Shown here in pieces: positions 1-64,000 of a DNA stretch of 64,000 nt. The translations under genes and the position numbers were made by a program. This DNA comes from Candidatus Eiseniibacteriota bacterium (GTDB lineage: Bacteria; Eisenbacteria; RBG-16-71-46; CAIMUX01; WJJG01), in assembly GCA_023129715.1 (NCBI GenBank), contig JAGMBO010000054.1, positions 1-64,000 of the forward strand, in the 5' to 3' direction. The notes beneath the pieces are model-generated. The model searched no databases. It was given only the letters and a program-made list of their open reading frames with translations, and was not told where the DNA came from. Each line of letters opens with the position of its first letter. The stretch's first letter is position 1.

Positions 1-3000
1 GCGATCCTGCTCCTAGTTCTGCCGCTCAGCTTCAGCGCGGCGGCCGCGCAAGAGAATCTGCAACACGCGCTGGTCTGTTACGCGGGCCCTGGAGGTGCCA
101 GCCTGGAGGCCAATGCGGTCATTGCGCAGCGCTACCGTCTGGGAATCACCGGGAATAGCGCGGGCAGCGGAGCGCAAGAGGTCAAGCAGCTGCGGCCTGA
201 CTTCCAGTGGTACGTCTACAACTCGATCACCGACAACTACGTCCACTCCACGACGAGCAATGAGCACGCTTTGCTCGAGGACTTCGCCGCCCAGCAGGGC
301 TGGGACCCCGAGGAAGGTTACCTGCACTTCTACGACGATACGGTGCTGAAGCTGCAGGGCGATACCGTCTCCGTTCCCGGCTGGGGCGGTGGCAGTGCCG
401 AGACCCCCGCCGAGGCGCGCGTTCCAGTCTACTACTCGAACTTGAGCCGCCGCGCCTGCCACTTCGCCACCCCCGAGGCGCGCCAACTCCACCTCTGGGT
501 GGTTCTGGCCACCACGATTGACATGACCTTCGCGGGCACCGATCTCTACCCCGACGGGATCTTTCTCGACAACTGTGCCTACCGGCTCTTCAACTGCGGC
601 ACCCTCCTCGAGGGCGGCCATGTTCTCGAGGCCCCCGGACAGCCGACGATCGGCAGTTCCGCATTCCAGGACTGGCACTGGTCGAGCAGTCTGGGCCCGT
701 TCCTGACCGCGCTCAAAGACACCCTCGAGACTTCAGCTTCCTGGTCTCCAGACGGCCAGCGCAAGCACCTGATGATCAACTGCTCGAACGCCTGGAGTGA
801 TGACTACGTTGCCCGCGATGTGGCCGATGTGCTCTTTCTGGAGTTCGAATACAGCCCCGTACGCGACCACGGCAGCTCGCTGCTCGGCCAGGCCTGGCAG
901 CGTGACAGCCTGGCGGCGGCCGCCGGGATCCGCTCCTTCTACGCGCCGACGATGACCTGCTCGCGCCCCCCCTACCCGGGCGAGATCCCCTACGAGGAAG
1001 CGCTGATCGGAGGCCTTACCTGGCATCTGGCCACCCGCACCGAGGAGTCGCTGCTCTTCCTCTTTGGCACCTCGAGTCCCAATACAGCCGGGTGGGACAC
1101 GCTGACCTGGCGCGGGTGCGTCGATGTCGCGGCCGAGGAGTTGGGCACCGCCCAGGGCGCTCCCTATGTCTACGCGGAGGGAACCGACCCGCTCGGCCAG
1201 AACTACCGCGTCTGGGCCCGCGACTACGAGAACGGGCTCGTGCTGGTGCGCAACCGCTGCCGCTGGGATGAGGGGATCGAGCCGGAGACGGCCGTCTCGC
1301 TGCCGCTGCCGAGCCCGATGGCGCGCGTGGCCCCCTCCGGAGAGATCGGCTTATCCACCTCCACGGTCGCAATGCGCAACGGCACCGGCACGATCCTGCT
1401 CGGCACTCCCGGAGCACCACCGGACAACCCACCGGTGGCCGAGTTCTCGGCCACCCCCACTGCGGGAACCGTCTCGCTGGCAGTCGCCTTCACCGACCTC
1501 TCCACCAACTCGCCCACTTCCTGGGCATGGATCTTCGGCGATGGCGGGACCTCCAGCCAGTGCGACCCATCCCACGTGTACCAGGAGCCCGGAACCTACA
1601 CGGTGTCGCTCAGGGCCACCAACGCCGATGGATCGGACACCGAGACCAAACTCGACTTGATCACCGTAGAACCTGGGGCCGTGGCCCCGCTGGCGGAGTT
1701 CTCCGGCACACCTACCTCAGGAAGCACGCCCCTGACAGCCGCCTTCACCGACCTCTCCACAAACTCGCCCACTTCCTGGGCATGGATCTTCGGCGATGGC
1801 GGGACCTCGTCTGACCCTCACCCCAGTCATACCTACGAAGCTGCCGGAAGCTATGACGTTTCGCTGACGGTCGCCAATGCGCATGGGTCGGACACCGAGA
1901 CCAAGCTCACCTACATCACAGTGACAGCACTTCCCGCCGCCACGACGGCAGACTTCTCGGGCACCCCCAGGTCGGGTGAGGCTTCCGTGACAGTGCAGTT
2001 CACCGATCTCTCGAGCGCCGCCCCCACGACTTGGGCGTGGATCTTCGGCGACGGCGAGAGCGCAACCGCCCAGCATCCCACTCACACTTATGAGGGGCCG
2101 GGAACTTACACCGTCTCTCTCACCGCGACCAATGCTGGTGGTACTGATACTGAGACCAAAACCGCCTACATCTCAGTGAGCGCCGCGCCCAGCGCTCCGC
2201 TCGCCGAGTTTCATGCCACGCCGACCTCTGGCTCCCCGCCCTTGGCAGTCAAATTCGAGAATCTCTCGCTGAATGAACCCACCGCGTACAGCTGGGAGTT
2301 CGGAGACGGCGGCATTTCGACGGCCGCCAACCCGGCCCACACGTATGCCTCCGCCGGCACCTACACCGTCTCACTGACCGCAACGAACGCGGCCGGCACG
2401 GACACCGAAACGAAGAGGGACTACATCACCGTAACGGAGACTTACCCCCTTCCAGTTGCCGACTTCAGCGGCGTTCCCAGCTCCGGCACCATCCCACTAA
2501 CCGTTGCCTTCAACGATGCTTCGACCAACAAACCGACATCCTGGTCCTGGGACTTCGGAGATGGAGCTGCCGCGACGACGGCGAATCCGACCCACACCTA
2601 TTCGGCTGCCGCAACCTATACCGTGACGCTCACCGTCAGCAATGCCTTCGGGACGCACACGGCAACGAAGATCGATTATATCACTGCGAGCGCGGAACTC
2701 TCCCCGCCCGTCGCGGCCTTTATTGGGTCTCCGACCTCCGGCTCGGCGCCACTCACAGTACACTTTACGGACCAGTCATCCGGCAGTGCGGCGACGTGGT
2801 TCTGGGAGCTCGGTGACGGGGCCACCTCTACACTAGCCAATCCCACACACACATACGTCACGGCCGGGACGTACACCGTCTCGCTCACGGCCGCCAATGC
2901 AGCCGGGGAAAGCACTGCAACCCGCACGAACTACATCTCTCTGAGTGAGCCGACTGCTCCTCCGGTAGCCGCGTTCTCCGCCGAACCCCACAGTGGTACC

Positions 3001-5520
3001 GCTCCGCTAACGGTTCAGTTCTCCGATCAATCGGCTGGCGATCCGAGTTCCTGGGCCTGGGCCTTCGGTGATGGAGCAAGCTCGACCGAGCAACATCCGA
3101 GCCACATGTACAGCGCTGCGGGCGACTATACCGTGACGCTCACTGCAGCCAACGCGTATGGGGAACAGACCCGGATGGCACCCGATTACATCTCCGTCTC
3201 CGTTCCTCCTCCCCCGCAAGCCGATTTTGCCGCCAGCGCGACCTCAGGCACCGCGCCTCTAACAGTCACTTTCAGCGATCTTTCGCTCAATGGGCCGACG
3301 TCCTGGTTTTGGAGCTTCGGCGACCAGGCCAGTGCCACCTCGAGCCACCCAACCCATATCTATGCGAGTCCAGGCAGCTATAGCGTTTCCCTCGTGGCCG
3401 CAAATCCCCACGGGACCGACACGTGCACCAAGACCGAATACATCACCGTCCTCGCCCAATCGTCCGCCCCGGAGGCGGACTTCACCGCACAGTGCACCCA
3501 AGGCATCGCTCCGTTAACCGTCCCCTTTGCCGATGCATCCAGCAATGATCCGACTGCCTGGAACTGGGAGTTCGGTGACGGTGAAGGTTCGAGCGCTCAG
3601 AACCCCACCCACGTCTACCAAGCGGCGGGAACCTACACAGTAGTCCTCACCGCGACCAATGCTCATGGTTCCGCCACCAGGGCCAGAACTGCCTACATCA
3701 GGGTAGCCGACGCCCCTCTGCCGCCTCGTGCTGCGTTCGGGGCGACACCGGCCACAGGAGTCGCCCCGCTGGCCGTGGAGTTCACCGATCAGTCCACTCA
3801 GGCACCGCAGACCTGGTCATGGAGCTTCGGTGACGGCGCTACCTCTGCCATTCAACATCCAGTTCATACCTATACATCCCCGGGAAGCTATACCGTCGAA
3901 CTTACCGTCAGCAACGCTGACGGGGTGGACAGCGACTCCCGGACCGACTATATCAAAGTGCTTGCCTCGCCAGCGCCCCCGGTGGCCGACTTCTCTGTCG
4001 ATCCAACTACTGGGAGTGCGCCCCTTGCCGTAACGCTTACCGATCGATCGTCGAACAGCCCAACCGACTGGTCGTGGGACTTCGGTGACGGTGATAGCTC
4101 TGCTGTCCAGAGTCCGCAGCATACCTACGAGCACCCGGGAAGCTACTCGGTTTCGGTGACCGTATCGAACTCGGAAGGCTCGACGACGAAGACGAAGCTT
4201 GACTGCGTGATCGTGTCGGCGCGACCCGCGCCTCCTATCGCCGACTTCTCGGCTGAACCGAGCAGCGGACATGCTCCTCTCCGAGTGCGGTTCAGGGACA
4301 ACTCGACGAACGTACCGACGAGCTGGCACTGGAATCTTGGCAATGGGGCAACTTCACGCGAGCAGAACCCCATGTGCACCTACGAGTATCCAGGGACCTA
4401 TAGCGTCACGTTGACAGCCGCGAATGCTGACGGCTCAGATGCGGTGAGTAGGAGCGGCTACATCTGCGTGACGGCGGCGCCAGTCCTACCCGCGGCCGCT
4501 TTCCTCGTGGATCCAGCATCGGGAATTGCTCCGCTGACGGTCAGTTTTACCGATGCTTCCACCGGCTTCCCCACGAGTTGGTCCTGGCGCTTCGGAGACG
4601 GCGACAGCGCTTCGCTTGGCAGTCCCACGCATACCTACACTTGCGCCGGGGTCTACACCGTCACTCTCACCGTGTCGAACGCCGACGGCACCGATACCAC
4701 GTCTGTCAGCGAGTGCGTCACCGTCACCGCGGCGCTCCGGCCACCGGCGGCGGATTTCTCCGCCGACCCATCCTCGGGCAGGGCCCCGGTGGCCGTCCAG
4801 TTCACCGATCTCTCGACAGGAGCACCAACAGCGTGGGTCTGGGATTTCGGTGATGGGAACTACGGCCATGTCCAGCATCCCCTGCACACCTATGAACTTG
4901 GCGGCACCTACTCGATTACGTTGGCGGTCGCCAATGCCGATGGAGCCGACACCACGACACGTACGGACATGATCCGGGTGATGCCCTCACGCAGCGCACC
5001 GATCACCGACCTGGCCGGGACCCCCACCGACGGGACAACGCCGCTCACGGTCCACTTCACCAGCCTGGCGACCAATGAGCCGACTTCCTGGTCATGGGAT
5101 TTCGGCGACGGCGGCACGTCGATCGTCGAGAACCCGCAGTATACGTTTCAAACACCTGGGTTCTACACAATCACCCTCACGACGACGAATGCGGCGGGCT
5201 CGACCTCGGAGACAAAGGCTGGCTACATCGCCGCCACCGCCGCACCGCCTGACGAGAACCCCTTCGGATTCGCCCCGAACCAGTCGAATCCCTGCACTCC
5301 GCAGGGCAGGATCACCTTCTCTCTTCCGTATGCGGGAGAAGCCCGGCTGGAGCTCTTCGACCTACGTGGCCGGTGTCTCTCCCTGCTGGCTGCCGGACAC
5401 CTGAGCGGAGGCCTGCACGTCGTCCCTTGGGAATCGAAGCGCCTCTCAACCGGCGTCTACTTCCTTCGCCTTACCTGGGAGGCAAGGACGGAGACGAAGC
5501 GGCTCACTCTCGTGAAGTGA
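1..5520 (+). CDS. Secreted glycosidase-like protein with 15 PKD domains and C-terminal sorting domain (5' end cut by window)
   Basis: The frame is open from base 1 and begins inside a signal peptide (AILLLVLPLSFSAAAAQ), so only the first few codons lie outside the window. Codons 20-470 resemble a TIM-barrel glycosidase-like region; the stretch YPDGIFLDN around 550-575 is typical of hypothetical glycosyl hydrolase families such as GHL15/DUF4015. From about 1426 to 5250 there are 15 consecutive PKD domains of about 85 codons each, recognised by repeated W-x-FGDG and GTYTVSLT motifs; domain 12 has a degenerate NLGNG. The last 90 residues (NPF..., SLPYAGEARLELFD, GVYFLRL) form a FlgD-Ig/Por-like C-terminal domain of the kind used for secretion or anchoring. 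Likely role: cell-surface or extracellular adhesin or polysaccharide-active protein. Catalytic activity is unproven. Confidence 0.85.
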   Translation, partial: AILLLVLPLSFSAAAAQENLQHALVCYAGPGGASLEANAVIAQRYRLGITGNSAGSGAQEVKQLRPDFQWYVYNSITDNYVHSTTSNEHALLEDFAAQQGWDPEEGYLHFYDDTVLKLQGDTVSVPGWGGGSAETPAEARVPVYYSNLSRRACHFATPEARQLHLWVVLATTIDMTFAGTDLYPDGIFLDNCAYRLFNCGTLLEGGHVLEAPGQPTIGSSAFQDWHWSSSLGPFLTALKDTLETSASWSPDGQRKHLMINCSNAWSDDYVARDVADVLFLEFEYSPVRDHGSSLLGQAWQRDSLAAAAGIRSFYAPTMTCSRPPYPGEIPYEEALIGGLTWHLATRTEESLLFLFGTSSPNTAGWDTLTWRGCVDVAAEELGTAQGAPYVYAEGTDPLGQNYRVWARDYENGLVLVRNRCRWDEGIEPETAVSLPLPSPMARVAPSGEIGLSTSTVAMRNGTGTILLGTPGAPPDNPPVAEFSATPTAGTVSLAVAFTDLSTNSPTSWAWIFGDGGTSSQCDPSHVYQEPGTYTVSLRATNADGSDTETKLDLITVEPGAVAPLAEFSGTPTSGSTPLTAAFTDLSTNSPTSWAWIFGDGGTSSDPHPSHTYEAAGSYDVSLTVANAHGSDTETKLTYITVTALPAATTADFSGTPRSGEASVTVQFTDLSSAAPTTWAWIFGDGESATAQHPTHTYEGPGTYTVSLTATNAGGTDTETKTAYISVSAAPSAPLAEFHATPTSGSPPLAVKFENLSLNEPTAYSWEFGDGGISTAANPAHTYASAGTYTVSLTATNAAGTDTETKRDYITVTETYPLPVADFSGVPSSGTIPLTVAFNDASTNKPTSWSWDFGDGAAATTANPTHTYSAAATYTVTLTVSNAFGTHTATKIDYITASAELSPPVAAFIGSPTSGSAPLTVHFTDQSSGSAATWFWELGDGATSTLANPTHTYVTAGTYTVSLTAANAAGESTATRTNYISLSEPTAPPVAAFSAEPHSGTAPLTVQFSDQSAGDPSSWAWAFGDGASSTEQHPSHMYSAAGDYTVTLTAANAYGEQTRMAPDYISVSVPPPPQADFAASATSGTAPLTVTFSDLSLNGPTSWFWSFGDQASATSSHPTHIYASPGSYSVSLVAANPHGTDTCTKTEYITVLAQSSAPEADFTAQCTQGIAPLTVPFADASSNDPTAWNWEFGDGEGSSAQNPTHVYQAAGTYTVVLTATNAHGSATRARTAYIRVADAPLPPRAAFGATPATGVAPLAVEFTDQSTQAPQTWSWSFGDGATSAIQHPVHTYTSPGSYTVELTVSNADGVDSDSRTDYIKVLASPAPPVADFSVDPTTGSAPLAVTLTDRSSNSPTDWSWDFGDGDSSAVQSPQHTYEHPGSYSVSVTVSNSEGSTTKTKLDCVIVSARPAPPIADFSAEPSSGHAPLRVRFRDNSTNVPTSWHWNLGNGATSREQNPMCTYEYPGTYSVTLTAANADGSDAVSRSGYICVTAAPVLPAAAFLVDPASGIAPLTVSFTDASTGFPTSWSWRFGDGDSASLGSPTHTYTCAGVYTVTLTVSNADGTDTTSVSECVTVTAALRPPAADFSADPSSGRAPVAVQFTDLSTGAPTAWVWDFGDGNYGHVQHPLHTYELGGTYSITLAVANADGADTTTRTDMIRVMPSRSAPITDLAGTPTDGTTPLTVHFTSLATNEPTSWSWDFGDGGTSIVENPQYTFQTPGFYTITLTTTNAAGSTSETKAGYIAATAAPPDENPFGFAPNQSNPCTPQGRITFSLPYAGEARLELFDLRGRCLSLLAAGHLSGGLHVVPWESKRLSTGVYFLRLTWEARTETKRLTLVK
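1486..1808 (+). repeat. Near-identical DNA segment shared by PKD domains 1 and 2
   Basis: Bases 1486-1553 recur at 1741-1808, exactly 255 bases (85 codons) later, with one mismatch (c at 1506, a at 1761). The other PKD domains share protein motifs but have diverged at the DNA level, so this pair looks like a recent duplication or gene conversion inside the array. Confidence 0.9.
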
Positions 5521-5612
5521 TCTGGAACGACCAAGGGATCAACCAGGGCCTTCCGGATCGCTAGCCGATCGCTCCACGTACACGGACCGACGAGCGATTT
5601 TCCCGATTGCAC

Positions 5613-5628
5613 TGGATCCCACGCTGCG
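5613..5628 (+). promoter_or_regulatory. Possible sigma-54 -24/-12 element upstream of the sulfatase gene
   Basis: The sequence TGGATCCCACGCTGCG keeps GG and GC ten bases apart, as sigma-54 promoters require, but the -12 part is CTGC rather than TTGC. It lies 67 bases before the ATG at 5695. It resembles the better site at 9061-9076 in its TGGA-CCC part. A chance match is quite possible. Confidence 0.25.
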
Positions 5629-5694
5629 CCCAGACTCCCCCTAGCAGCCAGCTAGAGTCCTTGACGGTTCCTCGGCACGGGAAGGCGCACAACC

Positions 5695-7866
5695 ATGTCC
5701 ATGGCGGGAGTCACGGTCACAGATCAGCGGGAACTGCATGGGGTCCAGCTCGTCGCGCTCGGTTCACTGGCGGGCCTCTGCCACGCCGTTGCCGAGAGCA
5801 CGCTGCTCGGCTGGATCGGAATCGCGATCCGACCGCTCGACCATCTCCTTCTGGCCGTGAGCTATGTGCTGCTGGGTGCGCTAGGTGGTGCCCTGCTCGC
5901 CTTGCTGATCCCACTGCTCCGTCGCGTCACTCGTCATCCTGGGCGCGCCGACACCTACTTGTTCTTCCTGATCGTTGTTGCCGGAGTCAATGGCTTCCTG
6001 GCGGGAGCCCAGGTGCTTGCCCTTACATCGAGGATCCATTCTACCGTGGCCCTGGCGTTCCTGACGCTCATTCTGCTACTCTTTGCCACTCTGACCTACC
6101 GCCGTCCGCGGACTCCCGGCATTATGCTCGCGTTCCTCCTAGGAACAAGTTTCGCCGCCACCGGGGCGAGCTTCTCTGCCGGACTGTGGCCTGAGATCCA
6201 TCGCTACTCCCTGCGTCTCGATTTCGCCCTCAGTCTCTGTCTGCCGGTGCTGATCAGCCTGGCCTTTCTGATCGTCTCGCCCGCAAGCAGCAAGCGCAGG
6301 GCGAGGTCCGTTCCCTGCTGGCTGCTGTGGACCGGTATCCTCTACGGCGTCCATCTAGCACTTTGGTTTCTGATCTGGCCGGCAGAAATCGGCTGGCACA
6401 TCGACCGGCCGAGTGCGAGCAGCCACGCCCGGGGTCCCGAGCGCCCGAAGATCCTGATGGTTGTCCTCGATACCGTCCGCGCCCAGAACATCGAGCTCTT
6501 CGGTTACGCTCGTCAGACGATGCCGTTCCTGACCGGTTTCGCCCGGAAGGAGTGCGACTTCGTGACCGCTGCGCTGGCGAACGCCGCCGAGACGCTTCCT
6601 TCCCACGCGTCGATGTTCACCGGCCACTTCGTCTATTCCCACCGCGCGCACAAGGCGTCCTTGGCGGAGCATGGTGTATCACCGGCCTACTTGCATCCTC
6701 TCGACGACCGCCATCCGACTCTCTCCCGATGGCTTGGGCAACATGGCTATGAGACCGCAGCGATCTCCGCCAACTATGGCCAGCTCAGCGGATATGGTCT
6801 GCGCCGGGGCTTCGGACACTTCGACTGTCTGCTCAGCGACAGCCATCTCTGCCGGCAGCTTTGTTGGCTCTTTACCCTCCGGAGCGGCGACCATGCCCTG
6901 GGCGCAACGATGATGTACCGTCTTCCCGATCGCCTCACAGCCGCGAGCGTCGCATTCACCTGCTGGCAGCCGGGCTACCGGTCAGCCCAACGCATTGTCG
7001 GGCTGGCGATCGACTGGCTGTCGCAGCAAGGGGAGCGGCCCTCTTTTCTCTTCCTCAACCTCATGGATGCCCACGATCCCTACCTACCGCCACCTGAGTA
7101 CCGCGAGCGCTTCGGCAAGCGAGATCCCAGCATTACCTGGATGGGCTTTCCGGCGGCGCTCCGGCAGCGCGCGCAGTATCAGGGCCAGCCCTTCCCGCGC
7201 AAGGATCTCGACTTCGCCATCTCACAATACGATGCGGAACTTGCCTACCTGGATGACCAGCTGCGCCGCCTGTTCACCTATCTCCGGACGGCGGGCCAGC
7301 TCGAGAAGACCCTCGTGATCATTGTCGGTGACCATGGTGAGGGGTTCTGGGAGCACGGGGCGCTGCAGCACGGCACCACGCTCTACAACACCCAGACCCG
7401 CGTGCCGTTGCTCATCAAGTTCCCTGCCGGCGGGAACGCTGGACCGCCCCCACCTGCCCCCCACATCCAGCCGGTCGATATCATGCCGACGATTGCGCAG
7501 TTGCTCGGCCTGGAGTCCCCCGCCGGGGTTCAAGGCAGCCCATGGGGTGGTGACCGTAGCTATGCCCTGGCCGAGAACTACGTGCACTGGGCCCGCCATC
7601 CCAAGTTCCACCGCGAACTGGTCGCTGTAGAAGCCGGCGGGATCAAGTACATTCAATCAACGAGTGGAGAAGAAGAACTCTATGACTTGAGGGTCGATCC
7701 GCACGAAACGCGCAATCTGATCACAGTGCGTCCGGAGGTTGCCGCACGCCTGCGGGCTCTCATCGAACCGCGGCGAGAAGCACTCAGCCGGCAGCCACCC
7801 GTCAGGGAAGCGCAGCCCGAGGATGATGCCCTGCGGGAGAAGCTCCGTTCGCTTGGCTATCTCTGA
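5695..7866 (+). CDS. Membrane-anchored sulfatase-superfamily hydrolase or phosphotransferase
   Basis: 723 residues. The first 230 residues hold about six to seven hydrophobic segments; the rest is a sulfatase-fold domain facing the periplasm. Metal ligands are visible at D259 (VVLDT) and D546/H547 (DHGEGFWEHG). At the nucleophile position the motif is ETLPSHASMFTG with T300 where true sulfatases have Cys or Ser (C/S-x-P-S-R). Thr is the nucleophile in LTA synthase and phosphoethanolamine transferases of the same superfamily, so phosphoryl-group transfer or hydrolysis is at least as likely as sulfate removal. The C-terminus (EELYDLRVDPHETRNL) is typical of arylsulfatase-like proteins. A family hit to sulfatase is safe; the substrate is unknown. 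Confidence 0.85.
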   Translation: MSMAGVTVTDQRELHGVQLVALGSLAGLCHAVAESTLLGWIGIAIRPLDHLLLAVSYVLLGALGGALLALLIPLLRRVTRHPGRADTYLFFLIVVAGVNGFLAGAQVLALTSRIHSTVALAFLTLILLLFATLTYRRPRTPGIMLAFLLGTSFAATGASFSAGLWPEIHRYSLRLDFALSLCLPVLISLAFLIVSPASSKRRARSVPCWLLWTGILYGVHLALWFLIWPAEIGWHIDRPSASSHARGPERPKILMVVLDTVRAQNIELFGYARQTMPFLTGFARKECDFVTAALANAAETLPSHASMFTGHFVYSHRAHKASLAEHGVSPAYLHPLDDRHPTLSRWLGQHGYETAAISANYGQLSGYGLRRGFGHFDCLLSDSHLCRQLCWLFTLRSGDHALGATMMYRLPDRLTAASVAFTCWQPGYRSAQRIVGLAIDWLSQQGERPSFLFLNLMDAHDPYLPPPEYRERFGKRDPSITWMGFPAALRQRAQYQGQPFPRKDLDFAISQYDAELAYLDDQLRRLFTYLRTAGQLEKTLVIIVGDHGEGFWEHGALQHGTTLYNTQTRVPLLIKFPAGGNAGPPPPAPHIQPVDIMPTIAQLLGLESPAGVQGSPWGGDRSYALAENYVHWARHPKFHRELVAVEAGGIKYIQSTSGEEELYDLRVDPHETRNLITVRPEVAARLRALIEPRREALSRQPPVREAQPEDDALREKLRSLGYL

Positions 7867-7870
7867 GGGC

Positions 7871-7902
7871 TGTGGCGCGAAGAGGCTTCACGCCCCGCCA
7901 CA
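7871..7902. terminator. Hairpin between convergent genes
   Basis: TGTGGCG (7871-7877) pairs with CGCCACA (7896-7902), and an inner GAAG/CTTC stem closes the loop. It sits exactly between the stop of the sulfatase gene (7866) and the stop of the minus-strand methyltransferase (7905). There is no T-run, so it may be a weak bidirectional terminator. Confidence 0.35.
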
Positions 7903-7904
7903 AC

Positions 7905-8666
7905 CTACGGTTTCTCGAGGATGGCGAGGATATTCGTCCGCAGGGGCTTCATCCCCCGCATGATCAAGAGCCGAATCCAGAGTAGCTCCAGAAGAGCCAG
8001 CGGGGCGAAAGTGGCAAACTTCGCCTGTGAACAGATCAGCCGCAGATCAACCACCCGCAACCCGGTCGATTCCGCGAGCTGGCGGATGCGCCGAGGGGTG
8101 TTCATCCGATAGAGCGCCGGAAAGACATCTTCCTCCTCTCGGCCCTCGAGTCGGCGGACCAGCACGTTCTTGATCGCCTGAGGAAGGAGCCGTGCCATCA
8201 GCGTCGAGTATCCAATCAGATTCGGTGTGTGCAGGATCAGGCGCCCCCGCCGCCGCATGACTCTCGAAGTCTCGCGCAGCGCCCGGGCTGGCTCGGCGAG
8301 ATGTTCACCGACCATGTTGCTAGTGACCAGATCGAAGCTCTCATCGGCAAAGGGCAATCGCCCGATGTCTCCTCGCACTCTGGCCCGGATTGTCCGATGA
8401 CGACGCAGGGATTGCAGATCGTAGTCCAGACCGATGACCAGGCGTGCCGCGGAGACTAACTCGCTCTCCTCGGCCTGCCGCCACGGGGGAAGCAGCTGAT
8501 GGCCGCATCCGAGATCGAGCCAGTCGAGGCAACGTGGCTGTGAAGTCCGCAGTAGGTCTTCATAGACCCTCTGGGAATACCGCAGACCGGGAACCAGCCT
8601 GTTCTGTAGCCGCCAATACCGCTCAAGAGACGCCCTTTGCATCATCCGCTCCAGTAACCGCGTCAC
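7905..8666 (-). CDS. Class I SAM-dependent methyltransferase
   Basis: 253 residues from a GTG at 8666; an ATG at 8645 (MMQRASLERYW) is an alternative start. Motif I is LDLGCG around residue 52, followed by the acidic end of strand 2 (VIGLDYDLQSL) and the Methyltransf_11 style segment ARALRETSRVMRRRGRLILHTPN. The C-terminus has hydrophobic stretches, as in methyltransferases acting on lipids or glycans. The nearest genes are the sulfatase and the PEP-CTERM gene, but it stands alone on this strand. The substrate cannot be told from sequence. Confidence 0.8.
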   Translation of the reverse strand: MTRLLERMMQRASLERYWRLQNRLVPGLRYSQRVYEDLLRTSQPRCLDWLDLGCGHQLLPPWRQAEESELVSAARLVIGLDYDLQSLRRHRTIRARVRGDIGRLPFADESFDLVTSNMVGEHLAEPARALRETSRVMRRRGRLILHTPNLIGYSTLMARLLPQAIKNVLVRRLEGREEEDVFPALYRMNTPRRIRQLAESTGLRVVDLRLICSQAKFATFAPLALLELLWIRLLIMRGMKPLRTNILAILEKP

Positions 8667-9060
8667 GTGTCTGCTGCACTCTGCAGAGGGGCATCTCGGC
8701 CCCGTGGACGGAGATTACCCTGCCACTGGCTTCGATGCTCGCCTGATCCATGCGTTCCATCGCCGACGAGAGAGCCGGAGGAGCCGGGATGTGCTCAGGG
8801 CCGTGGCCTCTCGCAGAGGTCTGACCGCCACTCGGCGGCCGCTGTCGACGCCTGATTGCGTCACCGGAACCGACAAGACGTCGGGACCGCTGAGTAGGCA
8901 CAACCACATACAGACCAGCCAGTTGCCCGCCAATGCCACTCAGTGGAGAGCGCGGGTGTCAGGGGAGCCTTACACTATACCCCCTTTGCCCTACTGACGA
9001 CGTTTCGCTGCATCACTCCAAGTGACCACACGTCAATAGCTTGAAGGTTCCACCGCGTGA
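8667..9060. other. Intergenic region with no recognised gene
   Basis: About 400 bases between the divergent methyltransferase and PEP-CTERM genes. Short open frames here overlap each other on both strands and have no ribosome binding site or recognisable motif. It presumably holds the methyltransferase promoter, but I see no convincing element. Confidence 0.5.
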
Positions 9061-9076
9061 TGGACCCCATCTTGCA
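9061..9076 (+). promoter_or_regulatory. Sigma-54 (-24/-12) promoter of the PEP-CTERM gene
   Basis: TGGACCCCATCTTGCA matches the consensus TGGCAC-N5-TTGCW at T, G, G, C and the whole TTGCA, with the required ten bases between GG and GC. Transcription would start near 9088, giving a leader of about 70 bases before the ATG at 9157. The island encodes a PrsR-like sigma-54 activator (25049-26464), and PEP-CTERM genes are known targets of PrsK/PrsR. The rpoN gene itself is not in this window. Confidence 0.7.
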
Positions 9077-9156
9077 CCATAGGGGATATGCAGGAAAGGT
9101 TTAGTTTTCGCTAACGGCTTATCGTACTTGGGCTTGCGAATCATCGGAGGACGGAC

Positions 9157-9987
9157 ATGAAACACCTAGTCACTTGCATGATGGTCTTGGCGCTCGTCGC
9201 CGTCGCGGCACCCAGTGCCAACGCGACGTACTTCACCCTCACCGACATCAACTCGGTGGTCGACATCGACAGCCAGGCCGGCATGCTCAATTGGGTCGTC
9301 GACGATGTCGACCACCTCTTCTTGCAGGCCTTCTGGATCCGCACCGGCCCTACCGGCCCCGAAGTGCCCTTGGGCAATTTCTACAGCGGCGCCGATGTCT
9401 GGGGGCCGAGCATTGTTGACCTCTACTTCAACAATCATCCCGACTTCGACATCAAGGTGCGCTACATCCTGACCGGGGGCTCCATGGGCAGCCAGGTCTC
9501 GGACGTCGCCGAGGTGATCCGGGTTGCCGCCAAGCAGGACATCCCCGGCAGTCTCCAATCCAACGACGTGCACTTCTTCCAGTATTCCGACTTCGACCTG
9601 AACGCCACGCCCAGCGACGATGCAGTCCGCTTCCCCAACGCGAATGCCGTACAGCAGGTCGATGCCGGCGCGATACTCTCTGAGACGGTCGTTACGCCCC
9701 CCCCGAGCCACCATGAGGGTGAAAACCAGTGGCCGGACTTGCGTAACAGGCTCAACGACGCTGGCCCCACGACCCTCAGTGACCTGCCTGCCATCGGCGG
9801 TGGCTGGCTGGCGGGCGATATCGAGTGGGCCTTCCAGTGGGACAAGACGATCACGCAGACCACTCCGCTGCTGATCAGCAAGGACAAGCATTTGCAGCCG
9901 GTGCCCGAGCCGACCACCCTGTTGCTGCTCGGTGTCGGCCTCCTGGGTGCGGAAGTTGCCCGCCGGCGCCGCAAGAGCCGCCGCTAG
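9157..9987 (+). CDS. PEP-CTERM sorting-domain protein (exosortase substrate)
   Basis: 276 residues with a signal peptide (cleavage probably after residue 23, ANA) and a textbook C-terminal sorting signal: V-P-E-P at 249-252, a hydrophobic segment LLLLGVGLLGAEVA, then a basic tail RRRRKSRR. The start is fixed by GGAGGA seven bases before the ATG. The central part is acidic, aromatic-rich and unlike any enzyme I recognise; it may be a structural matrix protein. This is the only PEP-CTERM protein in the window, while the exosortase is 8 kb away. It is preceded by a sigma-54 promoter and followed by a strong hairpin, so it is probably monocistronic. Confidence 0.93.
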   Translation: MKHLVTCMMVLALVAVAAPSANATYFTLTDINSVVDIDSQAGMLNWVVDDVDHLFLQAFWIRTGPTGPEVPLGNFYSGADVWGPSIVDLYFNNHPDFDIKVRYILTGGSMGSQVSDVAEVIRVAAKQDIPGSLQSNDVHFFQYSDFDLNATPSDDAVRFPNANAVQQVDAGAILSETVVTPPPSHHEGENQWPDLRNRLNDAGPTTLSDLPAIGGGWLAGDIEWAFQWDKTITQTTPLLISKDKHLQPVPEPTTLLLLGVGLLGAEVARRRRKSRR

Positions 9988-10030
9988 CCGGCCGGCTCCA
10001 TCGTCGAGAAGGCAAGTACGAGCCGTTTAT

Positions 10031-10066
10031 CGCGCGGACCCGCATATGCGGGCCCGCGCGTATTTT
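10031..10066 (+). terminator. Rho-independent terminator after the PEP-CTERM gene
   Basis: The hairpin arms cgcgcgg...cccgcgcg flank a perfect 14-base palindrome cccgcatatgcggg, with a single mismatch in the stem, and are followed by TATTTTA. It lies 43 bases past the stop at 9987. The opposite-strand glycosyltransferase stop codon sits in the T-rich tail. Confidence 0.75.
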
Positions 10067-11387
10067 AGTCAGCCTTACCGGCCACTCCACCCGCGGGCAC
10101 ACCGAGCGTGGCGGCCGTGGCCAACAGGCGCCGCGCGACCTCTCCGTAGTGGTACGCACGCACGGCAACCGGATCAGGACGAGGCGGCGATTCCCCTGCC
10201 AGAAGACGGGTGAGCATCTTGGTCAGCGACTCCGAGTCCTCGATGTCGCAGAACAGCCCTCCCGTCTCCGAGAGCACCCGCGCCGTGCTGCCGCGTCGCG
10301 GGCTGACCCCGAGAACCGGAGTTCCCGATCCCAGATAGTCGATCAGCTTCGACGGGAGGAAGACGCTCTCCTGCGTTCGCGTCAGCTTGGCATCGATCAG
10401 CAACAGGAGGTCGTATTCGCTCATCAGCGCGAGCGAGTCGAGATAGGGGATCACGGGGTGGACGCGCAGCACGCGCTCGAGTCCTGCGGCACTCACCTCC
10501 CGGCGGGCCTCCTCTGGGAAGCTTCCGTAGCAGTCGATCTCCAGCCGTCCCTCCAGGTCTTTGACGCGACCAAGGCCTGCGAGCGCCTGGATCAAAGGCG
10601 CCGGCGTGCGCGGCCCGTAGAAATGCCCGGTGTGGAGGAGTCGCAGCGGTCTCCCCGCCGCGCGCGCTTCGCGGCCGGACGCCTGCATTTCGGACGCAAA
10701 CCCTTCGGGCACAAGCCTTCCGGGCGCGTACCAGTCGGGCACGAAGGCGTGCGGCAAGACGCCCGACTTCCCCCCCAAGATCGCCCCATGATCTTCGGCC
10801 GTCAGGCGCAGCATCTCATCGGACGTGTAGAGCACGTAATCGGCAGCCTCCAGGACCTGCGCTTCCAATCTGCGGTGATGATCCGCGCTTCGCCGATTGC
10901 GCGCCGGCGCGTAGGGGTTGCGCCCCCATGGATCACTGAAATAGGCGATCCAGGGTAGGCCGCTCATTTTCTTCACCGGCGGCCCGAGCAGGTGATTGGC
11001 GTGCGGTTGGCTGCAGGTCAGAAGGAGATCGTAGCGCCGCAAGTCGAGACCGCGTAGATACCGCCGAGCGGCGAAGGTCCATTCCCGCTTCTTGGGTTCG
11101 AACCAGCGCAGCCCCCACGGAGTCCCGCTGAGCAGACGCTTGATGACGCGCACGGGCTTCATCGCTTCCGGCGACCAGACCAAATGCTGCGTGAGGTCTT
11201 CCGGCACCACGCGCATGATCGACGGATCGATCAGGTCCGGCGCCGGGGCGAGGAAGGAGCGCGGGTCGATCGCCAGGATCTCGACATCGACCCCATTCGA
11301 CCGCAACCCAAGCACGAGCTTCAGATAGACGAGCGCCGCCGGTACCTGTAGCGGCGGAAAGCAATAGAGAATCGCCAGGACTCTCAC
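10065..11387 (-). CDS. GT4-like (GT-B) glycosyltransferase
   Basis: 440 residues from a GTG at 11387 that overlaps the wecB stop by four bases. The N-terminus MRVLAILYCFPPLQVPA and the long-spaced Rossmann pattern fit family 4 transferases that begin with an FPP-type loop; the C-terminal half has RPLRLLHTGHFYG and the donor-site region ESVFLPSKLIDYLGSGTPVLGV with its acidic/Lys loop. Probably adds a sugar to the exopolysaccharide repeat unit or a linked glycan. It is the last gene of a minus-strand block wholly devoted to polysaccharide synthesis. Confidence 0.85.
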   Translation of the reverse strand: MRVLAILYCFPPLQVPAALVYLKLVLGLRSNGVDVEILAIDPRSFLAPAPDLIDPSIMRVVPEDLTQHLVWSPEAMKPVRVIKRLLSGTPWGLRWFEPKKREWTFAARRYLRGLDLRRYDLLLTCSQPHANHLLGPPVKKMSGLPWIAYFSDPWGRNPYAPARNRRSADHHRRLEAQVLEAADYVLYTSDEMLRLTAEDHGAILGGKSGVLPHAFVPDWYAPGRLVPEGFASEMQASGREARAAGRPLRLLHTGHFYGPRTPAPLIQALAGLGRVKDLEGRLEIDCYGSFPEEARREVSAAGLERVLRVHPVIPYLDSLALMSEYDLLLLIDAKLTRTQESVFLPSKLIDYLGSGTPVLGVSPRRGSTARVLSETGGLFCDIEDSESLTKMLTRLLAGESPPRPDPVAVRAYHYGEVARRLLATAATLGVPAGGVAGKAD

Positions 11388-12511
11388 CGATCCCCCTCCA
11401 CGAACGCCGCCACCAGCGCCGCAATGCGCGCCGCTGCCCTGCCATCACCATAGGGATTGACGGCTGAGACCATCCGCCGGTGTGCCTCGCCGCCGGCAAG
11501 CAGAGCCCGCGTCTCGGCGACGATTCGCCGCCGGTCCGTTCCAACCAGGCGTGCCACCCCGACGGAGATGCCTTCCGGTCGCTCCGTTTTCTCGCGCAGC
11601 ACCAGCACTGGTGTCCCCAGGCTGGGGGCCTCCTCCTGAACACCCCCCGAGTCGGTCAGCGCCACCCGCGCGTCCCGCAGCAGGTGCACGAAGCCGGGGT
11701 AGTCGAGTGGCCCGGTGAGACAGATGCGCGGATGATGCGACAGCACTCGTTCGACAACCCCGCGGACATTGGGATTCGGGTGCACCGGGAGCAGAATCCC
11801 AACCTCCGGATCGGCCTCGGCGATCTCCAGCAGCGCCCGGCAGATCTCCTCCATCGGCGCCCCGAAGCTCTCCCGCCGGTGAGCGGTCACCAGGACGAGT
11901 TTCTCGATCCGCCCGCGAAATTCATCGATCTGCGCACCAAGATGCCCGGCCGGCAGCGGCTGGGCCGCAATGTGCTGAACTGCATCCACGACCGGATTGC
12001 CACAGACATGAATACTCTCCTCCGCGATGCCCTCGCGCAGGAGATTCTCCCGGGCCCCGCCGGTCGGGGCAAAGTGGAGGTCGGCGAGGACGGCCACCGC
12101 GCGCCGGTTCATCTCCTCGGGGAAGGGGGAGAACTTGTCCGCCGTGCGGAGTCCTGCTTCCACATGCCCGAAGGGGACGCGGTTGTAGTAGGCGGCCAGC
12201 GCGGCGGCGAGCACGGTGGTCGTATCGCCTTGCCCCAACACCATCGCTGGCCTTTCGCGCTTCAGCACGCGGTCGATGCCCACCACGCACTTCGCGGTCA
12301 CATCGGCGATCTCTTGATCGTCCGTCATGACATTCAAGTCATGAGCCGGAACAATCTCGAAGACACGCAAGACCTCATCGAGCATCTGCCGGTGTTGGGC
12401 GGTCGCCACCGGGATCACGGTCAGTGAATCATAGGCGGCGAGCGCGGCGATCACCGGCGCCATCTTCACCGCCTCCGGACGCGTGCCCATCACGGCAATG
12501 ATCGTGCTCAT
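11384..12511 (-). CDS. wecB: UDP-N-acetylglucosamine 2-epimerase (non-hydrolysing)
   Basis: 375 residues. The start is set at ATG 12511 because MSTIIAVMGTRPEAVKMAP is the conserved family N-terminus; the open frame continues 15 codons further with no family similarity. Hallmarks include GTRPEAVKMAP, GHVEAGLRT, TAHRRESFG and DSGGVQEEAPSLGTPVL. It interconverts UDP-GlcNAc and UDP-ManNAc in the cytoplasm, supplying an N-acetylhexosamine donor for the exopolysaccharide. It starts four bases after the stop of the upstream toroid gene. Confidence 0.95.
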   Translation of the reverse strand: MSTIIAVMGTRPEAVKMAPVIAALAAYDSLTVIPVATAQHRQMLDEVLRVFEIVPAHDLNVMTDDQEIADVTAKCVVGIDRVLKRERPAMVLGQGDTTTVLAAALAAYYNRVPFGHVEAGLRTADKFSPFPEEMNRRAVAVLADLHFAPTGGARENLLREGIAEESIHVCGNPVVDAVQHIAAQPLPAGHLGAQIDEFRGRIEKLVLVTAHRRESFGAPMEEICRALLEIAEADPEVGILLPVHPNPNVRGVVERVLSHHPRICLTGPLDYPGFVHLLRDARVALTDSGGVQEEAPSLGTPVLVLREKTERPEGISVGVARLVGTDRRRIVAETRALLAGGEAHRRMVSAVNPYGDGRAAARIAALVAAFVEGDR

Positions 12512-12515
12512 CGGT

Positions 12516-13643
12516 TCAACCCTTATAGGTCGGCTGCAGACCGGTCGACGGGGCAAAGATCAGCGCGTCGGCGAAGAACTTTGCCGCCCAGTTCGGCAGC
12601 CGGTAGCGGCAATAGGCGCCATTGATCGGAAACGAGCCACGCACCCCGCCGCGCAATCCAGGATTCGACGATCGCAGGTCGTGGATCCTCTCGAGGAAGC
12701 CGAGCGCACGCTCCGCCTGCTCGGCGAAGATCCTCTCCTCCGAGTGAGCATACAGCCGTGACCAGAGGACGCAAACCTGCGCTATGCCGGTGAGACACGC
12801 CCAGGGGACCGTCCCGCGCCACTCGCGGTCGAAGCGCCCACTGATCCGTCCCTGCCGATCCACTCGCGCAGTCAACGCCCGCGCCGTGCGCGTGGCCGCC
12901 GCCACGAGGGGAGGCTGTTCCAGCAGGATTCCCGCCTCGAACTGGCCGCGGGCAGTGTAGGCGATCGTATGGAGCAGAGGCTGGTGGTTGTCGGTGAGGC
13001 AGTTCTGGGCAAACCAGCCCGGGCGTTCCTCCTGACGCAAGGACCAGTCAAGAAAGCGCCGCGCAGCCTCGCGCGGCGGCTCCTCCCCCGCCACGCTGGC
13101 TAGCTCGGCCAACGCCCAGGCGACCCGCGCATGGAAGGTCACGCCCACCGCCGAACCGACGTCCCTGCGCCAGACCGGCTCGCCGTCCATGACTTCCACC
13201 AACCAGCGCCCGGCCCGCCGGGCCGCCGCGAGGAAACGCCGCTCCCCTGTGGCCTGGAAGGCGGCCAGCCAGCCGAAGATCACCTGGCCCGTGTCGAACA
13301 CACAGGGCCGGCGCCGAGCAAGGTCGGCGATCGACCCATCGTCGCGCTGAACCTGCAGCTCCCATTCCGCCATCTCCAGCGCGCGTCGGCGCGCCTCGGC
13401 ATCACCACGCAGCGACGAAACATTCAGCAGTGTCGGGATGATATAGCCCGTTGTTTCCGGGTAGGACGGCAGCCACCCGCGGCCGAGCTCGTAGCTGTGG
13501 CTGACCCCCCGGTCGTCGCCGGCATCCTGCGCCCGGTACAGCCAGGCGAGCACCTCTGCGAGATGAACCTCCCGCGACGGCGGCCCGCCGGCTGGGCGGC
13601 GCAGCAATTCACCTAGGCGCTCGCGTTGACGCTCCCAGAACAT
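12516..13643 (-). CDS. Alpha/alpha-toroid protein (terpenoid-cyclase or six-hairpin-glycosidase fold), unknown function
   Basis: 375 residues, ATG start with an AGGGTGG ribosome binding site. The sequence is almost all helix hairpins with aromatic and His-rich turns (ELGRGWLPSYPETTGYIIPTL, VFDTGQVIFGW, DNHQPLLHTIAYTARG), the pattern of six-hairpin glycosidases, lyases and C5-epimerase-like toroids. No signal peptide or membrane segment, so it is presumably cytoplasmic. Encoded between wecB and a FemAB-like gene, so it most likely modifies a polysaccharide precursor. I cannot assign a reaction. Confidence 0.6.
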   Translation of the reverse strand: MFWERQRERLGELLRRPAGGPPSREVHLAEVLAWLYRAQDAGDDRGVSHSYELGRGWLPSYPETTGYIIPTLLNVSSLRGDAEARRRALEMAEWELQVQRDDGSIADLARRRPCVFDTGQVIFGWLAAFQATGERRFLAAARRAGRWLVEVMDGEPVWRRDVGSAVGVTFHARVAWALAELASVAGEEPPREAARRFLDWSLRQEERPGWFAQNCLTDNHQPLLHTIAYTARGQFEAGILLEQPPLVAAATRTARALTARVDRQGRISGRFDREWRGTVPWACLTGIAQVCVLWSRLYAHSEERIFAEQAERALGFLERIHDLRSSNPGLRGGVRGSFPINGAYCRYRLPNWAAKFFADALIFAPSTGLQPTYKG

Positions 13644-13652
13644 CAGTCCACC

Positions 13653-14621
13653 CTAGTCGAACTCCACGACCGCGGCAGTGCGCAGGTACTCGCGCCCGCC
13701 GAATCCCTTCTTGAACTCGTAGAGGCCATGTTGGGGATGGTCCTCAGCGGTCGCCGCCGCCGGAACACCGCCGATGTTGAGCTCGCGCACGCCGCGCTCC
13801 TGCGCCCGCCCGAGCAGCTCGGCGTGGAGGCAGTACATGGCATAGAGCTCGTAGCCCTTCCGGTTGCACCCGGATCGAACGGTGATCGCCCGGGTCCCGA
13901 AGTGCAGGTAGGCAAGCGCGGCAACGCATTCATCGCCGGCATGAGCCAAGAGCACCTCGCCGTGCCCGGCCCCGTAGACGTAACGCTCGACCCTTCGGAA
14001 GTATTCCCGGTCCCGCACGCTGAAGCCCGCCCCCCGCGACGCCGCTCGCTCGGCGGCGAGCCCCTGGAACCCTCGCAGCGCCTCGAGCCCCGCAGGCCCA
14101 TCAGCGTCGGACACCACGAGGCTGCGTTGCTGGGCCCGGCGGATGTTCTTGCGGTGGGTCTTGTGCATGGCCGCGGTCAGGGCTCCGTGCTCGGGTTCCA
14201 GATCGATGACGAATTCCCGCGTGCGCGCGCTGATCGAACTGCGTAGCGTCTCCAGATCCTCGAGACAGTCGCCCCAACTCGCGCCGATCCGCAACCTCTG
14301 GAAGCCCTGCCGGCGGCAATACTCGAGCAGCGTCGCGTAGATCTCTTCTCGCGCCGCCCCGGGGCGCGCCGCTCCCGCGGGCGGCGTGGGCAGATGGATT
14401 TCTGGGCGTCGCCCGAGGAGTCGACGCCAACCGGGTGAGACCAGAAAGGCGGGACCCGCGGCGCATTCCTCTCCCGGGGCCCCAAAGAACAGCAGCCGGA
14501 GGGCCCCCGGTCGATAGTCCCCGTAGTGTACGTCCGGCAGGTGCAGGGGCGATCCCCCCAGGCGCACGAGCAGGGGCTGCCACGCGGGCGTCGGCAACTC
14601 TGGCAGTGCCCGCATCTCCAT
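13653..14621 (-). CDS. FemAB-like GNAT transferase of the exosortase/EPS type
   Basis: 322 residues, from ATG 14621, which shares one base with the TGA of the dehydrogenase gene (TGATG). The C-terminal half carries the FemAB/GNAT pattern: helix MHKTHRKNIRRAQ, GEVLLAHAGDECVAALAYLHFG and YELYAMYCLHAELLGRA, ending in YEFKKGFGG. FemAB-like proteins of this kind recur in exosortase-linked polysaccharide loci. Known relatives use aminoacyl-tRNA or acyl-CoA donors to place an amino acid or acyl group on a glycan or peptide; the donor here is unknown. Confidence 0.8.
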   Translation of the reverse strand: MEMRALPELPTPAWQPLLVRLGGSPLHLPDVHYGDYRPGALRLLFFGAPGEECAAGPAFLVSPGWRRLLGRRPEIHLPTPPAGAARPGAAREEIYATLLEYCRRQGFQRLRIGASWGDCLEDLETLRSSISARTREFVIDLEPEHGALTAAMHKTHRKNIRRAQQRSLVVSDADGPAGLEALRGFQGLAAERAASRGAGFSVRDREYFRRVERYVYGAGHGEVLLAHAGDECVAALAYLHFGTRAITVRSGCNRKGYELYAMYCLHAELLGRAQERGVRELNIGGVPAAATAEDHPQHGLYEFKKGFGGREYLRTAAVVEFD

Positions 14622-15811
14622 CAATGAATTCCGACTTCCCGGAAGTCGGCCTCCAGCGCATCAAGCGAGCGAATGCAGTGATTCCACATGGCCCGCCGCC
14701 GCAGCGAAACGGGCAATTGCCGGCGGGCCCGCTCACCGAGCTTGCGCAGGATCGACGGCTGGGATTGCGCCTGTGCTCGCTTGCGGGCTTCGCGCACGGC
14801 CAGGCGCTCGACCACCGGGATCGCTGCCCGACCCGACTGCAGGCACATTCGCACCAGCGCCTTGATCAGGGGACGGTAGCGCAGGCGGAACAACTCTTCG
14901 ATCTCTTTCCGCGGCACACCACTGTCGGCCATCGAGGAGCCAAAGACCCCGCCGGCATTGCACAAGTACCCGGGCAGCACCAGCATGCCCCGGTCATGAA
15001 GAATCTCCGCCGCCCCCGCACGATAGGGCGCATTGGCCACCGGCACCACCGCGCGCACCTGGATGCGCTCCGCCAACTCCCGCGTGATCGACCAGACCCG
15101 CGCCGCCGGAACGAGGACATCGACATCGGTCGCGAGCAGATCATCATGGGCGATGCGTTCGCCCGGCAGGTGCGCGACGAGATCGTCGCCGTGCAAGTCC
15201 TTCTCTCGGCACAGCTCCTGCGGATCGAAACCCTCTGCGTTGCGGACCGCTCCAATCACCGTGGAAATCCCTGTAACGCGAAAGAGGCCCTCGGGCAACA
15301 AGGTCATCATGTGTCGCGCGACATTACCGAAGCCCTCGATCGCCATGGTCAGGGGGCGCGCCGACTGGACGACCTCCGCGTAGCCGAGGAGAGCATTGGC
15401 CGCGCTGATCGCCGTGTAGAAGGACGTGTCGGTCGGCGGGGGAATCTCGAGACCGGCGCCGGCATAGATCGTCCTCAGTTCTTCCGGCCCGCAATTCATG
15501 TCCATCGCCGGGTTGTAGAGCCCGGTGCGGATGATTGGACCGCAGTGGCGACCGAAGCTGCGCAGCGCAGCGCTCCGCCCTTCCGCGTCGAGCCCCTCCG
15601 CCAGCCGCACCCCAGCCTTCCCTCCCCCCCGGGGTAGGCGAAAGAGCGCCAGCTTGATCGTCATCTCCCGGGCGAGCTCTCTGACCTCCTCAAGGACAAG
15701 GTCGTCCGCGATGCGCACGCCGCCCGCGCTACGATTGTTGAACAGGGAGTCGATCACCAGGAATCCCTCATAGGTCTTCCCGGACGCTAGGATGATGAGC
15801 GGGTGCTCCAT
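14621..15811 (-). CDS. Glu/Leu/Phe/Val dehydrogenase family protein
   Basis: 396 residues from ATG 15811 (MEHPLIIL), behind a purine-rich GGGAGAGA; GTG 15841 is an upstream alternative with a poorer site. The N-terminal catalytic core is visible in RSAGGVR, MTIKLAL, PRGGGKAGV and NPAMDMNCGPEELRTIYAG, and a Rossmann NAD(P) domain follows (AIEGFGNVARH). It oxidatively deaminates an amino acid or runs in reverse. A catabolic amino-acid dehydrogenase is unexpected inside an EPS block, and its stop overlaps the FemAB-like start, suggesting that the two act on the same amino-acid modification. Confidence 0.85.
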   Translation of the reverse strand: MEHPLIILASGKTYEGFLVIDSLFNNRSAGGVRIADDLVLEEVRELAREMTIKLALFRLPRGGGKAGVRLAEGLDAEGRSAALRSFGRHCGPIIRTGLYNPAMDMNCGPEELRTIYAGAGLEIPPPTDTSFYTAISAANALLGYAEVVQSARPLTMAIEGFGNVARHMMTLLPEGLFRVTGISTVIGAVRNAEGFDPQELCREKDLHGDDLVAHLPGERIAHDDLLATDVDVLVPAARVWSITRELAERIQVRAVVPVANAPYRAGAAEILHDRGMLVLPGYLCNAGGVFGSSMADSGVPRKEIEELFRLRYRPLIKALVRMCLQSGRAAIPVVERLAVREARKRAQAQSQPSILRKLGERARRQLPVSLRRRAMWNHCIRSLDALEADFREVGIH

Positions 15812-15882
15812 GATGACTCTCTCTCCCGCCGCGGAGTTCACCTCTGGACCCCGCGATGACCGAGGGCCCAGGCCTCCCTCGA

Positions 15883-17556
15883 CTATTCGACCGCTCGCGG
15901 CCCTCTCTTGATGCGGTCACGCAGAATCCGCTTCAACTCCTTGCGCTCCGCCGCGTGCAGACCTACGTAAAGCATCGGACCATAGAGGATCCCGGCCAAT
16001 CCCACACCAGCCGCCATCTGCCCGTAGGAAGCGCTTCCCAAGAAGCCCGCGATCAGGGCGGCCAGTCCGGTGAACACCGCCCCGATCAGCAGGGGCCGCG
16101 CCTGCACCTCGATGAACTGGCGGCCCACCGACACACCCAAGTAGCGGCTGGTATGGACGAAGAGGATCACCTGAGAGATCCAGGCAGTCACCAGCACACT
16201 CAGCGCCACTCCGCTGATGCCCAACGGCCCCACCAGGAGAAACCCGAGCAGAACCACCCCGAGCGAGGTGCTCACCGAGACGATCACCAGGAAGTTCAGG
16301 CGACCCACGCCGATGAAGAGACGCCAGATCAGCGGCTGCAACCCATGCGCCAAGACGCCGCCGGCCAGAAGATAGAGGGCCGTACCCCCCTGCTGGGCAT
16401 AGACCGGACCGATCCATTGCGCGATGAAGGCTCGCCCATAGACGAAGATCAGCCCCACGATTGGAAGGGTCAGGAAGAGAATGTAGCGCGAGTAGCGCAG
16501 GTAGATCGAGCGGATCATCTGCTCGTCTCGCTGCCCATCGAGCTCGCTGAACATCGGCATGAACGGCGTCGAGAGCGACCAGGCGATCTGGCGCGTGTAG
16601 TCGACGAGCCGCAGGGGAATCGCGTAGTGGGCCGTTGCGGCCGCGGAGGCCTGCGAGCTGATGATCAACGGCTGGGCATGGTCGGCGATCCGCGCCGCGC
16701 TGGCGCTGAGGAAGAGCCGTCCGCCGAAGCCGAGCAGCTCGCGCAAGGACCGGGGCCCGACCCGCCAGGGGGCGAAGGCCACCTGCGGTAACACCCGCCG
16801 GCAGAGCGTGATCGTCGCGACTAGCGCGAGCAAGTCGGTAAGCGCCTTGCTGCCGGCCACGATCACCAATCCCCCAGGTGAGAGAAACGCAACCAGAATG
16901 GCCGCGTTGATCAACAGGACAGCCACATCGATCAGATTCTTCGCATGATAGAGCTGCCAGCCATAGAGGACTCCGGTGAAGAGGTAGTTGAGATAGAGAA
17001 TCAGAACGTCGGCCGCCATCAGCAGCATCACCATGCGCAGAGCGGGAAAGCCCTGGTAGTCGTTGATCAGCCGGGGCACGAGCGGAGGGACGACGAAGGC
17101 CAACACCAGGGCCGCCAGCAAGCCTACGCCGGCGAAGAAGACCAGCGCGGTCGAGACAACCTCGGAGAGCCTGCGTGCGTCGGAAGCCCCGCGGTGAAAA
17201 CCCACCATGCGTACGACGGCGGGCTGGACGCCCAGTTCCAAGAGACCCGCATACCCGACGAAGGAGAGGACGACCACCCAGAACCCGTAGGCCGCATCAC
17301 CCAGGCGATGGACGACGAAGGGCGTCAAGAAAAAGGCGACCACCAGCGAAATGAGTAGGCGGGCCGTATTGGAGATCGAGTTCAGCGTCAGGCGCCGGTG
17401 CACACTATCCTTCCCGCGCCCCGGATCCAGGGGGAGTTGCTCCGGTGGGCGATCAGGCGGCAGGATCGTTCTACCCGACACGGGGTCCTCTTCGGTGCTG
17501 CGTGTCTCCTCGCTCTCCGCCGACGCCGGCGGCATGGCCGGCGGCATTCTACCCAT
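15883..17556 (-). CDS. Polysaccharide flippase (Wzx/MOP superfamily)
   Basis: 557 residues, about 14 predicted transmembrane segments after a 60-residue polar N-terminus (start ATG 17556; a later start is possible). LNSISNTARLLISLVVAFFLTPFVVHRLG is the characteristic first segment of oligosaccharide flippases. It would move the lipid-linked repeat unit across the inner membrane. It is the first gene of the minus-strand block and is divergent from the exosortase gene; the 160-base gap holds the promoters for both directions. Confidence 0.88.
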   Translation of the reverse strand: MGRMPPAMPPASAESEETRSTEEDPVSGRTILPPDRPPEQLPLDPGRGKDSVHRRLTLNSISNTARLLISLVVAFFLTPFVVHRLGDAAYGFWVVVLSFVGYAGLLELGVQPAVVRMVGFHRGASDARRLSEVVSTALVFFAGVGLLAALVLAFVVPPLVPRLINDYQGFPALRMVMLLMAADVLILYLNYLFTGVLYGWQLYHAKNLIDVAVLLINAAILVAFLSPGGLVIVAGSKALTDLLALVATITLCRRVLPQVAFAPWRVGPRSLRELLGFGGRLFLSASAARIADHAQPLIISSQASAAATAHYAIPLRLVDYTRQIAWSLSTPFMPMFSELDGQRDEQMIRSIYLRYSRYILFLTLPIVGLIFVYGRAFIAQWIGPVYAQQGGTALYLLAGGVLAHGLQPLIWRLFIGVGRLNFLVIVSVSTSLGVVLLGFLLVGPLGISGVALSVLVTAWISQVILFVHTSRYLGVSVGRQFIEVQARPLLIGAVFTGLAALIAGFLGSASYGQMAAGVGLAGILYGPMLYVGLHAAERKELKRILRDRIKRGPRAVE

Positions 17557-17717
17557 CAGCCGCGCTTGACACCTAGGGAGAAATCCCCACGCCCGTCAAC
17601 CGGCGCAGAGCTCGGTTGGAAGAACTCCCCGGAGACATGCCGCCACGGGCTCCCGCTCGGCCGCGCAGGGCAAACATCCTTCAGCCCAGTTGTTCGCCTG
17701 TGCTAGACTGCGGCGCT

Positions 17718-18710
17718 ATGAAGACCTCTCCGGTGCAGCGTGAGACCGATCCCGTGGCCTTGCCGGCCGGCCGGCAGCTCAGCCGACTCGCTCCCGCGCT
17801 GGTCCTGCTAGCCGGCGTCCTCTACGCCTACGCGCCCGTCCTCCGGGAGCTTTTCCGCGACTGGATCCGTGATCCGAACTACCATCACGGCTTTCTGGTG
17901 CCCCTGATCTCCATCTACCTGATCTGGAAACAACGTGGCAGGCTGCGGGCGACGTCTCGCAAGCCGGCTCTCCTCGGACTGCTCGGGATTCTCGCGGCGG
18001 CTGCTCTGCTCGTGGTCGGCACGGCGGGCGCCGAAGTCTTCACCCAACGCGTCAGCCTGATTGTGCTTCTCGGGTCGTCGGTCCTCTTCCTTTTCGGCTG
18101 GCGTCACTTCGGCCTGGTCCTCTTTCCCCTCGCCTTCCTGCTCCTGGCGATTCCGCTACCTTATGTCATCTACTACAGCCTGACGGGGCCCATGCAGAGC
18201 TATGCGGCCAAGTTCGCGATTTGGGGGCTCAAGGGGATCGGCGTGCAGGCCTTTGCCCAGGGCAATATCATCCATCTTGCCGGGACGAGCCTCGAGGTGG
18301 CCGAAGCCTGTAGTGGCATCCGCTCCCTCTATGCCTTCCTCGCCCTGGGGGCCTTGGTCGCCTATGCCACCGCGATCCCTTGGTGGACGCGCATCCTGGT
18401 GTTCCTGGTCACGATCCCCTTGAGTATCGCCGGCAATGCCGTGCGGGTCTGGGGAAGCGGTCTCGGTGCCACCCTGATCGGTCCGGAGGCAACGCACGGA
18501 ACCATCCATGAGTTCTTCGGCCTGCTCGTTTTTGCCGGTTCGCTCATCTTGTTCGCGATCTTCCGCAGTATTGTGAGGCAGCTATGGTCTTCCGGTACAT
18601 CGCCGCCGCCTTCATCGTCATCGCCGCAGGAGTCTATGCCGGGGAACTTCGCACCGGGCGCCCCTTTACCGGCGCGCTTCCCCCGCTCGAAAGACTCCCC
18701 GCCGAGTTGA
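17718..18710 (+). CDS. xrt: Exosortase (PEP-CTERM transpeptidase)
   Basis: 330 residues from ATG 17718; the longer frame back to 17616 lacks family similarity. About eight transmembrane segments. The catalytic triad is intact: C198 in EACSGIRS, R243 in NAVRVWG and H264 in THGTIHEFFG. The N-terminal segment with DPNYHHGFLVP matches the XrtA-like family. The enzyme cleaves PEP-CTERM proteins at the inner membrane, such as the one at 9157. Unusually, after the last membrane segment the frame runs on for about 50 Pro/Ser-rich residues that overlap the first 127 bases of the EpsI gene. I see no proof of a frameshift. Confidence 0.93.
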   Translation: MKTSPVQRETDPVALPAGRQLSRLAPALVLLAGVLYAYAPVLRELFRDWIRDPNYHHGFLVPLISIYLIWKQRGRLRATSRKPALLGLLGILAAAALLVVGTAGAEVFTQRVSLIVLLGSSVLFLFGWRHFGLVLFPLAFLLLAIPLPYVIYYSLTGPMQSYAAKFAIWGLKGIGVQAFAQGNIIHLAGTSLEVAEACSGIRSLYAFLALGALVAYATAIPWWTRILVFLVTIPLSIAGNAVRVWGSGLGATLIGPEATHGTIHEFFGLLVFAGSLILFAIFRSIVRQLWSSGTSPPPSSSSPQESMPGNFAPGAPLPARFPRSKDSPPS

Positions 18711-19210
18711 GCGGCTGGCAGGCGCAAGATACCCCGGCCAGCGCTGGGGTTGCCCAGGCGCTCGCCGCCGATGTCACCCTGCACCGCTGTTTCCTCCGGC
18801 CGGACGGCAGCGAGGTCTGTCTGCTCGTTGCCTACTTCGCCCAGCAACAGGTCAATTCCCAGATTCATTCTCCGCGCCATTGTCTGCCGGGAGGCGGCTG
18901 GGACGTCTCGAGCATGCAAGCCGCCACGCTCGTGGCCGCCGGCGCAGAACAACCGGCGACACGCATGAGAATCGTCCGCAGTGGGACTGCCCAGGACGTC
19001 TACTACTGGTTCTCCACCCAATCGGGAACGGTCACCGACGAGTACGCCTTGAAGTGGAATCTGGTCAAGAATTCCCTGCTCGGCCGCCCCACGAATGCCG
19101 CCTTCGTGCGGTACAATGCAGCCACGGCCGACTCCACCGCCCTCCGGGAGATCTTCGCCCACCTCCAACCAGCCCTGCAGGCCATGCTCGCCAACGTAGG
19201 TCTGAAATGA
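18584..19210 (+). CDS. EpsI domain protein (exosortase-associated)
   Basis: 208 residues with an N-terminal membrane segment (YIAAAFIVIAAGVYAGEL). Hallmarks of the family are LSGWQ, HSPRHCLPGGGW and YYWFSTQSG. EpsI domains occur either fused to the C-terminus of XrtA or as the next gene; here the gene begins inside the exosortase coding region in another frame. It ends with TGA overlapping the deacetylase ATG (ATGA). The role is presumed accessory to exosortase or to polysaccharide assembly. Confidence 0.9.
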   Translation: MVFRYIAAAFIVIAAGVYAGELRTGRPFTGALPPLERLPAELSGWQAQDTPASAGVAQALAADVTLHRCFLRPDGSEVCLLVAYFAQQQVNSQIHSPRHCLPGGGWDVSSMQAATLVAAGAEQPATRMRIVRSGTAQDVYYWFSTQSGTVTDEYALKWNLVKNSLLGRPTNAAFVRYNAATADSTALREIFAHLQPALQAMLANVGLK

Positions 19211-20073
19211 ACGCGCGGCGCGACACCCAAGCCAGCCGGGCGGCGCTCTCCGTCGATGTCGAGGACTACTTCCAAGTCGAGGCTCTCCGGGCGCAGTGCC
19301 CACGGGAGAAATGGGAGACCTTCGAGGATCGCACCGTAGCGAACACGGAGCACCTCCTGGCCCTCTTTGAGCAGTACGCCGCCCGGGCGACCTTCTACGT
19401 GCTAGGGTGGACCGCGCAACGCCATCCGGATCTCGTGCGCCGCGTGGCCGACGCCGGACACGAGATCGCCTCACATGGTTTCGATCACGAACTGCTCTAC
19501 AACCTGACGCCCGAAGCCTTCCGCCGCGATGTCGCCCGGGCCCGCCGCCTCCTGCAGGATCTGAGTGGCCAACCTGTCGTGGGGTACCGCGCCCCTTCCT
19601 ACACAATCATGGCACGGACCCGCTGGGCACTGCCGATCCTGGCGGAGGAAGGTTACCAGTACGACTCGAGCATCTTCCCAATCGCCAGGCGCCGCTATGG
19701 AATGCCCCGCGCCCCCCGCTGGCCGCATCGCATCAGCCTCGCCGGCGGCGCGAGTATCGCCGAGTTCCCCCTGCCCACGATCCGCATCGGGCCGCTGAAT
19801 CTGCCGGCCACCGGGGGCGCCTATCTGCGACTGCTCCCCTTCCCCCTCCAGCGCTGGGCGGTCGCGAGGGCGATCCGCGGGCGGCGCCCCTTCGTACTGA
19901 CGATCCACCCCTGGGAGCTCGACGTGGATCAGCCCCGCTTTGCGGTCGGTCTGCGGACCCGGTGGACGCACTATCACAACCTGAAACACGCACAGTCTCG
20001 CTTGACCTCCCTGCTCGCAATGGGCGCATTCCAGCCACAAGGTGAGATCCTGATGCGTCTTGGACTCCTCTAG
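19207..20073 (+). CDS. Exosortase-system polysaccharide deacetylase
   Basis: 288 residues; ATG 19207 overlaps the EpsI stop by four bases and is followed at once by the family N-terminus LSVDVEDYFQVEA. NodB motifs are present: DVEDYF (metal Asp), HGFDHE (metal His pair) and YRAPSYT, then TIHPWELD near the C-terminus. There is no signal peptide, as in the TIGR03006-type proteins that accompany XrtA. It removes N- or O-acetyl groups from the polysaccharide or its precursor, which fits with wecB supplying an N-acetylated sugar. Confidence 0.93.
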   Translation: MNARRDTQASRAALSVDVEDYFQVEALRAQCPREKWETFEDRTVANTEHLLALFEQYAARATFYVLGWTAQRHPDLVRRVADAGHEIASHGFDHELLYNLTPEAFRRDVARARRLLQDLSGQPVVGYRAPSYTIMARTRWALPILAEEGYQYDSSIFPIARRRYGMPRAPRWPHRISLAGGASIAEFPLPTIRIGPLNLPATGGAYLRLLPFPLQRWAVARAIRGRRPFVLTIHPWELDVDQPRFAVGLRTRWTHYHNLKHAQSRLTSLLAMGAFQPQGEILMRLGLL

Positions 20074-20079
20074 ATGCCT

Positions 20080-20123
20080 GCGGACCCAACGTGTCAGGAG
20101 CCCGCGGATCCAACGTGTCTGGA
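20080..20123. repeat. Two-copy direct repeat, 24-base period
   Basis: Bases 20080-20099 and 20104-20123 match at 18 of 20 positions (GCGGAyCCAACGTGTCwGGA). They lie just after the deacetylase stop and upstream of the six-gene cassette. They could be a pair of regulator half-sites on the same DNA face or a chance duplication. Confidence 0.55.
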
Positions 20124-20536
20124 CCCGACCGGCACCGCATCCCGGGCCGAATCCTCGTCGCACAACAGCTGCAACAGGGTGTCGGAACTCTTTACACTCT
20201 GTGCTTGACTAACGCTTCCCGGATTCCATACACTTTCCTTGGGACGTGGGGCTGGTGCATGCATGCTGCGCTTTTGTCCCCTATGCTGTTTCCAAGGAAT
20301 GAGTTACGGGCACAGCCCGTCTCTGGACGGAAGCATCGCACCCTTGGGCCGAGCGGCAAGAGCGCACGCGCTGGAAACGGAATGACCGTCAGAGGCCGGC
20401 CACGGGCACTCCCGCCGCGACCAGGCCCCCCGGTTGGGGGAAGCAAGTGGCTGATTTGCACGCCCATCGCTCCGGCCTCGACTCCGCCCCCTCGCGGTCC
20501 GATGGGTCTCTATAGGAAGTGGGAGGAACCGCAGAC
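20124..20536 (+). promoter_or_regulatory. Long structured upstream region of the prs cassette with a sigma-70-like promoter
   Basis: A candidate promoter is TTGACT at 20205-20210 and TACACT at 20229-20234 with an 18-base spacer, which would start RNA near 20241 and leave a leader of about 296 bases. The leader contains a perfect hairpin acgggc-aca-gcccgt (20306-20320) and a ccccc/ggggg stem at 20426-20440. A strong GGGAGGA at 20521-20527 serves the GTG at 20537. I found no known riboswitch core. Confidence 0.4.
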
Positions 20537-21373
20537 GTGAATCGGATTCAGGCGCTTGGCATTGCCGCCTGGGCATGGCGGGCAACGGGCGCCGTTACGC
20601 TGCGTCCGCTGCTCTGGCTGCCCTTTGTATTCGTGGCCGCCCTCCAGCTGGGGGCCTTGCTCCTGCTGGTCGGATTTCATCGCCCGCTCTTGCTCCCCCT
20701 GGGACTCCCGCTTGTCGACCTGCTCGGCGGGGAACCGGCCAGCCACTACCCGCTGCTCTACTACCAACTGCCGGCGATGTTCTTCAAGCTCAACCTCGTC
20801 ATCAGCACCCTCTTCGCGTCGGTGGCGGCCGGCGCCGGAACACTGCTCTTCGCACGCAGCTACGGCTATCCCGTTGAGGAGGGAATTTGGGAGCGCACGC
20901 TACGCTGCGCGCCTCGTCTCATCGCCGTGACCCTCATCGTCGTCGCCTGCCTTCTGGGCGTTACCCTGCTCGCCTCGCTCGTCCCGCGCGAGGCGGCCAT
21001 GGAGAGTTTGCTGGTGCGCTGGGGCCTGCGCGGTGCCTTGCTCGGGCTCTTCATCCTCCTTCAAAGCCTACTGATCTACACCACACCCTGGATCGTACTG
21101 CTCGGACACCGGATTGGCCCCGCCATTCGCGATTCCGTCCGGGTCACCCTGCGCACGCTGTTTCCGACCTTGATCGCCGTCGGCATTCCACTGCTCCTGC
21201 TCTTCCCCTTCTCCTATGTTACCGGCCGCGTCGATCTCTTGGCCGGCCAACTCCGTCCCGAACTCATCGCCACCCTGCTCGGTCTGCAAGTTGTTTGCCA
21301 GATGCTGGTGACGTTCTTTCTGATCGGCGGCGTCACCCGGCTGTTCCTCTGGAGAGTGGAGGCGGCGCGATGA
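20537..21373 (+). CDS. Six-span membrane protein of unknown function
   Basis: 278 residues starting at GTG 20537, chosen because GGGAGGA lies nine bases upstream. About six hydrophobic segments, with RPLLWLPFVFVAALQLGALLLL first and a long loop containing GYPVEEGIWERTLR. The architecture (paired helices, no catalytic motif) resembles DUF4013-like or DUF975-like membrane proteins. It heads a chain of six genes linked by ATGA overlaps that includes prsK and prsR, so it is probably part of the sensory or assembly side of the PEP-CTERM system. Confidence 0.7.
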   Translation: MNRIQALGIAAWAWRATGAVTLRPLLWLPFVFVAALQLGALLLLVGFHRPLLLPLGLPLVDLLGGEPASHYPLLYYQLPAMFFKLNLVISTLFASVAAGAGTLLFARSYGYPVEEGIWERTLRCAPRLIAVTLIVVACLLGVTLLASLVPREAAMESLLVRWGLRGALLGLFILLQSLLIYTTPWIVLLGHRIGPAIRDSVRVTLRTLFPTLIAVGIPLLLLFPFSYVTGRVDLLAGQLRPELIATLLGLQVVCQMLVTFFLIGGVTRLFLWRVEAAR

Positions 21374-22878
21374 GAAGGACAGCATGCTTCTTGGTCGTCG
21401 GCCTGCTCGTGCTGGGGTGCGGCAGTGAGCGGTTCGTCGGGGAGCGCTACCGTGCCGAGCGCGATCTCTGGCGGGCCAACTGGGAATACGAGAGCCTCTC
21501 GATTCGCCCCGCGGAGGTCAGTGGGCAACAGTGGACTGACTTGGCCGCGCGGTACGAGGCGATTGCGGATCGTTACGCACCACCCGGCACGCAGCCGCCT
21601 GCCGATTCGCTTCCCCAGCAGGTCGCCACCCTGGCTGCCCGTGCACTCTTCAACGCCGCGATGCTCCATGCCGTCGTGGGCGATACCGTCCGCACCGAGG
21701 CGATCTACGCGCGCATGAGTCGCGACTTCGCCACCATCCCCGCGGTCGGTGCCGAGGTCGCCCTGGTCCGCGCCCGCATGGCCGAGCGTTCCGGTGAACC
21801 CGCCCAGGCGGCGCGCCTCTACCAAGCAGTCGTCGATCGGATTCCCCCCGAAGCCCAGGGGAGCGGCGTCGCTCGGCTAGTCTTCGACTTGCCTCTCCGG
21901 ATCGCCCGCTTGGGCGCGCGCGCCCAGGGCGGCACAGACCTCGAAACCCACTATGCACCGGCGCGCAGGTACTACGAGGCCATGGTTCGAGACGATCCCG
22001 ATGCCCACCTGCGGGTCGAGGCCCAAACACACCTCGCGGAGATCGCCGCCGACTTGCAGCGAACCGGCGAGGCGCTCACGGCCCTGCGTGACTTGGAGCG
22101 GCAGCTGCGGACCATGCAAGACCCGCCCCGTGACCCATGCACCATCCGCCTGGCGATTGCCATTGTCCAGCGGCGCGGGGGGACGCCCCTCGATTCGAGC
22201 CGCGCGACCCTGCGCTCACTGTTGGACGACTACCCCGACTGTGAGCACGTACCCCAGGCGCTGATGGCCCTCGCGGAAAACGCCAACCAGCGCGATGCGG
22301 TCGCCGAGGCGCTCGCCTACCTCGATCGCATCCCGCTCGAGCATGGCGACAATGTCGACGCGGCCTCCGAGGCTCTGCTCGCCCGGGCCAAGCTTCTCGA
22401 GAGCCGGGACCGCTGGCCCGAGGCGCTCGAAGCCTACCGGGTCCTGCCCGTGCGCTACCCGGTGACGCGCGCCGCGCTGCGCGCGCCGCTCGAAATCGCC
22501 AAGCACTACGAGAACGACGCCGAGTCGCGCGCCAGCGCCCTGGCGCAGGCCGAACGCAGCTATCGCGACTTCGTCACCCAGTACCCGCCGGGCCCCCTGA
22601 CCAGCTTTGCTCGCCAGAAGCTGATCGAGTCGCTGGTTCTGGCGGAACGCCACGAACCGGCCATCGACGAGATGCTGGATCTCAGCCGCGCCCTCGGGCA
22701 GACACCGCGTGCGGCGACCCTGGTGATCGCCGCCGCCAAGCTGGCCTACGAGAACCTTGCCGACACGTCCCGGGCGACGGCGATTCTCGATCAGGCGGCC
22801 CAACTCTACCCGCAGGCCGAAATCGGTAGGTGGGCGGCCGCCGAGGCGGCCCGTCTCAGAGGAACGCAAGCGCCATGA
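21370..22878 (+). CDS. TPR lipoprotein (PrsT-like)
   Basis: 502 residues. ATG 21370 overlaps the previous stop by four bases. MRRTACFLVVGLLVLGC is a lipoprotein signal with the Cys at residue 17. The rest is helical pairs with TPR-like periodicity (AALFNAAMLHAVVGD, ARLYQAVVDRIPPEA, EALAYLDRIPLEHGD, QAERSYRDFVTQYPPGP). Similar outer-membrane TPR lipoproteins, named PrsT in classical PEP-CTERM loci, sit next to prsK/prsR. It starts well upstream of prsK and ends on its ATG. The PrsT name is an inference from context. Confidence 0.75.
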   Translation: MRRTACFLVVGLLVLGCGSERFVGERYRAERDLWRANWEYESLSIRPAEVSGQQWTDLAARYEAIADRYAPPGTQPPADSLPQQVATLAARALFNAAMLHAVVGDTVRTEAIYARMSRDFATIPAVGAEVALVRARMAERSGEPAQAARLYQAVVDRIPPEAQGSGVARLVFDLPLRIARLGARAQGGTDLETHYAPARRYYEAMVRDDPDAHLRVEAQTHLAEIAADLQRTGEALTALRDLERQLRTMQDPPRDPCTIRLAIAIVQRRGGTPLDSSRATLRSLLDDYPDCEHVPQALMALAENANQRDAVAEALAYLDRIPLEHGDNVDAASEALLARAKLLESRDRWPEALEAYRVLPVRYPVTRAALRAPLEIAKHYENDAESRASALAQAERSYRDFVTQYPPGPLTSFARQKLIESLVLAERHEPAIDEMLDLSRALGQTPRAATLVIAAAKLAYENLADTSRATAILDQAAQLYPQAEIGRWAAAEAARLRGTQAP

Positions 22879-25052
22879 CCCTGCAGAAGGCCATCCTCAT
22901 CGTTGCGATGATCTCCACGATGCTCCCCGTCGTGGCGGCCTTCCTCCGTGAGCGCTCTCGCCATGTCCTGACGATCGCCACGCTGCTAACCGCCGTCGCG
23001 ATCTGCACGTCACTCGCAATCGTTCTCCGCCTGGTGACCATCGGTCCCCAGACGAGCCCCAACGCTTGGGTCTATGCCTTGATGGCCTCCGGCGTCCCGC
23101 TCCTTCTGGCCGGCTCGGTGCACTCGCTCTGCTTCGGCCGCCAGCGTCCCCAGCTGGCCCTGCGCGATTCCCGGCGGACGCTGATTCTTCTCACCATTCT
23201 GGGAGGCGCCTTCCTGGCGATGATCGGCCACCACGCGTTCATCACCGGATACGACTGGACGGCCGGCCGCGGCACACTCCATCTCGGTTCACTCGGCAAG
23301 GCGTACCTGAGTTACCTACTCGTCGGCATCGTCTTCGTCGGATACAACCTGGAGCGAACCTACCGCGTCTCCTCGATCGAATTGCGCTACCGTATTCGCC
23401 TGGCAGTGATCGGGCTCTTCGGCCTGCTCGGGTTCCTGACCTTCATCCTCGCCACCGGGATGCTCTATGCCTCGATCGGCATGGGCAAGCTCGTCGCCTC
23501 CGGTTTGCCGATCATCTTCGCCTCGGGGATGCTCGCTTTCGGCTACCTGCGCGGGGCGATTACCGACGTCACCGCACCCGTCTCGCGCAAGGTGGTCTAT
23601 TCCTCGTTCACCGCCATGGGGGCCGGCCTCTTCGTGATCGCGATCGGCGCCGCCGCCCAGGTAGCCTCGTTGACCGGCTGGTCACCGGACGAGATCCTGA
23701 TCGTCACGATCGGTTTTCTCGTCGTTCTAGTCGGTATGCTCCTGCTCTTCTCGAATCGCTTCCAGCGCTCGGTGCGCCGCTATATCGATCGCAATTTCTA
23801 CGTCAACCGCTACGACTACCGCGCCCAATGGTCGAGCGTCACCGAGTGTCTCGCGAACGCCACCGACCGGGCCAGTGTGCTCGATCGGACGGTGGTTTTC
23901 CTGCAGGATGTTTTTGCCGCCGACCTGCTCACCATCGCGCTGCGTGACGAGGCAACTCACGAGATCTGCCCCGTTCGCGGCCTCGGCGCCGAGAATGGAC
24001 AGCCCGTCCTCGAGCCCGACTCCCCCTTGGCGCGCCACCTGACCACCGAAGGGCAGACCCTGCTCCTCGATCGCAGCCCGCACGATTTCGCCTACATCCC
24101 GATCTACGCCGAAAGCCATGTCTGGCTCGATGCCACCGCGAGCCAGATCGTCGCCCCGCTGCTCGATAATGGCGAGCTGGTCGGCACGCTCGGTTTGGCA
24201 CGCCGCAACAAACATGATCCCTTCACCTATGAAGATGTAGCCCTTCTCGATAGCATCGCCTCGCATGTCGGCGCCACCCTGCGGGCCATCCGACTCGCTG
24301 CAGAGCTGCACGAGGCCCGCGAGAGCGAGCTCCTCTCTCAGTGGAGCAGCATGTTGCTCCACGACTTGAAGAACCACATGGTGCCGTTGCGTTTGGTCGC
24401 GAAGAACTTGATCGCCGAGCGGGACGATCCCCAGGTTGCCCTCACCTGCGCCCAGGACATCGATCGCGTCGCCGACCGGCTCGAGCGCGTCGTCCAGACT
24501 CTCGGGAAGCTGCGGGGCAACCCGACGCTGGGCAAGGAAGTGCTCTCACCCAACCACATCGTCTGTCAGACGGCTTCCGAGATGCACCTCGACCATCACG
24601 CATCGGTGACTACGCACTTCCATCTAGCCGCCAAGCAGGGTGTCAGCGGCGACGCGGACATGTTGCGCCGCGTCCTGCGCAACCTGATGGTCAACGCGCT
24701 CGAGGCGATGGATGGAAAGGGCGTTTTGACGCTCACCACCCGGGACTCGGCATCGACAACCGAGACGGATGCGCAGGTCTTGATCACCGTGCGGGATACC
24801 GGGCAGGGGATCCCCGAGGATTTCCTGCGCACCAAGCTTTTCCATGCCTTCGCGACGACGAAGAAACGAGGGCTCGGCCTCGGTCTGTATCAATGTCGCG
24901 CCATTGTGCGCGCGCATGGCGGAGACCTGAGTGTCAAGAGCCGCCTGGGCGAGGGCACCATCTTCCAGATCGCACTAGCGGGTGTGCCGCAGCAACCTTC
25001 CCCGCTTCCCCCTCTTGGGGCTGACGCACGCGCCAAGCGAGTCGCCCCATGA
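22875..25052 (+). CDS. prsK: PEP-CTERM system sensor histidine kinase PrsK
   Basis: 725 residues from ATG 22875 (ATGA overlap with the lipoprotein gene). Domains in order: about eight membrane segments (residues 1-290), a GAF domain (about 320-470), then a kinase core with phospho-acceptor H496 in LLHDLKNHM, N box RNLMVNALEAM, G1 box DTGQGIP and G2 box GLGLGLYQC. This layout, and the position directly before a sigma-54 response regulator, is diagnostic of PrsK. It presumably phosphorylates PrsR in response to an envelope signal, controlling PEP-CTERM protein genes. Confidence 0.93.
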   Translation: MTLQKAILIVAMISTMLPVVAAFLRERSRHVLTIATLLTAVAICTSLAIVLRLVTIGPQTSPNAWVYALMASGVPLLLAGSVHSLCFGRQRPQLALRDSRRTLILLTILGGAFLAMIGHHAFITGYDWTAGRGTLHLGSLGKAYLSYLLVGIVFVGYNLERTYRVSSIELRYRIRLAVIGLFGLLGFLTFILATGMLYASIGMGKLVASGLPIIFASGMLAFGYLRGAITDVTAPVSRKVVYSSFTAMGAGLFVIAIGAAAQVASLTGWSPDEILIVTIGFLVVLVGMLLLFSNRFQRSVRRYIDRNFYVNRYDYRAQWSSVTECLANATDRASVLDRTVVFLQDVFAADLLTIALRDEATHEICPVRGLGAENGQPVLEPDSPLARHLTTEGQTLLLDRSPHDFAYIPIYAESHVWLDATASQIVAPLLDNGELVGTLGLARRNKHDPFTYEDVALLDSIASHVGATLRAIRLAAELHEARESELLSQWSSMLLHDLKNHMVPLRLVAKNLIAERDDPQVALTCAQDIDRVADRLERVVQTLGKLRGNPTLGKEVLSPNHIVCQTASEMHLDHHASVTTHFHLAAKQGVSGDADMLRRVLRNLMVNALEAMDGKGVLTLTTRDSASTTETDAQVLITVRDTGQGIPEDFLRTKLFHAFATTKKRGLGLGLYQCRAIVRAHGGDLSVKSRLGEGTIFQIALAGVPQQPSPLPPLGADARAKRVAP

Positions 25053-26464
25053 GCCCCAGTGAAGCCCCGCAGCAACCCACCGCGCTGCCGAAACTGCTGA
25101 TCGTCGATGATGAGCCCGAGATTCTCAGCCAGCTCGGACTAGCGCTGCGTAGGGACTACGAGGTGTTCACCGCCGACAGTTCGGCAGCCGCGTGGAAGAT
25201 TATCCAGAGCCGGTCTCCCGATCTCATTACGCTCGATCTTGCCCTCGACAATGCCGACCCGGAGAGCGGCTTCTCGCTGCTTGAGAAGTGTCTGAAGCAC
25301 GACCCCTATATGAAGATCGTCCTGATCACCGCAAACGACGATGAGCACAATGCCCTGCGCGCCGTAGCCCAGGGAGCCGCCGACTTCTTCGCCAAGCCCG
25401 TCGACATCGACGAGTTGAAGGTCCTCCTACGCCGAGTGCTCTCTCTCGGGCGCCTGGAGCGGCGAAATGCCGAGCATCTGCGTCGCCTGGGTGACGAGCA
25501 ACGCCTCGGCGCACTTGTCGGGCAGTCCGCGGAGATGCGCACGATCTTCCGCAAGATCGAGAAGGCCGCCTCGGCAGATGTAGCCATCTTGATTCTTGGA
25601 GAGAGCGGCACGGGCAAGGAACTCGTCGCCAAGGAGATCCATCGGCTCAGCTCACGCGCCACGAAACCGCTGGTGAGCATCAATTGTGGTGCGATTCCGG
25701 CGAATCTCGTCGAGAGTGAGCTCTTCGGGCACGAGAAGGGGGCCTTCACCGGCGCGCACACTGCCCGGCCGGGCCGCCTCGAGATGGCTCAAGGGGGTAT
25801 CGTCTTCCTCGATGAGATCGGAGAGCTGCCCCTCTCCCTTCAGGTGACCCTGCTGCGATTCCTGCAAGAGCATGAGATCGAGCGCGTCGGCGGACGGGAA
25901 ACGATCGAGTTGGACGTGCGAGTTATCGCCGCCAGCGGTCGCGACCTCAAGGCGGAGATCGCCCAGGGGCGCTTCCGCCAGGATCTCTACTACCGTCTCG
26001 CGGTCGTTGACTTGCGCCTCCCTCCCCTGAGAGAGCGTCGAGACGACATCCTGCTGCTGGCCCAGTACTTCATGGATCGCTATAGCAACCAATTCGGGCG
26101 CGGCCGTCTCTCACTGACGGCCCGCGCGAAGCACGCCATTCGGAAGTATCCCTGGCCCGGCAACGTGCGCGAGCTCGAGCACCGGATCCAGAAGGCGGCC
26201 CTGATGGGCGGGAGCTCCAAGTTGGATACCCCCGATCTGGAGCTCGGCTCCGAGCCGAGCGGCAGTGACATAACGCCCCTGAGAGAGGCGCGCCAAGAGA
26301 CCGACCGCCAGACGATCCAGGAGGCGCTGCAGGTTTCGCGCGGAAACATCTCACGGGCCGCCAAGATGTTAGGGATCTCCCGGCCGAGTCTGCATACCTT
26401 GCTGACGAAGCTGGAGATCAATGCCCATGACTTCAAGACCGGCATGGCGCGGGAGAAAGAATGA
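25049..26464 (+). CDS. prsR: PEP-CTERM-box response regulator PrsR (sigma-54 activator)
   Basis: 471 residues. Receiver domain with phospho-acceptor D63 (LITLDLAL) and K109-type lysine in FAKPVD; AAA+ domain with Walker A GESGTGKE, the sigma-54 contact loop GAFTGA and Walker B GGIVFLDEIGELP; C-terminal Fis-type HTH (NISRAAKMLGISRPSLHTLL). The intact GAFTGA shows it should act on sigma-54 holoenzyme. The obvious target in the window is the -24/-12 site at 9061. ATGA overlaps on both sides tie it to prsK and to the next gene. Confidence 0.95.
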   Translation: MSPSEAPQQPTALPKLLIVDDEPEILSQLGLALRRDYEVFTADSSAAAWKIIQSRSPDLITLDLALDNADPESGFSLLEKCLKHDPYMKIVLITANDDEHNALRAVAQGAADFFAKPVDIDELKVLLRRVLSLGRLERRNAEHLRRLGDEQRLGALVGQSAEMRTIFRKIEKAASADVAILILGESGTGKELVAKEIHRLSSRATKPLVSINCGAIPANLVESELFGHEKGAFTGAHTARPGRLEMAQGGIVFLDEIGELPLSLQVTLLRFLQEHEIERVGGRETIELDVRVIAASGRDLKAEIAQGRFRQDLYYRLAVVDLRLPPLRERRDDILLLAQYFMDRYSNQFGRGRLSLTARAKHAIRKYPWPGNVRELEHRIQKAALMGGSSKLDTPDLELGSEPSGSDITPLREARQETDRQTIQEALQVSRGNISRAAKMLGISRPSLHTLLTKLEINAHDFKTGMAREKE

Positions 26465-27549
26465 GCTTCGTCCACCTGCAGTACCTAGGATTGGTCCTGA
26501 TGGTGCTGGCCCTCGGAACTCCAGCGGTCGGCGCAGGCGACGCCTCGCTGCTCTGGTCCGATCCCGTGGCCGGCCACATGTCCCTCAGCGGCCCACTGTC
26601 GGTCGCCGGCGACGGTCCCCTGCCGCTGACCGATCTCCCCAATGGCGAGTATCGTTTCCATGCCTCGGGCCACGGACTGGCCGCTGTTCAGGGACGCCTC
26701 GTCAAGTCCGCCGATGGCCTTCGCACCCGCCCCTGGGCCGCCCCCACAGCGTTCGTCCTGCCGCCCGGGCTGCTCCACCTGGAGCGCGGTGAGAAGCGCG
26801 GTTGGGCCTTCCTCGGGGTCGGTTTCGCCTCAGGCGCGATGTCCCTGGTCCAGGAGGATCGCCGGCGCGACGCCGAGGATCGCCTCGCACGCGCGGAACG
26901 CACCTATCGCCAGGCCGTTTCCGAGGCGGCGATTGCCGACGCCCGCCAGGCCTTGCTCACCGCGACGCAGAGGCGCGACGACGAGGGTGAGCTCCGCACG
27001 CTGTGGCTCGGCTACCTCGCCGCCGCCTGGCTCGGCGCCGGACTGGAAGCCGTGCTGTTGACCCCCCAACCCACCCTCAGTTCGTCGATTCCGGGTCAAT
27101 ACGTGGCCGCGCTGCCTCGCGCGGGGGGGCCGCGCGCCGCCCTGAGCAGCCTGCTCGTACCCGGGGCGGGCCAACGTTTCATCGGCCGGCAGGCCCGCGC
27201 CAACTTCTTCTTCACGACCACCGCCGCCTTGGCGGCCGGAGCGCTGATCGCCCACGAGACCTTCCTCGACGCCCGGCGCGACCAGGCGGCCGCCCAGGGG
27301 CGCTTCGATGCCGCACTCGACAGCCAGGCCATCGACCATGCCCGTCTGGAGCTCGAGGAGGCGGCTGATGATGTCGACCAGCGCAACCTGATCCGGTGGG
27401 CGCTGGCCGGGGCTGCGGCGGCCACCTACCTCTGGAACATCGTCGATGCCTTCGGTCTCGGCCGGCAGGCCGAGGTTCCCGAACTGACCTTGGCTATGAC
27501 CTCTTCTGCCGACGGCTTCCGCCTCGGCGTAACCTGGAGCCTTCCATGA
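26461..27549 (+). CDS. Secreted DUF5683-like protein, unknown function
   Basis: 362 residues with a signal peptide (GLVLMVLALGTPAVGAG). Residues 30-110 look like a small beta domain (DLPNGEYRFHASGHGLA); the middle has a coiled-coil stretch (EDRRRDAEDRLARAERTYRQA). The C-terminal half has LSSLLVPGAGQRFIGRQARANFFF plus membrane segments, the pattern of DUF5683 proteins, which are common in FCB-group bacteria. Overlaps prsR and the next lipoprotein gene by four bases each, so it is almost certainly co-expressed with the regulators. Confidence 0.6.
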   Translation: MSFVHLQYLGLVLMVLALGTPAVGAGDASLLWSDPVAGHMSLSGPLSVAGDGPLPLTDLPNGEYRFHASGHGLAAVQGRLVKSADGLRTRPWAAPTAFVLPPGLLHLERGEKRGWAFLGVGFASGAMSLVQEDRRRDAEDRLARAERTYRQAVSEAAIADARQALLTATQRRDDEGELRTLWLGYLAAAWLGAGLEAVLLTPQPTLSSSIPGQYVAALPRAGGPRAALSSLLVPGAGQRFIGRQARANFFFTTTAALAAGALIAHETFLDARRDQAAAQGRFDAALDSQAIDHARLELEEAADDVDQRNLIRWALAGAAAATYLWNIVDAFGLGRQAEVPELTLAMTSSADGFRLGVTWSLP

Positions 27550-29426
27550 TGCGGCGTCGCCATGAATGGCCAATCGGTGTCTTGGCCTTCGCTCTGCTGG
27601 CCGGAATCGTCTCCGGCTGCAGTACCGACACCGAGGAGCCCTCGTTCTCCAATCCGTTCGATCCCGCCTTGGGTGCCGATCGCCCGGCGCCCGACTCCGT
27701 CGCGGTCGCGGTCGGAGACGGCGTCGTCCGCCTCAGCTGGACGCCTCCCGCCGGCGCCGAGGCCGATGAGTATGCCCTCTTCCGGGCGCGCACCGATCTC
27801 GGCAACGAGGAAGACGAGCGGCTTTTGGATCGCGTCACCGCCACGACCTATGCCGACGCCCGCGTGCAGAACGGCGGGACCTACGCCTATCGCATCGCGA
27901 CCGGACGCGATGGCCGCTTCGGGCCCCGCAGCGATGAGGTCAGCGCCTCTCCCGGTCTCTTCTCGATCCTGCTGCAGAACGACACTCCCCTGACGCGATC
28001 CCGGTCGATCACGGTGAGCTACAGCGTGGTCGGCGCCCAGGCAGTCCGCCTCTCCGAAGATCCCGATCTCTTCACCGCGCCCTGGCACTCGCTCTCCGGG
28101 TCGATTCCCTGGACCCTGAGCGCCGGAGACGCCACCAAGACCGTTTATGCACGCTTCCGCTTCTGGGACGGTTCCGAGAGCATCCCTGTCTTCGATAGCA
28201 TCGTTCTCGATACCAAGGCAGTGATCTCCGGCTTTGGCTTCACCGGGACCAATGCTCGGCAACCGGGTGAGACGATTCACTTCCAGATGGTCACGGGCGA
28301 GACCAATGGAACCGCCCAGGTCACGGTTGCCGGTGTCTTCGATCGGGTCACGTTGCTCGACGATGGCACCCATGGCGATGCAACCGCCGCGGATGGAACC
28401 TATGAACGCGACCTGGTCATCCCAGCCGCGGCGACGGTCCACGACGCCGAGGCGGTCGCGGCCTTCACCGATGAGGCCGGCAACGCGGCCGCTCCCCTGA
28501 CCGCGACGGAGTTGCTCACCATCCGCTCGGCCCCCGAGCCGGTGACGCTCTTCGACGCCCTGGTCGCCGAGCCCCCCAGCGCGCCCTCGGTCACCCTGCG
28601 ATGGGAGCGCGCGCAGCCAACCTCTTTCGCCGCCTACCGTCTCTTCCGTTCCGAGAGCGCGGCGGTCGATTCCACCGATGAACTGGTCTATGCAGGCCCG
28701 AGCATCGCGACCGTGGAATTCGTCGACACCGACGTGGTCGAGGGCCTCACCTATGCCTACCGCCTCTATCTCCAGGACACCTTCGCCTACCAGTCGGGCT
28801 CCAATGCGGTTCAGGTGACGATCGCCAATCTGCGTCCACCCGACTCGGTCACGCTCCACTCATCCGGCTCGGCGAGTACCGACCGCATTGCTCTCGACTG
28901 GAGCGAGGCGACCGACCGCGATTTCCAGGCCTACCAGATCTATCGCAATACCGAGGGTGCCGTCTCCGACGCCGACCCCATGCGCATCCAGATCGACGAT
29001 GTCAACCAAACCTATTGGGACGACACCGGATTGCAGGAGAACACAACTTACTACTATCGTGTCTACACGCGCGACCAGGGCGGACTCGCCGCTCGCAGCA
29101 ACGAGATCGAGGCCACCAGCGCCAACGAACCTCCCGCCGCGGTTACGCTGGAGGAGGCGGCCGCCGTCGACAGCACCGCCGCCACCCTGACCTGGACTGC
29201 GAGCAACGCCCACGACTTCGCCTGCTACCGCCTCTATCGCGACGAGATCGCAACGGTCACCACCGCATCGACCCTGGTCGTCGAGATCGATACGGCATCC
29301 GCAACCTCGTTCCGTGACACGGAGCTGGAACCGGAGACACGCTTCCACTACCGCGTCTTCGTCATCGACGATGCGGACGAACCGGGCTCAACGGGCAGCA
29401 ATACGATTACCCTGGTAACGCTCTAG
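27546..29426 (+). CDS. Lipoprotein with fibronectin type III domains
   Basis: 626 residues from ATG 27546 (ATGA overlap). Lipobox LLAGIVSGC with the Cys near residue 24. One FN3 domain at about 50-130 (LSWTPPAGAEADEYALFRA), a central region with a Big-like or choice-of-anchor fold (TVSYSVVGAQAVRL, DGTYERDLVIP), and three C-terminal FN3 domains (LRWERAQPTSFAAYRLFR, LDWSEATDRDFQAYQIYR, LTWTASNAHDFACYRLYR). A surface-exposed binding or scaffold protein anchored in the outer membrane is likely. No enzyme motif. Confidence 0.8.
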   Translation: MMRRRHEWPIGVLAFALLAGIVSGCSTDTEEPSFSNPFDPALGADRPAPDSVAVAVGDGVVRLSWTPPAGAEADEYALFRARTDLGNEEDERLLDRVTATTYADARVQNGGTYAYRIATGRDGRFGPRSDEVSASPGLFSILLQNDTPLTRSRSITVSYSVVGAQAVRLSEDPDLFTAPWHSLSGSIPWTLSAGDATKTVYARFRFWDGSESIPVFDSIVLDTKAVISGFGFTGTNARQPGETIHFQMVTGETNGTAQVTVAGVFDRVTLLDDGTHGDATAADGTYERDLVIPAAATVHDAEAVAAFTDEAGNAAAPLTATELLTIRSAPEPVTLFDALVAEPPSAPSVTLRWERAQPTSFAAYRLFRSESAAVDSTDELVYAGPSIATVEFVDTDVVEGLTYAYRLYLQDTFAYQSGSNAVQVTIANLRPPDSVTLHSSGSASTDRIALDWSEATDRDFQAYQIYRNTEGAVSDADPMRIQIDDVNQTYWDDTGLQENTTYYYRVYTRDQGGLAARSNEIEATSANEPPAAVTLEEAAAVDSTAATLTWTASNAHDFACYRLYRDEIATVTTASTLVVEIDTASATSFRDTELEPETRFHYRVFVIDDADEPGSTGSNTITLVTL

Positions 29427-29440
29427 GGGAACCGGCAGGC

Positions 29441-30253
29441 ATGTCGCTGTGGCATAGAAACAAACGCGCGCCGCATGGCGCTTCCAGGATCCCAAGCGAG
29501 AAGGCCTTCGACTTCTCTCCCTGGACCGCGCTGGCTGCCTCTGCGCTTCCCGGTGATCGCCGCCCCCACGTTGCCGATCTGCGTCCGGGGCCCATCGAAC
29601 GCGGCATCGCCTTGATCCTACTGCTCGCCTGCTCGCCGCTGATGCTCCTCGTCGCCCTGGCCATCAAGCTCGACTCACCCGCCGGGCCGATCTTCTATCG
29701 CCAGGATCGCGTCGGTCTCAATCGCCGCGGTCAGGCCCTGGCCGGCGAGGAACACGCCGTCGAGTCGCGCGATCGGCGCAGGCCCGGTGCCGAGCGGCGC
29801 ACGACCCCGGGAGTCGGTGAAGTCTTCAGGATCTACAAGTTTCGCACGATGGTGCCCGACGCCGAACAAACCACGGGACCTGTCTGGGCTGCGGCCCATG
29901 ATCCCCGCGTCACGGGCGTCGGCGCACTCCTGCGGCGTTCCCGCCTCGATGAGTTGCCCCAGTTGATCAACATCATCCAGGGGCACATGCGCTTGATCGG
30001 GCCCCGTCCCGAGCGTCCCCATTTCGTCCAGCATCTCTGCGTCGAGATCCCCGACTATCCCGATCGTCAGCGCGTCGCCCCCGGGATCACCGGCCTCGCC
30101 CAGGTGGAACGCGAATACGATTCCAACGTCGACGCGGTGCGCAAGAAGATCATGTACGATCTCTTCTATGTGCGGAACCGCTGCAACTTGCTGGATCTCA
30201 AGATCTTACTCAAGACGATCGATGTCATGCTGCGCGGCCGCGGGGCGCGCTAG
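29441..30253 (+). CDS. Initiating sugar transferase (polyprenyl-phosphate glycosylphosphotransferase)
   Basis: 270 residues, a short PssY/WbaP-C type with one membrane segment (IALILLLACSPLMLLVALAIKL) and no N-terminal multi-span part. Conserved blocks: GPIFYRQDRVGLN, FRIYKFRTM, RRSRLDELPQLINI, RLIGPRPERP and GITGLAQV. A 40-residue insertion (residues about 98-130, EEHAVESRDRRRPG...) interrupts the usual RVG...F-x-IYKFRSM spacing. It puts the first sugar phosphate on undecaprenyl phosphate, starting the repeat unit that the flippase at 15883 exports. Confidence 0.92.
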   Translation: MSLWHRNKRAPHGASRIPSEKAFDFSPWTALAASALPGDRRPHVADLRPGPIERGIALILLLACSPLMLLVALAIKLDSPAGPIFYRQDRVGLNRRGQALAGEEHAVESRDRRRPGAERRTTPGVGEVFRIYKFRTMVPDAEQTTGPVWAAAHDPRVTGVGALLRRSRLDELPQLINIIQGHMRLIGPRPERPHFVQHLCVEIPDYPDRQRVAPGITGLAQVEREYDSNVDAVRKKIMYDLFYVRNRCNLLDLKILLKTIDVMLRGRGAR

Positions 30254-30289
30254 CGAGGGCAGGCGGCGACCTGCCCGGGAGCTTCCCGA

Positions 30290-31585
30290 TTGATCGCGAT
30301 CAACGCACAGGAGTCACGCACAGGGCGTGAAGGGCCAGCTGGAGCCGGCGAGCGGTTTCCGGTCATCGGCCACTTGATCGCCAGCAATTTCGCGGGAGGT
30401 CCCGAGAAACAGATTCTGGGCCTCTCGGCCGCCCTCGCGGAGGAGGGCTGGCGCACGGTAATCGGCTCGTTTCGCGAGCGGCGCCCCCAGGTCGAGATCA
30501 TTGAATTGGCCCGGGAGCAAGGCCTCGCCACCTTTCTCATCGACACCCGCTCGCCGTTCTGTCCCGCCGCGGCGCTCCAACTGCGACGCGTTCTGCGTCG
30601 CCAGGCGATCGACGTTCTCGTCACCCATGGGTACAAGGCCAATCTGATCGGCTATCTCGGCAATCATCCTGCCCGCGTCGCGCAGCTTCCTATTCTGCGC
30701 GGCTACACCGCGGAGAATGCCAAGCTGCGCCTCTACGAGGCGGTCGATCGGCGCCTTCTGCGGCGCTTCCCGCACGTGCTGTGTGTTTCCTCGGCCACCC
30801 GGCGCCTGGCCCTCGCATTCGGCCTGCGCCCCGAGCGCGTCAGCGTCCTCCACAATGCGATCGACTGCCCGACCGATGTGTCGCCCCGCAACCTGCGGAG
30901 CGCCTACGGCCTGCCGGCAGCGGCCCGCATACTCGTCGCCGCCGGCCGCCTGAGTCGCGAGAAGGGACATCGCTACCTGATCGGCGCCCTTGCCGCGCTG
31001 CGCGATGACCAGCCGCCGATTTGCCTGGTGATCTTGGGGGCGGGGCGCGAGGCGCCCCGTCTGGCGGCCCAAATCGAACAGGCGGGCCTCCAGGAGCGCG
31101 TTCGGTTGGCCGGTTTCCGGCGTGACCTGCTCCCCGAGCTTGCCGGCGCCGACTTGGTGGTCAATCCCTCCCTGAGCGAGGGCCTGCCCAACGTGCTCCT
31201 GGAGGCCCTCGCGCTGAGACGCCCGGTGGTGGCCACCGATGTCGGCGGCGTTACCGAGCTGGTCGTTCCGGGAGAGAGCGGGCGGCTGGTGCCGGCCGCG
31301 GATGCCCCCGCGCTGGCCGAGGCGATTGGTCAGGCGCTGCGCGAGCAGGGCCGCACGCAAGAGATGGCCGAAGAGGGGTTCCAGCGTGTCGTGCACGAGT
31401 TTTCCTTCGAGCGCCAGGCGATGCACTTCAAGCGCTTCTGTACCGAGGCGCTCTCGCACCGCCGGGAATCCGCGCTCCCCCGCGCCCGGCGCGCCAGGTC
31501 GGAGAGCAGGCGCGAGGATGGATGTTCCGAAGACCATCGCCGCCGGCCCGGCGGGCTCGACCGCCCGGCTGCACATGGAGGATGA
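30290..31585 (+). CDS. GT4 glycosyltransferase
   Basis: 431 residues from TTG 30290; GTG or later starts are possible because the conserved part begins at FPVIGHLIASNFAGGPEKQI. The GT-B pattern is complete: N-terminal GGPEKQ loop, VTHGYKANLIG, the second Rossmann AAGRLSREKGHRYLI, and the donor site NPSLSEGLPNVLLEALALRRPVVATDVGG with the E-x7-E motif. It adds a sugar to the lipid-linked repeat. The C-terminal 30 residues are Arg-rich and unconserved. Confidence 0.88.
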   Translation: MIAINAQESRTGREGPAGAGERFPVIGHLIASNFAGGPEKQILGLSAALAEEGWRTVIGSFRERRPQVEIIELAREQGLATFLIDTRSPFCPAAALQLRRVLRRQAIDVLVTHGYKANLIGYLGNHPARVAQLPILRGYTAENAKLRLYEAVDRRLLRRFPHVLCVSSATRRLALAFGLRPERVSVLHNAIDCPTDVSPRNLRSAYGLPAAARILVAAGRLSREKGHRYLIGALAALRDDQPPICLVILGAGREAPRLAAQIEQAGLQERVRLAGFRRDLLPELAGADLVVNPSLSEGLPNVLLEALALRRPVVATDVGGVTELVVPGESGRLVPAADAPALAEAIGQALREQGRTQEMAEEGFQRVVHEFSFERQAMHFKRFCTEALSHRRESALPRARRARSESRREDGCSEDHRRRPGGLDRPAAHGG

Positions 31586-31588
31586 CGG

Positions 31589-32545
31589 ATGAGAACTCTG
31601 CTGGCCTGTTGCCTGATCCTGATCGGCGCGGCCGGAGCGGCCGCTCAGGTCGAGACGACGCCTCCCCCCGCCGTGGGCCAAGAGGAGTACCGGATCGGTC
31701 CCGGCGACGTCCTGCGGATCCAGGTTTGGGGCCGCCCCGAGCTGACCGGGCCGGTCACCGTCGATGCGACTGGAAGAATCCAGCTCCCGCTGATCGGCCG
31801 GGTCGAGGTTGCCGAACGTACGCCCGCCGAACTGGGCGAGTATCTGACCGAGCGCTATCTCCTGGTCGATCCGAGCACCCCCGCGGTGCTGGCCGCTGTT
31901 GCCCAGTACAACAGCCGCAGCATCGCGGTCGTCGGCGAGGTCCACGGCCCCGGGCGCTACCCCTTCCGCAGCATTCCCGGAGTCTGGAGCGTGCTCCTCG
32001 CCGCCGGCGGACCGACCCCCAATGCCGATCTTACGCGCGTCGAGATCGTCCGCGGCGAGGAGTCCACTGATGGACCGCAGTCGGTCACCATCGACCTCTC
32101 GCGAGGCATCCAGAAGACCCCCGCCGAAGAACTCCCCGCTCTGCAGCCGGACGATACGATCGTCGTGCCTTCCGTGATCGCCAGTGCCGCCCCCGGGAGC
32201 AGGATTCAGGTGCTCGGCGCCGTGCGCACACCCGGGACCTTCCCGGTCAGCGCCGCCGAGACAGTCACCCAGGCAATTGCCCTTTCCGGGGGCTTCCTGC
32301 CGAACGCCGACTTGCGCAAGATCCGGTTGACGCGCACCACCAGTCGCGGGATCGTCTCCTACCAGTTGGATCTGCAAGGCTTCCTCTACGACGGCCAGCC
32401 CCGCGCAGATCTGCCCATGCAGCCGGGCGATACGATCACCGTGCCGAGGGAGAAATCGTTCATGCGTTCGGTTCTGGATGGCTTCCTGCGCCTTGCCCCC
32501 CTTGTCACAGCCGGCGTCAGCCTCGCATGGGCGGCGTCACGATGA
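31589..32545 (+). CDS. Polysaccharide export protein (Wza-like, Poly_export and SLBB)
   Basis: 318 residues with signal peptide MRTLLACCLILIGAAGAAAQ. The Poly_export domain begins at YRIGPGDVLRIQVWG (about residue 32), and two SLBB domains follow (SIAVVGEVHGPGRYPF and IQVLGAVRTPGTFPV). A C-terminal hydrophobic segment (LAPLVTAGVSLAWA) could span the outer membrane, as in Wza. No lipobox Cys at the cleavage site. It starts three bases past the GT4 stop and is followed by the chain-length gene. Confidence 0.92.
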   Translation: MRTLLACCLILIGAAGAAAQVETTPPPAVGQEEYRIGPGDVLRIQVWGRPELTGPVTVDATGRIQLPLIGRVEVAERTPAELGEYLTERYLLVDPSTPAVLAAVAQYNSRSIAVVGEVHGPGRYPFRSIPGVWSVLLAAGGPTPNADLTRVEIVRGEESTDGPQSVTIDLSRGIQKTPAEELPALQPDDTIVVPSVIASAAPGSRIQVLGAVRTPGTFPVSAAETVTQAIALSGGFLPNADLRKIRLTRTTSRGIVSYQLDLQGFLYDGQPRADLPMQPGDTITVPREKSFMRSVLDGFLRLAPLVTAGVSLAWAASR

Positions 32546-32569
32546 CCTCAATCTCCGCGGGAGTACGAC

Positions 32570-34240
32570 GTGACAGGTAACATCGACAAGTCGGTCGACC
32601 TCAAGCACTACGTCCGGCTCATCCTCCGGCGCAAGGCGGTCCTCCTGCTCTGCACGGTCACCACGCTCTGTGCGGCGTTGATCGCGCTCGCCTTCGCCCC
32701 CAGTGTCTACGAGTCGGAAGTCACCTTGATGATCGAAGATACTCGGATGCTCTCACGCGAGCTCGAGAATCTGATGGTCGGCGGATCCCAGCCGCGAGCC
32801 CGCTACGGCGTCGATGAGGAGCGCCTCGCCCAGCTGATCGGCAGGATCCGCAGCCGCCCGTTCCTCGAACAGGTGATCTCCCTGCTGCGCATGACCCGCG
32901 ACCCGCTGATTCGCGCCCAGGCCGAGCGGGAATGTCAGCGCCATCCCGAGGTGACCGTCGAAGAAATGGCGATGCGCATTCTGGTGAAGAATCTCCAATC
33001 CAGGATTCAGTTCGGTCGCTCCGGCCCCGGCATCTACAGGATCATTGTCGCCGACTACAGCCCCGAGAATGCCCAGCTGCTCGCCCGCTGGATCAGCCAG
33101 CTCTTCGTCCGTATATCAAGCCAGGACGCGCTCGAACGCATCCGGGCGGCCCACGAGTTCGGCGTTGAACAACTCCGCATCTACGAAGAACACCTACGCA
33201 AGTCGGAACGCGCGCTGGAGGAGTACAAGCACTCCTTGATCGAGCAGACTCTCACCCAGAGCCTCGTGCGCGAAGACAACCTGCTGCTTGCCGAAGCCCT
33301 CCACCGCCGGATGGACGAGGGAGTCCCGCAGGCCCAGAGCCGCTTGCGCGCGTATACATCCGCGCTGCAAACCCACAGCCTAGAGACCAAGCAAGCCGCT
33401 CTGCTCGGTGATCCCGAAATGCGTGACCTGCGCGCGAGCCTCTCCTCGGCGATCGAGAACGAATTGCGCAACCGCCTGACCAGTTCCACCGGCGACATCG
33501 GGGACTGGCAGGCTTCGACCGCTTACGGCACACGCCGCCAGAGCTTGCTTCAACAGATCGAGACGATTGCCGCCCGGCATCATCCGGCCCTTCCTAGCGA
33601 CGCGCTCGAGACGGTGGCGATGTTCGCCTTCGCGACCCTCGATCTGCAGGCCCAACGAGGGGCGGTGCGCACCCTCGCCAATGCGATCGCCAACTTCAAG
33701 CGCCGCGTCGAATCGAGCCCCGGCGGCGAGATCGAGCTGCAGCGTCTGGAGAACGACGTCGCCATGAACCAGCGCCTACTCCAGTCGTTTCAATCACAGC
33801 TCGTGGCCAGTGACCTCTCCCGCGCGGTCGAGATGACCAAGATCGGGCTGCAGATCGAGGTGCTTGATCCCGCCCATCTGCCGCTCTCCCCCAGCCACCC
33901 TAATCGCCCCAAGGTTCTCGCCGCCGCCCTCTTCCTGGGGGTCCTGCTCGGCGCGCTCTTCGCCTTCATCGGCCAGACCCTCGATCCGGTGCTGCGCTCG
34001 CTCGACGACTTCACCCGCACCGCTCCCGAGCCGATCCTCGGCACCATCCCCCTCTTGAGCCGGATGCTCGTGCGCCATGGCTGGTTTCGACGCCACTGGG
34101 TCATCGTCGGACTGGCTGCCGTCCTGACGCTCACCGGCGCCTTCTTCGTCATGCGCGAGGTGCTGCGCGATCAGATCGCCGCCACCGGCGTGCCCGTGCA
34201 ATTGGCCAACCCTGAGGAGATGAGCGATGCGGACGACTGA
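32570..34240 (+). CDS. Wzz-like polysaccharide chain-length determinant
   Basis: 556 residues from GTG 32570 behind CGGGAG. It begins DLKHYVRLILRRKAVLL with the first membrane segment (about 25-45), a long coiled-coil periplasmic region (about 60-440, including the GNVR-type EIELQRLENDVAMNQRLL and the Pro-rich DPAHLPLSPSHPNRPK), the second membrane segment AAALFLGVLLGALFAF, and a further hydrophobic segment near 510. The kinase domain is absent and is supplied by the next gene, which overlaps its end by 14 bases. Confidence 0.9.
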   Translation: MTGNIDKSVDLKHYVRLILRRKAVLLLCTVTTLCAALIALAFAPSVYESEVTLMIEDTRMLSRELENLMVGGSQPRARYGVDEERLAQLIGRIRSRPFLEQVISLLRMTRDPLIRAQAERECQRHPEVTVEEMAMRILVKNLQSRIQFGRSGPGIYRIIVADYSPENAQLLARWISQLFVRISSQDALERIRAAHEFGVEQLRIYEEHLRKSERALEEYKHSLIEQTLTQSLVREDNLLLAEALHRRMDEGVPQAQSRLRAYTSALQTHSLETKQAALLGDPEMRDLRASLSSAIENELRNRLTSSTGDIGDWQASTAYGTRRQSLLQQIETIAARHHPALPSDALETVAMFAFATLDLQAQRGAVRTLANAIANFKRRVESSPGGEIELQRLENDVAMNQRLLQSFQSQLVASDLSRAVEMTKIGLQIEVLDPAHLPLSPSHPNRPKVLAAALFLGVLLGALFAFIGQTLDPVLRSLDDFTRTAPEPILGTIPLLSRMLVRHGWFRRHWVIVGLAAVLTLTGAFFVMREVLRDQIAATGVPVQLANPEEMSDADD

Positions 34241-35033
34241 TCGGCTCAACGAAGACTGGGTGCTCGCCTCGGAGATCCACAAGCTGGAGGCGCGCTTGTG
34301 GGGCCTGGTGCGCCGCGAGAACATTCGCGTAGTGATGGTCACCAGCGCCGAGCGCGGCGAAGGCAAGAGCATGACCGTCGCCTATCTCGCGACCGCGCTG
34401 GCGCGGCATCCGGAGCGCAAGATTCTCGCCGTTGATCTCGATTTCCGCCAGCCCCAGCTCCGTGTTCACTTCGGCATCGATGGCCCCCGCTCGTTTGCCG
34501 CCGTGCTGAACGGTCAATGTCGCATCGAAGATGTCCTGGTCAAGACCGACTTGCCGAGCCTCGATCTGGTGCTTCCCTGCCCGGAGGGAGAGGATCCCAA
34601 CCTGTTGCTCAAGACCACGGAGCTCGGCGAGCTCTTCGCCTTCTTCCGCCAGCGCTATGACTTGGTCCTCATGGATGTGCCCGCCCTGATCCCGGTGGCG
34701 GACGCCTCAGCGCTGATGTCATTTGCCGACGGGATCGTGCTGGTGGTCATGGCCGGACGCACGACAAGACCGATGCTCAGCCGGGCCCGAGACCTCTGCC
34801 TCGGCATGGATGCTCGCATCCTCGGACTCGTCGTCGGCAATCTGAAAGAAGCCGTGCCCGAGTATGGTGACTCCAGCTACTACTATGGTTATCGCACCGG
34901 CTACGCCAAGGGCCAAGGTTCGGGCCGCGGCCGCGCAACTCGCGACCGGCCGCGCCACGGCGCGACGACGGGCAGAACGGGAGGCCCGAGTTCCACGGAT
35001 GGGGGAAGCGGTGCCCGAGACGCAGACGCCTGA
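34227..35033 (+). CDS. BY-kinase (CpsD/CapB-like tyrosine autokinase)
   Basis: 268 residues. Walker A is ERGEGKSM (Met in place of the usual Ser/Thr after GKS), Walker A' is ILAVDLDFRQP and Walker B is LVLMDVPAL. A tyrosine cluster YGDSSYYYGYRTGY lies near residue 212-226 and is the expected autophosphorylation site; an Arg/Gly-rich tail follows. It pairs with the Wzz-like protein encoded directly upstream to control polymer length and export. Confidence 0.9.
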   Translation: MRTTDRLNEDWVLASEIHKLEARLWGLVRRENIRVVMVTSAERGEGKSMTVAYLATALARHPERKILAVDLDFRQPQLRVHFGIDGPRSFAAVLNGQCRIEDVLVKTDLPSLDLVLPCPEGEDPNLLLKTTELGELFAFFRQRYDLVLMDVPALIPVADASALMSFADGIVLVVMAGRTTRPMLSRARDLCLGMDARILGLVVGNLKEAVPEYGDSSYYYGYRTGYAKGQGSGRGRATRDRPRHGATTGRTGGPSSTDGGSGARDADA

Positions 35034-36153
35034 GGCCGCGCCGATCCTCTCGGTCGTCCTCCCGGTACTCGACGAGGCGGCCGATCTCGGCCGCCTGCTC
35101 GTTGAGATCCGCGCTCAGCACCCCCCCCCCGGCGGCTTCGAGGTCATCGTCGTCGACGGAGGCTCCCGCGACGCCACCCGCGCGATCGTCACCGAGGCGG
35201 CAGCCGCCTGGCCCGCGCTCCGTCTGCTCGACAATCCCCGTCGGCTCAGCAGTGCCGCCCGCAATATCGGCGCGCGCGCCGCCCGCGGCCGCTACGTTCT
35301 CTATCTCGATGGCCATTGCGCCCTGCCCCGCCCCGACTACCTGGTACGCACCGTTGCCCTCTTCGAGGCCACCGGCGCGTCGTGTCTCTCTCGCCCGCAG
35401 CCGCTAACCGATCTGGCCACCGGTCGCTGGCCGCGCGCCATTGCCGCCGCGCGGCACTCCCCGCTCGGCCACAACCCAGGCTCGGATATCTACCGCACCG
35501 AGCCCGGTTTCACCGATCCGCGCTCGGCGGGCGCCGCCTACGAGCGTATCTGGATCGATCGCCTCGGCGGTTACGACGAGCGCTTCGACGCCTGCGAGGA
35601 TGTCGAGTTCAATCATCGGGTGGCCCGCGCCGATCTGGCCGCCTACTGCCACCCCGACCTGGCACTCGCCTATCGCCCGCGCCGCACGCTCCGCGCCCTC
35701 TTCCAACAGATGGCCCGCTATGGCCGCGGCCGCGCGCGCCTGCTGGCCCGCCATCCCTCGGCGATCCCGTGGCCCCTGATCATTCTGACCGGCCTGCCCC
35801 TCGCCCTCCTGGCGACCCTGCTGGCCGCGGGACTTGCCATCGGCGCCCTCGCCGCCGCCGGGCTGACGCTGCTCTATATCCTCCTGCTCGCCGCCGAGAG
35901 CCTGCGCCTGGAGAGCTTGACGCCGACCGCGGTGCGCGTTTTCCTGGCATTGGGGACGATCCACGCGGGCCTCGTGCTCGGATTCTGGCGCGGCCTCCCG
36001 GAGTTCGGCCGTTTCCGGGCACCTCCCGCCGCGGGCCGGACCGGCACGGCCGGCACAGCCGGCGGGACCGGAGGGACCGGCATGACCGGCACAGCCGGCG
36101 GGACCGGAGGGACAAGCACGACCGGCACGGCCGGCGGGATCGGCAGGAAATGA
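34999..36153 (+). CDS. GT2 glycosyltransferase with repetitive Gly/Thr tail
   Basis: 384 residues from ATG 34999, overlapping the kinase gene by 35 bases (GTG 35011 is an alternative). GT-A motifs: SVVLPVLDEAADL, VIVVDGGSRDAT, the metal-binding YLDGHCALP, and DERFDACEDVEFNHRV. Two C-terminal membrane segments (about residues 255-300), then a low-complexity tail of Gly, Thr and Ala encoded by a 36-base tandem repeat. It ends on the ATG of the next glycosyltransferase. Confidence 0.88.
   Translation: MGEAVPETQTPEAAPILSVVLPVLDEAADLGRLLVEIRAQHPPPGGFEVIVVDGGSRDATRAIVTEAAAAWPALRLLDNPRRLSSAARNIGARAARGRYVLYLDGHCALPRPDYLVRTVALFEATGASCLSRPQPLTDLATGRWPRAIAAARHSPLGHNPGSDIYRTEPGFTDPRSAGAAYERIWIDRLGGYDERFDACEDVEFNHRVARADLAAYCHPDLALAYRPRRTLRALFQQMARYGRGRARLLARHPSAIPWPLIILTGLPLALLATLLAAGLAIGALAAAGLTLLYILLLAAESLRLESLTPTAVRVFLALGTIHAGLVLGFWRGLPEFGRFRAPPAAGRTGTAGTAGGTGGTGMTGTAGGTGGTSTTGTAGGIGRK
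36050..36144 (+). repeat. 36-base tandem repeat at the 3' end of the GT2 gene
   Basis: About 2.7 copies of a 12-codon unit built from accggcac(a/g)gccggcgggaccggag. In the coding frame it reads as Gly-Thr-Ala-Gly-Gly repeats. Copy number is likely to vary between strains because the units are almost identical. Confidence 0.85.
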
Positions 36154-37403
36154 TGCCTTTGATGGCGCTACTGGGGCTACTCCTTGCTCTCGCTTCCCTG
36201 TCCATGCTGCTGGCAGGCGCCGTCATCCTGGGTCAGGCCTGGTTTCTCGCGCTCGTTGCCCTCCTGCACCGCGCCCCGCGAGCGTCCGAACACCCTCCCA
36301 CCGATCACACCTTCGCCGTCGTGATTCCGGCGCACAATGAGGCCGCGGGGCTACCAGCCATCTTGCGCACATGCAACCGACTCGACTATCCGCGCGATCG
36401 CTTCGCGGTATACGTCGTTGCCGACAACTGTGCCGACGACACCGCCGCGATCGCCCGCGCCGGCGGCGCCGTCTGTTTCGAACGTCGCGAGCCCGACCGG
36501 CTCGGCAAGGGCTACGCCCTCGAGCACGCCATCCACCGCATTGACTGGAACCGTCACGACGTGCTGCTCGTCCTCGATGCCGACTGCCTCATCGACCCGC
36601 CAGCGCTTCGTGAACTCAACCGTGAGCTCCATGCTGGAGCCCGGGCATTGCAGGTCAACAACACCGTCTCCAATCCCGACACCTCCGCTCTGAGCCTGCT
36701 TCTCGCCGTCGGCAACCTGCTGGAGAATGACTTCTTCTATGCTCCGCGATCCGTTCTCGGCTGGCCCGTCCTGCTGCGCGGCACCGGAATGGCATTGCAT
36801 CGGGATCTGCTGCGCCGGTTCCCGTGGAAGTCCTTCTCCCTGACCGAAGATCTCGAGTATTCGGTGATTCTCGTCCGCGCCGGCGTCTCGGTGCGTTTCG
36901 TACCGCGCGTGGCGGTCCGCTCCCCCCTGCCGATCGCCACCGCGGCCCTCGATGTACAACGCTCACGTTGGGCGCGCGGCAATCTGCGCCTGGCAAGGCG
37001 CGAGGCATGGCGGCTGATCCTGGAAGGCCTGAGCACTCGCCGTTGGCGGCTGATCGATCTGGGAGCGCTGCTGCTTGCCTCCAGCCGTCCACTGCTCGCC
37101 GTTCTCTTGCTCCTCGGCACCGCCCTTGCCCTCGCGGGCACCCTGATCGCGGCTGCTCCTATCCTCCCCGCCCTGCCGATGATCGGTGCCCTGCTCCTGC
37201 TCCTCTTTGCGGGCTATATCTTCTTGGGTCTGCTGCGCCTAGGGATTACCCGACGTCGGTTGGCCCTCTGCTGCCAAGCGCCGGGCGCCATCCTGCGCCT
37301 GACGGCGATCACCCTGGCCGCCCTGCTCGGGCGGGATCGGCGCGGCTGGGAACGCACGCCACGAACTGGCACGCAGAAGGCGCGCCGGCGGATCGCGCGC
37401 TAA
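36150..37403 (+). CDS. Membrane GT2 glycosyltransferase (processive-synthase-like)
   Basis: 417 residues from ATG 36150 (ATGA overlap). An N-terminal membrane segment, then a GT-A core: VVIPAHNEAAGLPAIL, VVADNCADDT, LVLDADCLIDP (DxD), LTEDLEYSV (acceptor TED) and VQRSRWARGN (the Q-x-x-R-W motif of cellulose/hyaluronan-type synthases). Three to four C-terminal membrane segments. It either polymerises or adds a sugar at the membrane surface. The larger frame from 35316 is antiphase to the previous gene and is not real upstream of 36150. Confidence 0.88.
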   Translation: MMPLMALLGLLLALASLSMLLAGAVILGQAWFLALVALLHRAPRASEHPPTDHTFAVVIPAHNEAAGLPAILRTCNRLDYPRDRFAVYVVADNCADDTAAIARAGGAVCFERREPDRLGKGYALEHAIHRIDWNRHDVLLVLDADCLIDPPALRELNRELHAGARALQVNNTVSNPDTSALSLLLAVGNLLENDFFYAPRSVLGWPVLLRGTGMALHRDLLRRFPWKSFSLTEDLEYSVILVRAGVSVRFVPRVAVRSPLPIATAALDVQRSRWARGNLRLARREAWRLILEGLSTRRWRLIDLGALLLASSRPLLAVLLLLGTALALAGTLIAAAPILPALPMIGALLLLLFAGYIFLGLLRLGITRRRLALCCQAPGAILRLTAITLAALLGRDRRGWERTPRTGTQKARRRIAR

Positions 37404-37406
37404 CCG

Positions 37407-38786
37407 GTGAAAGAGGCCATGGACTTGCTGAGACCGATCGTTCGCCACCTAACCTACGACGCCTTCCTGCGCCGTGACGGCTATCGCCTCGGCCCGCATC
37501 GCGGAGCGTTGCACGCCTCACAGTACTTCTCCCCGGAGCGACTGCGTGCACTGCAACTCGAGCGGCTGCGCGAGATCATCACCTTCGCCCACCGCCACCA
37601 TCCCTTCTATCGCCGGCGCTTCGCCACCTGCGGCTTCCACCCTGGGGATCTCCGGGAGCTCGGCGATCTGGCCGCGCTCCCCCTTCTGACCAAGGAGGAT
37701 CTGCGGCGAGGACTCAGTGACCACCTCTCGGATGGTTTCGGCCCGGCGGATGTCCTGCACAAGCGTACCGGCGGCTCCACCGGCGTCCCTCTGCGCGTCG
37801 CCATCGACTTTCCCGCCGCCAGCCTGAAACGTGCCGCCACCGAACGCCACAACGCCTGGGCGGGACGTCTTCCTGGCGATCGGCTGGCCGCGGTCTGGGG
37901 CGATACCGACAAGCCGACGCCCTGGCGCGACCGCTTGCGCAACGCGCTGACCGAGCGCGCCTTCTATCTCGACACCCTCCACTTTGATTCTCCGCACATC
38001 GAGGCCTTCATCGCTCGCATGCGCGCGCTGCGCCCTCCGGTCCTTCTGGGCCATGCCCACACGGTCTATCGCCTGGCGGAGTATGCCCGCCGCCACGCCC
38101 TCGACGATCTCTCGCTTACGGCAGTGATCACCACCGCGATGGTGCTCTCCCCCGCGGAACGCGAGGAGATCGAGAACGTCTTCCAGGCACCCGTCTTCAA
38201 TCGCTATGGTTGCGAGGAGCTCTCGATCATCGCCTCGGAGTGTGAGTGCCACACCGGAATGCACATCTTCGCCGAGGGGCTCTATGTGGAATTCCTGGGT
38301 GCCGACGAGACCCAGCCCCGCGAGTTGGTGATTACCGACCTGACCAACCGGGCCATGCCGCTAATCCGTTACGCGGTAGGTGATTACGGTATTGTAGCGC
38401 GCGGCGACTGCCCCTGTGGGCGTGGCCTGCCGCGCCTGCGTGAGGTAGCGGGACGGAGTGCCGACTTTCTCTATACGCCCGAAGGCGTGCCCGTCTTCGG
38501 GATCTCCATTCTCGACACCTTCGTCATTCACATCCCCGGCATCAAGCAGCTCCAGATCGTCCAGTATCGCTACGACCATCTTCAGTTCCACATCGTCCGG
38601 GATGCTTCGTTCTCTCCAGCAAGCCTGGAGCGCCTCGAGCACACCATTCGGCAAGTCTTCGGTCCCCGCATGCGCTATGAGCTTCATTACGTCGATCGAA
38701 TCGTGCAGAGCGAGCGGGGCAAGTACCGCTTCTCGATCTGCAAGATCCCCGGCCTCGGGTCTTCACAGCCGCCGGCCGATTCCTGA
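37407..38786 (+). CDS. PaaK/CapK-like adenylate-forming enzyme
   Basis: 459 residues from GTG 37407; ATG 37419 also fits. Resembles phenylacetate-CoA ligase and coenzyme F390 synthetase: KRTGGSTGVPLRV (phosphate-binding loop), FNRYGCEELSIIASEC, LIRYAVGDYG and the C-terminal GKYRFSI with its catalytic-type Lys. CapK-like members are frequent in capsule and exosortase loci, where the substrate is unknown; activation of an acid for transfer to the polysaccharide is plausible. It is the last gene of the plus-strand polymer operon. Confidence 0.85.
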   Translation: MKEAMDLLRPIVRHLTYDAFLRRDGYRLGPHRGALHASQYFSPERLRALQLERLREIITFAHRHHPFYRRRFATCGFHPGDLRELGDLAALPLLTKEDLRRGLSDHLSDGFGPADVLHKRTGGSTGVPLRVAIDFPAASLKRAATERHNAWAGRLPGDRLAAVWGDTDKPTPWRDRLRNALTERAFYLDTLHFDSPHIEAFIARMRALRPPVLLGHAHTVYRLAEYARRHALDDLSLTAVITTAMVLSPAEREEIENVFQAPVFNRYGCEELSIIASECECHTGMHIFAEGLYVEFLGADETQPRELVITDLTNRAMPLIRYAVGDYGIVARGDCPCGRGLPRLREVAGRSADFLYTPEGVPVFGISILDTFVIHIPGIKQLQIVQYRYDHLQFHIVRDASFSPASLERLEHTIRQVFGPRMRYELHYVDRIVQSERGKYRFSICKIPGLGSSQPPADS

Positions 38787-38788
38787 CC

Positions 38789-38807
38789 GCATAGAAGGTG
38801 CCTATGC
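38789..38807. terminator. Small hairpin filling the gap between convergent genes
   Basis: GCATAG (38789-38794) pairs with CTATGC (38802-38807) around a seven-base loop. It occupies almost exactly the 21 bases between the stop of the PaaK-like gene and that of the TPR gene. The stem is short and has no T-run, so termination strength is doubtful. Confidence 0.35.
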
Positions 38808-40580
38808 TCAAGGTTGTGGCTCAGCACCCAGCCGGCGCAGGATACGCTCTGCCCGATCACGAATCTGCACGTCCGCACCACTGCGCCGCAGCGCCTCGCG
38901 GAACGCGCGCTCCGCCTTGCCGCGTCGCCCCGCAGCCAGAAGCGCTTCCCCGAGCGCGTAGTGCAGGCGCGGGTCCCAGAACGCAAGTTCCCGCCCCCGC
39001 TCGAACTGATCGATCGCCTCCTCCAGCATTCCCTTCTTGCGGTAGGCGAGTCCGAGATTGAGGTGCATCGTGCGCCGATCCTCGCCGAATTGCGGCGCCA
39101 GGGCCAATGCCTGGCGGTAGTGAACGATGGCCTCGTCGAGCAAACCGAGATCCGAGAGCACGTTCGCGTAGTTCTCATGCCCCCGCGGTTGCTCGGCGTC
39201 CACGTCCAGCGAGCGCTGCAGCAGATCGCGCGCCGCGTGAAGTTCTCCCTCGCGGGCCAGCCAAACACCGAGGTTGTTGAGCGCCAACGTCGCCCGCGGG
39301 TTCTTCCGCAGCGTGTCACGCCACACGCTGGGCGCGTCGCGGTAGATGTGCGCCTGCTGCCAGGTGAGTCCTCCGAGGACCAGCAGGAGCGCACCCGCCC
39401 CGGCCACCAAGAGACCCCGCCGCCAGCGTCGCCACCCAGCCGCGAGCCGCCCGAGTCCCCCCGCGCAGGCGGCGATCAGGACGATGCTCGCGTGGTACTG
39501 GAAGTGATCCGCCACGAAGGAGTACTGCATCGGGAAGACATCGATGAAACCCAGCGCCGGGAAGAGCACGCCCGCGAAGACGCAGGCCGCCACCAGCGGG
39601 CCCCGTCCCAGACGGCCGCGCCACAACCAGAGCGCCGCCAGCGCCGCGCCCACCCCCAGTGGATAGAACCACTGCCACCACACCACCGCGTCGACGCTCC
39701 AGCGGCGATAAACGAATGTCAGCTCGGCCGGCCAAACCAGTTTGCCTGCATAGAACCAGAGCGCCCTTCCCGCGATCAGCACCCGGTCCAGGAAGCTAAG
39801 GTCGAATGCCGGCCCCTGGGCACCCACCTGGTGTTTCTCCAGGAACGCGGTGAAAAGACCCGCGGCGAGACCCAAGGCGAACATCGGCAACAGCGACATC
39901 ACATCCCTGCGCGTCAGGAAACCCCGTCGCCACCAAAGAACCAGCAGCAAGGCGCCGGGCAGCATCGCCACGACGGTCTTGCTCAATAGCCCTAGGAGAA
40001 AGAGCACCAGCGCGGCGGCATACCAGCCGAGCCCGCCGCGTGGCCGGGAGCTCAGGCCGGCGAAGCGCACATAGGCGAGGGCGGCCCCCAGTGCAAAGAG
40101 GCCTGAGAGCACGTTCTTGCGTTCGGTGATCCAGGCCACGCTCTCGACCTGCACGGGATGGAGCGCGAACAGGGCGGCCCCCAGCCAGGCAAAGGGAAGA
40201 CCAAGGGCGCGCAGGAGCGTCCAGAGGAGCAGTGCATTGGCGGCGTGCAGCAGGACATTGACCAGATGGAAGGGAAATGGATCGGGATCCTCGCCCGGGA
40301 AAGGATCGTCCATCCGGTGCTGGATCCAGAAGGAGCTATGCACCAGCGGGTAGTACTGCACTGTCGCGCTCGGATCAAACCAGATCCGTTCCAGCCCCTT
40401 GGGGCTCCGCAGCTCAACGTTCTCCGTCACATAGCGGTCATCGTCCCAGATGTACCCACCCTCGAGTGCGGGACCGTAGGCAACCAGCGTCACCACGACC
40501 AGCAGGAGCGCCCCGCACAGCCAGACCCGGCTCGTGCGCATCGCCCCGGTCCGTCGATCAGCGCTCCGCTTCTGCCCCAT
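38808..40580 (-). CDS. GT-C-like multi-span membrane protein with C-terminal TPR repeats
   Basis: 590 residues from ATG 40580 (the frame extends to a TTG at 40637 but without support). After the first membrane segment comes GGYIWDDDRYVTEN, the acidic luminal/periplasmic loop seen in TMTC-like and PMT-like GT-C proteins, then FALHPVQVESVAWITERKNVLSGLF. About ten membrane segments are followed by four TPRs (ALNNLGVWLAREGEL, NYANVLSDLGLLDEA, HLNLGLAYRKKGMLEEA, HYALGEALLAAGRRGKA). Likely a lipid-linked-sugar-dependent protein glycosyltransferase or a relative; activity unproven. Confidence 0.75.
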   Translation of the reverse strand: MGQKRSADRRTGAMRTSRVWLCGALLLVVVTLVAYGPALEGGYIWDDDRYVTENVELRSPKGLERIWFDPSATVQYYPLVHSSFWIQHRMDDPFPGEDPDPFPFHLVNVLLHAANALLLWTLLRALGLPFAWLGAALFALHPVQVESVAWITERKNVLSGLFALGAALAYVRFAGLSSRPRGGLGWYAAALVLFLLGLLSKTVVAMLPGALLLVLWWRRGFLTRRDVMSLLPMFALGLAAGLFTAFLEKHQVGAQGPAFDLSFLDRVLIAGRALWFYAGKLVWPAELTFVYRRWSVDAVVWWQWFYPLGVGAALAALWLWRGRLGRGPLVAACVFAGVLFPALGFIDVFPMQYSFVADHFQYHASIVLIAACAGGLGRLAAGWRRWRRGLLVAGAGALLLVLGGLTWQQAHIYRDAPSVWRDTLRKNPRATLALNNLGVWLAREGELHAARDLLQRSLDVDAEQPRGHENYANVLSDLGLLDEAIVHYRQALALAPQFGEDRRTMHLNLGLAYRKKGMLEEAIDQFERGRELAFWDPRLHYALGEALLAAGRRGKAERAFREALRRSGADVQIRDRAERILRRLGAEPQP

Positions 40581-40702
40581 CACCTGCCATCCTCCCTCGC
40601 ACCCTAGCACCACGAAGAGCCCCGCCAAGTAAAACAACCCGGCATCTCGCCGCGTCTACGTGCTGACCAGAGTACTCGGCCGCGGCGCCATTGCCGCGTT
40701 GG

Positions 40703-42061
40703 CTACACGTTCACATGCAGCCATCTGCCGCGGCGGAAGTACGCGTAGAATCCCATGGCCCCCAGCGCTGTCGCGCCAGTGACCGCCCACCAGACCGCCA
40801 CCGGCCCCAGCCCGAGCACTCTGCTCAGCACGTAGACGGCCGGCACCTCCAGCACCCAGGCCTCAATCATGCTACAGACCATCGCCGGCCGGTTTTCCCC
40901 CACACCCGCGTAGATGTTCTCCATCATGATGTGGAGCCCGATGAAGGGAAACCCCACCGCCAGCACGCGCATCAGCTCGATGCCATGGCCGATTGTCTCG
41001 GGGTCAGTGAAAAACCGGCGCATGATCGCACCCGCACCGAAGAAGACGACCCCCGCCAGCACAAGCATCAGTCCCAACGCCAGCAGCATCGCCTGTTGTG
41101 CGGTGCGCCGCGCGCGTTCGAGCTTTCCCGCGCCAAGATTATGACCGATCAACGCCGAGAGACCTAGACCGATCCCGACCACCATCATCACCCCGAAGGC
41201 GGTCACCCGCGTGCCGATTCCGTATGCGGCCACCACCCCCATGCCGAAAGTCGCGATCATCGGCATGATCGCGGTGCGCGCCAGCGAGAAGGAGACCGAA
41301 CCGATCGCTGAGGGGCCGCCGATCTTCATGATTTGCGCCATCACGCGCCACTGCACCGGCCGCCCTCCACGCAGATGCAGGCGCACGTGCGCGCCACCCC
41401 CGACGAAGATGAGCACCCCGACCGTGAAGGCAACGGCGTAGGAGATCACAGAGGCCCATGCCGCCCCCGCGATTCCGAGGGCAGGAAAGATCCACCAGCC
41501 GAAGATCATCAAGGGGTCGAGCACGATGTTGAGCCCCGTAAAGCCGAGCATCAGGAGCATGGCCTTCTTCGGGTTGGCGACACCCCGCAGGGCGGTGAAC
41601 ACCGAGTAGGTCGCGAAGTTGAAACCCAGCCCGGCGAAGATGATCCGCCCATAGGTCGTGCCCAGCCCGATCACTTCCCCCTGCGCGCCGAGCAAGCGCA
41701 CGATCCAGGGAACGGTGAGGAAACCGAGGGCCCCCACCAGGAGCGCGGCGATCCATTTCAACAAGAAGGTCTCGCGGATGGCCAGTTCGGTCCCCAGCAC
41801 ATCGCCCTCGCCGTAGCGCCGCGAGATGACCGCCACCGAGCCGGCCCCCACGATCATGTTGGCCGAGTGAATCACCCAGAGAAACGGCGCGAGGATGGAA
41901 ACTGCAGCGACCGGAGCGGATCCGAGACGCGAGAGCCAGTAGGCGTCGACCAGGTCGTACAGGTTGCCGACCGCGAAACCGATCATCGAGGGCACCCCCA
42001 TGCGCAGGATCGAGCCGATGATCGAACCTTCGGTGTGGTCGCCGCTCTGCAGCGGTTTCAC
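40703..42061 (-). CDS. MATE family efflux transporter
   Basis: 452 residues, GTG start at 42061 behind a G-rich ribosome binding site. Twelve membrane segments in two similar halves; typical elements are GVPSMIGFAVGNLYDLVDAYWLSRLG near the N-terminus and ALRGVANPKKAMLLMLGFTGLNIVLDPLMIF in the middle. Drug or metabolite/cation antiport at the inner membrane is expected. It does not look co-transcribed with the gene downstream, which begins 123 bases further on. Confidence 0.92.
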   Translation of the reverse strand: MKPLQSGDHTEGSIIGSILRMGVPSMIGFAVGNLYDLVDAYWLSRLGSAPVAAVSILAPFLWVIHSANMIVGAGSVAVISRRYGEGDVLGTELAIRETFLLKWIAALLVGALGFLTVPWIVRLLGAQGEVIGLGTTYGRIIFAGLGFNFATYSVFTALRGVANPKKAMLLMLGFTGLNIVLDPLMIFGWWIFPALGIAGAAWASVISYAVAFTVGVLIFVGGGAHVRLHLRGGRPVQWRVMAQIMKIGGPSAIGSVSFSLARTAIMPMIATFGMGVVAAYGIGTRVTAFGVMMVVGIGLGLSALIGHNLGAGKLERARRTAQQAMLLALGLMLVLAGVVFFGAGAIMRRFFTDPETIGHGIELMRVLAVGFPFIGLHIMMENIYAGVGENRPAMVCSMIEAWVLEVPAVYVLSRVLGLGPVAVWWAVTGATALGAMGFYAYFRRGRWLHVNV

Positions 42062-42241
42062 GACGGGCGCCCCCCCCCGACTTGTCTACCCAGCGCCGGT
42101 GATGCGAATCCTGCCACGCGCCCGCGGCGCGCGTCGATGGGAATCCCCTTGCCACGGCGGCGGGCAGAGCTTAAGCTTATGCGTTGGAGAAGGCGTCGAT
42201 ATCCGTGGCGCCGCCCCGACCATCCTCCCCGGAGGTGTCCG

Positions 42242-43357
42242 ATGACGATCCGCCGCCCTGCCGCTTCGTTCGCCCTGCTCCTACCGGCACTCCTGCCCCT
42301 GCTGGCCCTGCTGGTTCCCTCTCCCGTACAAGGTGCATCCACCCGCTCCTGCGGTGATCACCACTGGGAACCCTGCGAGTGGTGCGGCCAGGACGCCTAT
42401 CAGGACGTCGGCTGGCCCGAGATGAACCATGACTGCCAGATCGAACTCGTCGACTTCGGCCTCTTCGCCCAGGATTGGGCCCTGAGCGGTCCCGCACTGA
42501 GTGGGGATTTCAACGCCGACACCTATGTCGATCTTCTCGATTTTCAGATCTTCGCCTTCTTCTACAATCTGCCCGTCGACCCCTGCGTCCCCTGTGGTTT
42601 GGTGCCCGACGGCTGTCGCGGCACGATCCGGCTCTCGGCCAACGGTTTCGATCCGGAAGTGGACCTAGACCAGATCCTGCTTTCTCCTGGTGTCCAGGCC
42701 GCCGCCATGGTCGTGGTCGAGGATTGCGCGGGTCTGATGGCGGCTGACTGGACCCTGCACTTCAGTCCGAATGTCCAGGTGCTGGGGCGATACAGCGAGG
42801 GCATCCTCGAGATTTCTTCGGCGACCGCCTTCGGTTTCCCACTCGATGGCGCCGCGCACTTCCTCGGCGGATGCAGCTTCGTCGTGCTCGATGACGACCC
42901 CGCCTGGATCCGTCTGACCAGCGCCGCGGGGCCTGGATGGGAGCTCGCCTGGGCCCAGATCCCTCCGGCGCGCAAGGTCTACTTCCCGCGCGTTGCTCAC
43001 CTGGGCATCAATGGCCCGCCGCCACCCGATTCCCTCGGCTGTCAACCGAGCGGCCTCGAGAGCCCCACGGGCGCGGATGCCGCGCGCAGCATGATTCGCT
43101 GCCGGCCCAACCCCGCCCGCGAGCGGGTCCGCGTCTCGCTCCAGCTCGCCGCACGTCAGGATGTGGATCTGGTTGCCTGTGACGTTTTGGGCCGCGTGAT
43201 CCGTCACCTGCATGCGGGCATGCTTGGTCCCGGAACCGTCGAGCTCGATTGGGATGGGTGCACGCAAGAGGGTAACCCGGTGGCCCCCGGCATCTACTGG
43301 CTGCGCATCATCGGGCCGCACATCGACCAGCGGGCGCCGATCGTCTGGCTGCGATGA
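42242..43357 (+). CDS. Secreted dockerin-like protein with FlgD/Por-type C-terminal domain
   Basis: 371 residues; GGAGG six bases before the ATG. Signal peptide (ALLLPALLPLLALLVPSPVQGA). Residues 60-110 contain a pair of dockerin-type calcium loops, the second clear (DFNADTYVDLLDFQIFA), the first degenerate (DCQIELVDFGLFAQ). The middle 200 residues are unrecognised. The C-terminus (RPNPARERVRVSLQL, VDLVACDVLGRVIRHL, APGIYWLRI) is a FlgD-Ig/Por-like sorting domain like that at 5254-5517. Its stop codon directly abuts the apt stop with no gap. Confidence 0.8.
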   Translation: MTIRRPAASFALLLPALLPLLALLVPSPVQGASTRSCGDHHWEPCEWCGQDAYQDVGWPEMNHDCQIELVDFGLFAQDWALSGPALSGDFNADTYVDLLDFQIFAFFYNLPVDPCVPCGLVPDGCRGTIRLSANGFDPEVDLDQILLSPGVQAAAMVVVEDCAGLMAADWTLHFSPNVQVLGRYSEGILEISSATAFGFPLDGAAHFLGGCSFVVLDDDPAWIRLTSAAGPGWELAWAQIPPARKVYFPRVAHLGINGPPPPDSLGCQPSGLESPTGADAARSMIRCRPNPARERVRVSLQLAARQDVDLVACDVLGRVIRHLHAGMLGPGTVELDWDGCTQEGNPVAPGIYWLRIIGPHIDQRAPIVWLR

Positions 43358-43909
43358 TTACTCCCCTTCCCCAAAGATGATCAGGCTGCGGATCTGTTGC
43401 GCGGTGAGCCCCTCGGCCAGCAGGGGAGCGCGGCCATCGAGATAGCCAAGTTCCACCAGAAAGGCGATGCCCGTCATTTCGGCCCCTGCCCGGCGCACCA
43501 GACGCGTGGCCGCGGCGGCGGTCCCGCCGGTGGCGAGTAGATCGTCGACGATCAGCACTCGCTGTCCCTCCCCCACCGCATCAACGTGCATCTCGAGCGC
43601 ATTCTCGCCATATTCCAGCCGGTAGGACTCACGCAACGTCTTCCAGGGTAGCTTGCCCGGCTTGCGGAACGGAAAGAAGGGACGCTCGCTGTCGTGCGCG
43701 ATCAGGGTTCCCAGAATCAGCCCCCGCGCCTCGATCCCACCCACGACATCGAAGCTGCTGACCGGAAACTCTGCGAGGATCTGGTCGACACAGCGGCGCG
43801 CGAGCGCCGGATCCTGGAATACGGTCGTTACGTCCTTAAAGGCGATCCCGGGCTTCGGGAAGTCCGGGATCGTGCGAATAACGGCCTTCAAGGCCTTGGT
43901 CAGTTCCAT
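43358..43909 (-). CDS. apt: Adenine phosphoribosyltransferase
   Basis: 183 residues from ATG 43909 (MELTKALKAVIRTIPDFPKPGIAFKD is the family N-terminus). PRPP loop VLIVDDLLATGGT is intact, and GGIEARGLILG is the purine-site flap region. Converts adenine and PRPP to AMP in salvage. The start lies 10 bases inside the 3' end of the sigma factor gene, so the two are probably translated from one mRNA. Confidence 0.96.
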   Translation of the reverse strand: MELTKALKAVIRTIPDFPKPGIAFKDVTTVFQDPALARRCVDQILAEFPVSSFDVVGGIEARGLILGTLIAHDSERPFFPFRKPGKLPWKTLRESYRLEYGENALEMHVDAVGEGQRVLIVDDLLATGGTAAAATRLVRRAGAEMTGIAFLVELGYLDGRAPLLAEGLTAQQIRSLIIFGEGE

Positions 43910-45000
43910 TCTCCTGCTCCCGCCCGCATTTGCCGCAGACGGTCGCTTTCCTCTTCCTGGGTCTCGATCCAATCACGCATGCGCCGCAGGGCGCGCTTCT
44001 CGATCTGGCGCACCCGCTCGCGACTCACCCCCAGGAACATCCCCGTCTGTGTTAGGCTACGTGGCCGACCATCCATGAAACCATAGCGAATGCGCAGCAC
44101 CAACACCTCTTTTTCAGAAAGCTCCTGAATGAGTTCCTCCAAGTGCGCGTGTTCCAACTGGCGAAAGATGACCTCTTCCGCCGAGGGTTCCGCCGGAATG
44201 CGGTCGAAAAGACTGAGGCGCTGCGAGGCATCGCCGGCAACCTCCTCGTCCAGCGATCGGATTCCATGGAGCAGCGCCACGACCCGCTGGCCGCGCCGGG
44301 GCCCGAACCCGGCTGCGCGGCAGATCTCCTCGGAATCGGGGCGGCGCTCGAGAGAGAGGCTCAGGCGACGTTCGTGTTCCAGGTACTTGTGAAGCGCACG
44401 CATGACGTGCAAGGGGATTCTGAGCGTGCGGGACTGTTCGGCCACCCCGGTGGCGATCGCCTGGCGGATCCACCATGCCGCATAGGTCGAAAACCGGAAG
44501 CCCCTCTCGGGATCGAAGCGCTCGACCGCCGTGATCAGCCCGAGATTGCCGTCCTCGATGAGGTCCTCGAGATCCACGCCCCGGCCGGTGAAACGCCGCG
44601 CAAGGCTGACGACCAGGCGCAGATTGCTGCGCACCATCCGCTCGCGCGCCCGCATGTCACCCGCTCGCACTCGCCGGCCGAGCCGGCGTTCATCTTCCGC
44701 TGTCAGGAGCGCATAGCGACTGACATCCCGAAAGTAGAGCGCCAGAGCATCCAGCGATGCCGCCGGGCGCATCGGCGGATGGGGACGCTCCCGGATGGTG
44801 ATCCCGAGCGTGACGGTCAGGTCGAGGAAGAGGGCGAACTCCGCCGGATCGGGAGGATGAGCCAACAGGGACGCCTCTACCTCCGCGGCCCGCAGAGTAC
44901 CCTGATCCTGGCCCTTCTCGAGCAACTTGGTCAGCGTCAGAACCTTGGACCGGGTCTTGCCTGCCGACCGCCTTACTGTGGTGGTATTCAGTGCACACAT
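43900..45000 (-). CDS. Sigma-70 family RNA polymerase sigma factor (group 1/2 type)
   Basis: 366 residues from ATG 45000. The N-terminal 65 residues resemble region 1.1 (VLTLTKLLEKGQDQGTLRAAEVEA). Region 1.2 DALALYFRDVSRYALLTAEDE, region 2 NLRLVVSLARRF, LIEDGNLGLITAVERFDPERGFRFSTYAAWWIRQAI, region 3, and region 4 EKEVLVLRIRYGF and GVSRERVRQIEKRALRRMR are complete. It could be the primary sigma factor or an RpoS-like alternative; the length is short for RpoD. The ribosome binding site lies within a hairpin (45002-45026). Confidence 0.92.
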   Translation of the reverse strand: MCALNTTTVRRSAGKTRSKVLTLTKLLEKGQDQGTLRAAEVEASLLAHPPDPAEFALFLDLTVTLGITIRERPHPPMRPAASLDALALYFRDVSRYALLTAEDERRLGRRVRAGDMRARERMVRSNLRLVVSLARRFTGRGVDLEDLIEDGNLGLITAVERFDPERGFRFSTYAAWWIRQAIATGVAEQSRTLRIPLHVMRALHKYLEHERRLSLSLERRPDSEEICRAAGFGPRRGQRVVALLHGIRSLDEEVAGDASQRLSLFDRIPAEPSAEEVIFRQLEHAHLEELIQELSEKEVLVLRIRYGFMDGRPRSLTQTGMFLGVSRERVRQIEKRALRRMRDWIETQEEESDRLRQMRAGAGEWN

Positions 45001-45001
45001 A

Positions 45002-45026
45002 AGCCCCCCTTTCCAGGAGGGGGGCT
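45002..45026 (-). promoter_or_regulatory. GC-rich hairpin sequestering the sigma factor ribosome binding site
   Basis: On the minus strand AGCCCCCC (45026-45019) pairs perfectly over eight bases with GGGGGGCT (45009-45002) around a nine-base loop. The GGGGGG arm is the only Shine-Dalgarno-like element for the ATG at 45000. There is no following T-run, so a simple terminator is unlikely; translational control is the better reading. Confidence 0.6.
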
Positions 45027-45057
45027 CCATGGAATACAAAGTTTTACTGACTGAATG

Positions 45058-45131
45058 TCGGGGCGACTGGATTTGAACCAGCGACTCCCTAGTCCCGAAC
45101 CAGGTGCGCTACCGGACTGCGCTACGCCCCG
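45058..45131 (-). tRNA. tRNA-Pro(CGG)
   Basis: A 74-base cloverleaf: acceptor CGGGGCG/CGCCCCG with discriminator A, D arm GCGC/GCGC, anticodon stem CCTGG/CTAGG with loop TTCGGGA (anticodon CGG), T arm with TTCAAAT. CCA is not encoded. It is only 58 bases upstream of the sigma factor start on the same strand. Confidence 0.95.
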
Positions 45132-45313
45132 ACGTAGCAAAGACCTAACTCAAGTCTGCACCCCATGAATCGTCAGGTCAAGAACCTTTCTTCTCTCTTT
45201 TGATACCCAGCCCTCGCATGCCGGGCATTTCATGCCCCTCTCACGCATCTGCTACCCCGATCCGCCACCCTGTTGCGCGCACCCGGGGTCCCGCGCGCCC
45301 CTGGCCCGGCTGC

Positions 45314-45817
45314 TCATCGCCCGATCAGGCTGAAGATTCCCAGACTGGCTAGGGTCATGATCGTCCCGGAGATAACAACGCCGAGAGCCACACAGGGCAG
45401 CGCTCGCCGGAAGGGGATGCCGAAGACGAAGGCGGCCGCCGAGCCCGTCCAGGCCCCCGTCACCGGCAGGGGAATCGCCACGAAGAGCGTCAAGCCGATC
45501 GCCCCATAGCGCTCGACGAGCCGCCCCCGCCGCCGCGTGCGCTCGAAGAGCCAAGTGAAGAACCGGTCGAGCTGGGGGCTGCGTCGCCGCAACAGATCGG
45601 AACCGGGTCCCAGATAGAGCAAGATCGGCACGATCGGCACCAGGTTCCCGCAGAAGGCGATCCCAAAGGCCGCGGCCCAGTGGAGCGGCGGCCCCATCGC
45701 CGGGCTGAGCGCCCAGGGGATCGCACCGCGCAGCTCCACGATCGGCAGCATCGAGATGACGAAGACGACCCATTCCTTCGGCAGGCCGGCGAACCATTGC
45801 GCGATCTGCTCAGTCAT
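45314..45817 (-). CDS. Small multidrug export family membrane protein
   Basis: 167 residues from ATG 45817. Matches the PF06695 pattern: VVFVISMLPIVELRGAIPWAL, then a membrane segment with FCGNLVPIVPILLYLG, the polar segment RYGAIGLTLFVAIPLPVTGAWTGS, and a C-terminal membrane segment. Four to five membrane spans. The physiological substrate of this family is unclear despite the name. Its start overlaps the pcm stop by eight bases, making it the last gene of a surE-pcm operon. Confidence 0.85.
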   Translation of the reverse strand: MTEQIAQWFAGLPKEWVVFVISMLPIVELRGAIPWALSPAMGPPLHWAAAFGIAFCGNLVPIVPILLYLGPGSDLLRRRSPQLDRFFTWLFERTRRRGRLVERYGAIGLTLFVAIPLPVTGAWTGSAAAFVFGIPFRRALPCVALGVVISGTIMTLASLGIFSLIGR

Positions 45818-46460
45818 CCCCCCACCCCTCCTTCCCAAGCAACGGAACGAAGACGCAGGCGGTCTCCTCGCGGCGCTCGTAGTGCTCCCCACGCCGGGTC
45901 ACGACCAGCAGTGACTGATTCGCACGCGAACCCGCCGGCACGACCAGCCGTCCCCCATCGGCCAGCTGAGCCAGTAGCGATGGGGGAATCTCGGGTGCCC
46001 CTGCGGTAACGATGATGCCCTGATAGGGAGCATAGCTGATCCAGCCGATCGAGCCATCCCCTACCCGTTCGATGACGTTGGTCAGGTCGAGTTCGCGGAA
46101 CAGGGCCCGGGCCCGCTCGGCCAGCGGGGCGATGCGTTCGATGGTGAAGACCGTATGCACGAGGCGACTCAGGATCGCCGCCTGGTAGCCCGAGCCGGTC
46201 CCCACTTCCAGGACCCGGTCGTGCCGCTCTGGCGCGAGCGCGCAGGTCATCAGTGCAACCATATAGGGCTGGGAGATCGTCTGCCCGAAGCCGATCGGCA
46301 GCGCCCGGTCGGCGTAGGCTTCACCATCGAGGGCCGGGTCGACGAAGCGATGCCGCGGCACCCTGAGAAAGGCCTCCAGCACCCGCGCGTCGCGAAGGCC
46401 GCGCCGGCGCAGCTGGGTCTCGACCATGCGCGCACGGGCCTGGGGATAGTCCCGGGTCAC
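45810..46460 (-). CDS. pcm: Protein-L-isoaspartate O-methyltransferase
   Basis: 216 residues. Family signatures: VPRHRFVDP, GQTISQPYMVALM, the SAM motif VLEVGTGSGYQAAIL and IVTAGAPEIPPSLLAQLADGGRLVVPAG. Repairs isoaspartyl residues in aged proteins. ATG at 46460 overlaps the surE stop by four bases, the usual surE-pcm arrangement. Confidence 0.96.
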   Translation of the reverse strand: MTRDYPQARARMVETQLRRRGLRDARVLEAFLRVPRHRFVDPALDGEAYADRALPIGFGQTISQPYMVALMTCALAPERHDRVLEVGTGSGYQAAILSRLVHTVFTIERIAPLAERARALFRELDLTNVIERVGDGSIGWISYAPYQGIIVTAGAPEIPPSLLAQLADGGRLVVPAGSRANQSLLVVTRRGEHYERREETACVFVPLLGKEGWGDD

Positions 46461-47251
46461 GGTCTCCTCTCACGCCTCTCGGATGCAACCAACCCGCTCC
46501 ACGCACCCTCCCAATCATGCAGCGTCTCGAGGGCGTCCCGATCGGTCCAGTCCAAACGCAGCGGGGTCACGGAAACGAAATTCGCCGAGACAGCACCGAA
46601 GTCGCTGAGCGGGTCCTGTTCCCAAACCGGGGGATCCCCGCCGATCCAGTAGTACTTGCGTCCCCGCGGATCGGTCCGCGTCTGGATTTCATCCCGATAG
46701 ACGCGCTTGCCCAGGTGGGTCACATGGATCCCCGCGATTTCCTCCACCGCCACGTCGGGAATGTTGACGTTGAGCAGTCCCTGCTGGAAGCCGGCGTGGC
46801 GCATGAAGAACCCGACCATGCGGCCGGCGATCTCGGCCGAGGCATCGAGGTGCTCGGGATGCCAGACGGCACTCGAGAAGGCAATCGCCGGTAGGCCCAA
46901 CAGCGATCCCTCCATCGCCGCTGCGACCGTTCCACTGTAGGTGACATCCTCGCCCATGTTGGGACCATGGTTGATTCCGGCGACGACCAGTTCGGGCCGC
47001 GGCTCCATCAGTCCATGAATCCCGCGCACACCGACGAGCACGCAGTCGGTCGGGGTGCCCGAAAGGGCGAAGCGGCGCTCACCGCAGCGGCGCAGGCGGA
47101 GGGGCTCATTGAGCGTCAGGGCGTGGCTCGAAGCGCTTTGCTCGCGCTCCGGAGCGACCACCCAGAGCTCCCCGAAGTTGCGCAGCACCCCCTCAAGGGC
47201 CTCCAGGCCGGGCGCCCCGAGGCCGTCGTCATTGGTCAGCAGGATGCGCAC
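46457..47251 (-). CDS. surE: 5'/3'-nucleotidase SurE
   Basis: 264 residues from GTG 47251, preceded by AGGGGGAT; the long frame further upstream runs into the tRNA and is not real. RILLTNDDGLGAPGLEAL is the diagnostic N-terminus with the DD metal ligands; SASSHALTL and the GINHGPNMGEDVTYSGTV loop complete the active site. Dephosphorylates nucleoside monophosphates, often in stationary phase. Operon with pcm. Confidence 0.96.
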   Translation of the reverse strand: MRILLTNDDGLGAPGLEALEGVLRNFGELWVVAPEREQSASSHALTLNEPLRLRRCGERRFALSGTPTDCVLVGVRGIHGLMEPRPELVVAGINHGPNMGEDVTYSGTVAAAMEGSLLGLPAIAFSSAVWHPEHLDASAEIAGRMVGFFMRHAGFQQGLLNVNIPDVAVEEIAGIHVTHLGKRVYRDEIQTRTDPRGRKYYWIGGDPPVWEQDPLSDFGAVSANFVSVTPLRLDWTDRDALETLHDWEGAWSGLVASERRERRP

Positions 47252-47331
47252 CAAATCCCCCTGGGATCGTCCGACAGCCGCCGGGCCCACGCCCCGCGGG
47301 CCCCAGGGCATTTCGCGGGTAAAAGAAAATG

Positions 47332-47406
<75 letters not shown>

Positions 47407-47559
47407 ACCTAAACCGGTATTCCCTACGTAAGCTCCATGCTACCAATAAGGTTATCGGACAGACAAGCCCCAATGTTGACCGATGCGCGGCTGCCCCACC
47501 CCCGCCGGCCGCGAAGCGTTCTTCGTCACATGGGACAACAGCCCGCTCCTGCCGCGGCC

Positions 47560-47625
47560 CGGCTCAGCGCGCCGGTCCTGGCTCGCCACGCTCGCCCCAG
47601 TCCTAGCTCGCCAGAGCTCAGCGCG
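47560..47625. repeat. Degenerate gctcgcc-type short repeats
   Basis: Several imperfect copies of a gctcgcc/gcgcgcc unit lie downstream of the MerR gene, including GTCCTAGCTCGCC at 47600-47612, which recurs at 51064-51076. The rest of the gap 47407-47617 shows no gene. Confidence 0.5.
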
Positions 47626-47992
47626 CCGTGCGCCGCGGCGCAGTCAGCAGCGCATGCAACGCTCTGAGTTCCGCCTCGATCTCGCGCAGCAGCGGTTTGG
47701 AACTCTCCTGGAGCACGATCTCCTGCTGCCCTCGCGCCTCCTCTGCCTTGCGCTCGGAGAGCAGCTTACGGCGCGCGCCGGCGATGGTGAAGCCGCGGTC
47801 GTAGAGCAGGTGGCGGATCTCGCGCAGCAGCTCGAGATCCTTCGGCCGGTACATCCGCACACCTGCGCGGTTCTTCCGCGGCCGCAGCATGGAGAACTGC
47901 GTCTCCCAGTAGCGGAGCACATGCGCCTTGATGCCCATGGTGCGGCTGACTTCGCTGATCGACCGGTAGGGCTTCTCGGCAGTTTCTTTCAT
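47618..47992 (-). CDS. MerR-family transcriptional regulator
   Basis: 124 residues from ATG 47992, whose ATGA overlaps the gpsA stop. The winged HTH is SISEVSRTMGIKAHVLRYWETQFSML, followed by RMYRPKDLELLREIRHLLYDRGFTIAGARRKL, then a coiled coil. It lacks the Cys ligands of metal-sensing MerR proteins. Such short MerR proteins next to housekeeping genes (HspR/RacA-like) have varied targets; none is evident here. Confidence 0.88.
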   Translation of the reverse strand: MKETAEKPYRSISEVSRTMGIKAHVLRYWETQFSMLRPRKNRAGVRMYRPKDLELLREIRHLLYDRGFTIAGARRKLLSERKAEEARGQQEIVLQESSKPLLREIEAELRALHALLTAPRRTAR

Positions 47993-49035
47993 CGCCCGAC
48001 TCCCCACGATTCCGGCTTCAGGGGTCGTCGCATGAGATCGAGAACGGCTTCCCGGGGATCTTGCTCCTCGAAGAGCACCGCGTGCACCTGCCGGGTAATC
48101 GGCATCTCCACGGCCAATCGCTCCGAGAGCTCGTAGGCCGAGCGGCAGGTGCGCACCCCCTCGGCCACCATCTGCAGTTCATCTAGAATGTGCGCCAAGC
48201 GCTTCCCGCGCGCAAGGGCCAATCCCACGCGGTAGTTCCGGCTCAGCTCGCTTGTGCAGGTCATTACCAGATCCCCAACCCCGGCAAGCCCCAGAAACGT
48301 CTCCCAGCGTCCCCCCATGCGCACCCCGAGGCGGGTCACCTCGGCGAGGCCGCGCGTGATCAGCGCGCCGAACGCGTTGCGGCCCAACGCCAGCCCCTCG
48401 GCGAGCCCCGCCGCGATCGCCATGACATTCTTCAGCGAGACCCCGATCTCGACCCCCAGCGGATCGGGATTCGTGTAGACGCGAAACCACTCACAGGAGA
48501 AGCGGGCCTGAACCCGCTCCGCCCCCTGCGCAGTCTCGCTCGCCGCCAGAACTGCCGTTGGCCGGCGCGCAACGACGTCGGCCGCGAAGCTCGGGCCGGC
48601 CAATACGACGATCGAGCGCGCCGCGAGTCCGCCCGCCTCGGCCAGCACCTGCCGCGCGGTCTTCCCGCTGCCCTCTTCGATCCCCTTGGTCGCCGAGACC
48701 CACAGGCGCCCCCCGGCGTCCTGCTCGGCACCCAGCGCTCCGAGCCGCGTGGCCGTCTCGCGCATCACATGGGAGGGCACGGCCAGTACCACCATCGAGG
48801 CCTCGGCCAGCGCCGCGGACAAGTCTGCGGTCACCGCGATCTCGGGGGGAAGCGCATGCGCGGGAAGAAAGGGCCGGCTGAAGCGTGTGCGGGCCACCTC
48901 CGCAGCTCGATCGGCATCGACCTCCCACAGCGCCACCCGCTCGCCCCGGGCGGCGAGATGCAGAGCCAGGGTCGTCCCCCAACTCCCCGCCCCGAGCACC
49001 GCACAACGCCCCCCGCCGCCTCCAGCGCTCGTCAT
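47989..49035 (-). CDS. gpsA: NAD(P)+-dependent glycerol-3-phosphate dehydrogenase
   Basis: 348 residues. N-terminal dinucleotide loop AVLGAGSWGTTLALHLA, then VLAVPSHVMRE, ATKGIEEGSGKT, VLAGPSFAADV and the catalytic-Lys region EIGVSLKNVMAIAAGLAEGLALGRNAFGALITRG. Makes sn-glycerol 3-phosphate for phospholipids. Its start overlaps the plsY stop by four bases, a functional pair. Confidence 0.97.
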   Translation of the reverse strand: MTSAGGGGGRCAVLGAGSWGTTLALHLAARGERVALWEVDADRAAEVARTRFSRPFLPAHALPPEIAVTADLSAALAEASMVVLAVPSHVMRETATRLGALGAEQDAGGRLWVSATKGIEEGSGKTARQVLAEAGGLAARSIVVLAGPSFAADVVARRPTAVLAASETAQGAERVQARFSCEWFRVYTNPDPLGVEIGVSLKNVMAIAAGLAEGLALGRNAFGALITRGLAEVTRLGVRMGGRWETFLGLAGVGDLVMTCTSELSRNYRVGLALARGKRLAHILDELQMVAEGVRTCRSAYELSERLAVEMPITRQVHAVLFEEQDPREAVLDLMRRPLKPESWGVGR

Positions 49036-49655
49036 CGCCCGCCTCCAATCCCCGCTTCCTCACCCGCCGCGATTCTCCGCCAGTTGGCCCGATGCGTCCA
49101 TCCGATCACCAGGAGCAGGGCCAGACCCAGCAGCGCCGGTCCGCCCCGGGCACCAGCGGGACCGACGAGCAAGACCCCCAGCGGATAGCAGGCCGCCATC
49201 GCCAGCGATGCCAACGACACGTAGCGCCAGATCATCAGGGTCAGGCCGAACGCGGCGACCGCGAGCGCCGCCGCCCAGGGCGCGGCGCAGAGATAGACCC
49301 CCACCGCGGTGGCAACCCCCTTCCCGCCGCGGAAACCGACCCAGGGGCTGAAGCAGTGCCCGGCGACCGCCGCCAACCCCGCCGCCATCGGCCAGAGCGC
49401 ACCATCCCCGCACTCCGCGACCCCGAGCCAGAGGGGCAAACCGGCCACCGCGAGCGCTCCCTTGCCGACATCCAGCAACAGGGTCAACACTCCCCAGCGC
49501 GGCCCGACGACGCGCAGCACATTGGTCGCCCCCAGATTCCCGCTCCCGCGCGTACGCACGTCGATCCCCGCGGCCAGCCGTCCGATGAGCAGCCCGAAAG
49601 GAATCGAACCGATCCCCAAGGCGGCCAGCAGCAGCCCGGCTCCGGCGGCGTTCAT
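49032..49655 (-). CDS. plsY: Acyl-phosphate:glycerol-3-phosphate acyltransferase
   Basis: 207 residues with five membrane segments. Conserved loops: GSIPFGLLIGR, RTRGSGNLGATNVLRVVG, GHCFSPWVGFRGGKGVATA. It acylates the glycerol 3-phosphate made by GpsA, the first step of phospholipid synthesis. Overlaps der by four bases upstream. Confidence 0.96.
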   Translation of the reverse strand: MNAAGAGLLLAALGIGSIPFGLLIGRLAAGIDVRTRGSGNLGATNVLRVVGPRWGVLTLLLDVGKGALAVAGLPLWLGVAECGDGALWPMAAGLAAVAGHCFSPWVGFRGGKGVATAVGVYLCAAPWAAALAVAAFGLTLMIWRYVSLASLAMAACYPLGVLLVGPAGARGGPALLGLALLLVIGWTHRANWRRIAAGEEAGIGGGR

Positions 49656-51007
49656 CGCCGCTTCCCGCCGCGCTTCGCCGTACGTCCCGTCGCCTCGCGC
49701 ACGCGGAAGACAATCGGCGAACCGGAGAAGCCGAACGCCTCGCGGAAGCGACGCGCAAGATAGCGCAAGTACTCGGGCGCGATGCTCTGCGCGTGGCGCA
49801 CAAAGAGCGCGAAGGTCGGTGGGCCGATGCGCACTTGAGTCGCGTAGAGAATCCGCGGGCGTCGTCTGCCGCGCACGCCACGCGGGGGCGTCTGTTCCAC
49901 GGCTCGCTCAAGCGCCTTGTTGATCTCGGCGGTCCCTACTTTCCGACGCGACTCCTCGTAGAGCGCGACCGCCTGGGCGGGAATGCGTGAGACGCGCTGG
50001 CCGGTCAGCGCCGAGACGAACAACACCGGTGCATAGCTCAGGTTGGGCAGGTCCTCACGGATCTCGCGCTCCCGCTCCAGTGCCGTCTGAGTCTCCTTGA
50101 CGACGAGGTCCCACTTGTTGACCAGGATCAACACCGCCCGCCCGCTCTCCTCGATCACGCTCGCGATCCGCTGATCTTGCCGGGTCACCGGCTCGGTTCC
50201 ATCGAGGACCAGCAAGGCGATCTGACTGCGCTCGAGCGCGCGGACGCTGCGCAAGGAGGCATAGAACTCGAACGCCGGCAACCGGTCCCAATGATGGCGG
50301 ATGCCGGCCGTGTCGACCACCCAGAGCGTGCGCCCATGCCAGCGCAGCGGCGTATCGATCGCATCGCGTGTCGTCCCCGGTTGCGGGTCGACGATCACCC
50401 GGGGCGCTCCGACAATGCGGTTCGTGACACTCGACTTGCCCACATTGGGCCGGCCGAGGACGGCGATGCGGATGCCCGCGTCGCGTTCCTCGCGGCTGCC
50501 TCCCGCCGGCAGCGCGGCGACGAGGGCGTCGAGCAACTCTCCGATGCCGCGTCCCTCCATTGCCGAGATGGGCAAGAGCCCCTCCCAGCCAAGCCCGCGG
50601 AACTCGTGCGCATGGGCCTCCCAGTGCTCACCGTCGACCTTGTTGACGACCAACAACACCGGAGGACGCGGCGAGAGACGGTGGAGCGCCTGTGAGATCT
50701 CCTCGTCGAGCGCCTGTAGGCCCTCCCGCGCATCAGCCAGGAAAAGCACCAGGTCGCATTCCTGCAGCGCTTGCGCCACCTGCTCGCCAATCCGGGCTTC
50801 CATTCCCCCCGTCGCCCCCGGATACCACCCCCCGGTATCGACGAGGTAGTAGCTACGCCCGCACCAGTCACCGAGGCTCGCGTTGCGATCGCGGGTGACC
50901 CCGGGCGCCCGGTCGACAACCGCCTGGCGGCCGCCGACAAGACGATTGAAGAGCGTCGACTTGCCCACGTTGGGGCGCCCGACCAGCGCCACGACCGGCA
51001 ATCGCAT
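49652..51007 (-). CDS. der: Ribosome-assembly GTPase Der (EngA)
   Basis: 451 residues with two tandem G domains: G1 GRPNVGKSTLF (about 8-18), G3 DTGGW, G4 NKVD; second G1 GRPNVGKSSVTN (about 187), DTAGIR and NKWD. A C-terminal KH-like domain follows (RPRILYATQVRIGPPTFALFV). Needed for 50S subunit maturation. First gene of the der-plsY-gpsA-merR overlap chain. Confidence 0.97.
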   Translation of the reverse strand: MRLPVVALVGRPNVGKSTLFNRLVGGRQAVVDRAPGVTRDRNASLGDWCGRSYYLVDTGGWYPGATGGMEARIGEQVAQALQECDLVLFLADAREGLQALDEEISQALHRLSPRPPVLLVVNKVDGEHWEAHAHEFRGLGWEGLLPISAMEGRGIGELLDALVAALPAGGSREERDAGIRIAVLGRPNVGKSSVTNRIVGAPRVIVDPQPGTTRDAIDTPLRWHGRTLWVVDTAGIRHHWDRLPAFEFYASLRSVRALERSQIALLVLDGTEPVTRQDQRIASVIEESGRAVLILVNKWDLVVKETQTALEREREIREDLPNLSYAPVLFVSALTGQRVSRIPAQAVALYEESRRKVGTAEINKALERAVEQTPPRGVRGRRRPRILYATQVRIGPPTFALFVRHAQSIAPEYLRYLARRFREAFGFSGSPIVFRVREATGRTAKRGGKRR

Positions 51008-51027
51008 ACCTGCCTCACCTCCCCCGC

Positions 51028-51083
51028 GCTCGCCGTCCCCAGCTCGCCGTCCCTAGCTCGCCGGTCCTAGCTCGCCGCCGCCG
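51028..51083. repeat. 14-base tandem repeat downstream of the DUF512 gene
   Basis: Units gctcgccgtcccca, gctcgccgtcccta and gctcgccggtccta (51028-51069) are followed by a fourth partial unit that merges with a gcc-triplet run. The stop codon and the final poly-Ala codons of the DUF512 gene lie in this repeat, so the gene end may be evolving by slippage. Confidence 0.8.
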
Positions 51084-52419
51084 CCGCCGCGGCGATCAAC
51101 TCGGCGTCTGCACCCAACCCGATCTGCACACACGTTCCCAGCCGGCGCGCGAGCTCGGCGGGCCCGAGCCCATCAAGGGTCACACCATCGACATTGAGAC
51201 AGTCTTCGGGCAAGACGACCCGCTGGGCGGTTCCCTCCCGGAGTAGCGCCGCAACGAGATCCTCGCCGACCAACAGACCCGCCGTCGTCACCCGCTCACC
51301 GAAGAAGGCATTGCGCACCGCGACGATCTCAGCCCTCCAGTGCTCTCCCTCACCCGTTCGCGCCATGGTAGCCGCCAGCAGCCGCTCGAGAAAGGGGGCG
51401 AAGCGGACCCCCGTCGCCACCAGCACGCGTCCAGTGTCGGCACCATCCGCGCCTCGGTGCCCGCGCGCCGCTTCGCGCCGGCACTTCCTCCCGGCGCGCG
51501 CAAAGATCCGCCGCCGCCTGGCCAACGCCCGCTCGAAGTGACGGATCATCCCGACTCCGTTCCCGACCTGCGGAAACCCCTCGTAGTCCCCATGGGGAGG
51601 CAGCGAGGCCCCGGCCAGGCAGTAGAACTCATCCGCGAGGAAGTGTACACGGCGCCCCACGCGCCTCCGGCAGGCCCGCTGATGCGCATGCACACAGTCG
51701 ACCACAGCAACGGCATCCTCGCGCGTCACCGGGCGCAGATTGGCGAGACCCGCGCGGTGCCGGGTTAGCCCGACTGGCACGATGGCCACGCTGCCCAGGC
51801 CCGCCGGCAAGGCCTCGAGCTCGGTGAGCGTCTGATCCAGGATGGCGCCGTCATTGTATCCCGGAACGACCACGATCTGGCCATGCAGCTCGATACCGCC
51901 CTTGAGCAACCGGCGCATCAACGCCAGGATTTCCCCCTTCCCCGGACAGCGCAGCAGCCGGCGCCGCACGGCAGGGTCGGTTGCGTGGATCGAGACATAG
52001 AGCGGACTCATCCGCTGGGCCAGGATCCGCTCAATCTCGTCTGCGCCTAGATTGGTCAGCGAGAGGTAGTTGCCATAGAGCAGGGAGAGCCGAAAGTCTT
52101 CATCCTTTACATACAGACTGGGCCGTAAGTCCTTGGGGTTCTGATCGATAAAGCAGAACACACATCTGTTGATGCAGCGGCGAACGGGATCCGGGGGGAT
52201 CTCCAGTCCCAGCAGGCGGTCCCCCTCGCGCCGGATTGCAACCTCGCGCCGCTGCCCATCCATCCCCTCGACCTCCAGGCGCAGGTGCTCCTCGGAGGTT
52301 GCAAAAAGGAAGTCGAGGGCATCCCGCGGGGCCGATCCATTGATGCTCAAGATCCGCTCGCCGGCACGCATCCCTGCGCGTTCGGCGAGTGAGTCGAGCT
52401 GCACGCGGAGGACCTTCAT
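51067..52419 (-). CDS. DUF512/PDZ radical SAM protein
   Basis: 450 residues. The N-terminal PDZ-like domain (LAERAGMRAGERILSINGSAPRD) is followed by the cluster-binding motif CINRCVFCFIDQNPKDLRPSLYVKDEDFR (C-x3-C-x2-C) and a radical SAM barrel (PLYVSIHATDP, GQIVVVPGYNDG); DUF512 occupies the C-terminus (VLVATGVRFAPFLERLL). A DUF512 protein is a frequent neighbour of der. The biochemical role is not known. It ends in a short poly-Ala tail inside a repeat. Confidence 0.88.
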   Translation of the reverse strand: MKVLRVQLDSLAERAGMRAGERILSINGSAPRDALDFLFATSEEHLRLEVEGMDGQRREVAIRREGDRLLGLEIPPDPVRRCINRCVFCFIDQNPKDLRPSLYVKDEDFRLSLLYGNYLSLTNLGADEIERILAQRMSPLYVSIHATDPAVRRRLLRCPGKGEILALMRRLLKGGIELHGQIVVVPGYNDGAILDQTLTELEALPAGLGSVAIVPVGLTRHRAGLANLRPVTREDAVAVVDCVHAHQRACRRRVGRRVHFLADEFYCLAGASLPPHGDYEGFPQVGNGVGMIRHFERALARRRRIFARAGRKCRREAARGHRGADGADTGRVLVATGVRFAPFLERLLAATMARTGEGEHWRAEIVAVRNAFFGERVTTAGLLVGEDLVAALLREGTAQRVVLPEDCLNVDGVTLDGLGPAELARRLGTCVQIGLGADAELIAAAAAAAS

Positions 52420-52490
52420 GGCGCGTCGATTCCAACTCCCGCCTTGGGACCCGCGGCACCCAGGCGACGCCTGCTCCGGCCCAAGGCACG

Positions 52491-52520
52491 AAAAGGGGGT
52501 CTGGTCGAAGCCAGACCCCC
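52491..52520 (-). terminator. Rho-independent terminator of tRNA-Gly
   Basis: On the minus strand a perfect ten-base stem gggggtctgg/ccagaccccc (arms 52520-52511 and 52504-52495, six-base loop) is followed by TTTT (52494-52491). It lies 20 bases past the tRNA 3' end. Confidence 0.88.
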
Positions 52521-52539
52521 GCTCACTGGCAGACTCTGG

Positions 52540-52611
52540 AGCGGGTGACGGGGGTCGAACCCGCGACTCTCAGCTTGGGAAGCTGATACTCTACCACTGA
52601 GTTACACCCGC
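52540..52611 (-). tRNA. tRNA-Gly(CCC)
   Basis: A 72-base cloverleaf: acceptor GCGGGTG/CACCCGC, D arm ACTC/GAGT, anticodon stem TCAGC/GCTGA with loop TTCCCAA (anticodon CCC), T arm GCGGG-TTCGACC-CCCGT. CCA is not encoded. A strong terminator follows. Confidence 0.95.
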
Positions 52612-52652
52612 TCACGAAGCTCCGCAGACCCTACGCCCGCCGCAAGGTCCTG

Positions 52653-53618
52653 TCAAGCTTCCCCTTGCCTGCCCCGCTCCTCCCCCAGGTAGGCGATCAC
52701 GCGCCCCGCGGTCGTCTCCGCGCACTCCCCGGCAGCGATCGACACCACCGCAACGCCTTGGTAGCGATTGCGAAACCAGGTTATCTGGCGCTTGGCATAC
52801 CGGCGGGTCGCGCGCACGAGGCGCTCTCTCGCCTCGGCCAACGTGCAGCTTCCGGCCAAGACAGCCGCGAAGTCACCGTACCCGATCGCCTCGAAGCCGG
52901 GCGCATCGATCGGGACCCCGTCGGCGAGTAGTCCGGCCACCTCATCGAGTAACCCAGCGCCGAGCATCGCCTCCGCCCGTTGCTCGATCCGCGCATAGAG
53001 CTCCTCCCGCTCGCGCTGCAGCAAGACCAGCGGCGGTCCCGAGCGTAGATCGAGCCGCCCTTGGCGCGTGCGCAGCCCGCTGAGCGGGGCCCCGGCAAGC
53101 TCGTAGACTTCCAGGGCCCGGCTGATCCGCCGGAAGTCGCGGCCCCCGAGACCGGCCGCCGTTTGCGGGTCGACCTCGCGGAGTCGAGCATAGAGCGCCG
53201 CGGTTCCCTCCCGATCCCGGATGCGCGCGTGCTCGCGACGGATCGCCGCGTCGGCGGGTGGAAGCGGATCGAGCCGCCCCAGACAGGCATCGACGTAGAG
53301 CCCCGAGCCCCCCACCGCCCACGCGCGCACGCCGCGCTCCCGCAGACCGGCGAGCGCGCGGCGGTACTCATGGGCAAAACCTTGAGCCGAAGCGGTCTCG
53401 GTGGGCGCGAACAGATCGATCAGGTGATGAGGCACCGCCGCTCGCTCTGCGGCAGTCGGCTTGGCGGTCCCGATATCGAGGCCCCGGTAGGCCTGCCGCG
53501 AGTCGATCGAGAGGATCTCACCGCCGCAACGCAGGGCCAGGGCGATCGCCACCGCGGTCTTGCCGACCGCGGTCGGACCGACGAGGAAGACCACTGGGGC
53601 CACCGCGCAACGGGTCAC
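52653..53618 (-). CDS. miaA: tRNA dimethylallyltransferase
   Basis: 321 residues from GTG 53618, placed 17 bases after the mutL stop; the longer frame overlaps mutL and lacks similarity. P-loop VFLVGPTAVGKTAVAIALA, then EILSIDSRQAYRGLDIGTAKPT, PHHLIDLF, AVGGSGLYVDA and TRRYAKRQITWFRN. Prenylates A37 of UNN-reading tRNAs. mutL-miaA adjacency is common. Confidence 0.96.
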   Translation of the reverse strand: MTRCAVAPVVFLVGPTAVGKTAVAIALALRCGGEILSIDSRQAYRGLDIGTAKPTAAERAAVPHHLIDLFAPTETASAQGFAHEYRRALAGLRERGVRAWAVGGSGLYVDACLGRLDPLPPADAAIRREHARIRDREGTAALYARLREVDPQTAAGLGGRDFRRISRALEVYELAGAPLSGLRTRQGRLDLRSGPPLVLLQREREELYARIEQRAEAMLGAGLLDEVAGLLADGVPIDAPGFEAIGYGDFAAVLAGSCTLAEARERLVRATRRYAKRQITWFRNRYQGVAVVSIAAGECAETTAGRVIAYLGEERGRQGEA

Positions 53619-53634
53619 CCGCGCCCCCCCCCGA

Positions 53635-55542
53635 TCAGCCCCCACCGCCGCGCCCGAACCGGCGGTCGAGGTCACCCAGAGAGATGAAGACGAAGGTCGG
53701 CCGCCCATGGGGATCGCCATGCGGCAAGCGGGTGGCGAAGAGCTCGTCGACGAGACGATTCATCTCCTCGACGCTGAGCGGCTCGCCCGCCTTGATCGCC
53801 GCACGACACGCAAACGCGCGTGCCAGGCCCTCGCGCGTTTCACCTTCGCGCAGTCCCATCGACTCGGTCTCGTGAAGCAAATCGAGCACGAGACCTGCCT
53901 CGCTGCGCGACCGCCAGAGCGGCGGCACGCCCCGGACGATGACACTGCGCTCCTCGAGCTCTTCGCACTCGAAGCCCATGCGCAGCATCTCCGCCTCGTG
54001 CTCGCGATAGACTTCGATCTCCTCATCGGTCAGTTCGAGAATCACCGGAAAGAGCAACTGCTGTGCGGCCGCCTCCTCACTCTGCATGCGCTCCTGGATA
54101 CGCTCGTAGAGAATCCGCTCGTGCGCCGCGTGCTGATCGATGATCAGCAGGCCCTTGTGCGTCTGCGCCAGCACGTAGCGGCCATGGAGCTGCCACAGCG
54201 AGACCAGCCCCTCATCCGGGCGCCCCCCGAGTTCCGCCCCGGCCCCACCGGCGCCCTCCGCAACCCGGTTCCGCGGCCCCGCCGGGCCCCAGAGATCGCC
54301 CAGTTGCGCGTCCTCGGTTCCGGCAACCGCTCCGGCCCCTCCCGGCCCACCGTAGAGCTCCTTCGTCACCGCCTCGTAGCCCCCCGGAGCACGCTCAGGA
54401 CCCGGGAATATCCCCGTGGCGCCCGCGCCCCCCCGCCGCCAGCCGCCCTCAGCGCCCCCCGACGCTCCGGCACCCGTGCCCGCTTCCTGCCCTCCGCTCT
54501 CGGCCGAGAGAAAGAAGCGGGGCAGCAAGCGGGCGACAACAACCCGCACCATCCGCTGCACGAAGGCGAAGATCGCCCGCTCCTCGAAGAAACGCACCTC
54601 GCGTTTCGTCGGATGTAGGTTGACGTCGACGCGATCCGCAGGAACGGTCAGCAGCAACAGCGCCCAGGGGGCTTGGTGATTGGGAATCAGATCGCCGAAC
54701 GCCCGGCGCACGGCCTGCCCGAGCCACGGTGAGACGACCCAGCGCCCATTGACGAAGAAGGTCTGATGCCGGCTGCCGGCCCGGGCCAACTCGGGCACGC
54801 CGACGAAGCCCCGCACGCCGAAGCCCGCCTCATCACGGCCCTCGACCGCGAGTAACCCCTCCAGGAGCCGCGCTCCATGGAGCTGGCTCAGGCGCGCCTG
54901 CATCGCCTCGACCGGCGCCAGTTCGAGCACCGTGCGCCCATCTTGGGTGAAGCGCCAGGCAACCCCCGGAAACGCTTGCGCGTAGGCTTGGATCACCTCG
55001 CGCGCCGCGCGCAACTCGCTCGCGGCGCTCTTCAGGAAGCGCTTGCGCACCGGCGTGTTGAAGAAGAGATCCGCGACCGTCACCGTTGTGCCCACGCCGC
55101 GTGACGCCACCTCCGGTGAGCCGACCTGCCCGCCGGTCGCCTGGATACGCCAGGCATGCTCGGCGTCCGCCGTACGGCTCGTCACCGTCACGCGCGCGAT
55201 CTCGGCGATCGCGGCGAGCGCCTCGCCGCGGAACCCGAGGGTCTCGATTGCCAGGAGATCCTCTTCCCGGCCGATCTTGCTCGTCGTGTACCGCTCGAGG
55301 GCAAGCGCCAAGTCGTCGCCGGCAATGCCCGTCCCGTCATCCGCAACCTCGATGCTCCGGTCGAGCGCCTCGGTCACACTGATCGTGATCCTTCCGGCGC
55401 CGGCATCGAGCGCATTCTCGATCAGCTCTTTGACCGCCGCCGCCGGACGGGCGATCATTTCACCGGCGGCAATGCGACCGATTACCTCGGCGGGAAGGCG
55501 CTGGATCGATCGCCGATCGCTCGATGTCGTTTTCTCACCCAC
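53635..55542 (-). CDS. mutL: DNA mismatch repair protein MutL
   Basis: 635 residues from GTG 55542 (GTG 55548 also possible); it overlaps the upstream small gene by eight bases. GHKL ATPase motifs: ELIENALDAGA, EVADDGTGI, TLGFRGEALAAIAEIA and GTTVTVADLFFNTPVR. The linker (about 330-430) is unusually rich in Gly and Ala. The C-terminal endonuclease metal motif DQHAAHERILYE (DQHA-x2-E-x4-E) and ACRAAIKAGEPL are present, so this is a nicking MutL as in bacteria without MutH. The usual CPHGRP motif reads DPHGRP. Confidence 0.95.
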   Translation of the reverse strand: MGEKTTSSDRRSIQRLPAEVIGRIAAGEMIARPAAAVKELIENALDAGAGRITISVTEALDRSIEVADDGTGIAGDDLALALERYTTSKIGREEDLLAIETLGFRGEALAAIAEIARVTVTSRTADAEHAWRIQATGGQVGSPEVASRGVGTTVTVADLFFNTPVRKRFLKSAASELRAAREVIQAYAQAFPGVAWRFTQDGRTVLELAPVEAMQARLSQLHGARLLEGLLAVEGRDEAGFGVRGFVGVPELARAGSRHQTFFVNGRWVVSPWLGQAVRRAFGDLIPNHQAPWALLLLTVPADRVDVNLHPTKREVRFFEERAIFAFVQRMVRVVVARLLPRFFLSAESGGQEAGTGAGASGGAEGGWRRGGAGATGIFPGPERAPGGYEAVTKELYGGPGGAGAVAGTEDAQLGDLWGPAGPRNRVAEGAGGAGAELGGRPDEGLVSLWQLHGRYVLAQTHKGLLIIDQHAAHERILYERIQERMQSEEAAAQQLLFPVILELTDEEIEVYREHEAEMLRMGFECEELEERSVIVRGVPPLWRSRSEAGLVLDLLHETESMGLREGETREGLARAFACRAAIKAGEPLSVEEMNRLVDELFATRLPHGDPHGRPTFVFISLGDLDRRFGRGGGG

Positions 55543-55888
55543 CCTCACTCTCCAGGCGCGGCTCCACGGCAGGCCGCTGCTTGCTATCGAGCACCTCCGA
55601 CCAACGGATCCCCTGCTCGCCGAGCGCCCGCCGCACCTGCGGCGCCACGCTGCGCACGAGCATGCAATCGACGCGCTCCAGGTTCTCCGCGGCGGGACCC
55701 TCGCCGGGGTTCTCAATGACCGGAAAGCCGAGCAACTCGGCCAATCGCGCGAGCGGCTCGTCGCGCGCGCCCACCAGGACCCAACGCACGTCGGTGCCCG
55801 CATCACGGTAGAGCGCCGGCAAAAGATCGAAGTTGTGGCGGCTGAGCTCCCGCACTCCAACGCTCGTGCTTGCCTTCGCGCGCATCAT
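55535..55888 (-). CDS. Unknown 117-residue protein
   Basis: Not recognised. 117 residues with an alternating strand/helix pattern (RWVLVGARDEPLARLAELLGFPVIENPG, MLVRSVAPQVRRALGEQGIRWSEVL), no signal peptide and no membrane segment. The coding potential is supported by its position: it fills the gap between the GT9 gene and mutL, its stop overlaps the mutL start by eight bases, and mutL has no other good upstream signal. The fold could be a small Rossmann-like domain. Confidence 0.6.
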   Translation of the reverse strand: MMRAKASTSVGVRELSRHNFDLLPALYRDAGTDVRWVLVGARDEPLARLAELLGFPVIENPGEGPAAENLERVDCMLVRSVAPQVRRALGEQGIRWSEVLDSKQRPAVEPRLESEGG

Positions 55889-55948
55889 CCAACGTCCTCT
55901 ACGCCTGCCCCCCCCACGCGGCCGCTCACTGCGCGCGCGCCACGCCTC

Positions 55949-57004
55949 TTACTCCGGCAGGGAAGCCTGCGGCAGCAGCGCCCGAACCGCCTCCCAGACC
56001 TGTGCGGCACGTAGCTCGCTCCAGCATCGCCGGTGGCCCAGCCAGCAGCGATCGGCTCCATGAATGTGGCAGGGGCGGCAGGCCAAATCCACCCCAATTG
56101 CCCGGGCGTGCCCCAGCGGCGCATATCCCAGTGCCGGCACCGTCGATCCGTAGATTCCGATCGCGGGCGTCCCCACTCCGGTCGCCACGTGGAGCAGGCC
56201 TGAGTCACTTCCGACAAACAGCTGCACCTGGTCCAACAAGGCGATCACCGGCGCCAGATCCCCCGCGAAACGCCAGGCACCCTCCCCCCCCTCCGAAGCG
56301 CAGACCGGCGTCTGCTGCCCCCGCTCGGGCGGAACAATGCGTACAACCCCCCACCCGCTGGCGAGCAGGCCCTCCGTCACCTCGGCAATCAGACGCTCGG
56401 GAATCGCCTTCTGGCGATGCGCGGCTCCCGGCGCCAGTGCCACCCAGCCCGCCTCGGGTCGCGGCCGCGATCCGAGCCGCGCCGCGCTCCACTCCCGCCA
56501 CGCCGGTTCCGCCACGATCCGGGGAACCAGTTCGTCGAGCGCAACCCGCGCGCCCGCAATGCTGCGCGCCAGGCGCACGACAAAGGGTTCGGGCGCGGGA
56601 ATCCGCTGGCCACCCCAGACCAGCAGGCGCCGGTGCAGACTCGCGCGCGGCGCCCCGATCCGCCGTGCGCCCGGCGCGTAACGCTGCGCCGCCCGCCGGC
56701 CCCGCGCACCCCCCTGCCAGTCGAGCACCGTCCCATAGCGCCGGCCGGGCGCCGCCTCCCCATCAGCGATACGCACCCCGCACCGATCAGGATTCCCGGC
56801 CAGCGCGGGCGCAAAGGCGCGCCGGGTCAGCAGGTCGATTTCCAGATCGGGCCGGCGGCGGCGCAAGAGACCCAGGGGCCCGGTCGTCAGCGCGACATCC
56901 CCCAGACTGCTGAGGCGCACGGCCAGCACCGGTCCCTGCCATTCGTCGGCCGGCCATGCCGGCGCTGAAGGTGCGCCGCCCGGCGGCGCGCTCCGCTCGC
57001 TCAT
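55949..57004 (-). CDS. GT9 heptosyltransferase
   Basis: 351 residues from ATG 57004 (ATGA overlap with the nadB stop). LAVRLSSLGDVALTTGPLGLLRRRRPDLEIDLL is the GT9 N-terminus; the C-terminal half has WVALAPGAAHRQKAIPERL (acceptor/donor Lys region) and FVGSDSGLLHVATGVGTPAIGIYGSTVP (donor-site DSGLLH). It ends with CRPCHIHGADRCWLGHR, a Cys/His-rich stretch also found in WaaF-type enzymes. Adds ADP-heptose to the LPS inner core. Confidence 0.93.
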   Translation of the reverse strand: MSERSAPPGGAPSAPAWPADEWQGPVLAVRLSSLGDVALTTGPLGLLRRRRPDLEIDLLTRRAFAPALAGNPDRCGVRIADGEAAPGRRYGTVLDWQGGARGRRAAQRYAPGARRIGAPRASLHRRLLVWGGQRIPAPEPFVVRLARSIAGARVALDELVPRIVAEPAWREWSAARLGSRPRPEAGWVALAPGAAHRQKAIPERLIAEVTEGLLASGWGVVRIVPPERGQQTPVCASEGGEGAWRFAGDLAPVIALLDQVQLFVGSDSGLLHVATGVGTPAIGIYGSTVPALGYAPLGHARAIGVDLACRPCHIHGADRCWLGHRRCWSELRAAQVWEAVRALLPQASLPE

Positions 57005-58686
57005 GCCGCCCCCCACCGGGAGCCCAGACGACCGAAGGGCAGCTCACCCGCTAGGGCGGGGCGTACGCTCCCGCCGAGGGGATCGATGACCGTATCGCGC
57101 CCTGCCCCGCCATGGCACTCGGGATGATCGGCGTTGAAATGCAGGCCGCGCGACTCGGGCCGCGCGCGCGCCGCCGCGATGATCAGTTCGGCGAGCAGCG
57201 CAATGTTCCGCAGCTCGACGAGATCGCTGTCGAGAATGAAATCCCAGTAGTAGTGCTCGATGCTCTGGCGAAACTGCTGGACGTAGTGGGCCGCCAGACC
57301 GAGCCGATGGTCGTTGCGCACGATGCCGACGAAATCCCACATCATTGCGCGCACCATCTCCCAGTGCGCACCCACCAGAATCGACTCCTTGGCAACGCTG
57401 GCGCTTCCCGGGTCCCACGCGGGGATGTCCAGCCCACGCTGCCCGAAACGCTCCGCTTGCCGATCCTCCTCTCCCGCCGCGGTAGCCGCCTCGAGCGCGA
57501 AGACCGCCGACTCCACGAGAGAGTTGCTCGCCAAACGATTGGCGCCGTGCAACCCCGTGCAGGCGACCTCCCCGGCCGCATAGAGCCCGACCAGATCGGT
57601 GCGCCCGCGTCCATCGGTGACCACACCGCCGCACATGTAGTGGGCCGCGGGAACGACCGGAACGGGCTCCGTGGTGATGTCGATGCCCACCTTGAGACAG
57701 GTCGCATAGATGTTCGGGAAACGGCGCTGGATCAGTTCGGGCGCCAGCGGACTCAGGTCGAGCAGGACGTGCCGGTCACCGCGTCGCTTCATCTCCTGAT
57801 CGATCGCGCGGGCGACAACGTCCCGCGGCGCCAACTCGGCTTGCGGGTGATAGGCATCCATGAAGCGCTCGCCATCGATCGCCCGCACCAGCGCCCCCTC
57901 GCCGCGCACCGCCTCGCTGATCAGGAAGCGCTTCTCGCGCGGGTGGTAGAGACAGGTCGGATGAAACTGGACGAACTCCAGATTCGCCAGCCGCGCGCCC
58001 GCCCGATAGGCCATCGCCAGGCCGTCGCCGGTGGCGACGTCGGGGTTGCTCGTGTAGCGGTAGACCTTGCCGCACCCCCCGGTGGCGAGCACCGTCGCCG
58101 GGGCGGCCAGCGCACTGATCTTCCCGGTGCGCGCGTCGATGACATAGGCCCCCAACACCCGCGTGCGCCCGGCCACGGCAACCTCGCCGGCCAGCTTGGA
58201 GGTCGTGATCAGATCGACGGCGCAGCAGTGTTCGATCAGCCGGATGCGCGGCTCGGCGCGCACCTGCTCGAGCAATGCCGCCTCGATCGCCCGCCCGGTG
58301 GCGTCCTCGGCATGCAGTACCCGGCGGCGCGAGTGTCCCCCTTCGCGGCCGAGGTCATAGGCTCCGCCCGCCTCCCGCCGGGCAAACTCGACTCCGAGTC
58401 GCTCCAGCAGCTCGATCGCCCCAGGTGCTTTCCCCACGACGAATTCGACCACTCGGCGGTCGCAGAGGCCGCCCCCCGCCCGGACCGTGTCGTCCCGGTG
58501 GCGAGAGAGGGAGTCATCAGGGCCGGAGACGCTGGCGATCCCGCCTTGGGCCTCCCGGGTGCTGCTGGTCGCCCCCTCGCGCTTGGTGACGACCGCCACT
58601 CGTCCGTAAGCTGCTACTTTCAAGGCAAATAGTAGCCCAGCCAGGCCTGAGCCGATCACGAGGAAGTCGTACCGGTCGATTCTCAC
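57001..58686 (-). CDS. nadB: L-aspartate oxidase
   Basis: 561 residues from GTG 58686, with GGGGGA five bases upstream. FAD motif DFLVIGSGLAGLLFALKVA, then TREAQGGIASV, the catalytic region HRDDTVRAGGGLCDRRVVEFVV, EFVQFHPTCLYHP, VPAAHYMCGGVVTD and GANRLASNSLVESAVFA. Oxidises L-aspartate to iminoaspartate for NAD synthesis. nadA and nadC are not in the window. Confidence 0.96.
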   Translation of the reverse strand: MRIDRYDFLVIGSGLAGLLFALKVAAYGRVAVVTKREGATSSTREAQGGIASVSGPDDSLSRHRDDTVRAGGGLCDRRVVEFVVGKAPGAIELLERLGVEFARREAGGAYDLGREGGHSRRRVLHAEDATGRAIEAALLEQVRAEPRIRLIEHCCAVDLITTSKLAGEVAVAGRTRVLGAYVIDARTGKISALAAPATVLATGGCGKVYRYTSNPDVATGDGLAMAYRAGARLANLEFVQFHPTCLYHPREKRFLISEAVRGEGALVRAIDGERFMDAYHPQAELAPRDVVARAIDQEMKRRGDRHVLLDLSPLAPELIQRRFPNIYATCLKVGIDITTEPVPVVPAAHYMCGGVVTDGRGRTDLVGLYAAGEVACTGLHGANRLASNSLVESAVFALEAATAAGEEDRQAERFGQRGLDIPAWDPGSASVAKESILVGAHWEMVRAMMWDFVGIVRNDHRLGLAAHYVQQFRQSIEHYYWDFILDSDLVELRNIALLAELIIAAARARPESRGLHFNADHPECHGGAGRDTVIDPLGGSVRPALAGELPFGRLGSRWGAA

Positions 58687-58870
58687 CGCTTCCCCCGGAA
58701 TGCAGAAGCTCTCGCTCGCTCGGGCGGATCCACCCCCGATCCCCCATCCTCGATCCATCATCTTTGGGGGTTCAGCGGAGTATAGGGAAGGCCGATAAGT
58801 CGAGCAAAGGGGCAAAACTGGCCTGTTCGGCCTCACCGGCCGACAGGTTCCCCTCGAGGGAGGTCATCTC

Positions 58871-59491
58871 ATGAACATGCCGCTTAGCAGAAGGTCCCTG
58901 GCGTTTCTTCTCGGGATCGGATTGGTGGCCGCAGTCCCGCTCGGCCTCGTGACCGGCTGTCAGGACGAAAACCAGCCGCGCTCGCGGGTCCGCATCGTCC
59001 AGATTATGGGCGCTGAGGACAGCGAGGATCTCGCCGGCTCCGTCTTCCAGTCCGACGTGCTCGATGCCGGGCAAGACGGCATCCCGGGCACCGCCGATGA
59101 CGGAGTCGTCGAGGATGAGCTGCTGGTGGCCGTCGAGAATCGGCCGAGTTCGACCAGTCTCGTCCTCGAGCCCGACGGCCCCTTCGGGTCGGTGGTGATC
59201 ACGCACTACCGTGTCACCTTCGCCATCGCGGGTGAGCAGCTCGATCCCGTCGAGGGCGCGCTGCAACTCATCGTCCCGACCGGCTCCGAGCGCGTCGCGG
59301 GCATCGTCGCCGTCACCGCGCTCGCCAAGACCCAGCCGCCCCTGAGCACGCTGGCTGCGATCGGCGGGGAGCTCTTCGCAACCGCCACCCTGACGCTGAC
59401 CGGCTACGAAGAGACCTCGGAAGACGAAGTCAGCGCCTCGGCATCCTTCCAGGTGCATTTCGCCGACTGGGCTGAAGAGGAAGACGACTAG
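58871..59491 (+). CDS. Putative lipoprotein, unknown function
   Basis: 206 residues, a plus-strand gene in a minus-strand neighbourhood. Lipobox LGLVTGC gives a Cys near residue 30. The mature part is acidic, with a calcium-loop-like stretch DAGQDGIPGTADDG, and ends EEEDD. Not recognised beyond that. A purine-rich GAGGGAGGT precedes the ATG. The stop codon shares CTAG with the stop of lpxK on the other strand. Confidence 0.75.
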   Translation: MNMPLSRRSLAFLLGIGLVAAVPLGLVTGCQDENQPRSRVRIVQIMGAEDSEDLAGSVFQSDVLDAGQDGIPGTADDGVVEDELLVAVENRPSSTSLVLEPDGPFGSVVITHYRVTFAIAGEQLDPVEGALQLIVPTGSERVAGIVAVTALAKTQPPLSTLAAIGGELFATATLTLTGYEETSEDEVSASASFQVHFADWAEEEDD

Positions 59492-60600
59492 GGCAGCGCG
59501 CGCCGCATGGCGGCCGCGACCACCTCTTCCCCGCGCGTCCACTCCAGGCGGGCCGGAATGACGTAGGTCGGTGGCAGGGTCGCGGCGAATCGCTCCAGCT
59601 TCACGGCATCCTTTTCGGTGGTCAAGACGCCCACGAGCCGCTCGTGGGCCACCCGCGCCGCGAGCCGCTCGGCCTCGCGCGGTCCGAACGCCGCATGGTC
59701 CGCGGCCAGCACCCGCGCCTGGACAAGGATCCGTCGATCCGCCAGCTCTTCGAGGAAGCTCTCCGGACGCGCCAGGGCCGTCCACACGGCGTAGCGGCCT
59801 TGGCGAAGCGTATCCCATGCGCTTGACCGCCCGGTACGAAGCTCCCGCGGAAGCTCCCATCGATTGGCGCACCAGGCCCGCGGGAGCCCGGGCGCCACTT
59901 GATCGAGGAAGCGCTCCCACGCGCCGGGGTCGCTGCAGCGCTCCGCCCGATGCAGAACGACCAGATCGGCCCGCCGCAGACTGCTCCAGGGCTCGCGCAA
60001 CATCCCCCGCGGCAATAGCCGCTCCTCACCTGGCGCCCGCGCGGCATCCAGACTGACCAACGAGAGATCCGCCCGCAGGCGGCGGTGCTGAAAGGAGCCG
60101 TCCAGTACGAGGCAGTCCGGCGCGAGACCCGCCGCGCGCGCAGCCGACAGGGCCTCCTCACGTCGACGGGCGACCGCCACCGGCACCCCCCGCGCCAGTC
60201 GGGCCAGCAGGATCGCCTCCTCTCCGACGCGCCGCCAGCCGACGCGTGGCGCCTCCTCGCCGGTGGTGACCAACACCGGGGCTCCACCCCCTTCGGGCGC
60301 CGCATAGCCGCGGGCCACGAGCAACGGATGGTAGCCCCATTCGGCGAGCCAGGTAGCCAGGAGGGCCGCCAGCGGCGTCTTGCCGCTTCCCCCCGCGCTC
60401 AGGCCACCGATCCCCAGGGTCCAGACGCCGGCGTGGCGCACCGGCAGCCATTCCCGATCATAGGCTCGATTGCGCGCCGCAACCCCCAGCCGGTAGAGCC
60501 CGGCGACCGGCGCCAGCAAGACATCCGCCAGCCGTGCGCCCCAGCCCGCGTCGCGGGCGCCCAGGCGCCGGTGCCAGCGGGTGAGCGCGTCTCGGTTCAT
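59488..60600 (-). CDS. lpxK: Tetraacyldisaccharide 4'-kinase
   Basis: 370 residues from ATG 60600. Walker A GIGGLSAGGSGKTPLAALLATWL follows the N-terminal amphipathic/membrane helix (LLAPVAGLYRLGVAARN); LVARGYA, CLVLDGSFQHRRLRADLSLVSLD and GVLTTEKDAVKLE complete the family pattern. Phosphorylates the lipid A precursor at the inner membrane. Follows waaA by 45 bases. Confidence 0.95.
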   Translation of the reverse strand: MNRDALTRWHRRLGARDAGWGARLADVLLAPVAGLYRLGVAARNRAYDREWLPVRHAGVWTLGIGGLSAGGSGKTPLAALLATWLAEWGYHPLLVARGYAAPEGGGAPVLVTTGEEAPRVGWRRVGEEAILLARLARGVPVAVARRREEALSAARAAGLAPDCLVLDGSFQHRRLRADLSLVSLDAARAPGEERLLPRGMLREPWSSLRRADLVVLHRAERCSDPGAWERFLDQVAPGLPRAWCANRWELPRELRTGRSSAWDTLRQGRYAVWTALARPESFLEELADRRILVQARVLAADHAAFGPREAERLAARVAHERLVGVLTTEKDAVKLERFAATLPPTYVIPARLEWTRGEEVVAAAMRRALP

Positions 60601-60644
60601 CGATCTCTCATCCCTTGGCATCCCGTAGGCCATCTGATCGCCGG

Positions 60645-61994
60645 CTAGCGACCCTGACCTTGCCCACCGGGAAGCGGGCCCGGCTCGCCCCGGGCGCCTC
60701 CGGGCCCGGCCGGCGCAAGCGGGTATTCCCAGCGCTCCAACACCGCCAGCGTGCGCTCGAGCGCGCCGCCGAGCCGCCTGGCGGCCTCCAGCGCCCCGCC
60801 GGCGGCACGCCGACGCCCCTGCTCATCGCCGAGCAGTTGCCGGAGGCGGCGCCCCAGCTGCTCACCGTCGGCCACCTGGAAGCCCCCCCCGGCCGCTTGC
60901 AGCGCGGTCGCCACCTCGGCCACGGTCCCGGTCGAAGGACCGAAGAGCACCGGCAGGCCCCACTCGGCCGCCTCGAAGAGATTGTGTCCCCCGATCGCTG
61001 CGAGCGTCCCGCCGACAAAGGCGACGTCCCCCAGCGCGTAGTACTCAGGTAGCTCACCCATCGTGCCGACGACCAGAATCTCTGCCTGCCGCCCGTCACT
61101 TGCCGGCAGGAGCTCGCCGCGGCGCTCGGTCCGCTCCACCAGGGGAAGCAGTCCTTCCAGCTTGCGCAGCAGCCGCTCTCGCACGCGCCCCGGATGGCGC
61201 GGAGCAATCACGAAGAGCGTCGCCCCCGCCCCGCGGGCGCCCTCACGAATGGCGGTCACCACCGCGTCGATCTCCCCGCTGCGCACACTGCCGAAGATGG
61301 CCACGCGCTCCCAACCCCGCCGCTGCCGGCGGCGATCTTGCTCGCCCAACGGCCCCGCGGGTCGGTCGTACTTGATGTTCCCGGTCACCGCCACGCGCGC
61401 ATCCGCCACCCCCAGGGCCCGCCAGCGGCGCCCGTCTTCCTCGCTCTGCGCCGCAACTCGCACGCCGTCGAGCAGCGGAGTCAGCGCGCGTCGAAATGCC
61501 CCCCAGCGACGCAGCCCCCCCTCGGTCAGCCGGGCACTGACGAAGGCGACCGGCAGACGGCGTTCGCGCGCGGCACGCAGGAGACCAGGCCAGATCTCGG
61601 TCTCGAGGAAGAGCAGTCCGCGCGGAGGGGCGCGGCGAAAGGCCCGCTCGACAAAGGGAGCAAAGTCCAGCGGCGCATGCCGCACCGCGAGCGCCCCGCG
61701 GGCAATCAGCTCCTCCTCCAGCGCGCGGGCCGCCGGCGTCACCACCGTGACCAGCGCCCGCTCACCGCGGCGCTCGAGGGAGCCCAGCAGACCGCGCGCC
61801 GCGCGCGCCTCCCCCACGCTGGCGGCGTGGACCCAGAGAGCCCCACCGCCGGCTCCCAGGCCTTCCCACTCCCCCCACCGCTCGCGCATCTCCGCGCCAT
61901 GGAGCCCCCGGCGCACCAGCCAGTAGGGCGCGCCCCCGACCAGCGCCGCACCCCAGGCGACCTGGTAGAGCCCCTCGGCGATCGAACGGCGCAC
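60645..61994 (-). CDS. waaA: Kdo transferase
   Basis: 449 residues from GTG 61994. ALWVHAASVGEARAARGLL is the conserved N-terminal donor/acceptor loop with the catalytic Glu; FLETEIWPGLLRAARERRLPVAFVSARL and the C-terminal VGTMGELPEYYALGDVAFVGGTL and GHNLFEAAEWGLPVLFGP are diagnostic. Transfers Kdo from CMP-Kdo to lipid IVA. Starts three bases after the DUF374 stop. Confidence 0.96.
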   Translation of the reverse strand: MRRSIAEGLYQVAWGAALVGGAPYWLVRRGLHGAEMRERWGEWEGLGAGGGALWVHAASVGEARAARGLLGSLERRGERALVTVVTPAARALEEELIARGALAVRHAPLDFAPFVERAFRRAPPRGLLFLETEIWPGLLRAARERRLPVAFVSARLTEGGLRRWGAFRRALTPLLDGVRVAAQSEEDGRRWRALGVADARVAVTGNIKYDRPAGPLGEQDRRRQRRGWERVAIFGSVRSGEIDAVVTAIREGARGAGATLFVIAPRHPGRVRERLLRKLEGLLPLVERTERRGELLPASDGRQAEILVVGTMGELPEYYALGDVAFVGGTLAAIGGHNLFEAAEWGLPVLFGPSTGTVAEVATALQAAGGGFQVADGEQLGRRLRQLLGDEQGRRRAAGGALEAARRLGGALERTLAVLERWEYPLAPAGPGGARGEPGPLPGGQGQGR

Positions 61995-61997
61995 GCC

Positions 61998-62684
61998 TCA
62001 GCCCCCCCCCGCTGCCGAGTCGCGCCCCGCCCAGGCCCGCACAGCCTCCTCCGCCGCATGGGTGACTTCCATCAGGGCGGCGTTGACCCGCGGCGTCCAC
62101 TCCGCCAACAGTGCATCGGTGGGGAGGTCGGGCGGGATCTCCAACGCCGGGCCGTAGACGATCACCGTGCGGGCGAAGGGCAAGGGGATCAGGAAACGAT
62201 CCCAGGAGGAGAGCCGCCGGCATGGCCAGGCGGCCACCGCCATCGGCAGGACCGGGACGCGCGCCCGTTGGGCGACCAGGAGCAACCCCGCCTGGGCCGC
62301 ATGCCGAGGACCGCGCGGACCATCCGGCGTGATCGCCAGCTCGGCGCCCTGGCGTCCCAGACGGACCATCTCGATCAGCGAACGGAATCCGCCTCGCGAC
62401 GTCGAGCCGCGCACGGTGCGGAACCCCTTGCGGTGGATCACCTGGGTGATGTACTCGCCGTCCCGATTCTGGCTGACCAGGACGACGATGCCCTGGTTGC
62501 GCTTCAGGTAGACGAGCGGCAAGAGCTGTCCGTGCCAAAAGGCGTGGATGAAACCGCCCCGGGAACGGCAGGCGGCGAGGTGCTCACCCCCGAGCACGCG
62601 GGCGCGCCAGGTCGCTCCGAGGCCCCCCACCAGGGCGGATCCCCCCCGGCCGATCCAGCGCGCCTTGCGCTCCCAGGAATCCAC
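61998..62684 (-). CDS. DUF374 lysophospholipid acyltransferase family protein
   Basis: 228 residues from GTG 62684. GGFIHAFWHGQLLPLVY carries the H-x4-L variant acyltransferase motif; GSTSRGGFRSLIEM and AITPDGPRGPRHAAQAGLLLVAQ are typical of DUF374. Family members acylate lipid A or related phospholipids and often lie beside waaA, as here, where it separates waaA from lpxB. Which acyl chain it adds is unknown. Confidence 0.9.
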   Translation of the reverse strand: MDSWERKARWIGRGGSALVGGLGATWRARVLGGEHLAACRSRGGFIHAFWHGQLLPLVYLKRNQGIVVLVSQNRDGEYITQVIHRKGFRTVRGSTSRGGFRSLIEMVRLGRQGAELAITPDGPRGPRHAAQAGLLLVAQRARVPVLPMAVAAWPCRRLSSWDRFLIPLPFARTVIVYGPALEIPPDLPTDALLAEWTPRVNAALMEVTHAAEEAVRAWAGRDSAAGGG

Positions 62685-62723
62685 GCCCCCGCCTCCCCTG
62701 ACCTCGTGCTCCCCGCTGCCCGT

Positions 62724-63941
62724 TCAGTCGTCTCTTCCGTCGCCCGACAGTGGCGCGGCGCACCCGCCCCGCTCCTCCCCACCGGCACCGAGATGCACGG
62801 CAACCCGCTCCGCCGCCCGCGCGTAGGCCCCCGGCGGCCCGAACCGCTCGCGCAATCCGTGCAGCGCGCGCCGCATCGCTCCCCGCCCCGCGGGGTCCCC
62901 GAGCAGTCGTTCGATCTCCGCGGCCACTCCCTCGGGGCTGCACGCCCCCTGGAGCAACTCGGGAACGATGCCCCGTCCGCTCGCCAGATTGGCCATCGCC
63001 ACCCAGGGCACCCGCACCAACCGGCGAGCGAGCACCCAGGTCAGCGGGTGGACGCGATAGACCACGATCAGCGGCGTGCCGGTCAGCGCTGCCTCGAACG
63101 AGGCGGTGCCCGATGCCGCCACCGTGATGCCCGCCGCGCCCGCCAGTTCGAAGATAGGGGCATCGCTAAGCCGAATCCAGTCGTCGCGTAGCCAGGGGGC
63201 GTAGAAGCGCGCCGGCAGGGCGGGTGCCCGCCGGATCGTCCAGCGCAACCGGGGATGGTGCGGCCGTAGGCGCTCGGCGGCGGCGGCCAGGATGGGCATG
63301 TGGCGCCCCACCTCGCCCGCGCGACTCCCGGGCAGGAAGAGACCCGCGCTGACCTCGGCGGGAACCCCAGCGGGCGGTTCCGCCACGATCCTCCCGGCCC
63401 CCGCGCAGCTCGCCGCGGCGGCGCTGCGCTCGCGGATCGCGTCGACCAGCGGATGGCCGACGTAGTGCACCGGCACGCCGCGCTCGCGGAACCAGGCCTC
63501 CTCAAACGGAAAGAGCACGAGTAGCTCGCGCAGATGCGCTTGGAGCGTCCGCACTCGCCCGGAACGCCACGCCCAGAGTTGCGGGGCAATGAAGTAGACG
63601 ACCGGCACGCCCCGGCGCGCGGCGCCCGCCAGCAGGCGGAGGTTGAAGTCGGGAGCGTCGATCGGCAGGAATAGATCGGGGGGCCGGTGGGCGAATTCCC
63701 GGCGGATGCGGCGCAACAGGCCCAGAATCCGCGGGAGGCGGGCGAACACCTCGAAAAGGCCAACCACGGCGAGATCCCGGTAGGAGGCGAGCAACTCCAT
63801 CCCCGCCTCAGCCAGGGCCTCCCCCCCGATGCCATAGGCCTCGACCGCCAGGCCGCGCCCCCGCAGCGCCCGCAGGAGCCCCGCGCCATGGGCATCGCTG
63901 CTCGCCTCCCCGGCAACGATCAGCACTCGCACCCGGCGCAT
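62724..63941 (-). CDS. lpxB: Lipid-A-disaccharide synthase
   Basis: 405 residues from ATG 63941; GTG 63944 is one codon earlier. VLIVAGEASSDAHGAGLLRAL is the GT19 signature, followed by DLAVVGLFEVFARLPRI, DLFLPIDAPDFNLRLL, YFIAPQLWAWRSGR and HYVGHPLVD. Condenses UDP-2,3-diacylglucosamine and lipid X. First complete gene of the lpxB-DUF374-waaA-lpxK set. Confidence 0.97.
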   Translation of the reverse strand: MRRVRVLIVAGEASSDAHGAGLLRALRGRGLAVEAYGIGGEALAEAGMELLASYRDLAVVGLFEVFARLPRILGLLRRIRREFAHRPPDLFLPIDAPDFNLRLLAGAARRGVPVVYFIAPQLWAWRSGRVRTLQAHLRELLVLFPFEEAWFRERGVPVHYVGHPLVDAIRERSAAAASCAGAGRIVAEPPAGVPAEVSAGLFLPGSRAGEVGRHMPILAAAAERLRPHHPRLRWTIRRAPALPARFYAPWLRDDWIRLSDAPIFELAGAAGITVAASGTASFEAALTGTPLIVVYRVHPLTWVLARRLVRVPWVAMANLASGRGIVPELLQGACSPEGVAAEIERLLGDPAGRGAMRRALHGLRERFGPPGAYARAAERVAVHLGAGGEERGGCAAPLSGDGRDD

Positions 63942-64000
63942 CACACGGACCGCCTACTCGGTCCCATCGGGCCCACCGGTCCCCCGGGGCCCCCCAGCGG
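63941..64000 (-). CDS. Possible 3' end of an upstream gene (partial)
   Basis: On the minus strand the frame ending in TGA at 63943-63941 would give a Gly/Pro-rich C-terminus (PVGPMGPSRRSV) and a TGATG junction with the lpxB ATG, the coupling style used throughout this genome. Another frame stops at 63954-63956. Too short to identify. Confidence 0.3.
   Translation of the reverse strand, partial: PLGGPGGPVGPMGPSRRSV

Follow-up and report, generated by a model that had tools for sequence, protein, structure and literature searches.

A predicted sigma-54 promoter and putative PrsR-binding palindrome upstream of a PEP-CTERM gene in Candidatus Eisenbacteria

What controls production of an exosortase substrate outside the Proteobacteria? 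The question is raised by a PEP-CTERM gene at 9157-9987 of a 64,000-nucleotide stretch of DNA (the window). The initial annotation of the window proposed a circuit running from PrsK through PrsR and sigma-54 to the PEP-CTERM substrate, in a lineage that did not look proteobacterial. The lineage call was right: the window comes from Candidatus Eisenbacteria and is taken as not proteobacterial because a relative of the same family (G002) is a Candidatus Eisenbacteria MAG (VGIY01). As to the circuit, we think it likely that a sigma-54 promoter at 9061-9076 drives the gene and is activated by PrsK through PrsR, acting at a palindrome at 8957-8974. The palindrome, the promoter sites on orthologues and the co-occurrence of the parts support the proposal, which is nonetheless less new than was implied, since it was made for Proteobacteria in 2006 (PMC1569441).

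The PEP-CTERM gene and its -24/-12 element

The gene and the elements assigned to its control region are as follows.

8957-8974 (extended 8956-8975), no strand: putative PrsR-binding palindrome TGTCAGGGGAGCCTTACA, 18 bp; a single pattern match, with the same box in G003 and G004
9061-9076, plus strand: predicted sigma-54 -24/-12 promoter element TGGACCCCATCTTGCA; a pattern match; the orthologues in G088 and a Nitrospirae MAG have stronger sites
9086-9088, plus strand: predicted transcription start, placed 12 nt 3' of the GC element and about 70 nt before the ATG at 9157
9146-9150, plus strand: ribosome-binding site GGAGG, from the sequence
9157-9987, plus strand: PEP-CTERM protein of 276 amino acids with a signal peptide and a C-terminal PEP-CTERM segment (codons at about 9901-9975); TIGR02595 24.5 bits (cut-off 16), PF07589 32.8 bits (cut-off 20.7)

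The sorting signal has its expected parts, namely a C-terminal PEP motif, a hydrophobic helix and a basic tail, and the genome encodes an exosortase. The gene is a single-gene unit preceded by about 490 bp with no credible gene, and both its upstream neighbour, a methyltransferase gene (7905-8666), and the next gene downstream lie on the opposite strand. Elsewhere in the window, a large multidomain protein (271-5520, plus strand) gives a weak match to a T9SS-type C-terminal sorting domain (TIGR04183), so the genome may hold a second surface-sorting route.

The exact -24/-12 spacing and full TTGCA reported for TGGACCCCATCTTGCA are both present. GG (9062-9063) and GC (9074-9075) are separated by exactly ten nucleotides, the TTGCA of the -12 half is complete, and 80 nt lie between the element and the ATG at 9157, start codons being taken as the farthest plausible ATG. 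Scored by a plain consensus count against TGGCACGN4TTGCW, the element matches at 9/12 positions with TGG and TTGCA intact. Matches this good number 41 on the two strands of the window, and the stricter TGG-N8-TTGCW occurs five times against 2.3 expected. Taken alone, the element is within chance, and it is the comparison with relatives that makes the site convincing.

Predicted promoter sites and the palindrome in relatives

The initial annotation had suggested that a palindromic enhancer common to PEP-CTERM genes might lie 80-200 bases upstream. In the window such a box, TGTCAGGGGAGCCTTACA, lies upstream, separated from the -24 element by 86 nt (box-to-site distance 104). The palindrome is imperfect and escaped a repeat search; it was spotted by eye and pattern-tested afterwards. 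TGTNA-N8-TNACA occurs once in the window and TGTNAGG-N4-CCTNACA has one exact match in the genome to which the window belongs (G000), each time the box itself; neither of two one-mismatch boxes elsewhere in G000 has a -24/-12 site at the right spacing. Two further pairs of box and -24/-12 site, at 39734 and 60162 on the minus strand of the window, had lower scores and were not considered further. A pattern combining a half-site with a -24/-12 site, run over ten genomes, proved too unspecific: of its three matches in G000 one was the window site, and elsewhere it gave both matches and control matches.

The box pattern was derived from the window alone and then sought in relatives. PEP-CTERM genes of G003, a genome of the same family, carry the -24/-12 sites TGGCATGCGAATTGCA, CGGCACGCAATGTGCA, TGGCACGGAAATTGCG and CGGCATGGAAAATGCA, and three of these genes have a box 123-127 bp upstream of the site, one of them a perfect TGTAAGGGCCTCCTTACA. 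G004 contributes two genes with site and box 120-122 bp apart, giving a range of 120-127 bp before strong sites in these two sister genomes; boxes at L140 and L136, about 200 bp from their sites, were not counted as having the same spacing. No match to the window protein was obtained among the proteins whose genes carry these sites in G003 and G004, and the shared region is therefore regulatory and not merely inherited with one gene; the putative enhancer is common to unrelated PEP-CTERM genes, much as had been anticipated. Across the family, the box scores 9-12 at the seven PEP-CTERM genes that have a -24/-12 site and 6-8 at the nine that have none. With the window gene left out, a full separation of six from nine would arise by chance once in 5005, by simple arithmetic. 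An upstream motif before the -24/-12 element is accordingly common to G000, G003 and G004, in a form and at a spacing that differ from the values published in 2006.

Farther afield, the window gene has an orthologue with TGGCATCTATCTTGCT in G088, a member of another phylum, and one with TGGCCCGCGCCTTGCT in a Nitrospirae MAG, scoring 10/12 and 11/12 respectively; both of these distant genomes bear PrsR. Planctomycete and verrucomicrobial MAGs also encode relatives of the gene, none of them with a site at 9/12 or better.

There are also exceptions close to home. Sites had been expected on the other PEP-CTERM genes of the genome, and this expectation failed for the sole other recognised one (L002, contig C112), which has a sigma-70-like promoter, TTGCCA-18-TATAGT, and no box; its homologues in G004 and G005 have no -24/-12 sites. 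Since this gene lacks a site and looks sigma-70 driven, the known regulon in G000 may consist of one gene. The closest orthologue of the window gene, in G002, likewise has a sigma-70-like promoter, TTGAAT-18-TAGAAT (L007:1361-1390), and no -24/-12 site. Together with the 41 equally good matches in the window, these two promoters are what could be said for regarding TGGACCCCATCTTGCA as fortuitous, the gene then having a sigma-70-family or ECF promoter that escaped recognition. We consider this quite improbable, as no sigma-70-like promoter is found in 8667-9200, the site is paired with a box that has no second exact copy in the genome, at a distance close to that seen in the relatives, and the distant orthologues in G088 and the Nitrospirae MAG have strong sites.

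The Prs genes and the candidate activator

If the gene has a sigma-54 promoter, as we think, it would need both sigma-54 and an activator. The initial annotation placed the latter 16 kb away, in an island encoding PrsK and a PrsR with the GAFTGA motif, and a PrsK-like/PrsR pair does lie at about that distance, at 22830-26464.

17616-18710, plus strand: XrtA-like exosortase; PF09721 223 bits, TIGR02602 over its cut-off, XrtA 200 bits against a cut-off of 208
20887-22878, plus strand: TPR protein upstream of prsK; TPR matches only
22830-25052, plus strand: PrsK-like histidine kinase with about nine transmembrane helices, GAF, HDLKN and HATPase; TIGR02916 293.5 bits, cut-off 300
25049-26464, plus strand: PrsR response regulator with receiver, sigma-54 AAA+ and Fis-type HTH domains; TIGR02915 513.7 bits, cut-off 502.6
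29441-36153, plus strand: exopolysaccharide genes (sugar transferase, glycosyltransferases, export protein, chain-length determinant, tyrosine kinase)

PrsR scores over its cut-off and has the Walker motif GESGTGKE and GAFTGA at residue 231 (25739-25756). The kinase adjoins it and has TIGR02916 as its best family by far, yet scores just under the cut-off and for that reason is named PrsK-like. The TPR protein gave no match to TIGR02917 (PrsT), and the true start codon of the exosortase probably lies farther downstream than 17616. Near the exopolysaccharide genes we also observed a sigma-70 family factor of RpoS/RpoD type (43900-45039, minus strand).

An absence of rpoN had been named as evidence against the circuit. 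G000 has two copies over the cut-off, each with the three sigma-54 domains. The genes for RpoN, PrsR, the PrsK-like kinase and the exosortase are all intact. The two copies form a divergent pair, L004 (contig C50) at 341.8 bits and L005 (contig C138) at 281.4 bits, with the RpoN box reading ARRTVAKYR in the first and HRRTVNKYR in the second. Several relatives also have two rpoN genes; in G002, an 86% complete genome with PrsK and with a PrsR that is cut by a contig end, the lower-scoring type alone was found.

Which activator goes with the sites can be approached through their distribution. PrsR candidates from G000, G002, G003, G009, G088, G147 and G160 group in a single clade (95/100), and PrsK occurs in exactly the same seven of 14 genomes. 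Sites at 9/12 or better stand before 8 of 23 PEP-CTERM genes in Prs-bearing Eisenbacteria, where shuffles predict 1.9 (P 3e-4), and before 13/22 in G088 and G147 (0.8 expected), compared with 2/25 in Prs-lacking genomes and 1/13 in G160. The antisense control gave a single site, in G160, and none in the other three groups. A further 16 PEP-CTERM genes from PrsK-lacking genomes had no sites, and 8/23 in Prs-bearing Eisenbacteria against 2/41 in genomes lacking Prs or PrsK gives a Fisher P of 0.003; these P values are rough, since genes sharing a genome do not count as independent observations. Several of the genomes are fragmented. Because rpoN is found in all twelve relatives checked (12/12), the sites track PrsK/PrsR better than they track rpoN.

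PrsK/PrsR and the control region occur together in G000 and most genomes, the exceptions being G004, which has sites and boxes but no PrsK or PrsR-clade protein in an 89% complete assembly, and G160, a Verrucomicrobia MAG (L036, L167) with PrsK and the top-scoring PrsR of the set (564.8 bits), whose 13 PEP-CTERM genes show no enrichment in -24/-12 sites. Another Eisenbacteria-phylum family, f10 (L215-L218 and others), includes many genomes with PrsK over the cut-off, and nearly all of those searched have no canonical PEP-CTERM genes; these genomes may rely on a different sorting signal or regulate other targets. A held-out test of sites in that family accordingly lacked targets, and the PrsK-lacking genomes from that search were kept as extra negatives.

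The exception of G004 bears on whether the promoter and enhancer are real but answer to some NtrC-type regulator other than PrsR, of which there is no shortage: about ten NtrC-type proteins in G000 match TIGR02915 at E < 1e-100. We judge such an arrangement unlikely, as the sites follow PrsR/PrsK better than they follow rpoN or NtrC-type proteins, which are present in every Eisenbacteria relative checked, the PrsR gene sits with the exosortase, and the half-site CTTACA is similar to TTTACA, with which the motif attributed to proteobacterial PrsR ends. We infer, then, that it is PrsR and not another NtrC-type activator that binds the box.

RNA polymerase with sigma-54 waits at its promoters in a closed complex, and in the mechanism that we propose it would do so at 9061-9076. 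The membrane kinase PrsK would sense a surface or envelope signal and phosphorylate PrsR, which would occupy the palindrome at 8957-8974, whose midpoint is about 121 bp upstream of the predicted start site, and open the closed complex with its GAFTGA loop. As phospho-PrsR would have to open the sigma-54 complex, the exosortase substrate would be produced only under PrsK stimulation. The window in this respect offers a compact test case, with one promoter, one box and one candidate activator.

Relation to known systems

Control of PEP-CTERM genes by PrsK-PrsR and sigma-54 was described by Haft et al. in 2006, only in Proteobacteria among the genomes then at hand (PMC1569441). There, a 17-nt motif ending in TTTACA is followed by a spacer of 63 +/- 11 nt (maximum 92), and the -24/-12 element precedes the start codon by some 71 nt (PMC1569441). 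The proposed circuit resembles theirs in that the PEP-CTERM gene forms a unit of its own behind a long non-coding stretch, in the order of motif and -24/-12 element, in the element's distance from the start codon (about 80 nt here, 71 on average there), and in the joint presence of the PrsK and PrsR genes within an exosortase/exopolysaccharide island. It differs in its host, which is not a proteobacterium, in its operator, an 18-bp palindrome with half-site CTTACA instead of 17 nt ending in TTTACA, and in its spacer, 86 nt here and 102-109 in the sister genomes. In G088, 12/18 PEP-CTERM genes have such -24/-12 sites, mostly with a 17-bp box, TGTCGG-N8-ACA, upstream.

It is tempting to read these differences as the history of an old cross-phylum regulon, in which the operator diverged with PrsR by lineage and members can switch promoter class, although we offer this only tentatively and as a whole. 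The operator would have become the 18-bp TGTNAGG-N4-CCTNACA in this Eisenbacteria family and the 17-bp TGTCGG-N8-ACA in G088, and the G002 orthologue, from a genome that yielded the lower-scoring rpoN type alone, would be a member that moved to a sigma-70-like promoter. Independently of that history, the same design in Eisenbacteria, in G088 and in the Nitrospirae MAG makes it probable that signal-controlled production of exosortase substrates is more widespread than the Proteobacteria. In a literature search covering few subscription journals, we found no paper joining Eisenbacteria with PEP-CTERM.

The closest experimental parallel is pepA of Aquincola tertiaricarbonis RN12, for which RpoN1 dependence and the start site were measured and PrsR is the probable activator (PMC9850573). 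Like the window gene, pepA is a PEP-CTERM gene with a -24/-12 promoter (TGGCAC/CTGCTT), a predicted upstream enhancer and PrsK/PrsR in the genome. Unlike it, pepA belongs to a betaproteobacterium and has a measured start and sigma-54 dependence, which for the window gene are predicted from sequence. For both genes the part played by PrsR is a prediction, and in the published work (PMC1569441, PMC9850573) PrsR stands as a predicted and not a proven activator. Judged from the genomes compared here, the window extends a known control circuit to another phylum, with a lineage-specific putative operator and a longer spacing.
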